NCBI GenBank assembly: GCA_947172415.1 | Contig: OX359193.1 | Span: forward strand, 2,784,501-2,848,500 | Source: Chondrosia reniformis | Lineage: Eukaryota > Porifera > Demospongiae > Chondrillida > Chondrillidae | Direction of reading: 5' to 3' | Length of the DNA: 64,000 nucleotides | The notes under the pieces: generated by a model | Told to the model about the DNA's origin: nothing | What the model saw: the letters and a program-made list of their open reading frames with translations, nothing else | The model's database searches: none | Shown here: positions 1-64,000 of the stretch, piece by piece | Position numbering within the stretch: the first letter of the stretch is position 1 | Layout of the letters: each line of letters begins with the position of its first letter | Translations under genes and position numbers: made by a program

Positions 1-1250
1 CTTCGTCCCCTTCAAGTACATGCGTCCCGAGTATGTCCAGAAACTTGATTCGACTAATCCATTTGGGGGTCTTCCAGGCCCCTTCCTCTCTTCCCCATAC
101 CAAAAGTGACCTGCTGGAATATCAATGGGGCAAGCACACACCCTTGATTGATGAACCTGGATGGTTGGATCTTCAGGGATGTAGACCACTGACACATCTG
201 GATCCCTACACTCCAGTACGCGATAAGGCCCCTGCTACAGCCTGGACATCTTCCTATGTTTAGAGGATTCGTCTTGCAGGAACTTGACTAGGACCCACTG
301 GCCTATTCTAGGCTTGATAGAAGAAGCTTTTCTTTTGTAGTGCTTCTTGTACTTCCTTTGAGCCCTGGACGCTGCAGTCTCCCTGGCACTCGATAGGGAA
401 ATCATCAGCTGTTCTTGATAATCATCAATTTCTGTAGGCTCCTTCGATGAAGGTGGGACAAAAACTGATTCAGATGGCGAACGACAATCTATACCGAAGA
501 GTAAGAAAGATGTTTTCTCCCAAGTGGATTCATGAGGTGTATTCCTGTAGGACCACTCCAGGTTAGTACCTGTCCCATTGACTGTCGAATTTGTCTGCAT
601 GTTTGCGAAGGGTGGTCTTGAGAGTTCGATTGAAGCGTTCGACCATACCATAGCACTGGGGGTGGTATGCCATTGTGTTTAGGTTTTTAATAGCCAATAG
701 AGCACACACGTCCTTCATGATATGGGATAGTAGGTTTACCCCACAATCGGAAAGTAAGGCCTCTGGTACCCCAAAAAATGGAATCACTTCTTTTGTCAGC
801 AATTCTACTAAACGAATAGCCTTCTCGTCCGGAACTGGAAATACTAATGGACATTTAGTAAAGAAATCCTGGAATACCGGTTGCCTCTTTCTGTAACAAG
901 TAAGTACATTATATCCACTCCTAAAATTTGAAGGGGCCGTTGGACTGGTATTGGGTGTAGAGATGGTCTGATGTTGCGACCCACGCCTGACACTGTGGCA
1001 CACTGGGGGCAACTCCTGCAGTACTGCATGGTATCCTTATACATCCGCCCCAATACCACTTATGTGCTAAAGTGGTCAACAGTCGGTTGCCGGAGAAATG
1101 GCCCCCACATGGCGTGCTGTGAGTCTGCCCCATAACATTTCTTCGGAGATTATCAGGCAGGACCATTCTCTTGTGTCCACCACACTTGTCCACAAAATAC
1201 AGAACACTTCCATCCATGGCCCTTTGACTGCTACCTGCCTCGCTCTCCTT
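1..1250 (-). pseudogene. gypsy integrase, degenerate
   Basis: Integrase inserts element cDNA into host DNA. Reading right to left, the zinc-binding region ends in CRSCPQCATVSG (near 1000), followed by the catalytic core with LSDCGVNLLS (second acidic residue of D,D-35-E) and YHPQCYGMVERFNRTLK (catalytic E) between about 950 and 590. The C-terminal part near 380-230 ends with a GPYRVLECRDPDVS segment, the GPY/F module, which continues to the window edge. At least two frameshifts separate these blocks (overlaps at 844-1059 and 563-651), and a stop precedes GPY. It is clearly chromodomain-less gypsy integrase, inactive. Confidence 0.88.
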
Positions 1251-1599
1251 GCATCTTTGAGCAGTTTGCCTTTCTCTAAATAGTGGATCATTTTTTTCAA
1301 TGGTGTATCCTTCTTCTGCTCACTTGCTAGGTCTATGCTTTCACCAACAGCTGTACTTGGGTCAGCCTTCAACAGGGACTGGGTATCCTGCACAGTGGAT
1401 CCACAAGCGGTAATTGCTCCAACTTGAACTCCATCCTGCTGTACTGCTTCTTCCACAACTGGTGGCTTTGGGCCCCAAAGAAAGGGCATCTGCGTTAGCA
1501 TTCTCCTTCCCTGGGCGGTACACCAATTTAACTTACTTAATGCCCCTTCCATAAACTCTTATCCACCATCTTTTATGCTTCTCGGTAGGGCTTGACTCC

Positions 1600-1990
1600 T
1601 CAAACAGCTGAGTGATCAGTGTAAACAGTGACTTGGTGCTCATACAGATAGTAATGATAATGGGACATAGCCCATACAACTGCCAGTGTCTCTAGGTAAG
1701 TAATCCCATAGTTCTTTGCAGGAGGGGCAAGTGCCCTGCTAGCATATGCTATAGGATACGACTTCCCATGAGACTGATCTTGAGAGAGCACCGCCCCCAA
1801 ACCTGTCAGACTGGCATCAGTCTCCAAAACAAAATCACGCTAAAATGAAGGGTAGGCTAGAATCGGTGCTTCGCTCAACCTTGCTTTAAGGTTTTCAAAG
1901 GACTGTTGGCATTCCGGTGACTAATGGAACCTGGTTTCCTTCCTGGTGAGGTGATGGGGTGGCTCTGCAATCTTCAGTCAAACCTTCTTG
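1600..1990 (-). pseudogene. gypsy RT connection and RNase H
   Basis: The stretch 1827-1600 reads ETDASLTGLGAVLSQ and later TYLETLAVVWAMSHYHYYL and YTDHSAV, the gypsy RNase H motifs, which degrade RNA in the RNA:DNA hybrid. Upstream, in the same reading frame with two stops, is the RT thumb/connection, with LTRKETRFH, ECQQSFENLKARLSEAPIL and AYPSF. The YxDD palm and everything N-terminal to it are absent from this copy. Confidence 0.88.
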
Positions 1991-2034
1991 CTGGGTTGGG
2001 GTTTCTGCACCTGCATAAACTTCTTTAAATCCTT

Positions 2035-2569
2035 TTATCTCTTTTCCTCATTACAGGCTGCAATGCAGACTTCTTTGAATGACAGTGCTCCGGACAATGC
2101 TGGTGCCTTCATCAGCTTGAAACGAAGGCCTTCCTGCAATTGACCATGCAAGAGAGCATCCCTGGTCTCTCCGGCCAATGCATCTCTCCCGTAAGCTGTT
2201 TGGAAAGTCCACTCCAATCTCTGGCCTGACAAAGTCCTTCACTGACTCGCTCACCATCTGATGCGAGTGCCTAAAGTCTTGGGCTACCAGAATTCTATTG
2301 CCTTGGTCCAACCGGGTCTGTAGGGCCTATACAGCCCATCATAGGAGGCACTATCACCATCAATCATCAGATTCCACTAGCTCTTTAAGAGTGCATCCTC
2401 TATGATGCCCAGCCAATGGCAATAGCAACTCCTCCTGGGTCCAACTGTTCCATTTGGAGGTTTGCTGCAGGGCTGGCAGCCAATCATCATTGAGGACTTC
2501 TGGGTCCTCTCCCGTGTCCAGAGGTGGTGCTTTCCCTCTGCGAATAATTTCACTTGTACACTTGTGCAA
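2035..2569 (-). pseudogene. gypsy gag remnant
   Basis: Two overlapping reading frames give a gag-like core: DDWLPALQQTSKWNSWTQEE with LLLPLAGH (about 2500-2400), then NRILVAQDFRHSHQMVSESV and LHGQLQEGLRFKLMKAPAL (about 2300-2080). Gag forms the retrotransposon particle. The same DWLPSLERAATWNEWT pattern recurs in the second gypsy relic at 12755-13024, which supports the assignment. A frameshift splits it near 2350, and it is cut by the hAT fragment at its 5' side. Confidence 0.75.
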
Positions 2570-2579
2570 TTCAATTTGT

Positions 2580-3732
2580 TGTTTTGTAGATGCCGGAGGG
2601 TCCAGATTTCAGAGGCTTTCACGAGCTTTTGGTCAACCCATCACAGAGATCTACTGTGCATTCTATTTGTCAGCTCTGCAAACCTTTGTCAACTTTAATC
2701 AGTTTTTGCAGAGGGATGATCCGCTCATTCTGATTTTACTCCCTCAAATTGACTCATTTTTTAAAAAGCTATATAGCTGAAAAATTCCTTCTTGTTTCTG
2801 TCATCAAAGAGGCAGATAGTATCAACCATCTGGATTATACTAATCTCCAATATCAACTATCAGGTGTGTTATATATGTATATTCTTTATTTTTTCACCCT
2901 TTGAGTTCGTGTTTAGTCTATTTTCTGTTTGGTAGATTCTCATCCAGTCCCTTGTCTGACACTTCTTGGAGGATGGCTGTATTACTGAGTCACAAGTGAA
3001 AACGTTTCATAAAGCCGTACTTTGTTTCTATATGCAATGAACTATTGAGGAATGCAACATTTCTGAATTATAAGCTAAGAACCCAGTGTACATTTTCTCA
3101 AGTGGAGTATTTTGTACAAAGGTACGTATGTGCTCTGTACTGTTGTTATTGTCCTAATTGCACTTTTAGATATACAGACTGTGAATGTAGGATGTGACAG
3201 AATGGACATTTATATAATGTTCCTTTCTTCTGACTTAATTATTCCATTTGTTTCCTTAGGTTCCCCCTAATCCCTTTTACGTCTCCCTCTGAATTTGATG
3301 CTCTCTCGGAAGAGTTTATAGCATACCAGCCTCCTAGAAGAAAACGCCATTGCAGAAGAAGTGTGGTCTGAAGCTGCTTTTACTAAGAACGATCAGTTGG
3401 TATTGGTACATCACCGCAGTGATGTTATTTGGAACCACCTGTCAAAAGTCCGTGATCTCAAACAAGCCCTGGGTTTTGAAAGAATTATAATTACCAAATT
3501 GATTCTCATCTTGCCACCTTCGAATGTAGAGGAGGAGCGAGTCTTCTCATCGATAAGAAAGAACAAGACAGCCTTCAGGGCTAGTCTTGACCCTAAGGGT
3601 ACACTGCCAAGTATAGTTGCAATCAAACTTGCACATTCCGAACCCACTTCTGACTTCAGTCCCCCTAGGGCTGTCTTGAAGCAAGCAAAATCTGCAACCT
3701 GGCAGTACAACAAGGAACATTTTAGGAAGTAA
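2580..3732 (+). pseudogene. hAT transposase, C-terminal half with introns
   Basis: hAT transposases cut and paste DNA transposons; the C-terminal region is the dimerisation domain. Exon A (about 2580-2873) reads AFYLSALQTFVNFNQFLQRD. Exon B (2936-3121) reads FLEDG..ESQVKTFHKAVLCFY, then ATFLNYKLRT and SQVEYFVQ. Exon C (3260-3732) begins FPLIPFTSPSEFDALSEEF and ends with PPSNVEEERVFSSIRKNKTA plus SLDPKGTLPSI, the hAT dimerisation signature. Donor CAG|GTGTGT, acceptor GGTAG, donor AAAG|GTACGT and acceptor CCTTAG bound two short introns, and joining B to C keeps frame through VQR-FPL. Frameshifts occur in exons A and B and at about 3350. The N-terminal BED/RNase H-like half is missing. Confidence 0.8.
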
Positions 3733-3954
3733 TTTTATGCAATTGACACATTTATTATATATTTTAGCATAATTCCACACTGAACATGGTTATGGTATTT
3801 TACCTCCTGGAAGTGGTATCCATATTAAGTTATTGCTAACTTCCAAATCCATTCATACCTGTAAAATGGCTATTGCAAAATGTATAGCTACTTCCTGTAT
3901 GGTACAAATTTTTTTGTATATATACACAATAATACAATACAATACAAGGCTAGG
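3733..3954. other. no gene seen
   Basis: AT-rich spacer between the hAT relic and the 3' end of the LINE. It contains a short run of ACAATACAAT repeats near 3927-3947, possibly the LINE tail region. Confidence 0.5.
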
Positions 3955-4458
3955 CGATTGTAGGTGACTTTAGCTGCTGGGGCCATAGTCCCTGAGGTTG
4001 ACAATACAAGGGGGGTAAAAGTGCTGTGTTCAATTTCACGTATTCGTGCTTTATAGTTTCTGCGTTTCTCATTTTCATGTTTCCTGTAGCAAGAGGTGAG
4101 GGCATACTGCAGTTTGATTTGGCAAGTTGGTTAAAGATGCGAACATCAAAGTATGCTGTTTCATGTTTGCTTCCCCAGAAGCCATTTGCCTTGATATCTA
4201 GGCGGGCTCCATCTTCAGTGATAGCAGATTTGGGTCCTATAGTTCTCCTGATAGAGGTTGTAACATAGGCTCAATTCCTACACATGAGCATACCTCAGTT
4301 ATCAGATTTGTAGTCAGGTCTCTAATTTCGTTGTGGCGTATGGTAGGCAGGCCTCCACAGGGGCAGCTCAAGGCGTGGTCTATTGTAAACTTCTTTCCAC
4401 ATGTGCAGTAGGGATGGCAATCGGGATGGCTGCCAGCCATATCGTAGACATAGGGCAT
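3955..4458 (-). pseudogene. LINE A CCHC motif and endonuclease
   Basis: The stretch 4458-4237 reads HPYCTCGKKFTIDHALSC then GGLPTIRHNEIRDLTTNLI. After a frameshift at about 4230 it continues as EDGARLDIKANGFWGSKHET and AYFDVRIFNQLAKSN, ending at a stop near 3955. The ARLDI...FDVR pair looks like the acidic core of the PD-(D/E)xK-like endonuclease that nicks the target in R2-type LINEs. The exact catalytic residues are my inference. Confidence 0.75.
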
Positions 4459-4657
4459 CTATAAAGGCTCCCTTATATAAAGCAAAGCCATGTTCAAGGA
4501 TTGGGAGGGTGTTTAGCCAGTTTGAGGCGCCGTTTTCTTTCAGAATATCAACTGAACGCTTCTGCTTTTCAGGTAGTGATTTGTGTATCTCGGATGCTAT
4601 TTGGGACTCTTTCTAACGTTTCGCACTAAGAGCTTCTCTTTTAGCATCCCTTTGTCT

Positions 4658-6622
4658 CTATTGGATGTCTGCTGTGTATTGGTATTGTTGATGGAAAATT
4701 TGATTGGACAAGGGGGCAATGATGCTTGTGCAGGCTTGAAACTGTTGCTTTGCTAATTCAGCTGGGATTGTGACACCTAGTCCACCAAAGTGGGTTGGCA
4801 GGACTAAAGCTTTCTCTCTGTGTCTGTAAAACTGCTCCTGTCCGTTATGGCTGGTAGAAATTTGCATCTTAGGCATTCTTTTAGTGGCTTCAGTGTTTCT
4901 GCTGGAACTGACATAGTTCTGATTAGATAGGTCCATTTACTTAGAGTTCCATGGGTGAAAGCAGAGTATGCAGCTTGTGGTTCAGTTCTTGCTATTTCTG
5001 TTAGCTGTAACAACTCTTCGATCCATTCATGAACTTTCTCTTGTACACATGTTTCTTTGAACGATTTTGTTCCAATTGCAGCGCCAAGATATCTTCTGCC
5101 TTCAGTCGTTATCTGAACATTTGTGTCAAGAAAGGTCACTTTGACTAGTTGTAAATGCTAAGTTTTGTTGGCATTAGCGAAGTAGCCGTATCTGGGACCA
5201 ATTCTCAGTAGTTCATTCCACCAGGTTTTCAGGTTTTGTAACTGAATACTGGCAGTTGCATTGTCAGCAAACCACACTTGTTTTGTCTTTTCTGAGGTCA
5301 CCTTCAGCTGTTTTATGAGTGGTATTGTGGCCACAGCATAGTTTGCCATGGCTAGGGGATCCCCCTGGGTTGTACCTTCACTTGAAGGGATGGTCTCTCC
5401 ATCGATAAAAGAAGTGGATTTGAACGATAGGTGTTAGTTGTTATGGTGGATAGAGAAGGGCAGATGCCTTGAATGTTTCTGAGGGCAGTTTGCTGATTTA
5501 TTGACTTGAAAGCATTTTTAGCATCGATGAGGAGAATGGCTTGGGTGTTCTTGTCTTCAAAGATGGCTTTCATTACATGTACAGCTGCCTCATACCCACT
5601 TTCCTGTCCAGCGCATAACTGGATTGAACCTGTTGTTTCAAGTATATCTTGTCTAATGATGGAAAGTACTGCCTTGCTAATGATTCTCCTACTACATTCA
5701 CCAATTCTGATGGGTCTTACACCTGGGTTTTTGTCTAAAGAAACAAGTCTACTAGCAACAACGGCAGTGAGTCCTGAAGGGTCAACATATTCAGTGCTTA
5801 TTCGTATGGCACATAGTGCTAAGGACTCACATAGATGACCTGAAGCCTTGTGGAAAAATGTACAGAGTCTTCTCCAGCTGGCTGCATCAACTCCAGATGG
5901 TCCTGCTGATCCAAAAGTTCTCAGTGCAATAGATGGTATGAGGGGACCGTTGATTTGCTCAAAGATGACAGGATGAGGTCTGTCAGAGTTGGTGTTGGTC
6001 AAAGCTGATGGCTGGAGAGGTTGTCCTGCTGGGTGCTTCTGTTTCAGTATGTCCCGAACAGATTTTTCTTCTTCGTTTCCACAGTTTACTAGGGAGTCTA
6101 AAGGGAGCAGACCTCCACCATTTTGATTGGAAAGTAGTCTGAGGGCAGCATTTACTTTGCCATTCTTCATCAGCTTGGCAAATACTCTTGCTGTATTCTG
6201 CTGTTGGGGATTACATCGTTTTTTTTGCGTAGTTGTTTCTGGATGCTGCGTCCCTCACGAACTAGTTCATCGATGTTACCATCATTCCATTGATTCAGTT
6301 GTTTTTCCAGGTGAGCTATGTGCTGTTTGTTTTTTGAGGAAGGGAATGGTTTTTGTAGGAGAAGAATGGGAAAGATCATTGCAGCTTTCAGGGCAATGGA
6401 TTCCAAACAGGAGCTATTTGCATACTCCCGAAAGAGTCTGGACAGTTCGTGCACAAATGTATTGCCTGCTTTACCTGATGGCACTCTAAACAAGTCTTTT
6501 TTCCAGTGGATCACTTCATCGTAGGTACAAGTCATCATGCGGCACAGTGATTCACCATCACAGTTTCCCCATGTGAAATTAGGGTTAGGCATAGGTGTGA
6601 ATTCTGGTAAGTTTTCAGTCAT
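4658..6622 (-). pseudogene. LINE A reverse transcriptase
   Basis: From the N-terminus: WGNCDGESLCRMMTCTYDEV and IHWKKDLFRVPSGKAGNTFV (6570-6470), an RT fingers region with GPSGVDAASWRRL and NPGVRPIRIGECSRRIISKA, palm motif A as LLIDAKNAFKSIN (near 5520), then PRGIP at a frameshift (5352). Motif C appears as VWFADNATAS (near 5270), where the second Asp of the usual ADD is Asn. The thumb follows in 5139-4658 (LGAAIGTKSFKETCVQEKV). The altered catalytic aspartate and several frameshifts (5349/5352, 5139/5158, 4804-4936 overlap) show it is inactive. Confidence 0.85.
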
Positions 6623-7030
6623 CAGTGTGCTGGAATGAATATCTTGACTTACAGGTGTATCCTGACGAAGTTCTTCATTTGGGCTAGGGTTTCTGTTAGT
6701 TCCTGTTGGTGATAGTCCGTAAGACCCATTTTAGCCTGTCGAGGCAGATTGTGTGTTGGTTGACTTGTCGCTTCCTTTGTGCGCAGTTGGGCCTTGTTCC
6801 TTCTCTGTTAACAGTATGGAGTTCGGGTCAAAGTTTGAGTACTGTGATCGTCTGGACGGTGAACAGGAGGAGCATTTTCGATTCGACTTGACACACACGC
6901 ATTCTGGCAAATACCTCTGCTTTTGCACAGGCAGCAGGTTGGCATGTTTGTAGCTCTTTCGCCAAGGTTCGATCGAAAGGTGATCAAGAAGAGGATTCTT
7001 CGCTTCTGTACCGTCCAAGTTCAAGATTAT

Positions 7031-7857
7031 TGACTACTGCAGACAATTCTGACGAGCTCTAATTCAACTTGTAGTCACCATTGTAGAGCAGCTGGTAATC
7101 AGCCATTTAATTTCACATGGTACAAATGACATGTCTCATTCCTAACAGTTTGGATCTCACTCCTACCAGAGCCATGTCTCACTCCTATAGTAGATTTCCA
7201 CCTTGGCAGGTATGCATCTAATAACCAGCATGTAGTTTAAATTTGGGGGTGTCAGGCAACCCATGAGATTTAAAACTTGAAATACTTGTTTTTGCCTGCT
7301 GTGCTCAAAAATTTGGGACTTGTCATTATGTAATTACATGCCAATGTCATAGCGAAATGGCTGTTGCATAGCATAGAAAGTGATTCCGAATAAGTGCTAT
7401 GATTTGACTAGTCTGTACTGTAAAATAATCATTATTACCCTTTAGCCAAGTACCTAGTCTACCTTTTAGGGGCTCTTGGCTAAATTTCATGCAGGTATAA
7501 TTAACCCGCACATTGCAGCTGAAAACAAAATGGCCACTGCAAAATGATGACATAATTAATCCGTATTTCCCCCCTGCTATTAGTGGTCAGCAGATCAAAA
7601 AAGAAACAACAACATCTGAGGCTATCTACATTTTCATGTTTGACTGATAATTTCCTTGTAACTCGCTTGTCAATTAAAAATATAACGATTCATTCGGACA
7701 TTACATTAGTCTTCAGTTGAAAACACATTCATGAAAACAACGGTTAAATTCGTAATTCTAGTGTAACTAGACTTCTAACAAAGGTATTGAACTGTTCACC
7801 AAGGTGCCTCTTAAAATTTGATTTCATTACTGAGATGTGCCGCTTTTAAGCGAATTT
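7031..7857. other. no gene seen
   Basis: AT-rich sequence without sustained coding potential. It carries scattered short repeats (for example a variant of CATGTCTCACTCCTA repeated near 7130-7190). Confidence 0.5.
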
Positions 7858-9078
7858 TTAACCCTTTAGCGTTTTTGGCAGTAAAGTGCCAGTTAAGCCC
7901 AGCTGTTCACCTCTGTCAATTTCTTTTCAATTCATATATAACTAGGTATATAGTTAAAACGGTATACGGAAATTTTATGGAATGAGTTGTTATAAGTAAA
8001 AAATGTTATAAGTAAAACACAATGACTGTTCGTTCAGCAAAAGGTTTTTATAAAGCCTATCAGAGTAACTAAGGGATGTTCTTTGATTTGTGGTATTTCT
8101 TGAAGCAAGATACTGGACAGAGGTGGATGGGGGTGACAGATGAACACGATTTGCAAAGATATAGGGTGCGTTTTCTCTCTTTTGGCGTGCTACATTATGT
8201 GCAGTCTTTTAGTTAGCTACTCTTGTTGGGAAAGTGATTGTTTGCTACCCTTGCAGCTAATGGAGTCTCTACAAGTTGCATACTCTCTGCTCGTTTCCGT
8301 AAAGTAAACAGTGATAGCAATTCTTTAGCACATCAAGATGGAATTCCTTTTGTAATTTGTTACTGGCTTGGTGAGGATGTATCCATTTAGCAATGCAATA
8401 TGCCGCAAATAGGGGAAAAGGGCCATCCATCATCACACTGACTTTCTTGCTGTTGAGTAAGCTTTCCTACTCCGGTCCGCTAAATCTACCCCTCCCATGA
8501 ATCTGTTATATAGTTTCACAGCTTGAAGGCAAGATACCTCAAATCTATGTAGATCCATTCTTGTTTCGACGACTAACAGTTGCCAATGTGTTGCTGTCAC
8601 ATATAGTATTAACAAAAGCCACACTCTTGTCACACCTTGGAATACAATTGACTTGGCTATTGGTTGTAGCAACGTCTTTGGAAACATGCTGTCCTCTCGA
8701 TAGAGATTTCTTGACACTATTGTCCTTCAGGCTGCGAGACCATTCTCTTCGGCTGGTTTGTGTTGTTGCAATGCAGTATGTTTTTACAGGTAGCAAGGAT
8801 GACAGCAAATTGACATTCAAAAAATAGTTGTCAAAGAACAGATGGTGACCACTGTTATGAAATGGAGATGACAAACTCTTTATGACACTTGAACCTAGGC
8901 CTCCACCGGATATTACTCCATCAGCTCCAGTATATACCTCAAAGTTACAGATGAAGCCATTATGGGAGTCACAGAAAGTCCACACCTTGAACCCTCTTTT
9001 GGTTAGTTTGAGTGGAACATATTGTTTCAAAGCTGTTCTACCTTTCAATCCCACCATGGTTTCAAAAACCCCTTACTA
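7858..9078 (-). pseudogene. piggyBac transposase relic 1
   Basis: piggyBac transposases excise and insert elements at TTAA. Minus-strand reading from 9060 gives MVGLKGRTALKQYVPLK, RGFKVWTFCDSHNGFICNF, HHLFFDNYFLNVNLLSSL (second catalytic Asp) and, after a frameshift, AVKLYNRFMGGVDLADRS (third catalytic Asp) near 8490. The first catalytic position, SIDEAM in the copy at 25656, reads VFETM here, so the Asp is lost. The N-terminal third is missing, replaced at about 9060 by the inverted-repeat element. The 3' terminus is probably at 7858, where TTAA-A-CCCTTTAGCG is followed by a small hairpin (TGGCA...TGCCA). Confidence 0.85.
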
Positions 9079-9670
9079 ATACTCTTGAAGTAAAGCTTGC
9101 GCAAAAATGTTTTCTGCAAAATATGGCCTTCAAATTGACGGGAATCAAGCAACGAACAGAATCGATTAACTGGATATCTAAGCAGTTTGACTTTTGAGGG
9201 GGTGCTATGCGCCCCAGGAGGTTTTTAAACTCAAAATACTTGTTTAATTTATTTTATCATAATCAGTTTCTCAGCTATTTAAAACAAAAAGCTTAACCTA
9301 TTCAGATTCTTGAGCCACTTTTGTGGCTCCTAAGGACAAAGATTCCACTTTGCCATTTTTCTTTGATTGCCTTGATAGTTTTCATATGTTGCATAATCGT
9401 ATAGAAACTTGCTACGCCATGTCTCATAAGTATAAATAGAGTTATATAAGTAAGAATGAAAAAGAAATACAAATATTTACATGTGATTTTTACACAGAAA
9501 GGTAGTTATGTTATCAGTTAGTATAGTGAAATAAGTTTTGGAGTTTTAAAAACTCGTGGGGCGCCCCCTCAAAACTCAAACTACTTGCTGGTTCTTAGAT
9601 ATCCGGTTAACCGATTCCAGTCATTGCTTGATTGCCGTCAATTTCAAGACCATATCTTGCAGAAGTGTCC
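9060..9670. repeat. inverted-repeat element with GGGGCGCC-type core
   Basis: The two ends are inverted copies of one unit of about 150 bp: the left arm (9060-9245) and right arm (9530-9670) share, as reverse complements, the string CTTAGATATCCGGTTAACCG with few changes, AGCAATGACTGG-like sequence and a GGGGCGC/CCCCCTCAAA core. The middle (9246-9529) is AT-rich. Further single copies of the unit lie at 55050-55340 and 59490-59790. It separates piggyBac relics 1 and 2 and appears to have replaced the N-terminal part of relic 1. Confidence 0.7.
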
Positions 9671-9679
9671 TTAAAATGC

Positions 9680-10980
9680 GTAAGATGTAGCCATTCACCA
9701 AACTGATGTCAATTAAATAGTAATAGGGTGGCATCCACCATTTTACGGATTTTCTAATGGTGATATAGGTTTTTCGACACTGATCAGCTAGGTCCAACAG
9801 GACCCATAAACTGATTATATGACTTTATGGCCATGGGATAAGTAACGTCACACCTCCTTCCCCCTTTATTTTTCTTGGCACAATGGTGAAAGAGGCTGGA
9901 TCAGTCATTGTGTTGAGGAAAGCAACACATTTTTTGTCCTTCAAAACTAAAAAAGCATTCAACCTCGTTTCCTGATGCTTCTATGATGATGGATTTTCTC
10001 TGACCACAAGCAAGGTTTTTGTTGAATTCTTTGACATTCAGCTACTTTGGCCACAACCTTCGCCTTTTTATAGCTGTGGCACCACAAAGAGTTTTCTTTT
10101 ACCACAGAGATGATAGTAGGTCCACACTGGAAAAGTAGTTATCAAAGTAGAGATAGTAACCGTTGTTTAAGAAAGCCTCTTAAAGGTGCTGCACTACTTT
10201 TTCACCATATTCGGTTGAACCTTCTTTGGCACTAGTGTTAACATTAAAATTAGTAATATACCCATTGTGTAATATACCCATTGTGTGAATCGCACATTAC
10301 ATGTCCATACTTTGAAGCCTCTCTTAGTTGACTTCAGTGGTACGTACTACTTGAGTGCTGTTCTGCCCTTAAATGCAACCACTGCCTCATAAATGCTGCA
10401 TTCCTTATGTGGGTGGTAATAATTAGATATTTTTCTTCAATTGTATTAATAAGTGATTCTATTTTATGTAAAAGATCATAGCCTGGCTGATCCCTAGGAA
10501 TGGATGTAAAAGTGTCGTTCAAATGTAAAGTGCTAAGAATAAGAACTTGGAAAGGCTTAAAAGGCATGCCAGCTGTGATCCCTGGAGCACCCAAAAGGGG
10601 ATCTGTGGACCAATAGTCCCTTAAGTCTCGCAAATGATGGATCCCCATTGCAATTTGTACATATGCCAAGAAAATGAGCTATTTTATTTTCAGAGGTGTC
10701 GTACCATTTATAGCTTTCTGCAGGTGGTTTCTGAGAAGCATACAGATTAGTCTGATTGGTTATTTCTTCAATGGTCCTCTTTCCAAAAATCAGAAGAAAG
10801 TAATCCAGTGCTGTTGCCTCTTGTGCTGACAATCTTATTGCAGGACCAACTGCCTTGTTGAACTGATATGTCGATGTATGGCATTGTTAGATTCCCCACT
10901 GTGATATCCAGACCAACCAAGAGTAACACTAGCGTAGAACATTTAATAATGATTGGAACAATTACAGCTGATACACACAA
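9680..10980 (-). pseudogene. piggyBac transposase relic 2
   Basis: From the N-terminus on the minus strand: ALDYFLLIFGKRTIEEITNQ and TNLYASQKPPAESYKWYDT (10830-10690), GIHHLRDLRDYWSTDPLLG and APGITAGM (10660-10560), a frame-disrupted centre with FKVWTC near 10310 and DKKCVAFLNTMTDPASF near 9900, then LADQCRKTYITIRKSVKWWM near 9770 and LIDISLVNGYIL. All are piggyBac family signatures. Stops and frameshifts are dense, so it is long dead. It shares the family of relic 4 (24766-26670), which carries the same YASQKPP..SYKWY string. Confidence 0.85.
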
Positions 10981-11169
10981 AATTCAAAAAAACTGATTAA
11001 TGGACAATGCGATTATACATATACTACAAGTGTTACTAAAAATAGTCACATACACGAACTACCTAAAATGATATAATATAACATGGCTATAGGTAAGTCT
11101 ACATAAACGTTACTACAATCTCTCCCCCTTAGAATAATACTGGTTACAGTCATTGAGTAGTATACCGAC

Positions 11170-11600
11170 TCAGAGGTCTTCTAATTCTGCTGGACTTGTG
11201 CGGTTGAGTGCTCAGCCAAACCATTGGTTTAAGGGTGGTAGGGAGCAGATGTAGCATGACAAATACCATTCCCCCTCATAAACTCTTGAAACTCTGAGCT
11301 GATAAATGCCCATTCAAAATGGGTGGAAATTGAAAATGTCATCAGCATCGTCATTTCACACCATCAGCAAACTTAGATCAATGTTTGCAACTTGTGGTCT
11401 TCCCAAGTTACTTGTCTCTGACAATGTCCCGATGTTGACGGCAATTTCAATTTCCACCCATTTTGAATGGGCATCCACCACCACTAAAAATATATTACCT
11501 CTTTACAGACCAGCGTAGTCAATGTGAATTCTCTTCCATGGTCCCATAGGCCACTCCCAAGGGTGGAGTGGAACCATTGCTGGTGACTTCTGATTTATTT
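11170..11600 (-). pseudogene. gypsy B integrase core with internal inversion
   Basis: Minus strand from about 11600 reads MVPLHPWEWPMGPWKRIHID and VVVDAHSKWVEIE, then loses homology. The next block of the integrase, SSASSFHTISKLRSMFATCG and LPKLLVSDN, is found on the plus strand (11336-11444). Homology returns on the minus strand from about 11305 leftwards as SSEFQEFMRGNGICHATSAP, YHP-stop-TNGLAEHS. The inverted middle is bounded by a perfect 30-bp inverted repeat (11306-11335 and 11445-11474). The order shows an inversion of a segment encoding the second catalytic Asp region (SDN). Confidence 0.85.
11306..11474. repeat. 30-bp perfect inverted repeat around inverted integrase segment
   Basis: 11306-11335 (ATGCCCATTCAAAATGGGTG...) is the exact reverse complement of 11445-11474; the 109 bases between them are in reversed orientation relative to the surrounding integrase. 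The arms encode the HSKWVEIE segment, which now occurs twice in opposite directions. Confidence 0.92.
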
Positions 11601-11616
11601 GGCATTCCTTGCATGA

Positions 11617-11980
11617 TTAAACCTTATTTTCAATGTTGCTGTCAAGACCTAGCCACCATAACACTGTCCGTGCTAATCTTTTCATTCTTGTTACCCCTGG
11701 GTGACCTGCATGGAGCTCTTCCAACAACATCTGTCGGCCAGCCCTTGGAATGACCACTATGCTTCCAAATAGAACACAGCCTCCCTCCACTGATAATTCC
11801 TCTCTTCTTTGTTGAAGTTGCAGAAAATCGTCTAGTTGTGTATCCCTCCATCTTGACAAAGTTATGTCCGCCACCTTTGCTAAGATGTGGTCTCTCGCTG
11901 TCCATGTTTTTTTGTTTTGTGGTAACAGGACCATACTGCAACTGCTCCATTACAAAAATATTATCAGCTGGCACAAACAA
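11617..11980 (-). pseudogene. gypsy B integrase zinc-binding domain
   Basis: Reads TARDHILAKVADITLSRW, then EELSVEGGCVLFGSIVVIPR and LLEELHAGHPGVTRMKRLAR, TVLWWLGLDSNIENKV. The H-x3-H part of the HHCC integrase N-terminal domain is recognisable in ELHAGHPG. The pattern belongs to the K02A2.6-like gypsy group common in invertebrates. It should run into the core domain leftwards at about 11600, where the frame is broken. Confidence 0.85.
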
Positions 11981-11999
11981 TTACAGCTGATACACACTA

Positions 12000-12640
12000 A
12001 AACCAAAATAACTGATTAATGTACAATGTAACTGTGGAATGGTTGGTATACACTGTCACTTTGTGACCATAAAGGTGGGCTCGAAAGTGGCTGAAGGCCC
12101 ACACAACAGCAACAGTTATGCCGTAATTCCTCTCTAGCTGTGACAGTGACCGGCTCGCATAAGCAAAGGGGTGAATGCTCCCGTCTTCCTGCCACTGTGA
12201 GAGAATGGCTCCTAACCTCAACACACAGGCATCGGTCTCCAGGATAAAATCACTCGAGAAATCTGGATAAGCTAGAACAGGTGTACTGGTAAGGTAAGAC
12301 TTCAAGCACTCGTCAGTTGATGAAGTGGGTGAGCAATGGCAGCAAAACCTTGGATAAACTGTATAAAATAGGATGCTAACCCCAAACGCTGACGCAGTTC
12401 CTTGAGATTGGTTGGCACTGGGTAGCTGGATATGGAGGATGTGTACCACTGGGTGGACTTCAATCCCTCAGGGGGTTTCCTTGAATCCGAGATATTCAAC
12501 TTCTTTCTTAGCAAAATGGCATTTGGAAGGTTTCAGCTTGAGGCCAACCTCTTCCAGTTGGCTCATCAACAACCTTTGATGCTGTAGGTGGTCCTTCCAG
12601 GTCCCTGAAAAGACAATGATGTCATCAATATAGACAACCT
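12000..12640 (-). pseudogene. gypsy B RT palm/thumb and RNase H
   Basis: VVYIDDIIVFSGTWKDHLQH (palm motif C, about 12640-12590) and KPSKCHFAKKEVEYLGF lead to a frameshift near 12480. The thumb continues as VPTNLKELRQRLGLASYF, then RNase H as FILETDACVLRLGAILSQW and YGITVAVVWAFSHFRAHLYG, HKVTVYTNHSTV. The YIDD catalytic motif is intact, but the domain N-terminal to it is deleted. Confidence 0.88.
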
Positions 12641-13424
12641 GGAGTGTCTTCTCTAGGAGATGAATGAAATCTGAGACAGCCTCTGCCTCCTTCTGGTGTA
12701 CATGCCTTAAGGCTTGGGCAACTAGTGTCTTATTGCCTGGGTCAAGACTGTACTTTAGGGTCTCAATGGCCCTGCAAAGTTCTGACACTCCCCCACCTCC
12801 ATGAGGTTCCACTCTTGCCTGGCCTTCCCTCTGAAGTAGCCTGCTAGCTGTAGGAGCATTTCGTCATTAGTCCACTCATTCCAAGTGGCTGCCCTCTCCA
12901 GTGACGGCAACCAATCTTTGTAGGATAGGTCAGGACAATCTCCAGAAAAGGGATCTACGGGTGGAGCAGTCACCCTTCTATAGCCTTGAGATGGAGATGC
13001 CTGTGTACCTGTTAAGCTACCCACTTGTGTAGGGCCAGGGGCTCCTTCTGTTTAGCAAGCAGATCTCCTCTTCTTTGTCCTCTACCTTGCTCAGCAACAT
13101 GTAATTCTTGGACCACAGCTGCTGGTCTTTTTGCGGCTGGATTTTCCTGTCACGATCAGCAACTGTAGCCTCTAGGGCCATCCTTGCCTCTGAAAGTCGT
13201 CTCAGTTCCTCTCGCAGCTGCTCCAGGGTTCCTTCCATCTCCGACCTGTTGAGTGATATCGCTTTGGCGTTGTCTTGCGGCTCTTCCTCCTGAGTTGTGA
13301 CGAATTCTGTCTCCAGAAATTGTCCTTTGTCGTCTTGCAACACGATGTGGACATCATGGATCGTGACTTGAAGGTTGCTAGGCACTTTCCCGTCGTCTTG
13401 CAACTTTCCGATTACGATCTGCAA
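12640..13424 (-). pseudogene. gypsy B gag
   Basis: The N-terminal part (13424-13017) includes a charged heptad-like helix, EMEGTLEQLREELRRLSEAR with MALEATVADRDRKIQ, a probable coiled coil for particle assembly. The core (13024-12660) has DLSYKDWLPSLERAATWNEW, MLLQLAGYFRGKARQEWNL and NKTLVAQALRHVHQKEAEAV. It joins RT sequence in frame at AVSDFIHLLEKTLQ-VVYIDD, where an internal deletion removed the end of gag, protease and the RT N-terminus. Confidence 0.82.
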
Positions 13425-13430
13425 CGTGTC

Positions 13431-15620
13431 CTCTCGGGTACGGCTTGTTCGGCAGTCCCAGTTTCTCAGCGAATGCTCATACCACTCGGGCAGTGATCTT
13501 ACGAGAATTCAATGGGAAGGTTGTTACGAATTCTGGACTGTTTGATCTCGGCAGGACTTCCATTTGTAACAGTTTATTGCTTCCGGAATTCGCTCAATTG
13601 CCAAAAAACACTTTAATAAAAAGCACCAAGTATTCGTAGTCACTCATAATGCAGAGCACGTATCTCAATAATACACAAAAGCTATTGTTCTACCTATCAG
13701 TGTGACTTAATGATTACAGTGTTAACACATAATAGTTAATTATCATCCAAGTCATCACATCTAGATCAAAAGTTTCTTTTTTATTCAGGCATACAAACAA
13801 TTATGTCCTTTAAAAGGTTAACAACACTGTATTTTAGAGTAGCCATATACAATACCAAGATAAACTTCAAAATTAATGTTACCTACAGTTAATGGCATCA
13901 TTTAATAGAGTGTGCAAGGATATGACTTCCATATTCTCGCACTTGAATAGCAATTCCATACCATTCTGCTGCCCTTGTTTGCATCTGCAAACACTTCAAT
14001 GGATATACCTTCTTGTGGTACTGGGAGCAACTCTGTTTGATCAACTGTGGTAAGGTTATCATCCATTCTCGGAAGTCAGAGCAGGCAGTGAAAATGATTT
14101 ATAATGCCTCCTAGGCTATTATATAAGAGATATAAGAAGCAGGTACAGTTGTCAATCATGAATTGACTATAAAGAATTATAAGAGGACACATTTCAGAAG
14201 TCTTTGAAATTGCATTCATGGTCAGCTCCTACCACAACACTACCTACTTTTCATACAATCACAATTTATAGGTCATACCAAGGCACACTAATTGAATTAC
14301 TGGCCTCTCCTTGACAAAGGCAAAATGTGGTTGATGTCACTATACTACCATGGGAATTACATCCTAATGATGGTGTTACAGTATATTCAACAATATTGGG
14401 AAAGGTTACCCTATAATGATAAGTTATTGCTACATGTATAATGGACCCAATTCCTAGGACAAGCTTATTAATAAGCACTTGTTTTGCCCAATACCAGGGC
14501 TCATCAGCTAGGATGGGGTCAAATCGTTTATTTAAAAAAAACAATTAAAATAAAATAACACAATAGTTTCTTGTTCAGCTCTTTAATCCATACATGTGAT
14601 ACACAGTCCACTAAAGGGACTGTAGTTGCATGTGTGGGTCAATGGGTTTGCTGTTGGAACAAACAGCTGACATTATCATACACTATTTAGAACAGTGCCA
14701 CTATTATATTTTTGCTTGCTTTGCAGTGGCCCATCCAGCTTGCTTTTGCTTGTAATTATAGCATACACTAACAGACTTATGCACTTAGGTGGTAACACTG
14801 AGAAAAGACGATATACATAGTAGTTGACAGATTATATTGACAATGTATGTGGTTAGGAGTTATATGTATCACTATATAGCAGCTCAGTGAGAGAGTTCAG
14901 GATGAGCAGATTCAAGCCTTGATTCAGAATATTTTAGCTAATTGGGATATTTGCTTACTTGAATTGAACTATTGGTTCTTTATTTACACATAGCATCAAA
15001 TATTACAATTTGATGACATCGGCATGTAATTTATACACCTACATTTATTTTAACATATCTTGCACAATACGCCGTACGTGGTTTCTGTGTACCATGCACC
15101 CTATGAGCCCTGATGGTATAGGGTCGTTTCAATCGACTTTTCCCCTGTTACTTTTTATAGTACACGGTTCGAGTCTTACATCAGTGGAAGGCTAAAGATA
15201 TAACTCCATTTACGTATAGAAATCGGTATCGTCTAATTCAAAATTTCGAGTAGAACTATCTTAATTTTTATTTCTAAAATAACTTTGTGTTCTTCATATT
15301 CTAATATATATGTCTTCACTTCAGAAAACTCTTTTAAGCAATTAACTGTTAGTTATATACGACTATTAGCAAATTAACAGTATGATAGTAGCATTAATAC
15401 AGTTTATTCACATTGCGTATGTGGAACATGTCTGTGAATTTCCGATTTTTGTAAATCGTCATATTTGTGCCTACAGACGTATCACTTTCCAGGCGGAAGT
15501 GTCTCTAGCATGTGACCTGCGCGTGAAGCGGAGCACCAGCACTGAAACATCACGAGTCATCACTAGTCGTTATCGATTTCAAATTATTAATTGTGGAAAC
15601 TTATGAGCAATTCATATAGT
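13431..15620. other. no gene seen
   Basis: AT-rich intergenic DNA without supported coding exons. A candidate gypsy LTR edge lies at about 13519-13575 (TGTTACGAATTC... to ...TTTGTAACA) but no second LTR was found to confirm it. Confidence 0.5.
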
Positions 15621-15623
15621 ATA

Positions 15624-15896
15624 GCAGAGGAAGGCCAATAAAGGCCTACGTGACCGAAACATTCTGTTTTTCTTTTGATTATACTACGTTAATAATAGCT
15701 GAGGAATGAAGGCCTACATGACCAAAAGGTTATATTTTTCTTTGATTATACTACGTTAATAATAGCTGAGGAATTAAGGCTTACGTGACCGAAACATTCT
15801 ATTCTTCTTTTGATTATACTACGTTAATAATAGCTGAGGAATTAAGGCCTACGTGACCGAAACGTTCTATTTTTCTTTTGATTATACTACGTTAAT
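15624..15896. repeat. tandem array of about four 68-bp units
   Basis: Four consecutive units share GGCCTACGTGACCGAAACAT and TTTTGATTATACTACGTTAA followed by TAATAGCTGAGGAA. Divergence between units is a few percent. The array is flanked by short inverted sequences, ATGAGCAATT at 15604 and AATTGCTCAT at 15894, and sits just upstream of piggyBac relic 3. Confidence 0.9.
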
Positions 15897-16067
15897 TGCT
15901 CATACATTTTTGCCGTTTAAGATGATTTTCAAATGAATGTAAGCACAGCCATGTATAAACATTGTACTGTATCGAAATGTTTCTAAAATTGTGATATCTC
16001 TTACTCTGTAGACTTGCAGAAGTTTGGACACACAATAATTTGAATTAACAGTATACACTAAACAAAA

Positions 16068-17819
16068 ATGGCAAAACCACACAATACTTCCATTTGTATA
16101 CTAAGAGAAATTGACACTGAGAGCGACTGGGAACTATCAGAGGATGAACTCTGGGAGATGGAAGAAGATGGAGAGTCTGAGCTTCTTAGTCCTTGTACTC
16201 CTTGTAACCCCCTTGACAAATACCCAGGAAACAGCTGAAACTGCAACTTTGGATCAAGAAGACCCCATTGCATTCCATCTGTCCCTTAGGCTGAAAATGA
16301 CATTAGTGCTGATGTGCAAATGGATTCCTTTTCATCAACAACACCTCCAGTATATACCTCAACCCCAACAAGAAGTATTTTGCCATCTTCATCTGAGTCA
16401 GAAGACTCTTCAGCAACTTCTAACAACCTTGGAATCTCTTTCCAGATTGAGAATCAACCAAGTCCACTTTTGAATGATAAATTGATGATTCGTGTGATTT
16501 TTTGATACCTTCTTTGGTAGCAACATATATGATTACATAGCAGATGAAACTAATCTGTATGCTACTCAACAGCAGCAGTCATCTTCAACATCAACAAAGT
16601 CACCATCATGTAAGTTGGAAGAAGTAAGCAGAGATGAAATGAAGGCTTTATTAGTATCCTAATTGCTATGGCTGTTCACAGGCTACCTAGTACCCATCCC
16701 TTACTAGGGGCACCAGGCAGTACTAAAGGAATATCCAGAGATCGTTTTAAGGATATTCTAAAAATCTACATCTTAATGATAATAGTAACATGCCGGCAAG
16801 AGGAGAAGCTGATTTTGATATATTAGCTCTACAAAGTTAGGCCTTTGTTACATAAGATTAAGCAAATCAGCCAAACAGCTTACCAGCCACATCAGCAAAT
16901 GGCAGTAGACTAGGCAATGGTTTTTTTCAAAGGTAGATCCAGCATCAACCAATACATGCCTTTATTTGGGGGCTATGGGTGGACATTCAGGCCAAAGGTT
17001 GGTTGAAAACGTTGTCAATATGCTCTGTGAGCCAATCATTGAGAATAACCATCACATCTATATGGACAACGTCTTCAGAAGTCCAGCCCTTGCTCTGTCT
17101 CTTCGTGAAACAAACACATCCATTACAGGGACAGCTCGGACCAATCACAAAGGTATCCCCGAAAGTCTAAAAGACATAAAAACAATGTCAAAAACCTTAA
17201 GAAGAGGTGACCGCCATTCAGTTTGATCCATGACAATAAGACTGAATGTCTAATTTGGATGGATAAATAGCCTGTTATGATCATAAATTCATATCTGACC
17301 CTGCTAGCATGACTAATGTTAGAAGGACCGAAAGGATGGGAGCAGGGAGCATTAGGATCTATAATAAATACATGGGTAGAGTTGACTTGTTGACTTTAGA
17401 AGAAAGACATACTCATGTACCAAAAAATATAAGAAATGATGGCTAAGGCTTTTCTATTTCCTCTTAGACATGACAGTGAAATTCCTATATCTTACGTAAA
17501 ACAATTAAAAATAAAAAATTATCTTGAAGGATTTTGTCCTTGGAGTGGCCACAAAGCTGATCTCCAGCTACAATTCCAGAAAACTCCCTCTCAACTCCTT
17601 TGGTGATCCTCCACCCGCTGTCAGATTACTTGAGAGACACTTTTCCTCTCATTTGGACAAGCCAGGACAAGGCCGCATTTGCCAAGGGAGGAAAAGGACA
17701 AGAGATTGCTGCAAGGATGCACACCACCTTTTCTGATCTATCTGTGTACTGATTTGTTCTTCAGGTTGTTCCATTCCATTTTAAGAGCCATAAATGTGGC
17801 TCAGTCGATAAAGGGTTAA
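16068..17819 (+). pseudogene. piggyBac transposase relic 3 (divergent subfamily)
   Basis: Starts at ATG 16068 with an acidic N-terminus (DTESDWELSEDELWEMEED), as is usual for piggyBac proteins. It continues with GSNIYDYIADETNLYATQQQ near 16520 and NHHIYMDNVFRSPALALSLR (second catalytic Asp) near 17050, then TGTARTNHKGIPESLKD, GRVDLLTLEERHTHVPKN (third Asp block, near 17390) and a decayed C-terminus. The 3' end is clear: TTAAGAGCCA...TGGCTC hairpin then AAAGGGTTAA at 17811-17819. Many stops. The YMDNVF and TARTNHKG motifs differ from relics 1, 2 and 4, so it is another subfamily. Confidence 0.8.
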
Positions 17820-18037
17820 TCTGGAAATTCTTCCTCCAGTCTCACCTGTACACCAAGAAATATCCTTGACTCCAGCTACAACAATCCCTTCCTGAGAGCT
17901 GAAAAAACTCAATTTTCCCCTCGCACTACAATGTATTGAAAGAGCTATTCACAACATGATCCTTCTTTTTATGACATAATGAATATTGTGGAAATTATTC
18001 GACATGCTGGTTTGTTATTAAAATTGGTAAATTATTT

Positions 18038-18985
18038 GGACTTTTAACACACGTCTGAACATTTCACTTCAAGGTTAATCACTACAACATTTCACCCTTC
18101 TAGGCCTTCTTCAGGTATACAACAATAAGCTGACAATGGGTTTAAATACTGTATGGTATGGTGATTGGTTGTTAATAAATTGAAAAAATAACTGAAAAAA
18201 TGATACAACACTTGAAAAAAACAATGGAATGTATGGAATGAATACAGAATTGTTAGGTGATGCCAAATAATGAGTCCCATGTTGGATGGATAGGGCCTTC
18301 CAGCTGATGACTCCTGAGGTCATCAGCTGTCTGCGGGTGAGCATACATCAAAGAAACCACAGAAAAACTAGGGAAATTAATCCCTGTGTTTAGACACAGT
18401 GATACGCTAAGAGAGATAATATCCCAACCAAAGCAGATTGTACACAGATACAGGAACAAAGGTGTCATCTATGGGATCCCATGTAAACACTGTAGGGAGG
18501 TCTACATTGGAGAAACAGGAAGATCTCTAATTGTGAGGACCACAGAACACTAACGCACAGTACAGAAGAGGGACAAGAGCAATGCCAACGCTGTCCACGC
18601 GGAGATAATTGGACACACCATCAATTGGAAGGGTGCACACCGTCTGGACAAGGAACCAATGTTGAAGCTAAGGAAGATCAAGGAAAGCCTGCACTTCAAA
18701 CAAGAAAGGACCTACAACCTGGACCAAGGAGTCCCTATCCATCCAACATGGGACTCATCATTTGGTATCACCTAACATACTGTATTCCATACATTCCATT
18801 GGTTGTTTTTTTTCAATTATCTTTCTCTTTATTATTCACTTAATTAACAACCAATCACCATCCCATACAGTATTTAAACCCATTGTCAGCTTATTGCTGT
18901 ATACCTGAAGAGGCCGAGAAGGGTAAAATGCTGTAGTGATTATTTTTGAAGTGAATTGTTCAAAGACGTGTGTTAAAAGTCCTAA
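18038..18985 (+). mobile_element. Penelope-like element fragment with inverted terminal copies
   Basis: A coding core (about 18390-18770) is flanked by inverted copies of one sequence of roughly 250 bp: 18038-18310 and 18725-18985 are near reverse complements. Both carry GGGTTTAAATACTGTATGG-like sequence, the CTTCTAGGCC/GGCCGAGAAG motif and ACACACGTCTGAAC/GACGTGTGTTAAA ends. Such repeats in direct or inverted orientation are known for Penelope-like elements. The reverse transcriptase part is missing from this copy. Confidence 0.85.
18388..18770 (+). pseudogene. Penelope-like GIY-YIG endonuclease
   Basis: The linker reads LGKLIPVFRHSDTLREIISQ and PKQIVHRYRNK, then the GIY-YIG core GVIYGIPCKHCREVYIGETG followed by RSLIVRTTEH. 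The downstream HAEIIGHTINWKGAHRLDKE and LKLRKIKESLHFKQERTYN complete the domain. GIY-YIG nucleases nick the target DNA for Penelope-like elements. The CxxC spacing in the first motif (CKHC) is the Penelope hallmark. One stop follows TTEH (near 18552). The catalytic Tyr and Arg look preserved. Confidence 0.87.
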
Positions 18986-19860
18986 TAATGTACCGAATTT
19001 AATAATAATGAATATTGCATAATATCGCTGAATTTGCGATTTGAAATAACAGCTGTGTTATCGTAGAACGCCAAACATACGTCAATTTAAGTAAAACAGA
19101 TTTGTAATTTATACTGTATAAGACCGCGTAGTTAACATTATGTTGCGTTATGATTATAATATTCTTAACAACTGAATACAAAAATAGCAGCTACGCTGTG
19201 GACTTTATAACCTTCAATAATTCAGCACTACAAAAAACTTTTTAAGCATTTATACAGTAAATCAATAAAATAACTAATAGGTATTACTCTATGAACGATT
19301 CAGACAAATCTATTAAACTTTTTGTCAACGAGCTCACCTTAAACGGCTATAATTCTCACTCGATTTCCATTGGTCATATTGAATACACACATACGAATTC
19401 TGGAAAGAAGATAATTAACACTACGAAACACACAACCACATACAGGTTAACGAAGACTGGGTGAACGTTCTAAATACTATCATAAAACGATGCCAAAATT
19501 CATATTATACCTAACACTAATTTACTTACTGCAATTTAGTACTGAATCAAAGGCACTTCCTGGGCTCCTTGCACTCTCTAAAATTGTGGCGATTCATCGG
19601 TAAAAAACTTCCACGGCAAATTAATCTTCATTGCACCTGCTCAGGCACGTGTAACCTTTACATATTTTGTAATGAATTTAAATATACTTTCACAATAAAT
19701 ACTGTTAAAGAATGCGTGAATAGGAAGCGTTTCTCAAGAGGAGTGATGTTAACTCTAAAGACAAGGTGTGATCGATCAAACCTATGGTGTAATTGTTAAA
19801 GGGTGTGACGTTCACACTAAGATTTTAACAGTGTACCACAAAATTTGAATGGGCCTTTTC
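18986..19860. other. no gene seen
   Basis: AT-rich sequence without supported exons. Confidence 0.5.
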
Positions 19861-20310
19861 AATAGATGCAGTAGCAGAAAGGTATCCACTTCTTCAGAAG
19901 TATGAGGAAGTGAGTTTTGATCCTACATGTAAGTAAAATTATAATCTAATTTAATGTAATACACTTTTCCGGCTTGTAAATGAATTCAATAGAGTTTTGA
20001 AAGGCACAAAATATACCTTCATATCTGCTAAAATGAAGTGCCAAATACAGTGCCAAGAATCTGCCAATATATGCAAAAGAAGAATCTGATAATGCCAGGC
20101 TAACAAGATGGATTACTCAGTTGTAGGATGATGTAGATGAAGGTAAATGGTTTAAGATGTTATGCCATTTAAGAAGTAGGATAGATATGCTTACCTTTAT
20201 AGGAACCAAAACAATCATGGCAATTGTTTTGTTGGCCAATTCCCTTCCTGATGCGAAGACTAATCCAGATCGTGGCAGAATTGTCAAGATTGTTCCAGTA
20301 AGTTGAACAG
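19861..20310 (+). pseudogene. coding-like segments, family not recognised
   Basis: 19868-19935 reads AVAERYPLLQKYEEVSFDP and ends at a donor-like TGTAAGTAAA. A second open stretch, about 20095-20304, reads NARLTRWITQL-stop-DDVD, EGKWFKMLCHLRSRIDMLT, FIGTKTIMAIVLLANSLPD. Composition looks protein-coding, but I do not recognise the family. It may be the N-terminal part of the pseudogene that follows, or a separate decayed gene. Confidence 0.35.
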
Positions 20311-21059
20311 ACTAAAAACAGCTGATAGATGCATGCTAAATCCTGTATAAGGAAAATGTATTAACATTTTTACTCATAACTCTAATCCTATAATATATAT
20401 GAAACCCTAGCCCTATAAATGTAATACTTAAATAAATAATCATATCACACTCAAGATTAAAGTATCTATTTATATTACTTCTTTCCTTTTATTAAAGGTC
20501 AATGCCAACATATAGAAGGAGGCTAATGTAATCCCCTTTTCTCCCAGAGGGACTCTCTTGGTAAAGGGAGACTAATGGATTTCAGTAATCTTAGTTATGG
20601 AGTGAAATATATTTATAGAAGTACTGGATGTAGGCGAGTCAATTATAATGTAAATTTTTAGTTACTTTGTTTTTCATCTTTCATATCCATTTGGAACAAC
20701 CACATTTTATCAGTTTCTAGAGCATATTTGTTAAGCATCTCTACACCCAAAACATTCACCACATCTAAAATGTTAGCTAAATGAGGTTTTTAAATGCATT
20801 AATTATCACTTTTTCTTTTTTTAGTAGCTTGTATTATCTATTATTAACTATTATTCACTATATAAAAGGTTGAAGAATATGAATGCTGAAAGTATAAATT
20901 TAAAGAGTAATGTTGGAGTCAAGTTCACTTTAACTTTAGAGTAAGGGTCGTCTCCTGAAGTTTGGCGAGAATGTCACACCAAATTTAGTCTGCTCTCAGA
21001 TGCAGGCTTTTCAATCCAAAATTGGTGTGACCACAACACCATTTTTTAGCATTGTAAAT

Positions 21060-23430
21060 GGAGGAAATGCAAAAAACACCTGAAAAACAACCGAAGTAGC
21101 CAGGAAAAGACAGAGTATTCTTTCCAATGAATTGCAAAAGTATGAAAAGAAATTGGAGATATTTTGAGGAAGGAAAAGAACAAGACTCAAATGAAGAGAT
21201 ACGTTTGGAGGAATGTACTATTATGGAGTCAAAAAAGGATAAATATACACTGCTAGTAAGGGACAATCAGAGAGAAATCAACTTGGTCTCTCTTCTGAAA
21301 TTAAACAGGGGAAAATGTATTCTGTTACCATACGTATATTATACTACCATCTACTTGCTTCTGGTATACCACCAGCGAAAGTATCTGGTTTATAAAGAAA
21401 GTGAAAAGACACTTATTTCCTGAAGTAGACATCACAAAAATAAATTGGCCCAAGCTACCACAGCTGATTATATGAAGAGATAAGAATTGACAAAAGTTAG
21501 CGATGTAGATAAGGCAGTGAAACTAAATGAAGCTAAGGCAATACATCCAAATACTGATGGAACAACTTAAGGGTAAAAGAAAATACTACCAGCATCAGTT
21601 AATGGAATGGTTCAGTCAGTAACAGAAGTACCAAATGGCTCGTCTGTTGAAATAGCAAGGAACATTTGAAAGATCTAGAACAACTCCAACAAGCTGTACT
21701 TTCTTTAGGGCATCAAGATGCAGAGGTAATTAATTGGTCAAAATTAGCATCTTCAACCTCTGATAGTGCTGCCAAACAAAAGAAGTTTACCAGTATAACA
21801 CAAACTATGAAAGATGAAGATGAAAAGCAATTTGGGAATACATCTAATAGTGTTGACAATTAGATTGTTAGTAACGTTTTCCAATGCATCTAGGTTTAAA
21901 CTTGCGTGCAGCCTTTCTACAGGGAAGTGAAAGTTGGCACAATCCAATAACTGCACTACTACAAGACAAAACTATGAAACAGAAACTATGGTACATGAAT
22001 TCTGCAAATTGTTTGGGACAAACGGAATCAAACAATCTGGAGTGGATCATTTCCAGACTAACTTAGTGTGAAAAGCAGATCCAGTAGCAAAGAGAAAAAC
22101 TAGATGACAGGTCAGGGTATACCCTTAGATAGGCAAGTTGGAAGTCGTTACTTATGTCTGAATCTAATGCAGGTAAGATCTTATATTTGAGTGATGCTGC
22201 ATTTGACTATCTGGAACATTTTATGAAAAACAAATTGGAAAATGATGTATATACAAAACTAGAAGATGCTTCTATAATGGCCAATTTAAAGGCAGATGGC
22301 CTGAGGTTTCTACAGGTATATGCAGACCTGACAACATTAGCTAAGTCAAGAGAACTTTACAACAGTGCTGTGAATATGAATATACACTATTTAGAACTAA
22401 ATGGATTTATAGAGTATATATATGGACGAAAAGCCATAAAAGCTTTGGATAAGAGTGTAAGATAATTTGAATCAGAAAAGAGGCTTTATGATGAAAACTT
22501 TAAACATCGTAATTGAGAAGAAATAAAGCTGTTTACTCAAGATTACCTTTAGAAGACGGTAGTTTGCATGAAATCCTGGAATCCACCAAGTGAGGTGACA
22601 AATATATTGCAACAAATACAACCTCCCTATGGTGTTTGTGAGTCTACATTAAGACTCAATGATTGGCTTCGAACTTCTCTTCCTGGAGTCAGTCAGTCAG
22701 CTCATGAAATGGAACTTAATAGAAATTAAGAAAACAAAGGTGTTCAATGGTTGGATTCAATGTAAAATGATAAACAAGGATCAACTATAACAATGGCTGT
22801 ATATACACATGCAAACGGAAAGAGGTAAGAGAACTAGAAAAAGAGCATACCTGTAATACTACAAGACAATTAGCCATGGCAAAAGCAATAGAATACCAAA
22901 TTGAAAAGGAAGAGAAAATAGAAAAAGGTAGAAGAGAATTATTTACGGTGTAGCCTGTTACAGGTATTTAGCAATTTGACACAAGACAATTGAGAATGAC
23001 ACACGCTTAAAGGAAGTAGAGAAAAGAGATAAAAAGATTGAACTAATCACAACCCAAGTGAAGCTCAGACAGGTGCTATTCAAACGGAAGATAAAATTTC
23101 ATTTTACAAAGGGTGGTAAACAAATTGCAATAACTAAGGTATATAGTACAAGACTTTAAGGAAATCATAAAGAATAATTGCATTAATAATAATGTATGAG
23201 CCACAAGAATTATATGAGTTGGTGGGTAAACATATTCAACATTGATTCTTTGAAAATTACAACAAAAAGGAAAGATGGTCTAATGGCTATATGTCAGCAT
23301 ATGATGAAGTTACTGGAAATTACAGTGTGAAATATGGAAATGAAGAAGGTCACTGCTATTTTCCTCTCATTTTTGAAGATTATTCTGTAGGAGATTTGAG
23401 GGTCTGTACAGAAATGTATTCCTGACCAAC
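21060..23430 (+). pseudogene. decayed DDE-like transposase gene with C-terminal Tudor-like domain
   Basis: Successive frames give one long decayed protein: ILSNELQKYEKKLEIF (21110), LLVRDNQREINLVSL (21260), NTDGTT (21555), SVEIARN and KDLEQLQQAVLSLGHQDAEV (21640-21730), ASSTSDSAAKQKKFTSITQT, MHLGLNLRAAFLQGSESWHN (21884), then YLSDAAFDYLEHFMKNKLEN to FIEYIYGRKAIKALDKSVR (22154-22465). TDGTT, STSDSAAKQKKF and HLGLNLRAAF resemble the spaced acidic motifs of some DDE transposases; that is inference. The end (23195-23405) reads YELVGKHIQH then RWSNGYMSAYDEVTGNYSV and YFPLIFEDYSVGDLRV, resembling Tudor/chromatin-reader-like folds seen at the C-termini of invertebrate mobile-element proteins. Confidence 0.55.
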
Positions 23431-24765
23431 ACCTCATGCAACTTAATAAACCTTGTGTAATGGGACAGAAACTCGAATTAAAAATCATGATCATATTTTA
23501 CTACACATACCAATTGCATACACATGATAGCGTAGCAGGTTGAAGTTGTAATTTGGGATTTTTCATTCTGTGAAAATTGCACGAAATAAAATGGCTCCTT
23601 CTTTATGGATTATGAATATATGTTAAAGGTTTAAATGGTTCCCCAGGTATTTAACTAGTTAGCTGAATTTATTTTTCTGTCAGTACAATATATGTGGATA
23701 AGTGGCTTATTTTTCAATTTGAATGATTTATATTCAATTTGCTATACAGATATCCTTATGATTTATATGGTTAAAAATAAGGAAACCTCTCCATTTTCCG
23801 GTTACACATAGCTTAGATATCTGTCAACTTGCAACAGTCTGAGGATCTGCTTGGCAGATTCCCTCCAAGTGTTAAAACAGAAAATGTGAGGTGCTAGTAT
23901 GATCACGGCGGCAATATTATGGTGCCGGATTTGATTAATATCGAATTTGCACTTCTTTTCAGCATATTTATTTAGACCATATGGTTAGCAAATAGCAGGC
24001 CCATATTATTTGTATTTAATTCTCTCTAGCATCTGTGATGAAGAACATTGTCGTGCCGTTGAGTGAAAAATAAATGTTCCCAGCTATATCTTGGTCAAAG
24101 ATGGTTCGATTTAAAAATAAATTGGGCCACTAAATTCTCTGAGTCAAGTTGCCTACATGATGTGAGTTTCAACTGAATCCAAATATGTTCACACTTTTCA
24201 TTGTGACCCCTACAAGTTAATACGAGTGAATGTAATGTGCGAGTTTCCTGATTCAGCACTTCCTGTGTAGAGCGTAAAGCAAACTGACCTTTTTCAAGAT
24301 GGTATCGCTTCTTCAGTTAATAATTTTCATATTTTAGGCCACAGGGAACAACAGACCGTTGCTCACCGTGCGAGCTATGTCTAGCTACATTCTCACGTTA
24401 CACAAACTGCGCTACCTAGCGAGTAATACCTCCTACGTAAAACGTTTTTTGATGGCTTTAAAGACACTTTTGTTTACGGCAAACGAAAGAGGAATTAAAA
24501 AGCTGTGTAAGTATATAAACCTTTCGACAAAATACCTTCGTAAACGTTCTTTATAATCCTTCGTAAAAGGAAGATTTTGGTGGCAATTTTTGTATATTTA
24601 GAACACGATTGACTTGTTTTATACCTCGATAGTCTTATAAACTTACCTCTTTCACCGTAGAAGACGTTTCTGTATATAGTATTTCCAATCGAAATTGAGG
24701 TAAATTTGAATAAATAAACTAACTGAATTACAATATACATGTATCATGCATGACTGTAGCCCAGA
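23431..24765. other. no gene seen
   Basis: AT-rich sequence without supported exons; its right part probably includes the 5' terminal region of the piggyBac that follows, but no TTAA-CCCTTT end could be pinned. Confidence 0.45.
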
Positions 24766-26680
24766 ATGTCAGTGAAGAGTAACAAAAAGCTAACTGTCAG
24801 TGGTATGGTTAGAGAACTGGATGTTGATGACAATGATTCTGACTGGGAGACATCTGATTTGAGCTGTGTGGACAGTGAGGATGATAAACCACTAGATCAC
24901 TTCATTGCTAAAAGTACTGAATTAGATGCACTTGAGGAAGCACAACAATGTGATTTCACTGCATGCCAATATATCCACAGGCTCTAACCAAGACACTTTG
25001 TTATGCCCTCAGTCCCCACAAGCAAACAATGACCACTAATGTCAATCAACATCTACAGCAATTCACTATTCTGCTAATCCTCAGTCTTGGCTGCTCACTG
25101 CAGATACTACCTCTAGTGCTTACGAAGATACCAGTGCAATCCCATCCACATCCCATAATGCTGCACCTTTGGCCCAAATTCCATTATCCAGCAACAGTCG
25201 CCAATTCACACAGTGAGTAGGTGCTGCTACAGGTCAACCTCTAAATTCAACACCTTTACATTACTTTAGTCTGATATTTGGAAAGCAGACTATTGCAAAT
25301 ATTGCCCAGCAGCCCAATCTATATGCCTCCCAAAAACCTCCCAGTGACAGTTACAAATGGTACAACACTAATGAAGAGGAACTTGGTCTATTCCTTGGTA
25401 TGTTAATTGCTATGGGAATACACCAATTGCCATCTTTAGAAGACTACTGGTCTACTGATTCTCTTTTAGGTGTACCAGGAATAACTGCTGGCATGTTGTA
25501 TAAGAGTTTCGAGCTATACGTAGCAGCCTCCACATAAACGACAACACCACTGCAGTAGGTAGGGACCAGCTTGGATTTGATCGTCTCCATAAAGTACGCC
25601 CATTACTTAAAATAGTTAACCAAAATTGCCTTCACACCTACAACCCTAGTCAGAATTGAGCATAGATGAAGCCATGGTGGCTTTCAAAGGGCAGAGTAGC
25701 CTGAGGCAGTACATTCCATTGAAGCCCACGAAATGGGGCTTCAAAGTGTGGACCCTATGTGACTCTACAAATGGCTACATTTCTAATTTTCAGGTGTACA
25801 CTGGTGCACAGGGTAGTTCCCCAGAATACGGTCTTGGTGGGCAAGTAGTAAAAACACTTGCTCAGCCCTCTTTAGACAAGAATTACAACCTCTTCTTTGA
25901 CAATTATTTTTCGAGTGTAGAATTATTATCTTTCTTGTCTTCTCACAACACCTAATGTGTCGCTACAACACAAACAAAAAGGAAGCAGTGGCCAAAAGAT
26001 TTAAATGTTAATGAATTGAAGGACACTTTGTCTCGAGGAAAAAGCCATTCTATAATTGTCCAGACATCAAATGGCACAGATGTACAGTGCCTATTATGGA
26101 TGGACAAGAAATGTGTTCCTTTTGTTAATACACTTACGGATCCATCCTCCTCAGCCACAGTAGTAAGAAAGAATAAGGATGGCACTAGAGTGGATGTAGA
26201 TTGCCCAATGGCAGTGAAGCTCTACAATAAATTCATGGGAGGTGTAGATTTGGCAGACCAGCGGTGTAAAACCTACACAACAAGTAGGAAGTCCATAAAA
26301 TGGTGGATGCCAATCTTTCATTATCTTGTTGATATATCATTAGTAAATGGCTACATTTTGTACAAAGACAACAACCCCAACCAAACCAAGAAGCTTACCC
26401 AAAAGGAATTCCATTTGGAGGTAGCCAAGGAGCTTCTATGACAGCATTGTTCACGTAAAAGGTTATCACTTCCTACTACCGATGCCTCTCCATCATCATG
26501 TTACTGTGAAAAGCACTTCCCAAGTAGAGGAGTTGCAGAACACCAATGCAAAATTTGCCGAAAGAATGGTCGCAGTAAATGTACGATTTTCTGTTGTAAA
26601 TCGTGTTCTTCTGACACTCATATACACCTCAGCTCAACAATTTGCTTTGAAGGGTTCCATACGTTAAAGAAAGAAGGTAA
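24766..26680 (+). pseudogene. piggyBac transposase relic 4 (best preserved)
   Basis: The N-terminus (24766) is acidic with DNDSDWETSDLS. It continues with SLIFGKQTIANIAQQPNLYA and SDSYKWYNTNEEEL near 25270-25380 and DYWSTDSLLGVPGITAGM near 25450. From 25656 comes the catalytic core: SIDEAMVAFKGQSSLRQYIP (first Asp), NLFFDNYFSSVELLSFL (second Asp, 25900), PMAVKLYNKFMGGVDLADQR (third Asp, 26240). The C-terminal Cys/His-rich zinc region spans 26440-26665 (CKICRKNGRSKCTIFCCKSC). All three catalytic Asp are present. Lesions: frameshifts before 25656 and a stop after LSSHNT at 25953. The 3' end is at 26998-27001. Confidence 0.9.
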
Positions 26681-26958
26681 CATTGAAGAAACGCTAAAAA
26701 CTAAATTGAACACTTTCGTACACTTTCCCGTATCCATTTTATTACTATCATAACTAATTATTTTAGTGCGCTTTCGTGTCAACGATTCCGCATTCCTTCG
26801 CATATCTTTATATTTCTATATTTCGTTTCTCTCTATAAGTTTTTTAATATATATTGTAACGGGCTGTAACTTTAATAATAAATTTTGAATGTTAGGTAGA
26901 CGATATATACGAATTTTTACCGAAAATCGGAAAGAAAATGGTGGACATGAAAGTCTCT

Positions 26959-27001
26959 CCTTAAGAGCCACTTTTCTGGCTTATCACCGTCAAAGGGTTA
27001 A
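26959..27001 (+). repeat. piggyBac 3' terminus: hairpin plus AAAGGGTTAA
   Basis: The sequence TTAAGAGCCACTTTTCTGGC then TTATCACCGTCAAAGGGTTAA forms a subterminal hairpin followed by the TTAA target. The same plan is seen at 17791-17819 and, reversed, at 7858-7900, which identifies it as the terminal signal of this piggyBac group. Confidence 0.8.
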
Positions 27002-27074
27002 TATGGACTGAAATCAAACGTATAATATATACTCTAAATAATAACAAATCCAGGATTAATTTATAGATTATTAG

Positions 27075-28020
27075 CAACTAACTGTTTAGAAATCTTAGAT
27101 AATTCTGAACGGGGGGTGTGAATATTTAACTGATATGCAGAACTCTCCCATCTGCCCAACATCTGAACAATGTTATCAGGAATACCCATTTTGGCAGCTG
27201 TTGTTGCAGCCCCAAGCCTAAAGCTATGTCCACAATAATCCTCTGGCTTAATACTGGGTGAATTTCCCGAAGTTTTGTCACAAATGATGCCTGATTACAA
27301 TGCTTATTCGTTTTAAAGCAGAAAAGAGGACCATGATGGTTACCACGAATATTAATGTAATCAATCAATGCAGCTACTGGACATAAATCGGTCTCTGTCC
27401 TGCCCAAATGAATTTTAACACCCTTCCTAAAGGTCAGTCTTTTATGATTTAATGCGAATATCCACTGATGTGGGTCGAGAACCATTATCCAAAGTAACCT
27501 CTGAAAAAGATAAATGTACTGTTGAATCATAGCACACGCCATCAGGGACTAAGAACTCATTGGACCATAGAAAACCAAAGAAACCAATGTTAGCCAATGC
27601 CATTGGGCATTGGCTAACATTGGTTTCTTTCTACATTCTATATTTTCATACATTCTATTATATATCTCTACAATTAGGATCTAATACTAAATGTCGTTTC
27701 AAGATCCTCATTATGTCAGGAGTAATAGGTAAATGAGGACGGGAAATCTCCCCCTGAGACCTATGGATACCTCTTAACAGTAACTGAATGCGCGGAGAAG
27801 AACTATTAAGTATGACACATGCAAATGCCTGACTGTAGACGGGTATAACTTAATAGTTTTGTAAGACAGGCCTTCCTTACCTAGGCTACCCATAAATAAC
27901 AAAAGTGTAGACTCTGATACTGGAGTAGCAATCAGGTTATATTTAGTGCAAAAAGCTAGGCGTTTTATGCCCAATTGGTAGCTCTTATTGGTGGATTCTG
28001 AAAGGCCTCTTTGCAAATAC
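27075..28020 (-). pseudogene. DIRS tyrosine recombinase
   Basis: The N-terminal helical domain (28016-27840) reads RGLSESTNKSYQLGIKRLAF and LLFMGSLGKEGLSYKTIKLY. The catalytic part (27542-27075) includes HKRLTFRKGVKIHLGRTETD, CPVAALIDYI, and in a shifted frame from about 27260 PEDYCGHSFRLGAATTAAKM with GIPDNIVQMLGRWESSAYQL. H-x-x-R, the GRW motif and the nucleophile Tyr are visible. Lesions are the frameshift at about 27260 and a 25-bp palindrome with flanking non-coding sequence at 27577-27630 that separates the two halves. Confidence 0.85.
27577..27630. repeat. perfect 25-bp hairpin
   Basis: 27577-27601 (AAAGAAACCAATGTTAGCCA...) and 27606-27630 are exact reverse complements with a 4-base loop. 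It sits between the two halves of the DIRS recombinase. Confidence 0.93.
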
Positions 28021-28099
28021 TCAAAAACAGAGTCCTACACCTCTTGGAGAGCCAATCTGAATCCTGCACCATCACCAGCTGCCACAGATCTGCTGAAAT

Positions 28100-30300
28100 T
28101 GTAGTTGGCAGTTTGTCTGCTGAGGGAACCTGTGTAAAAAATCCATAGATACACTATCAGCAGGACCATTCAAAATACCAGGTACATGCTCAATAGCAAG
28201 TGTAAACCTGAAAAAGGCTGTCAAAAATATCAGCTATATTAATAGCTGCATCATTCTACCAGAAGGCTCTTTTGCAGATCCCTTACTCACAACACAAACC
28301 ACAGCCATATTATCACATTTACAAAGTACATGTTGACCACTCCATGCACTACCCCATAAGGCAGCCGCCAAAACAATAGGAACCAGCTCCTTTACCATAA
28401 TATTGGCATCAGACCAAGCTTAATCCCAGCGGCCCTGAACCCATTAAGTAGACCAAACTGCCCCACAGCCCAAAGAGCCTGAAGCATCAGTCGTGAAAGA
28501 TTTAGTGGTTGGGATGGAATGAGCGAGGTGTAGGAAGAAACACCATTCCAGGTCTCACAAAAAAGCAGCCACCATGCAGGATCAGACCTAAACGACAAAT
28601 TCAAACGAATAAATGGTGCTTCCTTTTTGCAATGCATAGTAAATCAAACATCCTGTGTAAAAAACAAAGCCCTGGAGGGATTACTAAACAAGCAAAATTT
28701 AGCAAACACAAAAACTGCTCAAGTTCTCCCCTTGTACATGATTTTTTTGCAGACCATCTTACCAACTCAACCTTTAGTTTAGATAATTTGTCCATTGGGA
28801 GATGGGCAACTTGCTGGACCGAATCCAGTTCTATACCCAAAAAGGTCAACTTTGTTATTGGGCCTTCTAGTTTTTCAGCTGCCAATGGAATACCCAATTC
28901 TTCACAAGTCTGCAACAAGCTAGATAAATTATTTAAACAATCAACAGAGTCAGCCTTTCCCATGATCAGGAAATCATCCAAATAATACAGAATATGCCCA
29001 ACCCCACGGGAGCGTATAATCCATTCTAAGGCATCTGCATATGCATTAAAAAGGATTGGTGCTGAACATAACCCAAAAGGGATCTGTTTATCAAAATAAA
29101 CATGATCCTTACAAGCCATTGCCAGGAGATGCCTATCATCAGGATGAACGGGAATGTTACGAAAAGCACTGGCAATATCAACCTTTGCCATTAAAGCACC
29201 AGGACCTAATCTACACAGTATTTTTGATGCATCAGCCACAGAAGAATAAACCATGCTAGATAAGGAAGATCTAATCCCATCATTAGCACTTTGTCCCTTT
29301 GGGTAAGACAAATCAACAATAAGTCGCCATTTTCCCGGTGTAGATTTTGGTATCACTCCAAACCTATTATTACCCATACACCCAAAAAACAATCCTCTAA
29401 TAAAATGAACCGGACAAATTATTAGCATTCACCTCATTCGCAATGTATTTTTCAACCACTGCTAGACGTGTTAAAGCGGATGGACAATTTACTTTTTTTT
29501 AGATGATGAATAAAAAAGTGAATGATCAAAACCTATTCGTACGCCGTAGTGCAACCCATCAATCACATAGTGTACCTAAGTAGCATTTGGATGACCAGCT
29601 AAGGTAATCGCCCAATTATGCACCTTAACCATTTATGCGCGAGATAATTACATGGGCGTAATAATCACCTTTGGCAATATTTAATTGTCACGAGGACACC
29701 ATGAGACGGGAATTAAAATTCGTCACCTCAATAGGAATGTGACAACTCTTTATGACTGTAAAACTTGGATGCCGATTTTTAGAAAATATTTTGTTGCTCT
29801 ATTGGCTTCTAAGATGCTCTAATTTTCGAGATATAACCTCTTGTAGTGAAGAAGGTAAGCACAGCCATGTTTTCTAAGTTCCTTCGGGTAAGAAGCTGAC
29901 TATCCACGGAATCAAATTCGGTCATGAAGAGCCAGGTTATCCTTTTGTAACAGTACTTCTTTATGTCATCTATTCAAAGCCCTAGAACATTGGAGAAGCG
30001 TTGTAACCTCAAACAAATTGTTTACTAAACCGTCAAGTGAAGCGTGGCAAGCAGAATAATAAGGCACACAAATAAACCATCATCTTTAGTCTTTGTATCG
30101 CCAACATTTCGGCTGCAGGAGTGTTATGTAGCTCTGTAAATCGCACTACAAAAGGCCCTTGGTATCTTTGATGCAAATATGCGGCACTCGCTATTGAAGA
30201 TACCCAATTATCTGACGCAAATATGCGTCACTCGTGCATAAAGGGTTAAAGGGGGTATCCACACTGTGAGCCATAAGTGGAATAAACGGTTAATCTACTG
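28100..30300 (-). pseudogene. DIRS reverse transcriptase and RNase H
   Basis: The RT start reads SVDTPFKVHNWAITLAGHPN across the insertion point, then HYVIDGLHYGVRIGFDHS (29550). The main open frame (29428-28601) has NRFGVIPKSTPGKWRLIVDL, LMAKVDIASAFRNIPVHPDD (motif A), QIPFGLCSAPILFNAYADAL and HILYYLDDFLIMGKADS (motif C, YLDD intact). RNase H follows with SRLMLQALWAVG in one frame and TTDASGSLGCGAVWS in the next, then KELVPIVLAAALWGSAWSG and HVLCKCDNMAVVCVVSKGSA (28400-28260). Lesions: the 617-bp insertion, a stop at about 29577, frameshifts near 29430 and 28600. The catalytic residues look intact. Confidence 0.9.
29629..30245. mobile_element. 617-bp TTAA element (piggyBac-type MITE) inserted in DIRS RT
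   Basis: TTAA at 29625-29628 and 30246-30249 flank ends CCATTTATGCGCGAG and CTCGTGCATAAAGGG, imperfect inverted repeats matching the AAAGGGTTAA end of the piggyBac copies. A subterminal hairpin, GACGCA..TGCGTC, lies near 30218-30233, as in the other piggyBac ends. Removing the element with one TTAA joins DIRS RT codons in frame. No transposase is encoded, so it depended on a piggyBac transposase in trans. Confidence 0.92.
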
Positions 30301-30784
30301 AACAACCCTTACCAACCTCCTGGAACTGGATAAATCTACTTGCTAGTATATCTGCTGCTAAATGACCTCTGGAAAAGTCGTCTATAAATCGATAAAAACA
30401 AAAGTAATCATAAAAACCTTTAGATTTTGTTTAGTAACAATTAAAATTATCCATTACTCTACCAAAATACAGGCATAGCAGCATGTATATTAGGTAACAG
30501 CAGATATTCAACATAGCAAAGAACAAATTGAAAGCCCAATATAATAGTTCAATAGTAAATAACAGAACAACAACACAACAAAACTTGATGTTGCATAAGA
30601 TACAAAGAGTTATAATTTAGATAAACAGAAAAACTCATAACAACAATGTAAGAGCCATAAATACACAAATCACACCATATTATAATATGTTCAGTATATG
30701 CGCAACTTGCAAATACACCCTAATAACCATAATAGTATATATGTATAAGATACACCGTCTCCATCGAGTGAGATACAGTAATAA

Positions 30785-31560
30785 TTAACTAGAGTCATTC
30801 TTTACAGAACCCGTGACCTCCTTATTTCCCGGAGCATCACCAGTGCGGTGAGTAAAATAGGGTCGAAAAACACCCTTCTTATTGCACTTAACAGCCTGGT
30901 GATCCCGACTATATACACTTGCAGCAGACATGGTCAAACGGCAAGTTGTGTTGGAACAGAACTTGCCGCTATTCCACTTGTCACAACTTCTGCCCATCTA
31001 TACGAATTTTCAGCTGGCAAGCCCATTGCAGACAATCCTGGTCCAATGTGGATCACTTTCCCTCACCCCCTGAGGCCACAGCAGTCGATCTGAATTGCTT
31101 ATCGTATTCAAGCCATTGATAATACGAACCTGAATCGCGAACCAAACGGATAATCACCCCCAGGTATAGGAATAGTTCCAAACCTTTAGAGGGATCAGCG
31201 GCAACAACTGAAGCAGCAAACAACGCATATGACAAAAGCCAATCAGAAAATTTCTCTAAAGGAATAGCCTTATTTCATTTATCTTTCTCATCCTTGAACT
31301 GGTTCATGATGTTTTTGGGGAGCAAATCCTGAAAATTCACGGAGTCCCCATTACGGATCTTCTCTACCAATTGTCCGGAGATAGCCGGTAAGCCCCCACC
31401 AGGAACAAAACCAGGTTTCTTCACCTTAGCCTTTTTCTCCTCAGACTCATTTGCAATTTCCACTGGCAAATCCTTAGCAGGGTACTAGTTCCCTCCACAA
31501 ATCCCCCTTCAATTTCTGGGGACACACCTGATAAGGTCCCAGACTCTATAGTGATGACAA
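30785..31560 (-). pseudogene. DIRS gag-like protein
   Basis: Segments: SGVSPEIEGGFVEGTSTLL (31545-31490), KKPGFVPGGGLPAISGQLVE with NFQDLLPKNIMNQFKDE (31420-31280), LELFLYLGVIIRLVRDSGSY with YQWLEYDKQFR (31190-31090), and a Cys/His segment WNSGKFCSNTTCRLT then HQAVKCNKKGVF (30975-30870). The small zinc-knuckle-like end is typical of DIRS gag proteins, which bind element RNA. Three frame changes separate the parts. Confidence 0.72.
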
Positions 31561-32079
31561 AAATAAATAAATAAATAATGAGGACAACCAACCAATTGCA
31601 AAAGACTGTAAAAACCTGACATTTGTAAACACTCAGATAAAATACCTCCATACAAAGTCATGAACCTCTAAAAGCTTCCTACCGAAGAAAAATCACTATA
31701 ATTGTAGGACAAAAGACAGATAATTTACGTACACGATTATCTGGTATATCCATTCACATACGACTATAAACATTGCAAATGATAGATATAATCAGATGGA
31801 AATAATTTCAAATTTAAAATCCTATCGACTAGGATAATTATCCTTTTATTCTTAAGGGATGATATTCACTGAACAGAACAACCCTGTCATGCTAAGGTAT
31901 CTAGTAAAACGAAAAACCACCATACGTAACAATAGTCCTCAGTAAGTATCAAAGCTATCCATTCAAATGGAAAAAAGTATTGCAAAAACCTTCGAAATCC
32001 CAAAAGTAGCCCAAATCAAATTCGATGATATAAAAATAATCAATTAATACCAATATCCCTGCAACAGGAAAAAATAAAC
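31561..32079. other. no gene seen
   Basis: AT-rich flank of the DIRS element with no supported exon. Confidence 0.5.
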
Positions 32080-32084
32080 CTCCA

Positions 32085-32943
32085 CAGGGCCGTAGCCAGC
32101 TCTTTTTAAGTGGGGAGGCCAATGAGGCTTCTGGTCCTATATCTCATACAATTATCCCTGTGAGTTAATCTGGTAATTGGAGTCACTTCATTCTCCAGCT
32201 ATATGACCTTCAAACTGCTTAGCTATGTGACACTGTAGCTATCACTCACTTGCCTACATGCCTTAAAGTGCCTAGCTCAAAAAGACCTGTATACATACAA
32301 TATATATAGCTGCTACATCCGAGTCAGATAGTTAAACAGAGCCTGAACAGAGTTATTACATAAATACAAGCTACAAACAACAAAAACGTGTGCACATGCA
32401 CCTGCATGCATGTTGTAAATTTGTATAATTCCTGTATTTTACTGTATAAACAAAAACATATTACTTAAAGTTAATTACCAAATGTCCCTAATCTGCCCTT
32501 TCTGCCCATAAGAAATTCTCTGCCAGTCTGAAGCATCATAGGACCAATTCGCTGGGCCATAGTGATGACTAGCTATGCATGCGGCAAAGAAGAATCTGAA
32601 CGATGCTAGCAGCTCGCCCTAAAGTTCAAAACGTCTGTGTATGAACGTGGAAACGTCCGAGAAGGGGTGGTGACATGTTTTTACAGTCGCAAAATGAGTA
32701 TGGGACCCAGTTCGGGCATTTGGGCAAATGTAAGTCTGGTTACGAAACACGAACGCGTCAATGACATCATTAAGAAATGGAGGTCGGTAAAGTCTGACTA
32801 CATACAGCGTTGATTGCACCAAAATGCTCGAGCGGTTCAAACCTTAAAGGTATAAACAGTTAGGTATTGATGCAAAATTTTGTTATGACCAAAAACGTGG
32901 GGCGGCTATGGCCGCCCCGGCTGCCCCTATGCCGCCGGCCCTG
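32085..32943. mobile_element. 859-bp non-autonomous DNA transposon, CAGGGCCG ends
   Basis: The left end is CAGGGCCGTAGCCAG, the right end CGGCGGCATAGGGGC reversed; the outermost 8 bases (CAGGGCCG) are exact inverted repeats. The 5-bp sequence CTCCA is found immediately outside both ends (32080-32084, 32944-32948), a probable target duplication. A GC-rich palindrome, GGGGCGGCTATGGCCGCCCC, lies at 32899-32918. No transposase is encoded. The superfamily is not settled: hAT ends look similar but duplicate 8 bp. Confidence 0.75.
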
Positions 32944-33044
32944 CTCCAGTTAACATATGAGCATCAAAGTCAAAAGCCTTCACCAAAACCTAACAAAGCA
33001 TGGGGTAAAATCTGCACTATAAAGGCCAACTGTACAAGTGTGCT

Positions 33045-33372
33045 TCAAAAACCCAAAAATGTAGAAAATACGGCACCATAGGCCAATCAACTTCATTAGA
33101 ACCCAACAATTGGCACTTGAGGCAAAATGACTTCACCAAAAACCTAACAATTGAGAAATATGGCACTAGAGGCCAATCAACGTCATTAGACCCCAACAAT
33201 TGGGAAAATATGGCACTTGAGGCCAATTGAATTCTTCAAAACCCAACAATTGGGAAAATATGGCAATTAATTTCATCAAAACCCAACAATTGGGAAAATA
33301 CGGCACTAGAGGCCAATTGACGTCTTCAAAAACCCAACAATTGGGAAAAATATGGCACTAGAGGCCAACTGA
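33045..33372. repeat. tandem array of about seven 50-bp units
   Basis: Units share ACCCAACAATTGGGAAAATA and TGGCACTAGAGGCCAAT with small indels. CAACAATTGGG contains the palindrome CAATTG. Minisatellite; no coding role seen. Confidence 0.9.
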
Positions 33373-34099
33373 TACACATGCATTAGCTAGCAAAGACTGA
33401 ATAAATGTTTACCTGTATCAATAGGTTTACATAAAGAATACTACATTTGACTCTACAATGCATAAAACTGACTAGAAATATCGAAGAAGAAACACTTGAT
33501 AACTATTAAAATTAAAATTTTGAATTATATATAACCTAAATTGTATATTACCTAACCTAACTAGCTATAGTATATTGTAAAAATATAACTTATATAATTT
33601 ACGGAACAACTTACCAGAGGAAACAGGAAGAGCCGACCGAGAACCGGAAGTAGTACCAGAGGCTTCGCTAACATGAACCTGCGTCGCCAACAAGGGTTGG
33701 CAGATTTGCACAGAAGGTTAATCAACGTTTTCCGATAAAAGTTGGAAAGACTGGCCAAACTGAACTTGCTGGTGATGAATACCTTGAACAACCTGGGCAA
33801 GGAGTGTAAGCGACGATTCCAAAGACGTCCCGTCAAGCGATGCAAGTTGTGGGGACCCCGTTGAAGGAGCTTGCGAAGAATTTGTGTTCCCTTCCGACAT
33901 TTGTCTGCTTAACTGCACGAGCTAAAGTTGTGTCGCTTCTTGGTGAAAGTTATTATATCGTTATAGTAACCAACTACCGATCAGCATACGAAGGACTGCA
34001 TTATTCTGCACAACGAGATCGCCATTAAGATCGTTCGCAAGCGTATTCAATTAAACCGTAAACTCTCCTTTTATTCATTAACTCCGTTTTACCTTAGTT
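33373..34099. other. no convincing gene
   Basis: Left flank of the large transposon. The stretch 33605-33950 has a somewhat higher GC content and overlapping open frames on both strands (for example a minus frame reading TNSSQAPSTGSPQLASLDGT), but no family is recognisable. Confidence 0.4.
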
Positions 34100-34105
34100 A
34101 AACTC
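34100..34105. other. 6-bp target-site duplication, left copy
   Basis: AAACTC immediately before the TATGGAGC terminus; the right copy is at 43876-43881. Confidence 0.9.
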
Positions 34106-34243
34106 TATGGAGCACCAAAGTGGACAAAAACGAAGATTGATGTCGATGTCGATATCTAAGAGCGATGTCGATATCGATGTCGATGTTTTCCATCGACAGT
34201 CGGTGTCGACAGTCGATCGTCGGTGTCGACAGTCGATCGTCTG
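34106..34243 (+). repeat. left terminal inverted repeat
   Basis: TATGGAGCACCAAAGTGGAC, then ACAAAAACGAAGAT and iterated GATGTCGATGTCGATATC, then two copies of GGTGTCGACAGTCGATCGTC. Matches the reverse complement of 43744-43875. The subterminal iterations may be transposase-binding sites (inference). Confidence 0.92.
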
Positions 34244-34249
34244 TAATAC

Positions 34250-34317
34250 CTGTTCTTCTTTACCGGCTGTTCTTCTTTACCAGCTGTTCTTCTTTACCAG
34301 CTGTTCTTCTTTACCAG
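34250..34317. repeat. four 17-bp tandem units before the HECT start codon
   Basis: CTGTTCTTCTTTACCAG repeated four times (first unit with one change) lies between the terminal repeat and the ATG at 34328, so it would form the 5' leader of the HECT gene. Its effect on expression is unknown. Confidence 0.9.
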
Positions 34318-35593
34318 CTGTTAAGAAATGGCGGAAGACAAAGTACAACAGGCTATTGATATTCTCATACTGCTTCTCAGTCAGCGTGAGGCTGGAGAAA
34401 GCTCCAATTCAGGGTCAATATACAGTGAACCACGCCAAAGAGGTATAAGTTAGGCCAAGCAGCTGCAGGCTAATTTGATTTGCGATTCAGTGTTTCGTGC
34501 TACTACATGGAAATCTGAAAAACTAAACCCCTAGTACCGTGTTACGTAACTGCGCGAACATCTTTTTATACGGGTTCATCGTTATATTATATTGGGCCCA
34601 AGACGTTGACGTTTTTGTACTATTCAGTATAAGGTAAATATACACTTTAAAACTATTCACATGCACTCCTTGGATATTGAAGGCAATTGAAGGCCCTAAT
34701 TGACAATATATTCAATATCGAATATTATAATGTGAATGCTATATAACATGAAGTATCTGTCCGGATGGACGGTTGCAGCAATGAAGTGAACATAATTATA
34801 ATTACTGGTGTATACAAACGTTTATGCATAGGTATATGGTGAGAGATAGGCCAATATAATTGTATGGCATCATGGCAAAATTTAAAAACTCATGCAGTGG
34901 ACATGCATACATGGTGTCTGTGAATGCTGACATCAAGTGGTAGCTTCATGTATATTTGTCCATCTGATCATGTATTGTGAGATATAGGCACATATTATAC
35001 AGTTAAACTTTCTATACTCATTGATCATGCTTAATATAGATGCAGGAGTTGAGTTATATTCTTACAGGATGCCAGCATTAAACATTAATTCATGCTGAAT
35101 TTGCATGGGCTGGCATGAGCTTAGGGCATTAGGCCTATATAGTCTTCATATGTATCCTTTGTAGTCTATGTAGAAATTTTAATGTCGTGTCACTTTTCCC
35201 TAAGTTTTTTCTCACCATTCATGGACTCATTGTTCATGCATTATAGATGCATGGCATGCAGTATATAAAGCATGATCAATTATTATGAGTTATAGAAAGT
35301 TTAATGTACATACATATAATATATATGTGCGCATATATATTCTCACCATACACCAACATAATATATATATCAGAGAGAATGTCAGTACTCTCTAAGTAGG
35401 GATGGCCGAAAAAAACATGGCCGCCCAATCCAATGTATTATCAATTAACACCTAATAAATCAACAGTGATAGGATGTTTGCTTGTATTCGAGTGTTTGCA
35501 GTCGTTTTTGCATGCTTTTCTAAATGCCAAAACATGCTTTCGCCAAGAAAACTTTCAAAACAAATGTTAATAAGAAAAAAGGAGCAATACAAA

Positions 35594-35720
35594 TTAAATA
35601 AAACATTCAAAAATGGAGTTAAAAGTAGGGATGGCAGTATAACAGCGATTGGCACATCTAGAAAAAGCTGTTATAGTGCCATCCCTACTTTAAATTCCAT
35701 TTTTGAATGTTTTTATTTAA
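35594..35720. repeat. foldback repeat in HECT intron 1
   Basis: 35594-35646 and 35667-35720 are near-perfect inverted copies containing AGTAGGGATGGCAGTATAAC. The AGTAGGGATGGC string is shared with the elements at 47586 and 58362. The neighbouring stretch 35394-35590 resembles the reverse complement of 55960-56100. Confidence 0.85.
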
Positions 35721-37137
35721 CTTCATTGTTATGGTCTGCATGCCTTATACAGGGGCAAATATTCGAGGCTCCTGCAGCCGGGCTTTGGATGCAGTTAGGT
35801 CTTTCAGGAACCGTTTGGGTGGTGCTGCAACACTGAATGACATCACAGCTGACCAAAAAGCCAACTTTGGCCCTTACAAGCAACCAAAAGGGAAAGGGCC
35901 TGCCAAAAGAAGTAAAGGAATAAGTTGGACTGTTAAAATGGTATGCTTGAGCTCCACTAATGCTAAGCGAGTGCCTTGTACTGTTGTTGAACGAGAAGCA
36001 CTTATAGAGGCTGGCTTGGGAGAGAAGAAAGTATTCATTGAAGACATAAATTGTTCACATGAGGAGTTTAAATCTGCAATAATTGCAACTTTTCCCAAGC
36101 TAGGTGAATGTGGGGGGTTCGATTTGTTACGATGTATACCCAACACCAAGGAGTTAGAGGTCATTTCTCTGGCTATATCACAGTCACCGAAGCTCTTGAA
36201 GAGTGTGGTGGCATGTGGAAGGGTATTTATCCGACCAATTCAGAAGAACTTGGCCCCTGATCCTGACAAGGAGCTAACCTCTCCAGTGCAGGTGTGTTTG
36301 AATATATACTGCAGGAGTCACTGCATGATACCATCAATGACTCGTGCATTTGGTGTATCGATATCTTTGTTTGTAATTCAGCTTAATGAAAAATGTATAT
36401 ACTCTGGTGAAGAAGTGGCCTTGACTCATTTGAGAAAGCATGTGCAGTGTTGCAGGTTTGACACATGTATATAACTAATCATGAATATATACATATATAC
36501 TTAGAGAGTATACCGTACTCTTTGATAACATATACACTCTATGTACATATGTTATAGACTCAAACCGATAGATAGTGAATCAGCCAGTGGTAGCAGTACT
36601 AGTCTAGGTGATAAGCCTGCCCCAAAGATTCCCTTGCATAAGTATTTCATCTGATGAGTCTGAGGACCTGGATGCAGCTGTGCCTACCAAGGTATTCCAT
36701 AATATACATTTTTATATTTTCATATAAATAATACCTATGCATGCTTGTTATGCAGGTAGCCACTGAAGAAGTGTCAGCATTGACCACTGAGGATGTTCAA
36801 GCCACTGATCATGAAGTAGATGTGACAACCACTGAGAGGATTATGTTAGACCATACAATTAAGCTATCTGATGCTGAATCCTCACTTTTTTATCCGGTTG
36901 AGTTAGTTATAAATGAGAACGGCATGTTTAGCTAATAAATTATTAATTCCTCTGACAGGACTGAGCCCGTAGTTGAGACTCTCAGTGATATTGTGCAGAA
37001 GCTAGCCATAAATATATCGACAGATGAGGTCCAAATTCCACTACGAAGGGATCATGTGCTTGAAGATGCCCTTCGTAGTGTCAAACGTAGTACTTTTCCA
37101 ATAACACACAGAGTGAATGTAAGTATTGTTGCATGCA

Positions 37138-37204
37138 TTATATATATATATATATATATATATATTGCACATGTATATACACAATAGTGGAACTTGCATT
37201 TGCA

Positions 37205-37247
<43 letters not shown>
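37138..37247. repeat. TA microsatellites in HECT intron 6
   Basis: Two runs of (TA)n, about 37138-37164 and 37209-37246; the second directly precedes the acceptor of exon 7. Confidence 0.9.
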
Positions 37248-37250
<3 letters not shown>

Positions 37251-38020
37251 AGGTGCAGTTTCTGGGAGAAGTTGGTGAAGATGGAGGTGGTCTTAGGAGG
37301 GAATTCTGGGCTTTACTATGCAAGGATGTCAAGAGCTCCCTGTTTGAAGGTGTTGGCGATCGGTGCGTCCTGAGACACGATGCTGTTGGTCTACAAGTAA
37401 GGTTAAAATTAAGTAGCAGAGCTTGATTGCACATGATTAAATTAAATTGTAACCGTGTATATATGAATGCAGACAAAGAAGTTCTATCATCTTGGCCGGC
37501 TTATGTCCATGAGTTTGGTGCAAGGTGGCAGTGGTTTTCCATTCTTCGCACCACCCATGTTCAAGTACCTGTGTGGGGTCGAGATGTCCTCAATTGAAGT
37601 TTCTCAGCAGGATGTGCCAAACCTCGAGGTGCTAAGTTTACTGAAGAAGGTATATGGCATAGCTGAATTAAGACTGCACAAATTCATAAGCAGAGTTTGC
37701 CGTGTCTGTCATCTTGCAGATTGAGGAAGCTTCAGATGAGAACACTCTGCGGGCTGTATGCTTTGAGGCAGTTGACATTACCCTTGACGCAGGATACGTA
37801 AAGCCAATCACTGGTATCACAATGGATGGTAAAATTGAGTTGATGAATGTACTGATGTTCCATTATACCTTGTACCGTAACAAAGCAGTGCTAGACCAGC
37901 TGAAATCTGGTCTAGTTACCCTTGGAGTCTTGGGGGCCATGACCCAGTACCCGCATATATTAGAACCATTCTTTGTCAGTGGAATGCAAGCTCCCCTTAC
38001 GGCAGGTTAAGTTATATATA

Positions 38021-38174
38021 TGGCACAAAAAGTACAGAAACAAGAAAGGGATGTTACATAGTGAAGCATTAGCTATGCATTAATCCTACAAGCAAGGGTG
38101 TTGTATGATTCATGCATATATAGCTAATGCTTCACTATGTAACATCCCTTTCTTGTTTCTGTACTTTTTGTGCC
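38021..38174. repeat. foldback element in HECT intron 9
   Basis: Arms 38021-38080 and 38111-38174 are reverse complements (TGGCACAAAAAGTACAGAAA...), differing mainly by a 4-base ATAT insertion near the loop. Confidence 0.9.
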
Positions 38175-38252
38175 ATCCCTACATCTTCACTATTTTTGTA
38201 GAAAATTTTTATTGTTCTCTTATATATAAATAACCATGTATATAGATATATA

Positions 38253-39000
38253 CAGTGCAAGTTACAATATACTAAGGTAATCTAAATAAATAATATAATG
38301 TAATTAAATAATTCATATGGCTCCAAGAAAGGATCTAGAAACAAAATGGGCATATCATCATAAAGTATAGGGTATAAAACTTGTTTTAAATTAAGGGATT
38401 TCTTATTTAGGCCTCCGCTTGTTAGAAAACGGAGGACAAAGTCTGCATATAAAAGGCCATAGGACTATAGAAAACCTAGGGAAAATTTATATTCAAACCA
38501 TGTGTTATATTAATAAAATTTTTCAATTTGTCAGATAACTGTGAAACCAACATATATCATGGTACATGTGCATAGGAAACGTCTGGCGAAGTTTCGCTTA
38601 ATTAAATGAGCAAAATAATCAAGATATAATGAAGAATTCAAGGTTACGATTGCACAATCTGTGATGTATTGTGATGTTTCTCTGGTGCGTCACCAACACC
38701 TCTCGTATGTCGCTCCGTAAACATTTAGTGAATTTTGTGACGTTGGGAAAACGTCACCGCCTCGTTGCTAAAGAAGATCATCCCTTTCGTGAACGGCTAT
38801 GACAAGTCGACGCTCTCCTACGAGAAGGAGCTACGGAATAAGCGAGTTGCAGCGAACGTTAGATAAAGCGTATTTGTATACATTCATGTTAAGTTTAAGC
38901 CAGAATTGTTGCTATACATTGATGTAAAATAAATAAAATAAATTCGTTTAGACGACCGTAGTAAAACTTTGGTAGTTTAAGCTCCGTCATCTCTTCTTTT
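38253..39000. repeat. CAGTGCAAGTTACAA family, half-copy
   Basis: Begins CAGTGCAAGTTACAATATAC and contains GGCCTCCGCTTGTTAGAAAA, GAGGACAAAGTCTGCATATA and CATCCCTTTCGTGAACGGCTA. Copies or parts recur at 39400-40140, 44774-45760, 46830-47020 (reversed), 52060-52350 (reversed) and 55363-55620. Confidence 0.85.
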
Positions 39001-39189
39001 GTTTTCTGTTAGTATTTTTACCTATCCATGTGTGTATGTACGTATGCAGGATTGTAATTGGATACGTAGGGGTGGATTTGGATAAATATGCGTACGTGCA
39101 AGCTCATACGGTACATATAGTCAATCTCTCAGTATATTGCTAGCATATATATATATATTATGCTTGTTTAAATACAATCAAGTACTACA

Positions 39190-40147
39190 CAGTGCAAGTT
39201 ACAAATTTATACACAGATGCAAGTGACTCCCAAGATAATCACACTGAGGTATATAATATAATCTGGATGCAAATGACTCCCAAAATAATCACGATCAGGT
39301 ATATTAAACGCTACAAGACTTTAGCCACACTGAAATTCTCAACTGCGGCATACAGAGTAGTAGTCTCTACAGATCATATAAGGTTAAATACATGGCCTTA
39401 ATATAATATAAATAAATAAATAATATAATATAAATAATTCATATGGCTCCAGGAAAGGACCTAGCAACAGAATGGGCATAGTATCATAAAGATTAGGGTA
39501 TAAAACTCAGTTTTAATTGAAGGATTTTTTATTTAGGTCTCCATTTGGTAGAAAACGGAGGACAAAGTCTGCATATAAAATGCCATAGGACTATAGAAAA
39601 GCTATAGAAAATTTATATTGAAACCAAGTGTTATATTAGTAAAAATTTTCAATTCGTCAGATAACTGTGAAACCGACATATATAATGGTACATGTGTATG
39701 ACAAATGTCTGGCCAAGTTTTGCTTAATTAAATGAGCAAAATAATCAAGATATAATGAAGAATTCAAGGTTACGATTGCGCAATCTGTGATGTATTGTGA
39801 TGTTTCTCTGGTGTGTCACCAACACCTCTCATATGTCGCTCCGTACACATTAGGTGAATCTTGTGACGTTGTGAAAACGTCACCGCCTCGTTGCTAAAGA
39901 AGATCATCCCTTTGTGAACGGCTATGACAAGTCGACGCTCTACTACGAGAAGGAGCTAGCGAACAGGCGAGTTGTAGCGAAGGTTAGATAAAACGTTTTT
40001 GTATAAGTTCCCGTCAAGTTTGAGGCAGAGTTGTTCCTATATTTATGCGAAAGACTAAATTCGTTTGGTCGACGGTGTTACTTTGGTAATTTAAGCTCTG
40101 TCTTCTCTTCTTACGTTATCTGTTAATATTTTTACTTGTCCATGTGT

Positions 40148-40181
<34 letters not shown>

Positions 40182-40630
40182 TGGCAATATTAAACTTGTA
40201 CACAAGGGAGATCACATACATATATAAAGGCCTTGGCCTTTTATGTCCCTTGTGTACAAGTTACAAAATGGTCTCAAACCCTGTTGATTATGCAAATGCA
40301 TGCAACCAACCATCGGTGTTCTTAGCTCCCTCACAAGGCAAATCTAATCTGCTGTGGTTATTAGCTGAGACCCCTTTAATACTGGAGCCTTTGTTGATAT
40401 ATGGCATGCAGATGCATCATCTTCAGTCTATACTAAGGTGTGAAAAGGTAATTGGTAGGCCATGTGTTCTACCTTGCAATTGGATGATCTGTATCAACTA
40501 TTACTCTCTATGCAGTAGTTGAGGATTTCAAAGCCTGCAACAGTACTAGTGTGACTAAAGTCTTGTACTGTTTAAAATACTGATTATCCTAGGGGTCACT
40601 TGGATCTCTTTAAATTTGTAACTTGCACTG
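39190..40630. mobile_element. 1.44-kb long-TIR element in HECT intron 9
   Basis: Both ends are CAGTGCAAGTTACAAATTTA in opposite orientation, and the homology extends inward about 200 bp (39190-39400 against 40440-40630, reversed). The interior holds a copy of the repeat described at 38253 and a conserved open stretch at 40260-40440 (NPVDYANACNQPSVFLAPSQ). No recognisable transposase; non-autonomous. Confidence 0.75.
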
Positions 40631-41244
40631 CATGTGTAGCTAGTACTTGATTGTAATTTTAATATTGTGTAGTCACTTGGTCCTCTTAAATTTGTAACTT
40701 GTACTGTGTAGTACTTGATTGTAATTTTAATATTGAGTATATATATATATAAGTGTGCCATTCCAGTCTGATTATGTTACTCTATATCCCTCATCCACAT
40801 GCAGATATGATAAGCTAGCTATTTGTACTCATACGCTTTTCTGATACTGGGACTACTGAAAGAAAGAAGGAAGAGGCCACCTACATGCTATTTTTAGATC
40901 TTCTCCATGATTGTGAATTAGAAGGTATAATTGTATATATTATACCTTCAAATTCACAAGTATCATTTGGTATATTCATGTATATCTCGTATATAGCAGA
41001 TGACATCCCAGTCAAAGTATCCCTGGTGCAGATACTCAGTTTTTTCACTGGCACTGAGTATCCTCCACCAGGTGGTTTTCAGGTACCAGCAAGTATCAAT
41101 TTTAACCCAACTTCGGAATTCCCACTTGCCTCTACTTGTGCAATACAACTTACTTTGCCAACACAACACTATGACAACCCGGAACGTTTCTTTGAGAGGA
41201 TGGTATATGGAATAGCCAACCATGGAAGGTTTGGTTTGCTTTAA

Positions 41245-42203
41245 CTTCTTACAATTAGTATACTTATAGGTATAGATGAGGTTTAACCTTAAGTTAAACA
41301 GAGTTCATGAACAGAGTGTATTACTCAATGCGTATATTATATATCTACAGATTATCTATATACGTAGAGATATAAATTAGCGTAAGGCATATTATCAACA
41401 ATTGCGCAATAGGAGTTGTATTTACAATAGTTACAAACATTGGTCATGTATGCATTCGAAAAGCTCTGCAGGCGCACAGCCACTAGGTCTTGCATCATCC
41501 CTAATTGGTCCCATCCTGTCAGGTTCCAGGGGTTTCTTTTCTCTCCATCTTCGGATGTGATCAGGCCTCAGTGGGTATGCAGCATGCGGTGGTACCTCAT
41601 CTTTCCAAAGCACTCATTTTATGTAATGTAGGTGCAGGCGGACTTATCATGTAGTCAAGCCAAGGTAATAGGTCGCAATTGGCCTTAAGGTATTTGTAAT
41701 TCTAACCTCGTAATTGATATGTCGCCATGTCATATATATAAGTTGGTCATTCATAACTTTGTGGATAAACCATATAGTTTCCAAAACATTGACTTAAGAA
41801 AGCTGGGCTTAATTATTACAATTTCCCTAATCACCCTGCCTGCACCTTAAAATCTATATCGTATTGCGGGAGTTGCTAGGCAACTTTATACCCCCTAATA
41901 TTTAGCGGTTTAAGTTTGCTGCCTACCCCAGCCTTCCGCCAGCTTATTGCATAATATGCACAGGCTAAAGGATATAACCCCTGGTTCCTGATTAGGAAGG
42001 AGAACTGGTATATAGGGTTACATATATATACACACACTACATGCATGGCTTGCCCCATCATGAGGTGTGGTATGTACTATCTCTAAGCATTGATGGAGCG
42101 TATAGACATTAAGTATATATATATACATAGTTTGGTATAACTTCTTGTATACTATACAAGATGAAATAATTGTCAAAACTTGATAAACTTGTTGAGCCAA
42201 TTA
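41245..42203. other. spacer between convergent HECT and integrase genes
   Basis: AT-rich, about 960 bp, without a supported gene; expected to contain both 3' ends and polyadenylation signals. Confidence 0.5.
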
Positions 42204-43740
42204 TTAAATACATTCTTTAATAAAGGCACGTGCCATCACGTACAATGACATGCCAAGGTCATCACACTGCTCAAGTGGATCCACAGCCTGATTCAATTCC
42301 TCCATTTGCTGTAGATTAAGGGGGTTTCGTGTAACTGGGACATCCACAATGTCAATATCGGTTTCTGTTGGCACTGGCCCACTCCAGTCAATGCCATATT
42401 CATCCTAACATATATAGTGAAAGATATTTTTAAGCATATATATACGTATATCAACCACAATATAAAAAATGCATGGCATGCATATATATGTCAATCCTTA
42501 CCAAGGAGTCCTCCAAAACACCCTGGATTGCAGCATCATCTCCTGATTCTTGTGTCATGCCTCTTGTCCATAGCTGTAAAGGACTTTGATTCCCAGCAGT
42601 ACGTATACGATGATTGGTGTATGATTGCCGAAACACATCCAGTTGAGCATTGATGCGGGGAATGAATACATGGTGCAGTGCAAAAAGGTCAACATTATTT
42701 GAAGGATCCAAGATTCCACTGTCTTCCATTGAATAAAAAAGATAATAAAACAAGGAGATGCAACCCATGAATACGTCTCTCCACAGTCGTTCTATTCTTT
42801 GATTGTGTACACTCCTCCCAGTGATACATCTTCTTCGGCCAGGACCACGTTCTGGGTGATTAAGCATGAATTCTGACACCCTGACATTCTCACCTCCTCG
42901 ATCACATCTTACTCTTGAGGGTAATCCATGCCTTCTAACAGCATCTAGAAAGCACAACAGCACTGTATCAGCAAGATTATTTGTGGAAGCTCTAAGGCAC
43001 ACAGGTAACCTTGAGTATCCATCGATTCCTCCATGAATGACAACACGCCACCTGATTAATTTATGGTGACCATCAATATGCCACAAACTGTTTGGCATGC
43101 AAACATGGTATTGCCTCCGATGAAGAGCCTGTCTGAATCATGTCTGTACCCCTCTAGGATCAACTCTTAAAAGGCTATCCCTGACCCTGGAACGCTGTAT
43201 CTTCAGTCCTAACCCCCTCAGATATCCGTCAAGTGACCTCTCACCTGAGTTTGGGCGTGTGTCAACATACCGTCTTGTAATGGTGTCAAGGTCTGTGTCA
43301 CTGAGCATACTAAACTCAGCATCCTCTTGCAAACCGTACTGAAGAATTCTCCTTCTGATTGTTCGTGGAGACACTTGTAACATTTTTGCTATTTCAACAT
43401 TGGAAAAATGGAGCTCTAACAGAGTCACCAACTGTTCCTCACTAATTGGAATTTATGGACGTCCTTTGATATGTTGGCGATAGCACTCATCCACGTGGTT
43501 TCGAATGGCTTTAACCATATCAAAAATAGCCTGCACAATCACCTCACCACCTGGTAGTTGCATGAGTCCTTCTACTGTTACAATATCCCTAAGAATCAGC
43601 TCTGCTTGTAACAGCAAAGTTCCTTCCATGTCTTCAGATAGGATATCACTTTTTTGCTCAATTTCTCTGATAGCTTCTTCCACTTCCAGAAAAAAATCAT
43701 TCAGCTCTTGATTGTTATATATCCTCTATATATATATTTT
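42204..43740 (-). pseudogene. rve-type DDE integrase/transposase of the transposon
   Basis: Catalyses strand transfer at the terminal repeats (by family). Main exon from about 43740 to 42502: helical N-terminus (LNDFFLEVEEAIREIEQKSD), helix-turn-helix LHFSNVEIAKMLQVSPRTIR (43410-43340), then the rve core with WHIDGHHKLIRWRVVIHGGI (first Asp), SRVRCDRGGENVRV (second Asp) and GRSVHNQRIERLWRDVFMG (catalytic Glu), followed by YTNHRIRTAGNQSPLQLW. Donor TTG|GTAAGG at 42502-42501 and acceptor at 42404 join the last exon (42404-42204) in phase 0: DEYGIDWSGPVPTETDIDIV to AFIKECI. Lesions: TAA at 43453-43455 and TGA at 43138-43140. No ATG is clear, so a short upstream exon is likely. Confidence 0.88.
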
Positions 43741-43743
43741 ATC

Positions 43744-43875
43744 GTCTACATAGACATCGACTGTCCACACCGAAGATCGACTGTCGACACCGACGATCGA
43801 CTGTCGACACCGACTATCGATATCGACATCGACATCGACATCGATCTTCGTTTTTGTCCACTTTGGCGCTCCATA
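43744..43875 (-). repeat. right terminal inverted repeat
   Basis: Reverse complement begins TATGGAGCGCCAAAGTGGAC and continues with the same GTCGAT iterations and GGTGTCGACAGTCGATCGTC copies as the left end. The number of iterations differs slightly between the two ends. Confidence 0.92.
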
Positions 43876-43881
43876 AAACTC
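43876..43881. other. 6-bp target-site duplication, right copy
   Basis: AAACTC immediately after the right terminus, identical to 34100-34105. Confidence 0.9.
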
Positions 43882-44074
43882 CATATTACGGGATGCGATG
43901 ACGTATTAAACAACCTTTATGATAAAAAAAACATCACAGATTTATTATGCAATCATTCCTAGTACGAACGCGAACACGAAACGAGCAGCCAGCCATATTG
44001 TCTTCCATATTGAACCAAGAGAGTGAACGTGTAGGAAGCCGATTAATACATAGGGATTCCCCCTTTTTGATAAA

Positions 44075-44087
44075 ATGGCAACTGAAG
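44075..44087 (+). CDS. PIGS: probable PIGS, coding exon 1
   Basis: ATG GCA ACT GAA G then donor GTATGTTT. This short start exon joins exon 2 at 44224 to give [22 protein letters not shown] is a subunit of the GPI transamidase complex in the endoplasmic reticulum membrane, which attaches GPI anchors to proteins. The start lies about 200 bp right of the large transposon, so the element sits in or near the promoter of this gene. Confidence 0.65.
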
Positions 44088-44223
44088 GTATGTTTCCATG
44101 CTCTCATCCGTCCTTCGCTTTCATTAAATATAGTGTGATACTTGATAGTTAATGTTGTATTAAATGTTGTACCTAATTACTTAACGTGCGCTATTGATAG
44201 TCTGTGAGTCACCTTTTTTGTAG

Positions 44224-44363
44224 CTTATGGGATTAGGCAGGTTGCTTCGGCATGCGTAGCAGTCGTCGCTGTAGTAATTGGCCTTCCTTTGTGGTGGAAA
44301 ACAACTGAAGTGTACAGAGCAAATCTGCCATATTCTGATATTGTCAAGTTGAGAAGTCAACTA
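44224..44363 (+). CDS. PIGS: probable PIGS, coding exon 2
   Basis: Between acceptor TTTTGTAG and donor CTA|GTAAGTTT. It encodes the hydrophobic N-terminal transmembrane segment followed by [20 protein letters not shown] and [11 protein letters not shown]. [19 protein letters not shown] is the most conserved N-terminal motif of PIG-S from many eukaryotes. The reading frame is clean, unlike the surrounding transposon genes, so this is most likely a functional host gene. It ends in phase 0. Confidence 0.82.
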
Positions 44364-44773
44364 GTAAGTTTTATCTTAATTTTGTAATAATTTACCGGTG
44401 TGCATAATTAATACGAAGAGACCTTGGATTATGACTCTATAATTCTGTGTAAGTGTCCTTTTGAGATTTTCAGCTCTAACTGCTGGTATAATGATTTAGA
44501 ATACCTCAAATATAACCAACTGACTTATACTCTTCATAGCACATCTGACTATTTATCGCTAAGCAGATGATGGCTATCTTGCCTGCCTTGTCCAGCGTAT
44601 CCTGGCAGGTGGGGAATAAGACAGGGTGTGTACTTGTACCTTTAGCCTTTTGGCAGTTTCTAATTGGTAGTAGTCCAAAGTACTGATTTCACTTTTGTTG
44701 TACATATGTATATGATCCTTTCCCAAATTAATGATTCTTTTGAGGTAGTTATGATTAGATGATTTTATATACA

Positions 44774-45760
44774 GTGCAAGTTACAATATACTAATGTAAT
44801 CCACGCTAATCTAATGTATTCCAATTAAATAAATCACATGGCTCCAATAAAGGACCTAGAATCTGGCACATTATCATAAAGTTTAGGATATAAAACTCAT
44901 TTGAAATTAAGGTATTTTTAGGGGCTGCCAATGCCTTATATTGTTTTCTTTTGCCGATTACGTTGTGTGGCTTCATGTTATGGAAAGATATATACAGTAC
45001 ATGTTACAATATTCTCATATAATATGATATATAATTAATATAATATAATTAATTCATATGGCTCCAAAAGGACCTAGAAACAGAATGGGCATATTATCAA
45101 AACGTTTACGGAATAAAACTCATTTTAAACTTAAGGATGTTTTATTTAGGCCTTCGTTTATTAGAAAACGGAGGACAAAGTCTGCATATAAAATGCCATA
45201 GGACTATACAAAAGCTATAGGAAATTTATATCAAAACTAAGTGTAAAATTATCAATTGGTCAGAACACTATGAAACCGACATATATCATGGTACATGTGT
45301 ATGACAAACGTCTGACGAAATATTGCTTAATTAGAATTGCAAGATAATCAAGATATAGTGAAGAATGCAAGGTTACGATTGTGCAATCTGGTGATATATT
45401 ATGATGTTTATCTAGTGCGTCACCAACACCCATGTATGTCGCTCTGTACTCATTTAGTGAATCATGTGATGTAGCGAAAACGTCACCACCTCGTTGCTAA
45501 AGAAGATCATTCCTTTTGTGAATGGCTATGACAAGTCGATGCTCTCCTACGAGAAGGAGCTACCGAATAAGCGAGTTGTAGCGAAGGTTAGATAAAGCGT
45601 ATTTGTATACGTTCCCATTAAGTTTGAGGTACAGCTGTCCCAATATTGATGCAAAAGTAATTTGTTTAGTCAACCGTATTAAAACTTTGATAATTTAAGC
45701 TCTGTCTTCTCTTTTTATGTTTTTTGTTCATATTTTTACTTGTCCATGTGTAGTAATAAG
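44774..45760. repeat. CAGTGCAAGTTACAA family copies
   Basis: Two starts, at 44774 (CAGTGCAAGTTACAATATAC) and about 44996 (CAGTACATGTTACAATATTC), followed by one long body with GGAGGACAAAGTCTGCATAT and GACAAGTCGATGCTCTCCTA. One partial copy appears to interrupt or precede the other. Confidence 0.8.
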
Positions 45761-46079
45761 GAGTGTTTGTTGTAATGATTATGAGAATAAAGCCTTGTTG
45801 TGTGTCAGCAACATGAATTTACTAATTTCCTACTTGATACTCCCATTCCTGTGTTACTTTTGAAGACCTCCAGGTTGAAGTATCCAGAATTAGTGAATTT
45901 TTGTTACTGACGTTCAACAAGGCTTTATTCTTATTTATGTGTGTACGTTTTCCCTGTGTACATACAATAGAATCTCATAACGAAATTGCTCATAGTGAAT
46001 GTCTATGTATAGTGAAGTACCTTGTTGGCTAATTACACTCAAGTACACTACAGAGTGAAAATTATTGGCAAATATATAA

Positions 46080-47020
46080 AATATTAAAATTACAATCAAG
46101 TACTACACAGTACAAGTTACAAATTTAAGAGGTCCAAGTGACTATATAATATTAAATTACAATCAAGTACTAGCTGCACAGTGCAAGTTACAAATTTAAA
46201 GAGATCAGAGTGACCCATAGGATAACCAGTATTTTAGACACTACAAGACTTGAGTCACACTGTTGCAGGCTTGGAAATCCTCAGCTACTGCATAGGGAGT
46301 AGTAGTTGATGGAGATCAACCAAGGTAGAACACATGGCCTACCAATTATTTTTTCATACCTTAGTATAGAACTGAAGATGATGCATCTGTATGCCATATA
46401 TCAACAAAGGTTCCAGTCTTAAAGGGGTCTCAGCTAATAACCACAGCAGATTTGATTTGCCTTGTGAGGGAGCTAAGAATACGGATGGTTGGTTGCATGC
46501 ATTTGCATAATCAACAGGGTTAGAGACATTTTGTAACTTGTACACAAGGACATAAAAGGTCAAGGCCTTTATATGCGTATGTCATTATATGTGTACAGAG
46601 TGACATGCAGGAGTGTTAGTGACACACTAGAGAAACATCACAATACATCACCAGATTGTGCAATCGTATACTTGCATTCTTCATTTAATCTTAATTTTTT
46701 TGCAATTTTGATTAAGCAAAACTTGGCCAGACATTTGTCATATACTTATACCATGATATACGTTGGATTCAAAGTGATCTGACCAATTGAAAAAGTTTAT
46801 CAATATTACACATTGTTTCAATGCCAATTTCCTATAGGTTTTCTATAGTTCTATGGCCTTTGATATGCAGACTTTGTCCTCCGTTTTCTAACAAACGGAG
46901 GCCTAAATATAAAATCCCTTCATTTAAAATGAGTTTTATACCTTAAACTTTATGATAATATGCCCATCCTGTTTCTAGGTCCTTTCTTGGAGCCATATGG
47001 ATTATTTAATTATTTATTTA
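46080..47020 (-). repeat. CAGTGCAAGTTACAA family, reversed copy
   Basis: 46120-46570 matches the right part of the element at 39190-40630 in reverse, including the NPVDYANACNQPSVFLAPSQ frame (46530-46360). 46830-47020 matches the GGAGGACAAAGTCTGCATAT body in reverse. Confidence 0.8.
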
Positions 47021-47039
47021 ATTTTATTTACCGGACTCT

Positions 47040-47580
47040 CTAAGTAGGGATGGCCCAAAAAAGATGGCGGCAGTAGTCAATGTATTACGAATTAACACCT
47101 TATACATTGGCACACGAATGCGTCTTTAGCTCTTTTACACCTCTAATGTTTATTTTTGTATGATGTCAATTGAGGGAAAGTTGTTTTGAAGACCGCATGT
47201 TAGCTTGAAGTTGGTAAAACAGTTGCAGAACTACTTCCGGTTTTCCTCATTTTCTTCTGCTTCTTCTTCCTTTTATTTCACGCTAGTGCATAAATGCGCA
47301 TATGGATAAGTACATCTTAAGGTTATATCGTCTAAAAAGTTTAGGAACTAGGGAATAGGCATGCTTCTGTTTTAAACGATTTGAGTAGAGACGGTAATTT
47401 ATGATACGTCAGATGAGAGGAAGCTTTTTGTTGCCATTTTTTAATTAACTCTCAGTTATCTCTTCTTTTCTCTTTGACCGCGACGTTGTTTCGACTTGTC
47501 GACAAAGAAAACTTTCTAACAAGTAATATTAACAAGAAAAAAGTGGGGTAACAAGATAAATGAAAACATTAAAAATTAAA
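47040..47580. repeat. AGTAGGGATGGC family, long member
   Basis: Starts CTCTAAGTAGGGATGGCCCA and ends with AAAACATTAAAAATTAAATT next to AGTAGGGATGGCAGTG. The start recurs at 35391 (CTCTAAGTAGGGATGGCCGA) and reversed at 61010. Confidence 0.6.
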
Positions 47581-47585
47581 TTAGA

Positions 47586-47732
47586 AGTAGGGATGGCAGT
47601 GCTTCCAACAGTCAGTAGCAACAAGAGAATGATCATGTGGCAAGGACAACCATACAGAAGTGGCATATATACTGTAATTTAAGTGACTTAACCATACACA
47701 TCACTTCCATGTTTGGGCGCACCATCCCTACT
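47586..47732. mobile_element. 147-bp MITE, AGTAGGGATGG ends
   Basis: Ends AGTAGGGATGGCAGTGCTTC and ...GCGCACCATCCCTACT are inverted. The inside shares CCATACAGAAGTGGCATATA and TTAACCATACACATCACTTC with the copies at 58362 and 59832. It touches the 3' end of the MULE pseudogene. Confidence 0.85.
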
Positions 47733-47739
47733 CGCGGTT

Positions 47740-50370
47740 GCACCCAAACATGCTGGAAAGCTGGGGGTTGGTGGCATCATGACTGGTTGTGGGGTTGGAA
47801 CCAAGGTTGCAGTACCTGCAGGATCAGTATGTGGCACGCTCATCTCAGCCCTTGTTTTAGCTGGTTGTGATGGCTTCCTTGACCGTGGTGCAACTCCTCC
47901 CTTCCTTCTGCGGCCTTTTGGCATATTGGTGGTCACCAGTTTAGTCATGTTACCTGTCTTCTTTGACAGGAACTCCATTAGCTTGCCGTTGATGTCTGCA
48001 ACTGCCACACAGTGGGAGAAATCCCCATTGCTTTCCAGTTTGCACAACTGGAGTCACAGCCAAAGTCTCCTCTATTCTTGGGAGTGACCAAGTGAGGCAT
48101 CTGGCCATTACAGCTTAGCACCATTCTGGCGGTTGGGTCTTGCCCAGATGCGGGTTTGATGCCATTCTCAGTGCTGATGAGCTTTGCTGCTTTGCTCCAT
48201 ATGCCTTCAAGGCATTTGTAGGGAATGCTCACAAACTGAGCAGCATTGTCAAGGTCAACAGACAGTACAGGCTTGCCAGTGGTGGCTTGCTCGCATTGAC
48301 TCGATGTTGGTGGTGAAATCAGGGGAGAAGTTGGCAGAGCAAGTTGTGCAGAGCTGCCACTGGCATCTGACACCACTGCTGAGTGGACACATGCATTGTG
48401 CTTTCTTCGCTGCTCCTGGTTCATTGCGAACCACTTCCCCTCCTGAATTTCCAAAAACTTACACTCCTCTCTAAACTGGTACTTGCCCCTGCCAATAATT
48501 GCATGCTCAACTTCCCGCTGTTGCTCATCAACAAGCTCCTTCATTTCACCAACGAAGTCAGGAAGCTTGTTTCGTTTGTAGTTGACTTGGTGTTTAAGAA
48601 CAGCATTGATGCTCTCACTAACATTGGTAGTAAACTACATTCCTCCCTGATAGGGCACAGCATAGTGTCCTGTATCACAGCAGCTGTCCTTGTGGAAAAA
48701 TACTCAATGAATCTTTCTAAATCAGCTGCACTGGGTAAGCTAAGGTCTGGCCATACCTGCAAAATTGCCGCAAGCTTGCTCTGGAAGTCTGGAACTCCAG
48801 AGGATGGACAATGCCATCCACAAACACACTGCCCAGCTTCCTGCCAAAAATATCATCAAGGATCTTTTTGTGCCAGCTCACTTAGGATGTTGCAATCAGC
48901 CAGCTTGTCCTTGATATTGTGACGGACATGGATGAAGCATGTCAAGCGCTGAGCAAATCCAAACTCGTGTGTCAGTGCATTGGCTAGGGCATCCTCTCCA
49001 TCTGTGCCAAATGCTCTGGCACCTTCCAGCTGTGGAGACATCCCAACAAGTGATGATGCAAAAAAAGGTAAGTGGCCAAGGTTTTCCGATGGTGAATGAG
49101 TACTGGGCCCAAAATCACAGGGTTTTCTTGCTCCACTTTGTCTCCAGCAAAAGATGCCGATATGTGATGGGAGTCACATCAAAATCCCCAAGGGTGAAGG
49201 TTGGGTCTGCAGTGACTATTCCAAATTCGGAACTGGTGCTAAATGTCATTGACCTGGCACTGTGCAGCAATGACAATGGCAGGATCTGGTGATGCTCGAA
49301 TGGCACGATAAACTTCGACGATGGATCCTCAGTTCCGGCCTACTGCAGGATTACAAACAAATCATCTGCATCTGCATTTGACCCACTGCCTCTCTCTTTG
49401 CCCTTCATATTCCGCTGCACATTCGTCATTCGCATTTCATCCTGTGGGAGCTGCCCTGGTGCAGAAGCTCTGGCTACTCCTCCCACAGTAGATGACAGAC
49501 ATATCACTGTTGCCTTTGGACCTTGATGCTTACTCTCCCTCTTGATCTCATCTAGGGTACTAGGCCACGTCAGGTGGAAGGGCTTCTTCTCTTTAGCATT
49601 CCTGTGACTGACAAGGGCTGGAATAAATCCTTGGGGGAAGTGGTATATCACCAAGCAAAGATGATGTGCATGGGCAATTCCATGCATCTACATAAATAGA
49701 GAGCTTGCATGTGATACCATATGTAGTGGGAAACATTTCCATTTTTGTGCTAAATTGAACATTTTGTAGTTCAATTTTTTGACTCATTACATACGGGAGA
49801 AGATTCTGCGACATGAAATTTTGTGAATTTGGACAAATTGGGAAAATAGCGAACATTAAAACTTGCAAAATTTTCCTGATACATGGTAAGTAAGCAATGA
49901 GGAAGGTTACACACAATACAGGGCATACTTCGTACCTGTCAAGAAACAAATAAGCCATTTGAACTCCACATTTGACGGATGTGTGCAATAAAGCCGACGC
50001 AGGAGTACTACATTACTTCCTGTAGCACCTTCAGCACATTTCTCGATTGTGATATCATCATCCTCCTCATCAAATGCCTTAAATGGCTGTGGGTGTAACC
50101 CAGTGTAGTTCCATTTGCCAAACTCATCCTTCTTTATATCATCTATGTTCTGGAGCTGGCGGACATCAACCAAATATGTTGCACTGTGAGTCACCAAGGT
50201 TGGTTTTACTTTGCAGATCCTTGTTTCATTTGGACAGATTAAATTTGGAGGATTCGCTCTGTGCTATACCTCGATAGAAGGTTTTTGTACACCGGCTAAT
50301 GGGAATCTTCTTTAGGGCTGTCAGCAATAAACTTTAATTTCTTCTGTGCTGGTACCATGTGCACCTATAT
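47740..50370 (-). pseudogene. MULE-type transposase relic with SWIM-like zinc motif
   Basis: From the N-terminus: TFYRGIAQ (50270), HSATYLVDVRQLQNIDDIKK and LRRLYCTHPSNVEFKWLICF (50190-49940), a probable intron 49935-49690 (donor CAG|GTACG), AWNCPCTSSLLGDI/AHHLCLVIYHFPQGFIPALV (49680), KKPFHLTWPSTLDEIKRESK (49580), ADPTFTLGDFDVTPITYRHL (49210), ARAFGTDGEDALANALTHEF with LTCFIHVRHNIKDKL (49020-48900), FPLLV-like helical regions and CDSSCANWKAMG then FSHCVAVADINGKLMEFL (48040), a SWIM-like zinc region. DPTF and GTDGE carry the expected Asp residues. Frameshifts near 49110, 48870 and 48030 kill it. Confidence 0.78.
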
Positions 50371-50751
50371 GAACAACAGATGTGTATTTATATGGAGTGT
50401 TGACAAGATGCTACTGTGTAACTAATTGCCTCTTGTATTGCCATGTCTTGTCTAGGCAATATCTCACTCACATGCAAGCATTGTACAAGAGCAGTGTAGC
50501 TTACTACTAACTTTCATCGAAGTCAGGTTCTTCCTTGATAAAAACTCTACTTTCTCTTTGATGTCAGGGTTTGGACTGTCCAATAACACTATTGTATCAC
50601 TACAGTGAATATGGTATATCATGATGCATGAAAAGATGTAAATTATTAGCCAGTCATTCAGTTCAGTTATGGTAGGATGGTGTCATGTTTGGACTTAAAA
50701 GTGCTAACTGGTGTTAGATATGATCCTCCTATCCAGATTACAGTTCTCTCA

Positions 50752-50776
50752 TAATAATAATAATAATAATAATATA
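50752..50776. repeat. TAA microsatellite
   Basis: About eight ATA/TAA units. Confidence 0.9.
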
Positions 50777-51462
50777 TAGCTAGATGCATACTCACTGAAA
50801 CTTGGTTGCATTCAAATATTGTAAGCCTGAAAACCAATGGTGACACAAAGTAGTCTCCCAATTGGAAAGTAGTGTCATAGGAGATGCAGGTTCAGGGAAT
50901 GTCAGCATTTTTTCCATATCCTCCTCTAATATTTCATTCAAGCCACATACGTACAACATTTAGGTAAGGCACTGTTGTTATTTGTGGACATAAGCTAGAA
51001 GATCTGAATCAATTTCATGCAGATTGAATAAGCCGTCATGCTAAAAGCTCATTTTTTGCCTTTCTCTTTGTTGTTTATTGGCTATTTGTTTGGCATTCCA
51101 TCATATGGTAGTTCTCTGGTGTGATCCTGGTATGTTTCCACTGCCAATAGGCACAAACTGCTTATACAGAACAGATGGATTCGAAGTTGTTGTTCTTATT
51201 TCTTCCATGACAGAGGGACATGTCTTTCCATAGGAAGCAGAGCTTTTAGTTGAGTTCCCATGTGGAAAGGGGGGCTCGTCTTCCTTTGGTACTGTACCTA
51301 TAATTAAATTATGAAAATATATATAAATGCGTGTATATCAGATATCTATCTTAATTCATGTACTCATATTTACCCTTATAATGAATCAAAACATATTCAG
51401 CTCATCCTTCCATAATTCATACACTTCTTTCTTAAATGAGTCTGATTTTCCAGATCTTAGTT

Positions 51463-51700
51463 CTACTTGGTAATAGAACTTTCGATGATAAGACTCTTCT
51501 TTGGCAGCTTCTTTTTTCCATTCCAGCTCCAACGATATTGATCATACTTCCAGTCTAATAGGGTAAGCATTTTAGTTAGCCACGTTTTAAACATGTTGAT
51601 TGCGATCGTCCGATGATCGATCTTAACAACTAGCTTCTTATTAGGCATTCCCTGTATAAAACTCACTCTTATGTCCATTTTCGAAAAGATACGCTTCTCC
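51463..51700 (-). pseudogene. unrecognised coding-like segment
   Basis: Minus strand reads MDIRVSFIQGMPNKKLVVKI, INMFKTWLTKMLTLLDWKYD and QYRWSWNGKKKLPKKSLI. The composition is protein-like (DWKYDQYRWSWNGKKKLPKK), and a related-looking broken frame, STWELN.KLCFLWKDMSLCH, follows near 51270-51190. It is upstream of and co-oriented with the MULE relic and might be an accessory gene of it, or a separate element. The family is not known to me. Confidence 0.35.
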
Positions 51701-51786
51701 TCCAGCAGGCTTATACAGTAATAGCTTAGAAATGTAATAATTCTAAATTTAAAGAGAGATCTTTATACAATTTCAATATCATGACT

Positions 51787-51815
51787 CATACTACTACTAC
51801 TACTACTACTACAGC
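51787..51815. repeat. ACT microsatellite
   Basis: About eight ACT units. Confidence 0.9.
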
Positions 51816-52059
51816 AACAATATGATTTCAGTGCTACTTACTTCGGGTTTAAGTAAAATGTCTTGTATTCTTGGAACATTTAAGGTTTCCAGTTTGTTAA
51901 AGATGGCTGTTGCTTCTCCTTCTTAGCCTCTGCCTTTTAGAATATTTTGTCTAAAAATCGGACCTAACCACTTGATTGATATTAACACTAACGGTCCGGT
52001 TTGGTCCGTTTGGTCCGGAAAGTAGTGATGCCCGCATCCCTATGTACCCAATTACATTC

Positions 52060-52720
52060 CATACAAATGTGCAAACATGGATACATAAGCATAGAACTTA
52101 ACAGAAGAGAAGACAGAGCTTAAATTGGTGAAGTTTTAATACGGTTGCCTAAACGAATATCTTTTGCGTCAGTATATTCCTATAGGAACAAGTCTGCCTC
52201 AAACTTAACGGAAACGTATACACATACGCTTCATCTAACCTTCACTACAACTCGCTTATTTGGTAGCTCCTTCTTATAGGAGAGCGTTGACTTGTCATAG
52301 CCATTCTTGAAAGGATGATCTTCTTCTGGAATGAGATGGTGACGTTTTTGCAACGTCAAATGAATCCAAAAATGTGTATGCAGGGACACATGCAGTTGTT
52401 GGTGATGCAATAGACAACATCACTTTACATCACCAGATTGTGCAATTACATTGTACATGAAATAAAGTAATGGCCTCAGCCTTTATGTCCCTGTGTGCAA
52501 GTTACCAAATGGTCTCTAACCCTGTTGTTTATGTGAATGCATGTAACCAACCGTCGGTACTCCTAGCTCACACCCAAATTTGCGGTAATTATTGGCTGAG
52601 ACCCCCTGAGGCTGGAATTTTTGTTGAAAATGGCAAACGAATGCATCATTTTCAGTCTATATACTAAATTGTGAAACGGTAATTGGAAGGCCATGTGTTT
52701 AACCTTATATGATCCTTAGA
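52060..52720. repeat. CAGTGCAAGTTACAA family, diverged copy
   Basis: 52060-52350 matches in reverse the block with GACAAGTC and TTCACTACAACTCGCTTATT. 52490-52670 has the third copy of the frame NPVVYVNACNQPSVLLAHTQ, more diverged than those at 40266 and 46530. Confidence 0.75.
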
Positions 52721-52904
52721 GACTCTGTATGCGAAAGTTGTGAATTACAGCAACAAGACAGTGATCATATGGTAATACCAGCCATGCAGAAGTGGCATAT
52801 TGAAATGTAACTATACACATCACTTCTATGTTTTGAACTCATGAGTGGAAGTATATAGAAAACATAGAAGTCATGTGTAAAGTTAAATTTCAATATAGCA
52901 CGAT

Positions 52905-54330
52905 CTCTAGGGTCAGGAACAATCGAAACCCTGAATTCAACTGTGAAATGAGAGGTTGGATGGCCAGGCAGAAGAGAAGGGGGCCTAGAGGATCACCCTA
53001 TTGAACACCCTCAGAGGACCATAAAATGGATAGCTGAAACTATAGGGATGATGGGTTAGAATAATAAGAGAAAATATAGGGAAAGAGTTCGGGGATCTTT
53101 TCTTTAACTGCCTCAAGCATTTATCCCTTCTCACATTGTTGAATGTATTTTTGAAATCAAGCTTCAGTAGAACATAATCAAGGGGTAAATTGCTGAGGTA
53201 TAGTCTTGAGGAGTGAACCGCTGTTTCTGCCCCGAGAGTTATGCCATAGCCAAGCTGTAATGGTACCAGATTGGACCCTGTTCTTCGCATAACAGCCTTG
53301 CTGGCTGTTTTAGCTACTAGGCGGTGCAAGATACAACCAACTACGATTAGCCATGTTCCACCATCCTTTTTTGTGAGTGCTGTTAGCAAGGCACCAAACA
53401 GAGGAGGCCATATTTCTAAGGGAACAATGCCTTTGAGTACCAGGTTGGTGAAGGCTGTGAGTGTCTACAGTAGTAGGGTACCACCTGTTTCAGCTGAGGC
53501 ATTAGTCATGTCCTGTAAGTGTTGGTGATGAAGGCTGTCTGGGCCTCCTGCCGAACCCTTGGGGAAGGATCGAATGCCAGAAGCACATCTTCTGCACTAA
53601 CTATCAGACACATATCACACATATCACACATATCTTCTGATGGGGCTTGTACAGGAGGGTGTCTGGATGGGGCTCCTTATGTTGGGATCTCTTGGCCATG
53701 ATGGTCGATTCATTATCATTGGCCACAGAGTCCTCTGAACAGACTAAATAGATGAACAGCACCCTTAAAATTCCCCTCCTCTAACTTCTCTGACACCCTG
53801 TTAGCTAAGAGCGGGAGAGGCTCCTAAGTAGCTTGTTGTCTTCTGAGGCAGGATCTTTGGTTATCAGGGGAAGGTGATGGGTCGCATTCCTCGTCCTCTG
53901 TTTGGTTGGCGTGTTTTGCCAAGCTCCAATGGTGACCTCCTCTCCTGGGAACTTGGAAACAGTGCCTGGGTATTTTAAGAGTCTCATTCAGGTGCTGATG
54001 CTGTTGTTTGTAGTCACCTAAACCATGATACAAGATAACTTCATTGTGGAATGATTGTGGAAGCATGTGGTACACTTTTAAAGATCCTCACTTGCAGAAA
54101 TGGAGAAAAGTAAGCAGTAGGTGATGGTGACGGTGATGGTGTGGGGTCTTGTGGTAGAGGATGCTCGGGCGCAGCAAGCTGTTGTAAACTCTGTGTCACT
54201 GTATTGGCAGATTTTCATGATCCAGCTCATCAACATCCGACTGGGCCTCGTACATGGAGGTGGCCGTCTCTGAGAAGGGGCATTGAACAAAGGCAGACTG
54301 AACATGGTACCCCCGAACCTCCTTCCTTAT
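52905..54330 (-). pseudogene. LINE B reverse transcriptase relic
   Basis: Minus strand: a possible zinc-finger start (CQYSDTEFTTACC near 54200), an N-terminal helix SEKLEEGNFKGAVHL (53790), then the RT from about 53410: ALLTALTKKDGGTWLIVVGC, LHRLVAKTASKAVM, VPLQLGYGITLGAETAVHSS and LLKLDFKNTFNNVRRDKCLR (motif A, Asp present). After a frameshift comes GVQ-stop-GDPLGPLLFCLAI with QPLISQLNSGF (motif B). The YADD motif and all that follows are missing. This is a different family from LINE A. Confidence 0.82.
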
Positions 54331-54419
54331 CCTCTATCACACACTTCTATAAACAATTAGTCTCTATCTCTAACTCTTGCAAGCTTCCAACTTGGGAAGC
54401 CACTCTACTTTTAAAGTTG

Positions 54420-55010
54420 ATTACTTAACAAATGCTAGTCTTTAAAAAGACTGCAAATGTCTCAGGACGACTTAGTGAATTGCATATTATCAATAGTTGT
54501 GTTTGCACTGACCACTTCGATATTGGTTGTTCAATCGCGCTCAAATTTTAGATTTCGCTGACATTTAAATAAGCGCTTCGATGTATACCAGTTTAAGGTA
54601 GCAAATCGTTTCTGTTGGAACGAAACTTGCTCTTTAAAGTGTTTATAAAAAAACGCAAAAACACACAGATCAGTCATATGGCACCCGTGATTACATTAGT
54701 GGCTAGTTTCAGCGCACGTGGACACAACCAATGAATAGACAAAGTTTCTTGCTAGGCCTAGGTCCTTCCATATTCGGTGTGCATAAAACTGCCTATTATG
54801 GATCACTCTATCCACGAACGCCTTCGAATTTCGCATCTAATATAGCGATATTGTAGCTTGGATGTCTTCAGTAGCTCGAAGCTTGGACGTCTTCGGTAAT
54901 TTGTATATATACTGTAAACACGTATGCGGTCTACAATGATGCAATAGTTTAACTTTGCACATGCCCAATGGTATGAATATCATCAAACGTACCACCCCCG
55001 TACGTACCGC
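54420..55010. repeat. dispersed repeat, copy 1
   Basis: Shares long stretches with 60220-60930, for example TTGCTAGGCCTAGGTCCTTC, CATATTCGGTGTGCATAAAA and ACTTTGCACATGCCCAATGG. The two copies are about 85-90 percent alike by eye and in the same orientation. Lacks the MITE present in copy 2. Confidence 0.88.
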
Positions 55011-55049
55011 TACTTGGCACTATGTCTCGGCACCAAAGCCGAGACAAAC

Positions 55050-55340
55050 AAGTATTTTGAGTTTAAGCAAATCATGGGGCGCATGCCCCCCTCAAAACTC
55101 TAACTACTTGCTGGTTCTTAGATATCCGGTTAACCGATTCCAGTCGTTGCTTGATTGCCATCAATTTCAAGACCATATCTTGCAGAAAATGTTTTGTGCA
55201 AATTTTACGTTACATAGTATTAGTAAGGTTAGTTTAAAAATCCATTTCGTTCCTTCAATATTCTATGCTAAGGAAGAGAAAGCTAATTTTAAGCTAGAAA
55301 ACGAAAGCCAACCGAACGTCCGCCATTTTTTGACAGACTT
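55050..55340. repeat. GGGGCGC-core repeat, single copy
   Basis: CTTAGATATCCGGTTAACCG and AAGACCATATCTTGCAGAAA match the arms of the element at 9060-9670; the unit continues with GGAAGAGAAAGCTAATTTTA to about 55340, shared with 59490-59790. Confidence 0.85.
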
Positions 55341-55362
55341 ATATATACATACATATATATAT

Positions 55363-55629
55363 ACAGTACAAGTTACAATATACTAAGGTAATCTAATATA
55401 AATAAATAAATAATATAACATAAATAATTCTTATGGCTCCAAGAAAGGACTTAGAAACAAAATGGGCATATCATCATAAAGATTAGGGTATAGAACTCAT
55501 TTTTAATTAAAGGATTTTTCATTTAGGTCTCCGTTTGGTAGAAAACAGAGGACCAAGTCTGCATATAAAATGCCATAGGACTATAGAAAAGCTATAGAAA
55601 ATTTATATTGAAACCAAGTGTTATATTAG

Positions 55630-55665
<36 letters not shown>
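55363..55665. repeat. CAGTGCAAG-family fragment ending in TA microsatellite
   Basis: Begins CAGTACAAGTTACAATATAC, follows the 38253 body for about 260 bp and stops in a (TA)n run at 55629-55664. Confidence 0.85.
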
Positions 55666-56169
55666 TAGGTTACGAACAGGAAGCCATTCATTAACATAAT
55701 TTCTGAAAACAATTTAGGGGGCCTATGGCGCCCCAAAAATAGTATCCAAAGAGGCCCTGTATTTGGCACATTCAAAAGTCATATGCTTTGGATAGAGCTT
55801 GTTGAAATATAGGGTAGCCTAATTCCTATTTTGGAAACATTAATGACTACAAGTTACTACTTGTATGTACTTGCATAAGTTTGCATGCTCATTTGAAAAA
55901 CAGATAATAAGGAATTTCAAAATTTGGCCTATTTTTCTTTAACCACTTTGTGAAGGTTGTAGAGCATCGAAACATGTTTTGGCATTTAGAAAGGCCTACA
56001 CAAATGACTACAAACACTTGAATATAGCCGAAAATCCTATCATTCTTGAATTATGTTAATTGATAATACAGTGAATAGGGCACTCATCAGCCATCTCTAG
56101 TTAGGAATACGGTATGATTAGTGAAAAAGTGAATTCTGAGATAAAACAGGTTTGTTTGTGTTTTTGTAG

Positions 56170-56275
56170 GAAAATATTAAATTCAAGGTTAATGTTACGG
56201 TAAGCAGTCCATCCATGGAACACTCACATCAGTTAATCCAACTTTTGAACAGTGAGCTTCAAACATTATCTCAAA
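56170..56275 (+). CDS. PIGS: probable PIGS, coding exon 3
   Basis: Acceptor TTTTTGTAG at 56169 opens in phase 0, as exon 2 requires, and reads ENIKFKVNVTVSSPSMEHSH then QLIQLLNSELQTLSQ. In PIG-S the LPYS motif is followed by a beta strand of this type. The donor could be GTTAGT after 56275 or GTAAGC after 56199. The following open stretch at 56336-56425 (ALLKFTLVDVNYENMKIAYN, then GTAAGG) may be the next exon, but phases do not join cleanly. This makes intron 2 about 11.8 kb. Confidence 0.5.
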
Positions 56276-56593
56276 GTTAGTTGGCAAAGTAGTTATCTTA
56301 TAATTGTAACAAAGTTATTTTATAGATTATATACATTAGCTCTTCTGAAATTCACTCTGGTAGATGTCAATTATGAAAATATGAAAATTGCCTACAATAT
56401 TCAACAGCAAGGTAAGGAAACACTACAGTTTAGTGTGATGAGAGGTTCAGTTAGTATTTTGATTATTTAAACAGCTTCATTTTATTTTCAGCTGATCCCA
56501 CCTCCTTCCTCGGTGGATAGATATAGTTTAAATTCAGCATTTAGAAGGTACATACAAGGGTACTGCCACAGATGGTACAATGTACCCCTTCAC

Positions 56594-56769
56594 AAAGGAA
56601 ATGACATCATACCTCAATTTATACACAATGCGTGCATTATAATTACACAAAAATGTATACCATATGGTACCATAGGTATCCGAGATAGGAATCAGTACTA
56701 TGGTATACATTTTTTGTGTAATTATAATGCATGCATTTCATATAATTGAGGTATGTCATCATTTCCTTT
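56594..56769. repeat. foldback element
   Basis: Arms AAAGGAAATGACATCATACC... (56594 on) and ...GAGGTATGTCATCATTTCCTTT (ending 56769) pair over about 70 bp, with ACACAAAAAATGTATACCAT in the inner stem. Confidence 0.9.
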
Positions 56770-56779
56770 CTACCATATG

Positions 56780-58355
56780 TAATCCATGATACAAGGAACT
56801 AGATGACAAATATTCCTACAAGGAATGATATAATAAATATTTCAGAGTATCTTCTGATACCAGCCTGCTGGAACCAATTCCTAAAACTATTAAAATAACA
56901 TTGAGGGGAAGTAGAGACACTAATGTTTTGTAGGTATTTCATGTGTCTACATTGGCTATCCTAAGTTTTAAGTTAAATAAATGCCCACTAGAGTGACTAC
57001 AAAGTTACCCTGTCATTGTACAATTATTTTAACTGTAGGATATGCATTTTAAAAACTATTACTACCTAATTGTTACCTCTTATTACAATATTGATTATTC
57101 ATATATTGACACCATTTTAAAATTTCAAGAAGTATAAGGGCTATGCCGCCTCCCAACTCCTCCCTGCTGAATTGTTTCATAATGTCTGATGCCATAGACC
57201 GCATTCCTGAATAGGAATTAAGAGTTTATATGTCAATGTTTCAATGCAACCTTAACGTAAGAAATTATTATCATCAAATGAGATCTGTGAAGGGTTTCCT
57301 AAAGCCATCACAAACCCCTTGCAATAACTATACTCCATACATGTGAAGTGTTTAATATTTTGCTTAGTCTAAATACAACAGTTTTTGCATTTTCAATTGG
57401 GACTTGTCTTGCCTATGAGATGTTGTGCCTTTTTTAATGTGGGATGTAGGGGCTGCTTACAGGGTCCTCTTTGTGGTGTTTTGGGTCAGAAAATCGGTTA
57501 TGATTTTGATTTTCGATGCTGACCTAGTGTTCCTATCATGGTGGATCTCAATTTACTGTATTCTTCCTGAAAGTACAATTTTGCCTATTCATTTAACTAA
57601 TATACTCTTGAGAGGTTGTGCCTTATGTATGCTTTCAACAACGAAATGTAGTTGATATGTGAATAGAGACTAGTTGGTCTTTATGTAACTATTCATTGTG
57701 GGAGTAAAGGAGAGCTTCACAATGCGTATGCATTTGCTAGTTCATGTATATGTAATAAAAGAGTATGTTGACAGTTATGAGTTATTCTTAAAGGGGAACT
57801 GTCCTTTCAATGCCATTTTCCTGCAAATCAATAATATACATGAAGTAAAACCTGAAGATGTAGGATGTCATTTACCATCACCAACCTTATTAATTTGAAC
57901 CAGAGCAAGAAGATGATGATGAAAGAAACATAATTGTCACAAACAAAAGTGAAATTGTTGAAAAACTGAATATTTATGATGGTAGGATTAATATCACATC
58001 TTGGTGTCAATATGGAGCCTGACAGATGATGTCCATTGAAGATGAATATGTGCGTGTTGCCATGAAATTCCATGAGCTTATAGCTAAATTGTAGAAAACA
58101 GACAGTGTAAAGTGAGATGGATGATTTCAGGCCTGTTTGTATAAGATCGTAAATGCTGAGAACTGCTTTAGTGGGAATGAGGGAGATGGTTTTGAACAGG
58201 ATCTAATTCCAAACAGGGTAAGTCTATAGAAAAATCAATGTTGAACCTACCATCTACAAAATGATAGGCAGGAATGTCAAGCATGTTATTCCTTTGAGGC
58301 TGATGGAAACTACAGAGGCTTCCATAATACAAGATAATTAACATTTATAATTGAA
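56780..58355. other. no supported gene
   Basis: AT-rich. A stretch at 57900-58080 reads on the plus strand, with breaks, IVTNKSEIVEKLNIYDGRIN and EDEYVRVAMKFHELIAKL, which looks like decayed coding sequence, but the family is not recognised. Further PIGS exons were not found here. Confidence 0.4.
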
Positions 58356-58361
58356 ATCTGA

Positions 58362-58563
58362 AGTAGGGATGGCAGTGCTGCCAACAGTCACTAGCAAATC
58401 TGGCAAAACAAGAAAGGCATCATGTGACAAGGATAACCATACAGAAGTTGCATATATACTGAAATTTAAGTAACTTAACCATATACATCACTTCCATGTT
58501 TGGACACATAGGTATTGCTGAAGTAGGGATGGGTGTGCCCAAACATGGAAGTGATGTGTATGC
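58362..58563. mobile_element. AGTAGGGATGGC-family MITE, rearranged
   Basis: Starts AGTAGGGATGGCAGTGCTGC, runs through TTAACCATATACATCACTTC to GTTTGGACACA, then a second AGTAGGGATGG start (58522) in inverse order leads back through CCCAAACATGGAAGTGATGT. This is a folded or nested copy. Confidence 0.8.
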
Positions 58564-58569
58564 TCATAT

Positions 58570-59489
58570 GTGCTATAAGTACCCTTTTTGCACAAATCTT
58601 TTTAAAACAGAAGCGTGCCTATTCCCTAGTTCCTAACTTGTACATGTACCAGATAAAAAGTCAAGTATTCAGCCTGTGGCTTGGTACATGACTGTATGTG
58701 AAAAGCTATGACTATTACACCTATTATCACCTGACAAAAGTTACCAAAACAGTTAACTATGATTTCCAAAATGAACATTTGTGACACTGAATTTCTTAGG
58801 GCATTTATTATCTGGGTGGCACTAAAAATCTGGACAAATTTAATGCAGTCTTTTTTCATCCAAAATGCTTCCCAGACAATATCTTTGGTGTTTTGGGGGT
58901 CTGTCACTATGGTAACAATCCATATATAAATGGCTGCCCAAGTTTATGCGAGTGTTAGGAAAATGGAAACTTAAAAGAGGAAGACAGGAGAAACCATGTT
59001 GTACAAGAGGGTGGGAAGTCTTATACTGTTAGTTATTCTATGAAGATGGGAAGGAGCAAAAGCAGTTTTTGTGGCATTCTCAAGAAGTATGAGGAGACAG
59101 AGACAGATTAAAGAAAAAGAGGGAGTGGAAGAATCCCCTTAAAGCTGCCATGAACGTTAGCTTGCCAACATTCTATGCAGACACATTGAGTATTGGCCAG
59201 TTATATTTCCTGGATTTCAGGTAGGGAAATGCTAGATGGAAGTTAAATGTGAAGACTTGGTCTAAGGGTCCTCCCCTATAAAATTTTGTATTTTTGTAAT
59301 CTAATCTCACTGAGTAAGCCTATAAGTAAATTTTGAAAACTTTTACTGTATTACTCACTCTCATCAGTTCATAATAATGATTATTAATTTTAACGAAGAG
59401 GAAGAGAGAAAGAGAGGACTTAACATTGCTCTGAAAGAACTCTTCCCATTAATCATTAGTTTAGTAGCAAGCTAGTTATTTACACACAT
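58570..59489. other. no gene seen
   Basis: AT-rich with no recognisable exon. Confidence 0.45.
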
Positions 59490-59790
59490 ATAATTACCAA
59501 GTATTTTGAGTTTAAAAAACTTGTGGGATACCTGGCGACCCCAAACTCGAACTAGTTGCTGGTTCTTAGATGTCCTGTTTACTGTCGCTTAATTGCTGTC
59601 AATGTCAATGTCATATCTCATAGAAAACATTTGTTTGCTACTTCACATTACATAGTATGAGTAAAGGTGGTTTCTAAATTGTTTTCATCGGTTCAATGTT
59701 CGGCGCCAAGGAAGAGAAAGCTAATTTTAAACTAGAAAACAACCGCCAGCCAAGTTTCAGCCATTTTGATGACAGATAAAAATATTTGTA
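59490..59790. repeat. GGGGCGC-core repeat, diverged copy
   Basis: CAAGTATTTTGAGTTTAAAA, TTGCTGGTTCTTAGATGTCC and AAGGAAGAGAAAGCTAATTT align with 55050-55340 in the same orientation. Confidence 0.82.
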
Positions 59791-59831
59791 TATACACAAG
59801 TAATAAAAAACATGTACAAAAATGATGTTAT

Positions 59832-60004
59832 AAGTAGGAATGCAGTGTTTACTAGTATATATGCAAAAGTATCGAAGCAAGACAGTGATTAAATGATAAG
59901 ACTAATCATATATACCAAAGTTGCATATATACTGAAATTTAAGTGACTTAACCATACACTTCTGTGTTTTGCAGATGTACTAGTGAACACTGCCATTCCT
60001 ACTT
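59832..60004. mobile_element. 173-bp MITE, AAGTAGGAATG ends
   Basis: AAGTAGGAATGCAGTGTTTA opens and its inverted counterpart (GTGAACACTGCCATTCCTACTT) closes; the interior CATATATACTGAAATTTAAG and TGACTTAACCATACAC are shared with 47586 and 58362. Confidence 0.85.
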
Positions 60005-60219
60005 CTACCATCATTTTAGTACATGTTTTTTATTTACTTGTATTTCACTTTTTCGTGTTAAAATCACTTGTTCTAATCTAAAATTGGAGGCCAAGAAGAC
60101 CACAATTTTCACTTTTCACGATTAGCATGCTTTATGTAGAGTGCATTTGGACTTAGAGCTGTCTATTCCCTAGTTTGGAAATATTTATGACAATTTTTAA
60201 CTTGTACGTTAAGTTCGCA

Positions 60220-60930
60220 TATTAGCGCTAGTCCATTTGCAAACAAGTGCTAGTCTTTAAAGAGTGCAAAATGTCTTGGCATGACTTAGTGAACACAATT
60301 ATTATCAATAATTGTGTTTGCACTGACCACTGCATTATATGACAATTACTTAAGTGGCTAGTTTCAGTGTACGTGGACACTACCAATGAATAGATAAAGT
60401 TTCTTACTAGGCCTAGGTCCTTCCATATTCGGTGTGCATAAAACTGCCTGTTATGGATCACTCTATCAACGAGTGCCTTTGAATTTCGCATCTAGTTTAA
60501 TGATATCGTAGCTTGGATGTCTTTGGTAGCTTGAAGCTTGGACGTATTTGGCAGTTCGTATATATACTGTAAACATGTATGCGGTCTACGATGATACAAT
60601 ACTGTATAGCAGGAAAATTTGGCAGGCAATATATTTGGCAAAATGCCCCATTTTAGCATTTGTCAAGTTTTATATTTGGCGGATTGCTACTATCACACAA
60701 TCATTGGCTTAATTGTTTAAATGGAAGGCGGTACCCTTACATTGGAAATCAATAGCTGCATTCGCGAATTTGGAAAAGAATTAAATTTGGTGAGCTTCAG
60801 ACTACTCACCAAATGACCAAATTTAAGTCCTCGCTGAATTTCCCGCTATACTGTATTTCCACTTTGCACATGCTCAATGGTATGAATATCATTAAACGTA
60901 CCACCCCTTACGCACCTACCTACGTGCGTA
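60220..60930. repeat. dispersed repeat, copy 2, interrupted
   Basis: Second copy of the 54420-55010 repeat. It is interrupted at 60602-60852 by a MITE absent from copy 1. Confidence 0.88.
60602..60852. mobile_element. 251-bp MITE with TA target duplication
   Basis: Ends CTGTATAGCAGGAAAATTTG and (reversed) CAGTATAGCGGGAAATT are imperfect inverted repeats. TA lies outside both ends. Comparison with copy 1 (GCAATAGTTTAACTTTGCAC at 54941) shows the empty site. TA duplication with CAG-like ends suggests a pogo/Tc1-type relationship. Confidence 0.88.
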
Positions 60931-61562
60931 CCTACCTACATACATTACCGCGATCTGGTGTTACCTGCTGGTACATTGGATAGAGCGGCCATTTTTTTCT
61001 GGTCATTCCTACTTAGAGAGTACTACTGTACCTCCTGATATACATGGTTATGAACAGGAAGCCATATGTTAACCTAGTTTCTGAAAACAGTGTAGGGGCG
61101 TTGTTCGGGCCCCAACTTAATTCAGACCTAAGTGCTATAACACGTGACTATGTACATTGAGTGGATTATAATTCTGCCCCTGGTATTCTATATAGCTTCT
61201 TATGTTTTGTATATAAATGTCTCAGTATCTGTGTTTCAGGATTGGTTAACAGGTTGGTTTGCCCATGCCATAAATGACTTAAACAATTTTACACACTGGT
61301 ATATGTACAGAGATGTTTAATTTAAGGACCATCATTTACAGGTGTTTTCCCCCTTCATAATCAGCCGCTTTTGAGACTTTATTTTTACAAAGTATATCTA
61401 AATTCTTCCTCTGATAGTGACATATCTTTTTCCTTTTGGCCATTATCAAGTCGGTCCTGGAACACTTAGAGGCCATCTCTTAATGGTAACACAGGAGCAG
61501 TTATCTTCTCGTAAGTGGAGCACTTCTATTGCTAGGACTTTAGGTGATATTTTGAGAAGGAT

Positions 61563-62745
61563 GGCTGGGAAATAGCTGACACATCAGTTGAAACAAAACA
61601 TTTAAGGAAGGCAAACTTTGTGGAGGTTGAAGAAGCGTTGTCATTGTGGTTCTCAACAATTGAGGCAAAGAAAGCCATAATTAGTGATGCCATTCTACTT
61701 GAAAAGGTAAATATATTTCACAACAACTGGATTGTGCAGAGTTCACAGCATGTAATGATTGGTTGGGTAGATTTAATTCCAGACATGGTATTTCTTTAAA
61801 GATTTTGTATGCAGAGTCAGCCTCTGGCAATGTTGATATTGTTTCAGCTGCAAGAAGTCAATTAAAAGAAATCTACAGCAGATTCAGTCCGTAAGACATT
61901 CACAATGTTGATGAAACAGGTCTCCTTTTAAAATGACACAAAGCAAGAGGGGGGCTCAGCATGGTTACAAGTAATATAAAAATCATATCACAGTGGTCCT
62001 ATGCATAAATGCTGTTTCAAAGATTTCTCTCCTAGCATCTATGCATATTTGTTATACCCATAACTAAAAAGCTTGGATGACTGGGTTCCTGTTCACAGAG
62101 TGGCTGTAGTTTTGATCAACACATCAAGCAGACGATAAACCGTTATGTCTTACTGCTATGGACAATTTAACCGGTCATTTTCCAGATATCACCCTTGAGT
62201 GTGTGGAACTGCACTAATTGTCACCAAATACAAAACGTCACCTGAAGACTCTTGATGCTGGGATTATTCAAGGCCTGGTATCAAAGATCTCATTTAAATG
62301 GATTCACTGAACTAGTAGAAAAAGAAAAGAAGCCAGATATCAACTTCAAAGGGGCTATTTGTCTTTTACATTAGTCTGCAGAAACAGTTACTCAAGCCAC
62401 AGTAAGCAACTTTTGGAAGGACACTGGTATCTTACCTGAACTTGAAGACCAATAGCTAGAAGTTGATCCAATGCAGAAGCTTCATAGTCTTTGGAATGTT
62501 CCTCTTTTTCAGATAGCTAACTGCATGCCAGATTCAAATTACGTAGATATTGATGTAGAAGTAGAAACAGAGGAATTACCATCAGATGATGACATTGTTG
62601 CAATGGTACAGAAGGAAGGGGAAGATAATGATGATGGTGGGGCAGACAGTCCCATTCCCATACTAATGCAGGCTATTCATGCTGGAAAGGTCTTACAGCA
62701 GTACTGTGATAGTAGGACAGATAGGGAAGACAGTATAGTAGTCTA
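61563..62745 (+). pseudogene. pogo/Tigger transposase relic
   Basis: Plus strand: KHLRKANFVEVEEALSLWFS (CENP-B-type DNA-binding domain, 61600), CNDWLGRFNSRHGISLKILY (61760), VDIVSAARSQLKEIYSRFSP and IHNVDETGLLFK (first catalytic Asp, 61900), HITVVLCINAVSK (61985), AWMTGFLFTEWL (62075), LTAMDNLTGHFPDITLECVE (second Asp, 62155), LSPNTKRHLKTLDAGIIQGL (third acidic residue, 62230) and an acidic tail ELPSDDDIVAMVQKEGEDND (62575). The pattern is that of pogo/Tigger DDD/E transposases. Many stops and frameshifts; dead. Confidence 0.87.
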
Positions 62746-63017
62746 AAGGAAGTTGGAGAAAACATTTGAAGAAAGGAAATCACAGACTTCCTTATTTGAT
62801 TATTTTATTACAAAATGAACTCACACTATTCTATGCTTTATAACAAGATTTTATTTAGCTGGCTATATAATATTCAAGTCAAAAGTAACTTACAGTTTGC
62901 CGCAAAATTCCACACGTATTTTTATGGAATCTCCACGTACGTCCGCACTGCTATCTGCAATTACCCATACTGCCTTCCGTGGTTACGGGCGTTATTATAA
63001 TATATACCTTTATAGAG

Positions 63018-63085
63018 GGTCATCTTTCGACTTTTAAAATGTCTAAAGTCTTGCTGTGTGACACTGTATAAGTCGAAAGATGACC
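63018..63085. repeat. 16-bp perfect inverted repeat
   Basis: GGTCATCTTTCGACTT (63018-63033) and its exact complement (63070-63085) around a 36-base spacer. May be a small MITE or the end of one. Confidence 0.85.
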
Positions 63086-63649
63086 TTTTCTAAAGATAAG
63101 TTCGACGCAGTTAGATAGAAGGAATCCTTACGTACGTACTAGTTGCTTTCGGACCAGTGCAGATTTCCGCGGATGGCTGTGCAGAAATCTGTAAAAGTCC
63201 GTACAGGTAACTGTGGTTTACAGCATCCGCGGTTTCCAGGAAACTGCGGAAAACTCTAAGTTACTTTTATACTGTATATGTGATATTTGTTGAATCTGCC
63301 AAACCAAATATACCACGACAGATCAACAGGGTTACACTGTATAATTTAGCTGCAAAAGTTTCCAACTTTCATTTGTTTTTACGGACCCTGTCCCCAATCC
63401 ATAGATGAATCGATCTATTGTTCCATATAAAAAGGCAGAAGAGAGCAAGTGACTGCATTTACTCATTGACTCCAGTATACAAGGAAGATTCCTGCCCTAC
63501 CCAGCACAACTATATTATACTGTGTTGCAAGTGTGACTGGAGCAGTCATTTCTGGAACTGCACCTACTGGAACTGCGCCTGTATGATGGCACTCTATAGA
63601 CTCTTGCTCTGCGGAGATTGTACACTGATGAAGGAACCTCTACATAGTA

Positions 63650-63770
63650 CATATAGGTATAGCAAGTTGGTCCTTTGTACCAGAGCTGACTTAAATGTTG
63701 TGTGCAGACAGCTCTGCTATGGAGTACTTTGCACTGAAAGTGATAATGGTCCTGCCTACAAAAGCCCCAC
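63650..63770 (+). pseudogene. possible SRCR-domain fragment
   Basis: The frame reads LCTRADLNVVCRQLCYG then VLCTESDNGPAY. The xDANVVCRQLGYG motif is the signature of scavenger receptor cysteine-rich domains, which are very abundant in sponges. Only this motif is recognisable; upstream and downstream sequence does not continue the domain convincingly, so it is a fragment or a coincidence. Confidence 0.35.
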
Positions 63771-64000
63771 CCAAACTCCAGAGCCCAAGACCACACACTT
63801 AACCTAGGCTATCGTTTAAAGTTACAGGGCAATATAGACATCAACACCTTTCTAATGGTAGATCGTACCATTCAGCACTAACTCCCCCCTGAGACTGCAG
63901 CAACAGAACATTGGAAACCAACTGGCCCATACCTTCGGAAAGCAAATTACTGGCTTCCCTATTGACCATCACAGAAAATGGCAATGGTTGTGTACTTTTC

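Follow-up and report, generated by a model that had tools for sequence, protein, structure and literature searches.

The 64,000-nucleotide stretch of sponge DNA analysed here (the window) contains, at positions 34106–43875, an inserted DNA transposon of 9770 bp, whose structure and coordinates we checked. The termini, target-site duplication and integrase of this element appear to fit the known IS3EU/GingerRoot superfamily and, judging from sequence comparisons, the HECT E3 ubiquitin ligase gene that it carries is very probably a genuine gene of IS3EU-type elements. The reading that we favor, at a probability of roughly 0.7, is that of a cut-and-paste IS3EU/GingerRoot lineage whose larger members carry a DDE integrase gene and a convergent HECT gene, with the role proposed below for the ligase included.

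Structure of the window element

As listed in Table 1, the element lies between two identical copies of AAACTC, in agreement with an earlier note on this DNA, which had also described inverted termini of about 130 bp. The outermost 51 bases at either end were 94% complementary, and the inverted repeat extended, with gaps, to ~137 bases on the left and ~124 on the right. Within the window, the terminal 20-mer had its sole sites at the two ends of the element; two matches were obtained in 0 of 100 shuffles. The ends are of the TA..TA type known from IS3EU/GingerRoot (TATGG..CCATA); in a related element on C6, one end is TATAG.

The integrase matched the Pfam profile rva_4 (E = 1.7e-82), with the catalytic triad D-56-D-36-E. 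A match to HTH_23 was only just above its cut-off, and a zinc-binding integrase (HHCC) domain was absent among the Pfam matches. Two relatives in the genome matched NCBIfam IS481 (6.4e-20 and 5e-14) and IS3 (2.9e-12 and 1.1e-8), below the curated cut-offs. These features are those of an IS3EU/GingerRoot integrase, namely an IS3/IS481-related DDE enzyme devoid of HHCC, with an HTH upstream.

The HECT gene, on the plus strand, has about 11 exons, all inside the termini. Its stop (41242–41244) faces that of the integrase (42451–42453), so that the two genes are convergent, as previously claimed. The joined exons matched Pfam HECT with E = 1.1e-11. When we compared a profile of five element-type proteins (four of which matched Pfam HECT) with the PDB, it aligned to residues 6–387 of the 388 of AREL1 (E = 1.3e-20). 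Both the N-lobe and the C-lobe are present, and the catalytic cysteine motif TCxxxLxLP reads STCAIQLTLP in the window copy. The N-terminal part gave no Pfam match above cut-off, and in one relative, P0125, Pfam gave a weak hit to the TRAFD1/XAF1 zinc finger (E = 0.066). Ahead of its HECT domain, the protein thus has a predicted ubiquitin-like domain and a zinc-finger-like motif.

The earlier description of the transposon as complete holds for its structure (ends and duplication) but not for its function, because the integrase frame is broken by stops at 43138–43140 and 43453–43455, with homology on either side of them, and because HECT exon 4 is closed in every phase. The transposase is thus not intact in this copy. 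The same exon is open in the C4 copy. The length of the window element is inflated by nested repeats, and the dispersed repeats of its large HECT intron recur at 44766–55662 of the window.

Table 1. Features of the transposon and its immediate flanks (window positions)
Feature	Position	Strand	Remark
Left target-site duplication AAACTC	34100–34105	.	exact match to right copy
Left terminal inverted repeat	34106–34242	+	starts TATGGAGC
HECT exon 1, start codon	34328–34442	+	conserved in C4 and C3 copies
HECT exon 2, ubiquitin-like (beta-grasp) N-terminal domain	35753–36291	+	predicted fold of relative
HECT exon 3, zinc-finger-like motif	36382–36455	+	CxxS here, CxxC in relatives
HECT exon 4, acidic linker	36558–36691	+	frame disrupted in window copy
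HECT exon 5	36756–36896	+	
HECT exon 6	36959–37118	+	3' splice site uncertain, modelled phases do not fit
HECT exon 7	37253–37396	+	HECT N-lobe
HECT exon 8	37473–37649	+	HECT N-lobe
HECT exon 9	37720–38005	+	HECT N-lobe
HECT intron, expanded by dispersed repeats nested in it	38006–40999	.	
Foldback inside HECT intron	38006–38190		
Duplicated repeat (~1.1 kb) inside HECT intron	38305–40147		
Small HECT exon within repeat-filled intron	near 40835–40920		borders approximate, by eye and alignment
Last HECT exon, C-lobe, motif STCAIQLTLP, stop	41000–41244	+	Pfam HECT E 8.6e-9
IS3EU-type integrase (HTH, rva_4 DDE core)	42451–43725	-	5' end approximate
Right terminal inverted repeat	43752–43875	-	ends GCTCCATA
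Right target-site duplication AAACTC	43876–43881	.	exact match to left copy

Convergent HECT and integrase genes across the genome

Both ends and a 6-bp duplication of their own were present in four elements with the two genes, which represent four divergent families and are all convergent: the window element (9770 bp, duplication AAACTC, integrase with 2 stops) and elements on C4 (8105 bp, CATATA, integrase in two frames), C6 (6232 bp, ATCACC, integrase with 4 stops) and C5 (5185 bp, TTGATC, integrase in three frames). Target duplications matched at 6/6 bases for the elements at C4, C6, C5:4411, C3:5198, C1:7303 and C7:3091, and at 5/6 for C5:2867. A single-frame open integrase occurred in none of the four two-gene elements; at C1:5648k the integrase is open over its matched part and the ligase is stop-free over the matched exons, and element ends were sought there and not found. 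Consequently, no autonomous HECT-bearing element was identified.

With Pfam alone, 7 of 30 HECT loci lay within 8 kb of an rva_4 match (0.23 expected; binomial 2.8e-9), six of the seven being convergent. The association persisted (6/29, 8.4e-8) after removal of the window pair, which had prompted the test, whereas the control transposase DDE_Tnp_4 was near 0/30 HECT loci (0.53 expected). When an element ligase served as the query, 12 of 18 HECT loci were near an integrase, and 11 of those 12 were convergent. In total, the convergent pair was present at 15 loci. Two other sponges, Halichondria panicea and Corticium candelabrum, also have relatives, which we counted in favor of an element gene; the pairing itself was observed in one genome only.

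The ligase is not found everywhere. Elements with the same termini but no HECT had been named in the earlier note as evidence against its proposal. Window-type termini occurred at eight other places, including C1:5675178 and C7:1838087; of the other six, which were read, five had HECT exons (C4 twice, C14, C2 and C3:5198k) and one, C3:469k, had no HECT within ~1.5 kb on either side. In other families, complete integrase elements lacking HECT were found at C1:7303k and C5:2866644–2868851 (duplication 5/6 bases), and HECT remnants persist in two deleted elements, one on C3 and one on C7. The gene is thus not needed in cis, and on these comparisons it would be a common, probably ancestral, but non-obligatory component of these elements. 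The converse objection, HECT genes at host loci without the termini, was examined in part: among the HECT loci retrieved with element ligases as queries, seven had no nearby integrase (6 of the 18, plus C1:4968k), and the one that was read, C1:5102k, has an IS3EU-like terminus next to it.

Scanning IMG/VR viral contigs with the integrase, a HECT alignment and an integrase alignment yielded no relative. Among bacterial genome contigs, three short ones held an integrase, all from the MAG of a symbiont living in a poecilosclerid sponge; these are presumably host sponge DNA. No HECT was seen on the three, which extend 1.1 kb, 2 kb or almost nothing past the integrase. The 2-kb stretch is filled, by eye, with reverse-transcriptase-like frames.

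Origin and possible role of the ligase

An element gene is favored by the recurrence of the convergent pair in four divergent two-ended families and by the occurrence of HECT-bearing integrases in every main part of the integrase tree, and the earlier proposal that the ligase is cargo, rather than a host gene that was jumped around, gains from the three further families and the 15 loci. A host HECT gene caught by chance in the window element, or surrounded by it on landing, might be suspected from the 23 of 30 Pfam HECT loci that lie away from rva_4 and are presumably mostly host genes; the repeated pairing, the control transposase and the mere 28–38% identity among the ligases of the four families over aligned parts, implying an old association, render this extremely improbable. 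We rejected a one-time capture from the host on the strength of the 7/30 loci and the four families. Repeated uptake of HECT as a separate gene by several transposon lineages, after the manner of TET/JBP in fungi, would agree with the integrase tree, on which HECT-bearing members cluster no more than shuffled labels do (9 changes vs a shuffled mean of 8.9), but seems unlikely given the constant gene order at the 15 loci, the near pairs that have both genes in common and the HECT losses directly visible as remnants on C3 and C7. About equally unlikely is an old passenger that lacks a present function and decays along with its copies. Several complete elements have lost or truncated HECT, and the cysteine is lost at 2/11 integrase-adjoining loci read, besides the damage to exon 4 in the window; yet 9/11 loci, from families that diverge widely, retain the cysteine, the C4 copy has an open exon 4, and the longest HECT comparison (two copies, 218 codons) gave a dN/dS of 0.26. 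The remaining, shorter comparisons gave 0.45 to 1.31. In the C8/C5:2867k integrase pair, 1 synonymous against 16 other changes (5.1) left no constraint apparent. The HECT domain mostly retains its catalytic cysteine, and the ligase activity of the protein is putative.

For a genuine element gene, we can envisage the following mechanism. The integrase would act on the TATGG..CCATA ends, cutting and joining them at a stagger of 6 bp. Inside the nucleus, the ubiquitin-like and zinc-finger-like part would recruit the ligase to a protein located at the transposon or at its target, and marking with ubiquitin would lead to the removal of this protein, for which a host factor of silencing or repair is the likeliest candidate. 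The ligase would then be an accessory, anti-host factor, like that proposed for fungal TET/JBP. Deleted or integrase-only relatives may borrow the products of full copies in trans. We consider the anti-host role a tentative option, rated somewhat lower because close pairs did not exhibit faster change in the ligase. Slightly more tentative is the full scenario, in which the sponge IS3EU lineage has encoded HECT since its ancestor, with a ubiquitin-like recruiting domain, as a dedicated accessory factor, and movement is enabled because the host ubiquitin system is made to clear a nuclear protein of defence or repair.

Somewhat less probable than these, the ligase might ubiquitinate its own integrase, limiting copy number or, once joining is done, unloading the strand-transfer complex. 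In favor of this, the genes adjoin each other convergently at 15 loci, and close integrases go with close HECTs (distances of 0.05 and 0.07 for C1/C5, 0.14 and 0.12 for C4/C5). Between distant loci, however, HECT distances (0.48–0.78) exceed those of the integrase (0.31–0.62), co-divergence is weak once the two close pairs are removed (r 0.29, p 0.086), and integrase-only elements persist.

If several divergent families of one superfamily keep a ubiquitin ligase, transposons would encode a means of reaching into the protein turnover of the host, and the ligase could point to the host factor that restrains IS3EU-type elements in sponges. Because several natural families share the design of two convergent genes, the role of the ligase is testable.

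Comparison with known systems

According to PMC10045372 and PMC12730594, IS3EU/GingerRoot elements have a 6-bp duplication, TA..TA termini (TAYGG..CCRTA in fungal families), inverted repeats of >30 bp and a DDE integrase of IS3/IS481 kinship that lacks HHCC. The sponge element has the same duplication length, type of termini, >30 bp inverted repeats and type of integrase, which backs the likeness of its ends to IS3EU that the earlier note had mentioned. Unlike the elements described in those papers, it adds a HECT E3 ubiquitin ligase gene; the words 'HECT' and 'ubiquitin' do not occur in PMC10045372 or PMC12730594, and no HECT-bearing IS3EU was found in the papers searched.

By sequence, AREL1 and the NEDD4-family HECT ligases have a full HECT domain and the TCxxxLxLP motif in common with the element ligase, which differs in its predicted ubiquitin-like and zinc-finger-like N-terminus and in being encoded inside a transposon. 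G2E3-like proteins are further HECT E3 ligases that may be close to it.

Accessory genes as such have a precedent in fungal IS3EU, which, according to PMC12730594, carry genes for an alpha-kinase, oriented opposite to the transposase gene, and for a TET/JBP dioxygenase, with a proposed anti-silencing role through DNA methylation. Compared with these fungal elements as described there, the sponge element differs in its accessory product, a ubiquitin ligase, in its sponge host and in the convergent placement of the gene in many families.

Ends, genes and decay of the window element

The genome searched comprised 117,379,552 bases in 15 contigs, with the window at bases 2784501–2848500 of contig 5 (contigs are written C1 to C14; k marks kilobase positions); the odChoReni1.1 Chondrosia reniformis assembly is described as 14 chromosomes plus the mitochondrion (PMC12181767). 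The AAACTC repeats and inverted ends of about 130 bp described in the earlier note were both found at the window element. Its terminal inverted repeats (TIRs; start TATGGAGC, finish GCTCCATA) showed 94% complementarity across their outermost 51 bases, and a gapped extension reached about 137/124 bases. As had also been claimed, the HECT ligase gene begins near the left TIR and its stop faces that of the integrase. The gene was modeled as ten exons with GT/AG borders, with phases that clash at the exon 5–6 border, plus an additional small exon near 40835–40920. The integrase displays a D-56-D-36-E catalytic triad.

The description of this transposon as complete held for the ends, the duplication and the presence of both genes, but not for their reading frames. 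The integrase frame is broken at 43138–43140 and 43453–43455, with homology continuing on either side of each stop, and HECT exon 4 is closed in every phase; both stops are absent from a sister copy on C3, and exon 4 is open in a C4 copy. A working integrase probably could not be produced from the window copy. Moreover, its 9.77 kb exceeds the true core size, because dispersed repeats occupy the HECT intron at 38006–40999; the remaining three two-ended two-gene elements measure 5.2–8.1 kb. Repeats matching the intron filling at 38239–40744 are also present outside the element, at window 44766–55662.

Features of the window and of related elements in the genome
Feature	Position	Strand	Length (bp)	Duplication	Details
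Window element	34106–43875			AAACTC	duplication at 34100–34105 and 43876–43881
Window HECT gene	stop at 41244	+			starts 222 bases inside left end; Pfam HECT in last exon, E 8.6e-9
Window integrase	end stop at 42451	-			helix-turn-helix region; Pfam rva_4 core, E 1.7e-82
Transposase fragment	window 8548–9072	-			Pfam DDE_Tnp_1_7, E 1.9e-26
Reverse-transcriptase-like frame	window 28604–29428	-			RVT_1, E 1.5e-19
Reverse-transcriptase-like frame	window 5355–6254	-			RVT_1 weak, 0.00057
Window-type termini	C3:5198k, C4:1897k, C4:1911k, C2:6330k, C14:4057k, C3:469k, C1:5675k, C7:1838k
Window-type copy	C3:5198k		2022	CGTGTA	mainly window-element bases 1–899 and 8693–9770
Two-gene element	C4:4252944–4261048		8105	CATATA	TIR 20/20
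Two-gene element	C6:3531176–3537407		6232	ATCACC	TIR 17/20
Two-gene element	C5:4411098–4416282		5185	TTGATC	TIR 20/20
Integrase element	C5:2866644–2868851		2208	5/6 bases	best of three candidate end pairs
Complete element	C1:7303k		1885	TATACA	integrase only
Complete element	C7:3091k		2380	CTTTTG	integrase and convergent 195-aa frame

Recurrence of the HECT–integrase pair

A DNA search of the genome with the two window ends returned eight additional places. The earlier note had proposed checking such copies for HECT, and the outcome was mixed: HECT exons were present in five of the six places examined (two on C4, and those on C14, C2 and C3:5198k; C1:5675k and C7:1838k were left out), but none was found in the 3 kb examined at C3:469k. 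By its sequence, the C3:5198k copy is a deletion derivative of the window element that retained HECT exon 1. The places at C4:1897411 (L003) and C4:1911528 (L002) are left-part copies on the same strand, 14,117 bp apart, with the same score and the same identity to the query; the pair looks like a recent local duplication.

A whole-genome Pfam scan gave at least 77 HECT rows, forming at least 30 loci, and at least 77 rva_4 rows, forming at least 54 loci. An rva_4 locus lay within 8 kb of 7 of the 30 HECT loci listed, where uniform placement would predict 0.23 (binomial, 2.8e-9); upon removal of the window pair, which had prompted the test, the figures were 6/29 and 8.4e-8. With the control transposase DDE_Tnp_4 (121 loci, from all 150 scored rows out of 177 candidates), none of the 30 HECT loci had such a neighbor, against 0.53 expected. 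Six of the seven pairs were convergent; the seventh HECT locus, C1:5643k, is next to an integrase belonging to another element, on the wrong side of it.

When an element ligase was used as query, the 30 rows, which we grouped into 18 HECT loci, included 12 loci near an integrase, 11 of them convergent. Together with C5:4486k, C8:3809k, C2:4595k and C6:3766k, this amounts to 15 convergent pairs, most of them known as neighbors, not as genes within common ends; at C5:2759k and C9:2715k, the genes are 6–7 kb apart. There was no integrase near the other six loci of this query, nor near C1:4968k. The one examined among these seven, C1:5102k, has a TACGGGGTGCC terminus next to a decayed gene. C11:7548k, one of the six from this query, adjoins a Pfam HECT locus and may be a host gene.

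The proposal that the ligase is genuine element cargo was supported when 14 merged regions were screened for matching termini and a 6-bp duplication: HECT and integrase both lie inside three more two-ended elements (C4, C6 and C5:4411). The integrase is interrupted or split between frames in all four elements with both ends and both genes (two stops in the window, four on C6, two frames on C4, three frames at C5:4411). A fourth region yielded the integrase element at C5:2866644–2868851, with a long open frame (471 aa from the first ATG) and no HECT in the neighborhood examined. The ten remaining regions showed no such end pair in the bases examined; among them is C1:5648k, whose integrase is open across the matched part and whose ligase exons are stop-free. 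The frame convergent with the integrase in the complete element at C7:3091k resembles, at 43% identity (E 3.6e-29), the N-terminal portion of the C5:4411 ligase, indicating that the HECT domain has been lost.

History and possible role of the ligase

An integrase tree was built from 28 rows (30 minus two short ones), of which 11 were labeled HECT-bearing, two HECT-less (C1:7303k and C7:3091k) and 15 left without a label, including C5:2867k, afterwards recognized as complete without HECT. HECT-bearing integrases are dispersed through all the main branches, with 9 label changes against a shuffled mean of 8.9. This scatter fits an ancestral ligase with later losses; less probably, IS3EU lineages acquired the ligase by repeated gain. 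Distances of the two genes correlated across 10 loci (r 0.79, p 0.0004), but weakly once two close pairs were removed (r 0.29, p 0.086).

Beyond the observed insertion, gene content, recurrence and domain make-up of HECT-bearing elements, we would picture cut-and-paste movement driven by the integrase with a 6-bp stagger, and a ligase that would be an active enzyme acting on a nuclear protein. The ligase might remove a host factor or control the element's own integrase. The latter would suit the two close pairs, in which ligase and integrase diverge about equally; between distant loci, however, the ligases differ more (0.48–0.78, from pasted partial exons) than the integrases (0.31–0.62), and complete integrase-only elements persist, which suggests that these may be helped in trans. 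On both counts we lean slightly toward removal of a host factor, although both arguments are weak because the two genes of the close pairs diverge about equally and the ligase distances between distant loci come from pasted partial exons.

Related sequences and known IS3EU elements

A predicted protein of 284 aa (P0138) combines a SWIM zinc-finger match that is weak and under the cut-off (E 0.0093) with a stretch resembling the ubiquitin-like domain of the ligase. A public protein (P0002, 339 aa, from a contig of 1,659 bases) is 95% identical to the C5:2867k integrase across two thirds of it, and may represent an expressed copy. In the MAG of a Cycloclasticus symbiont from a poecilosclerid sponge, three short contigs (L068–L070) encode the same integrase; since this is of eukaryotic type, they are probably sponge DNA misbinned into a bacterial bin.

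Titles and abstract openings in the literature, with Repbase outside the scope, disclosed no HECT-bearing DNA transposon; a Repbase curator may already have noted the HECT gene of such elements. The words HECT and ubiquitin are absent from the available text of two accounts of IS3EU families (PMC10045372, PMC12730594). These accounts describe TA..TA ends and, usually, 6-bp duplications, and report that fungal IS3EU elements can hold alpha-kinase and TET/JBP genes, for the latter of which a role against silencing has been proposed (PMC10045372, PMC12730594).
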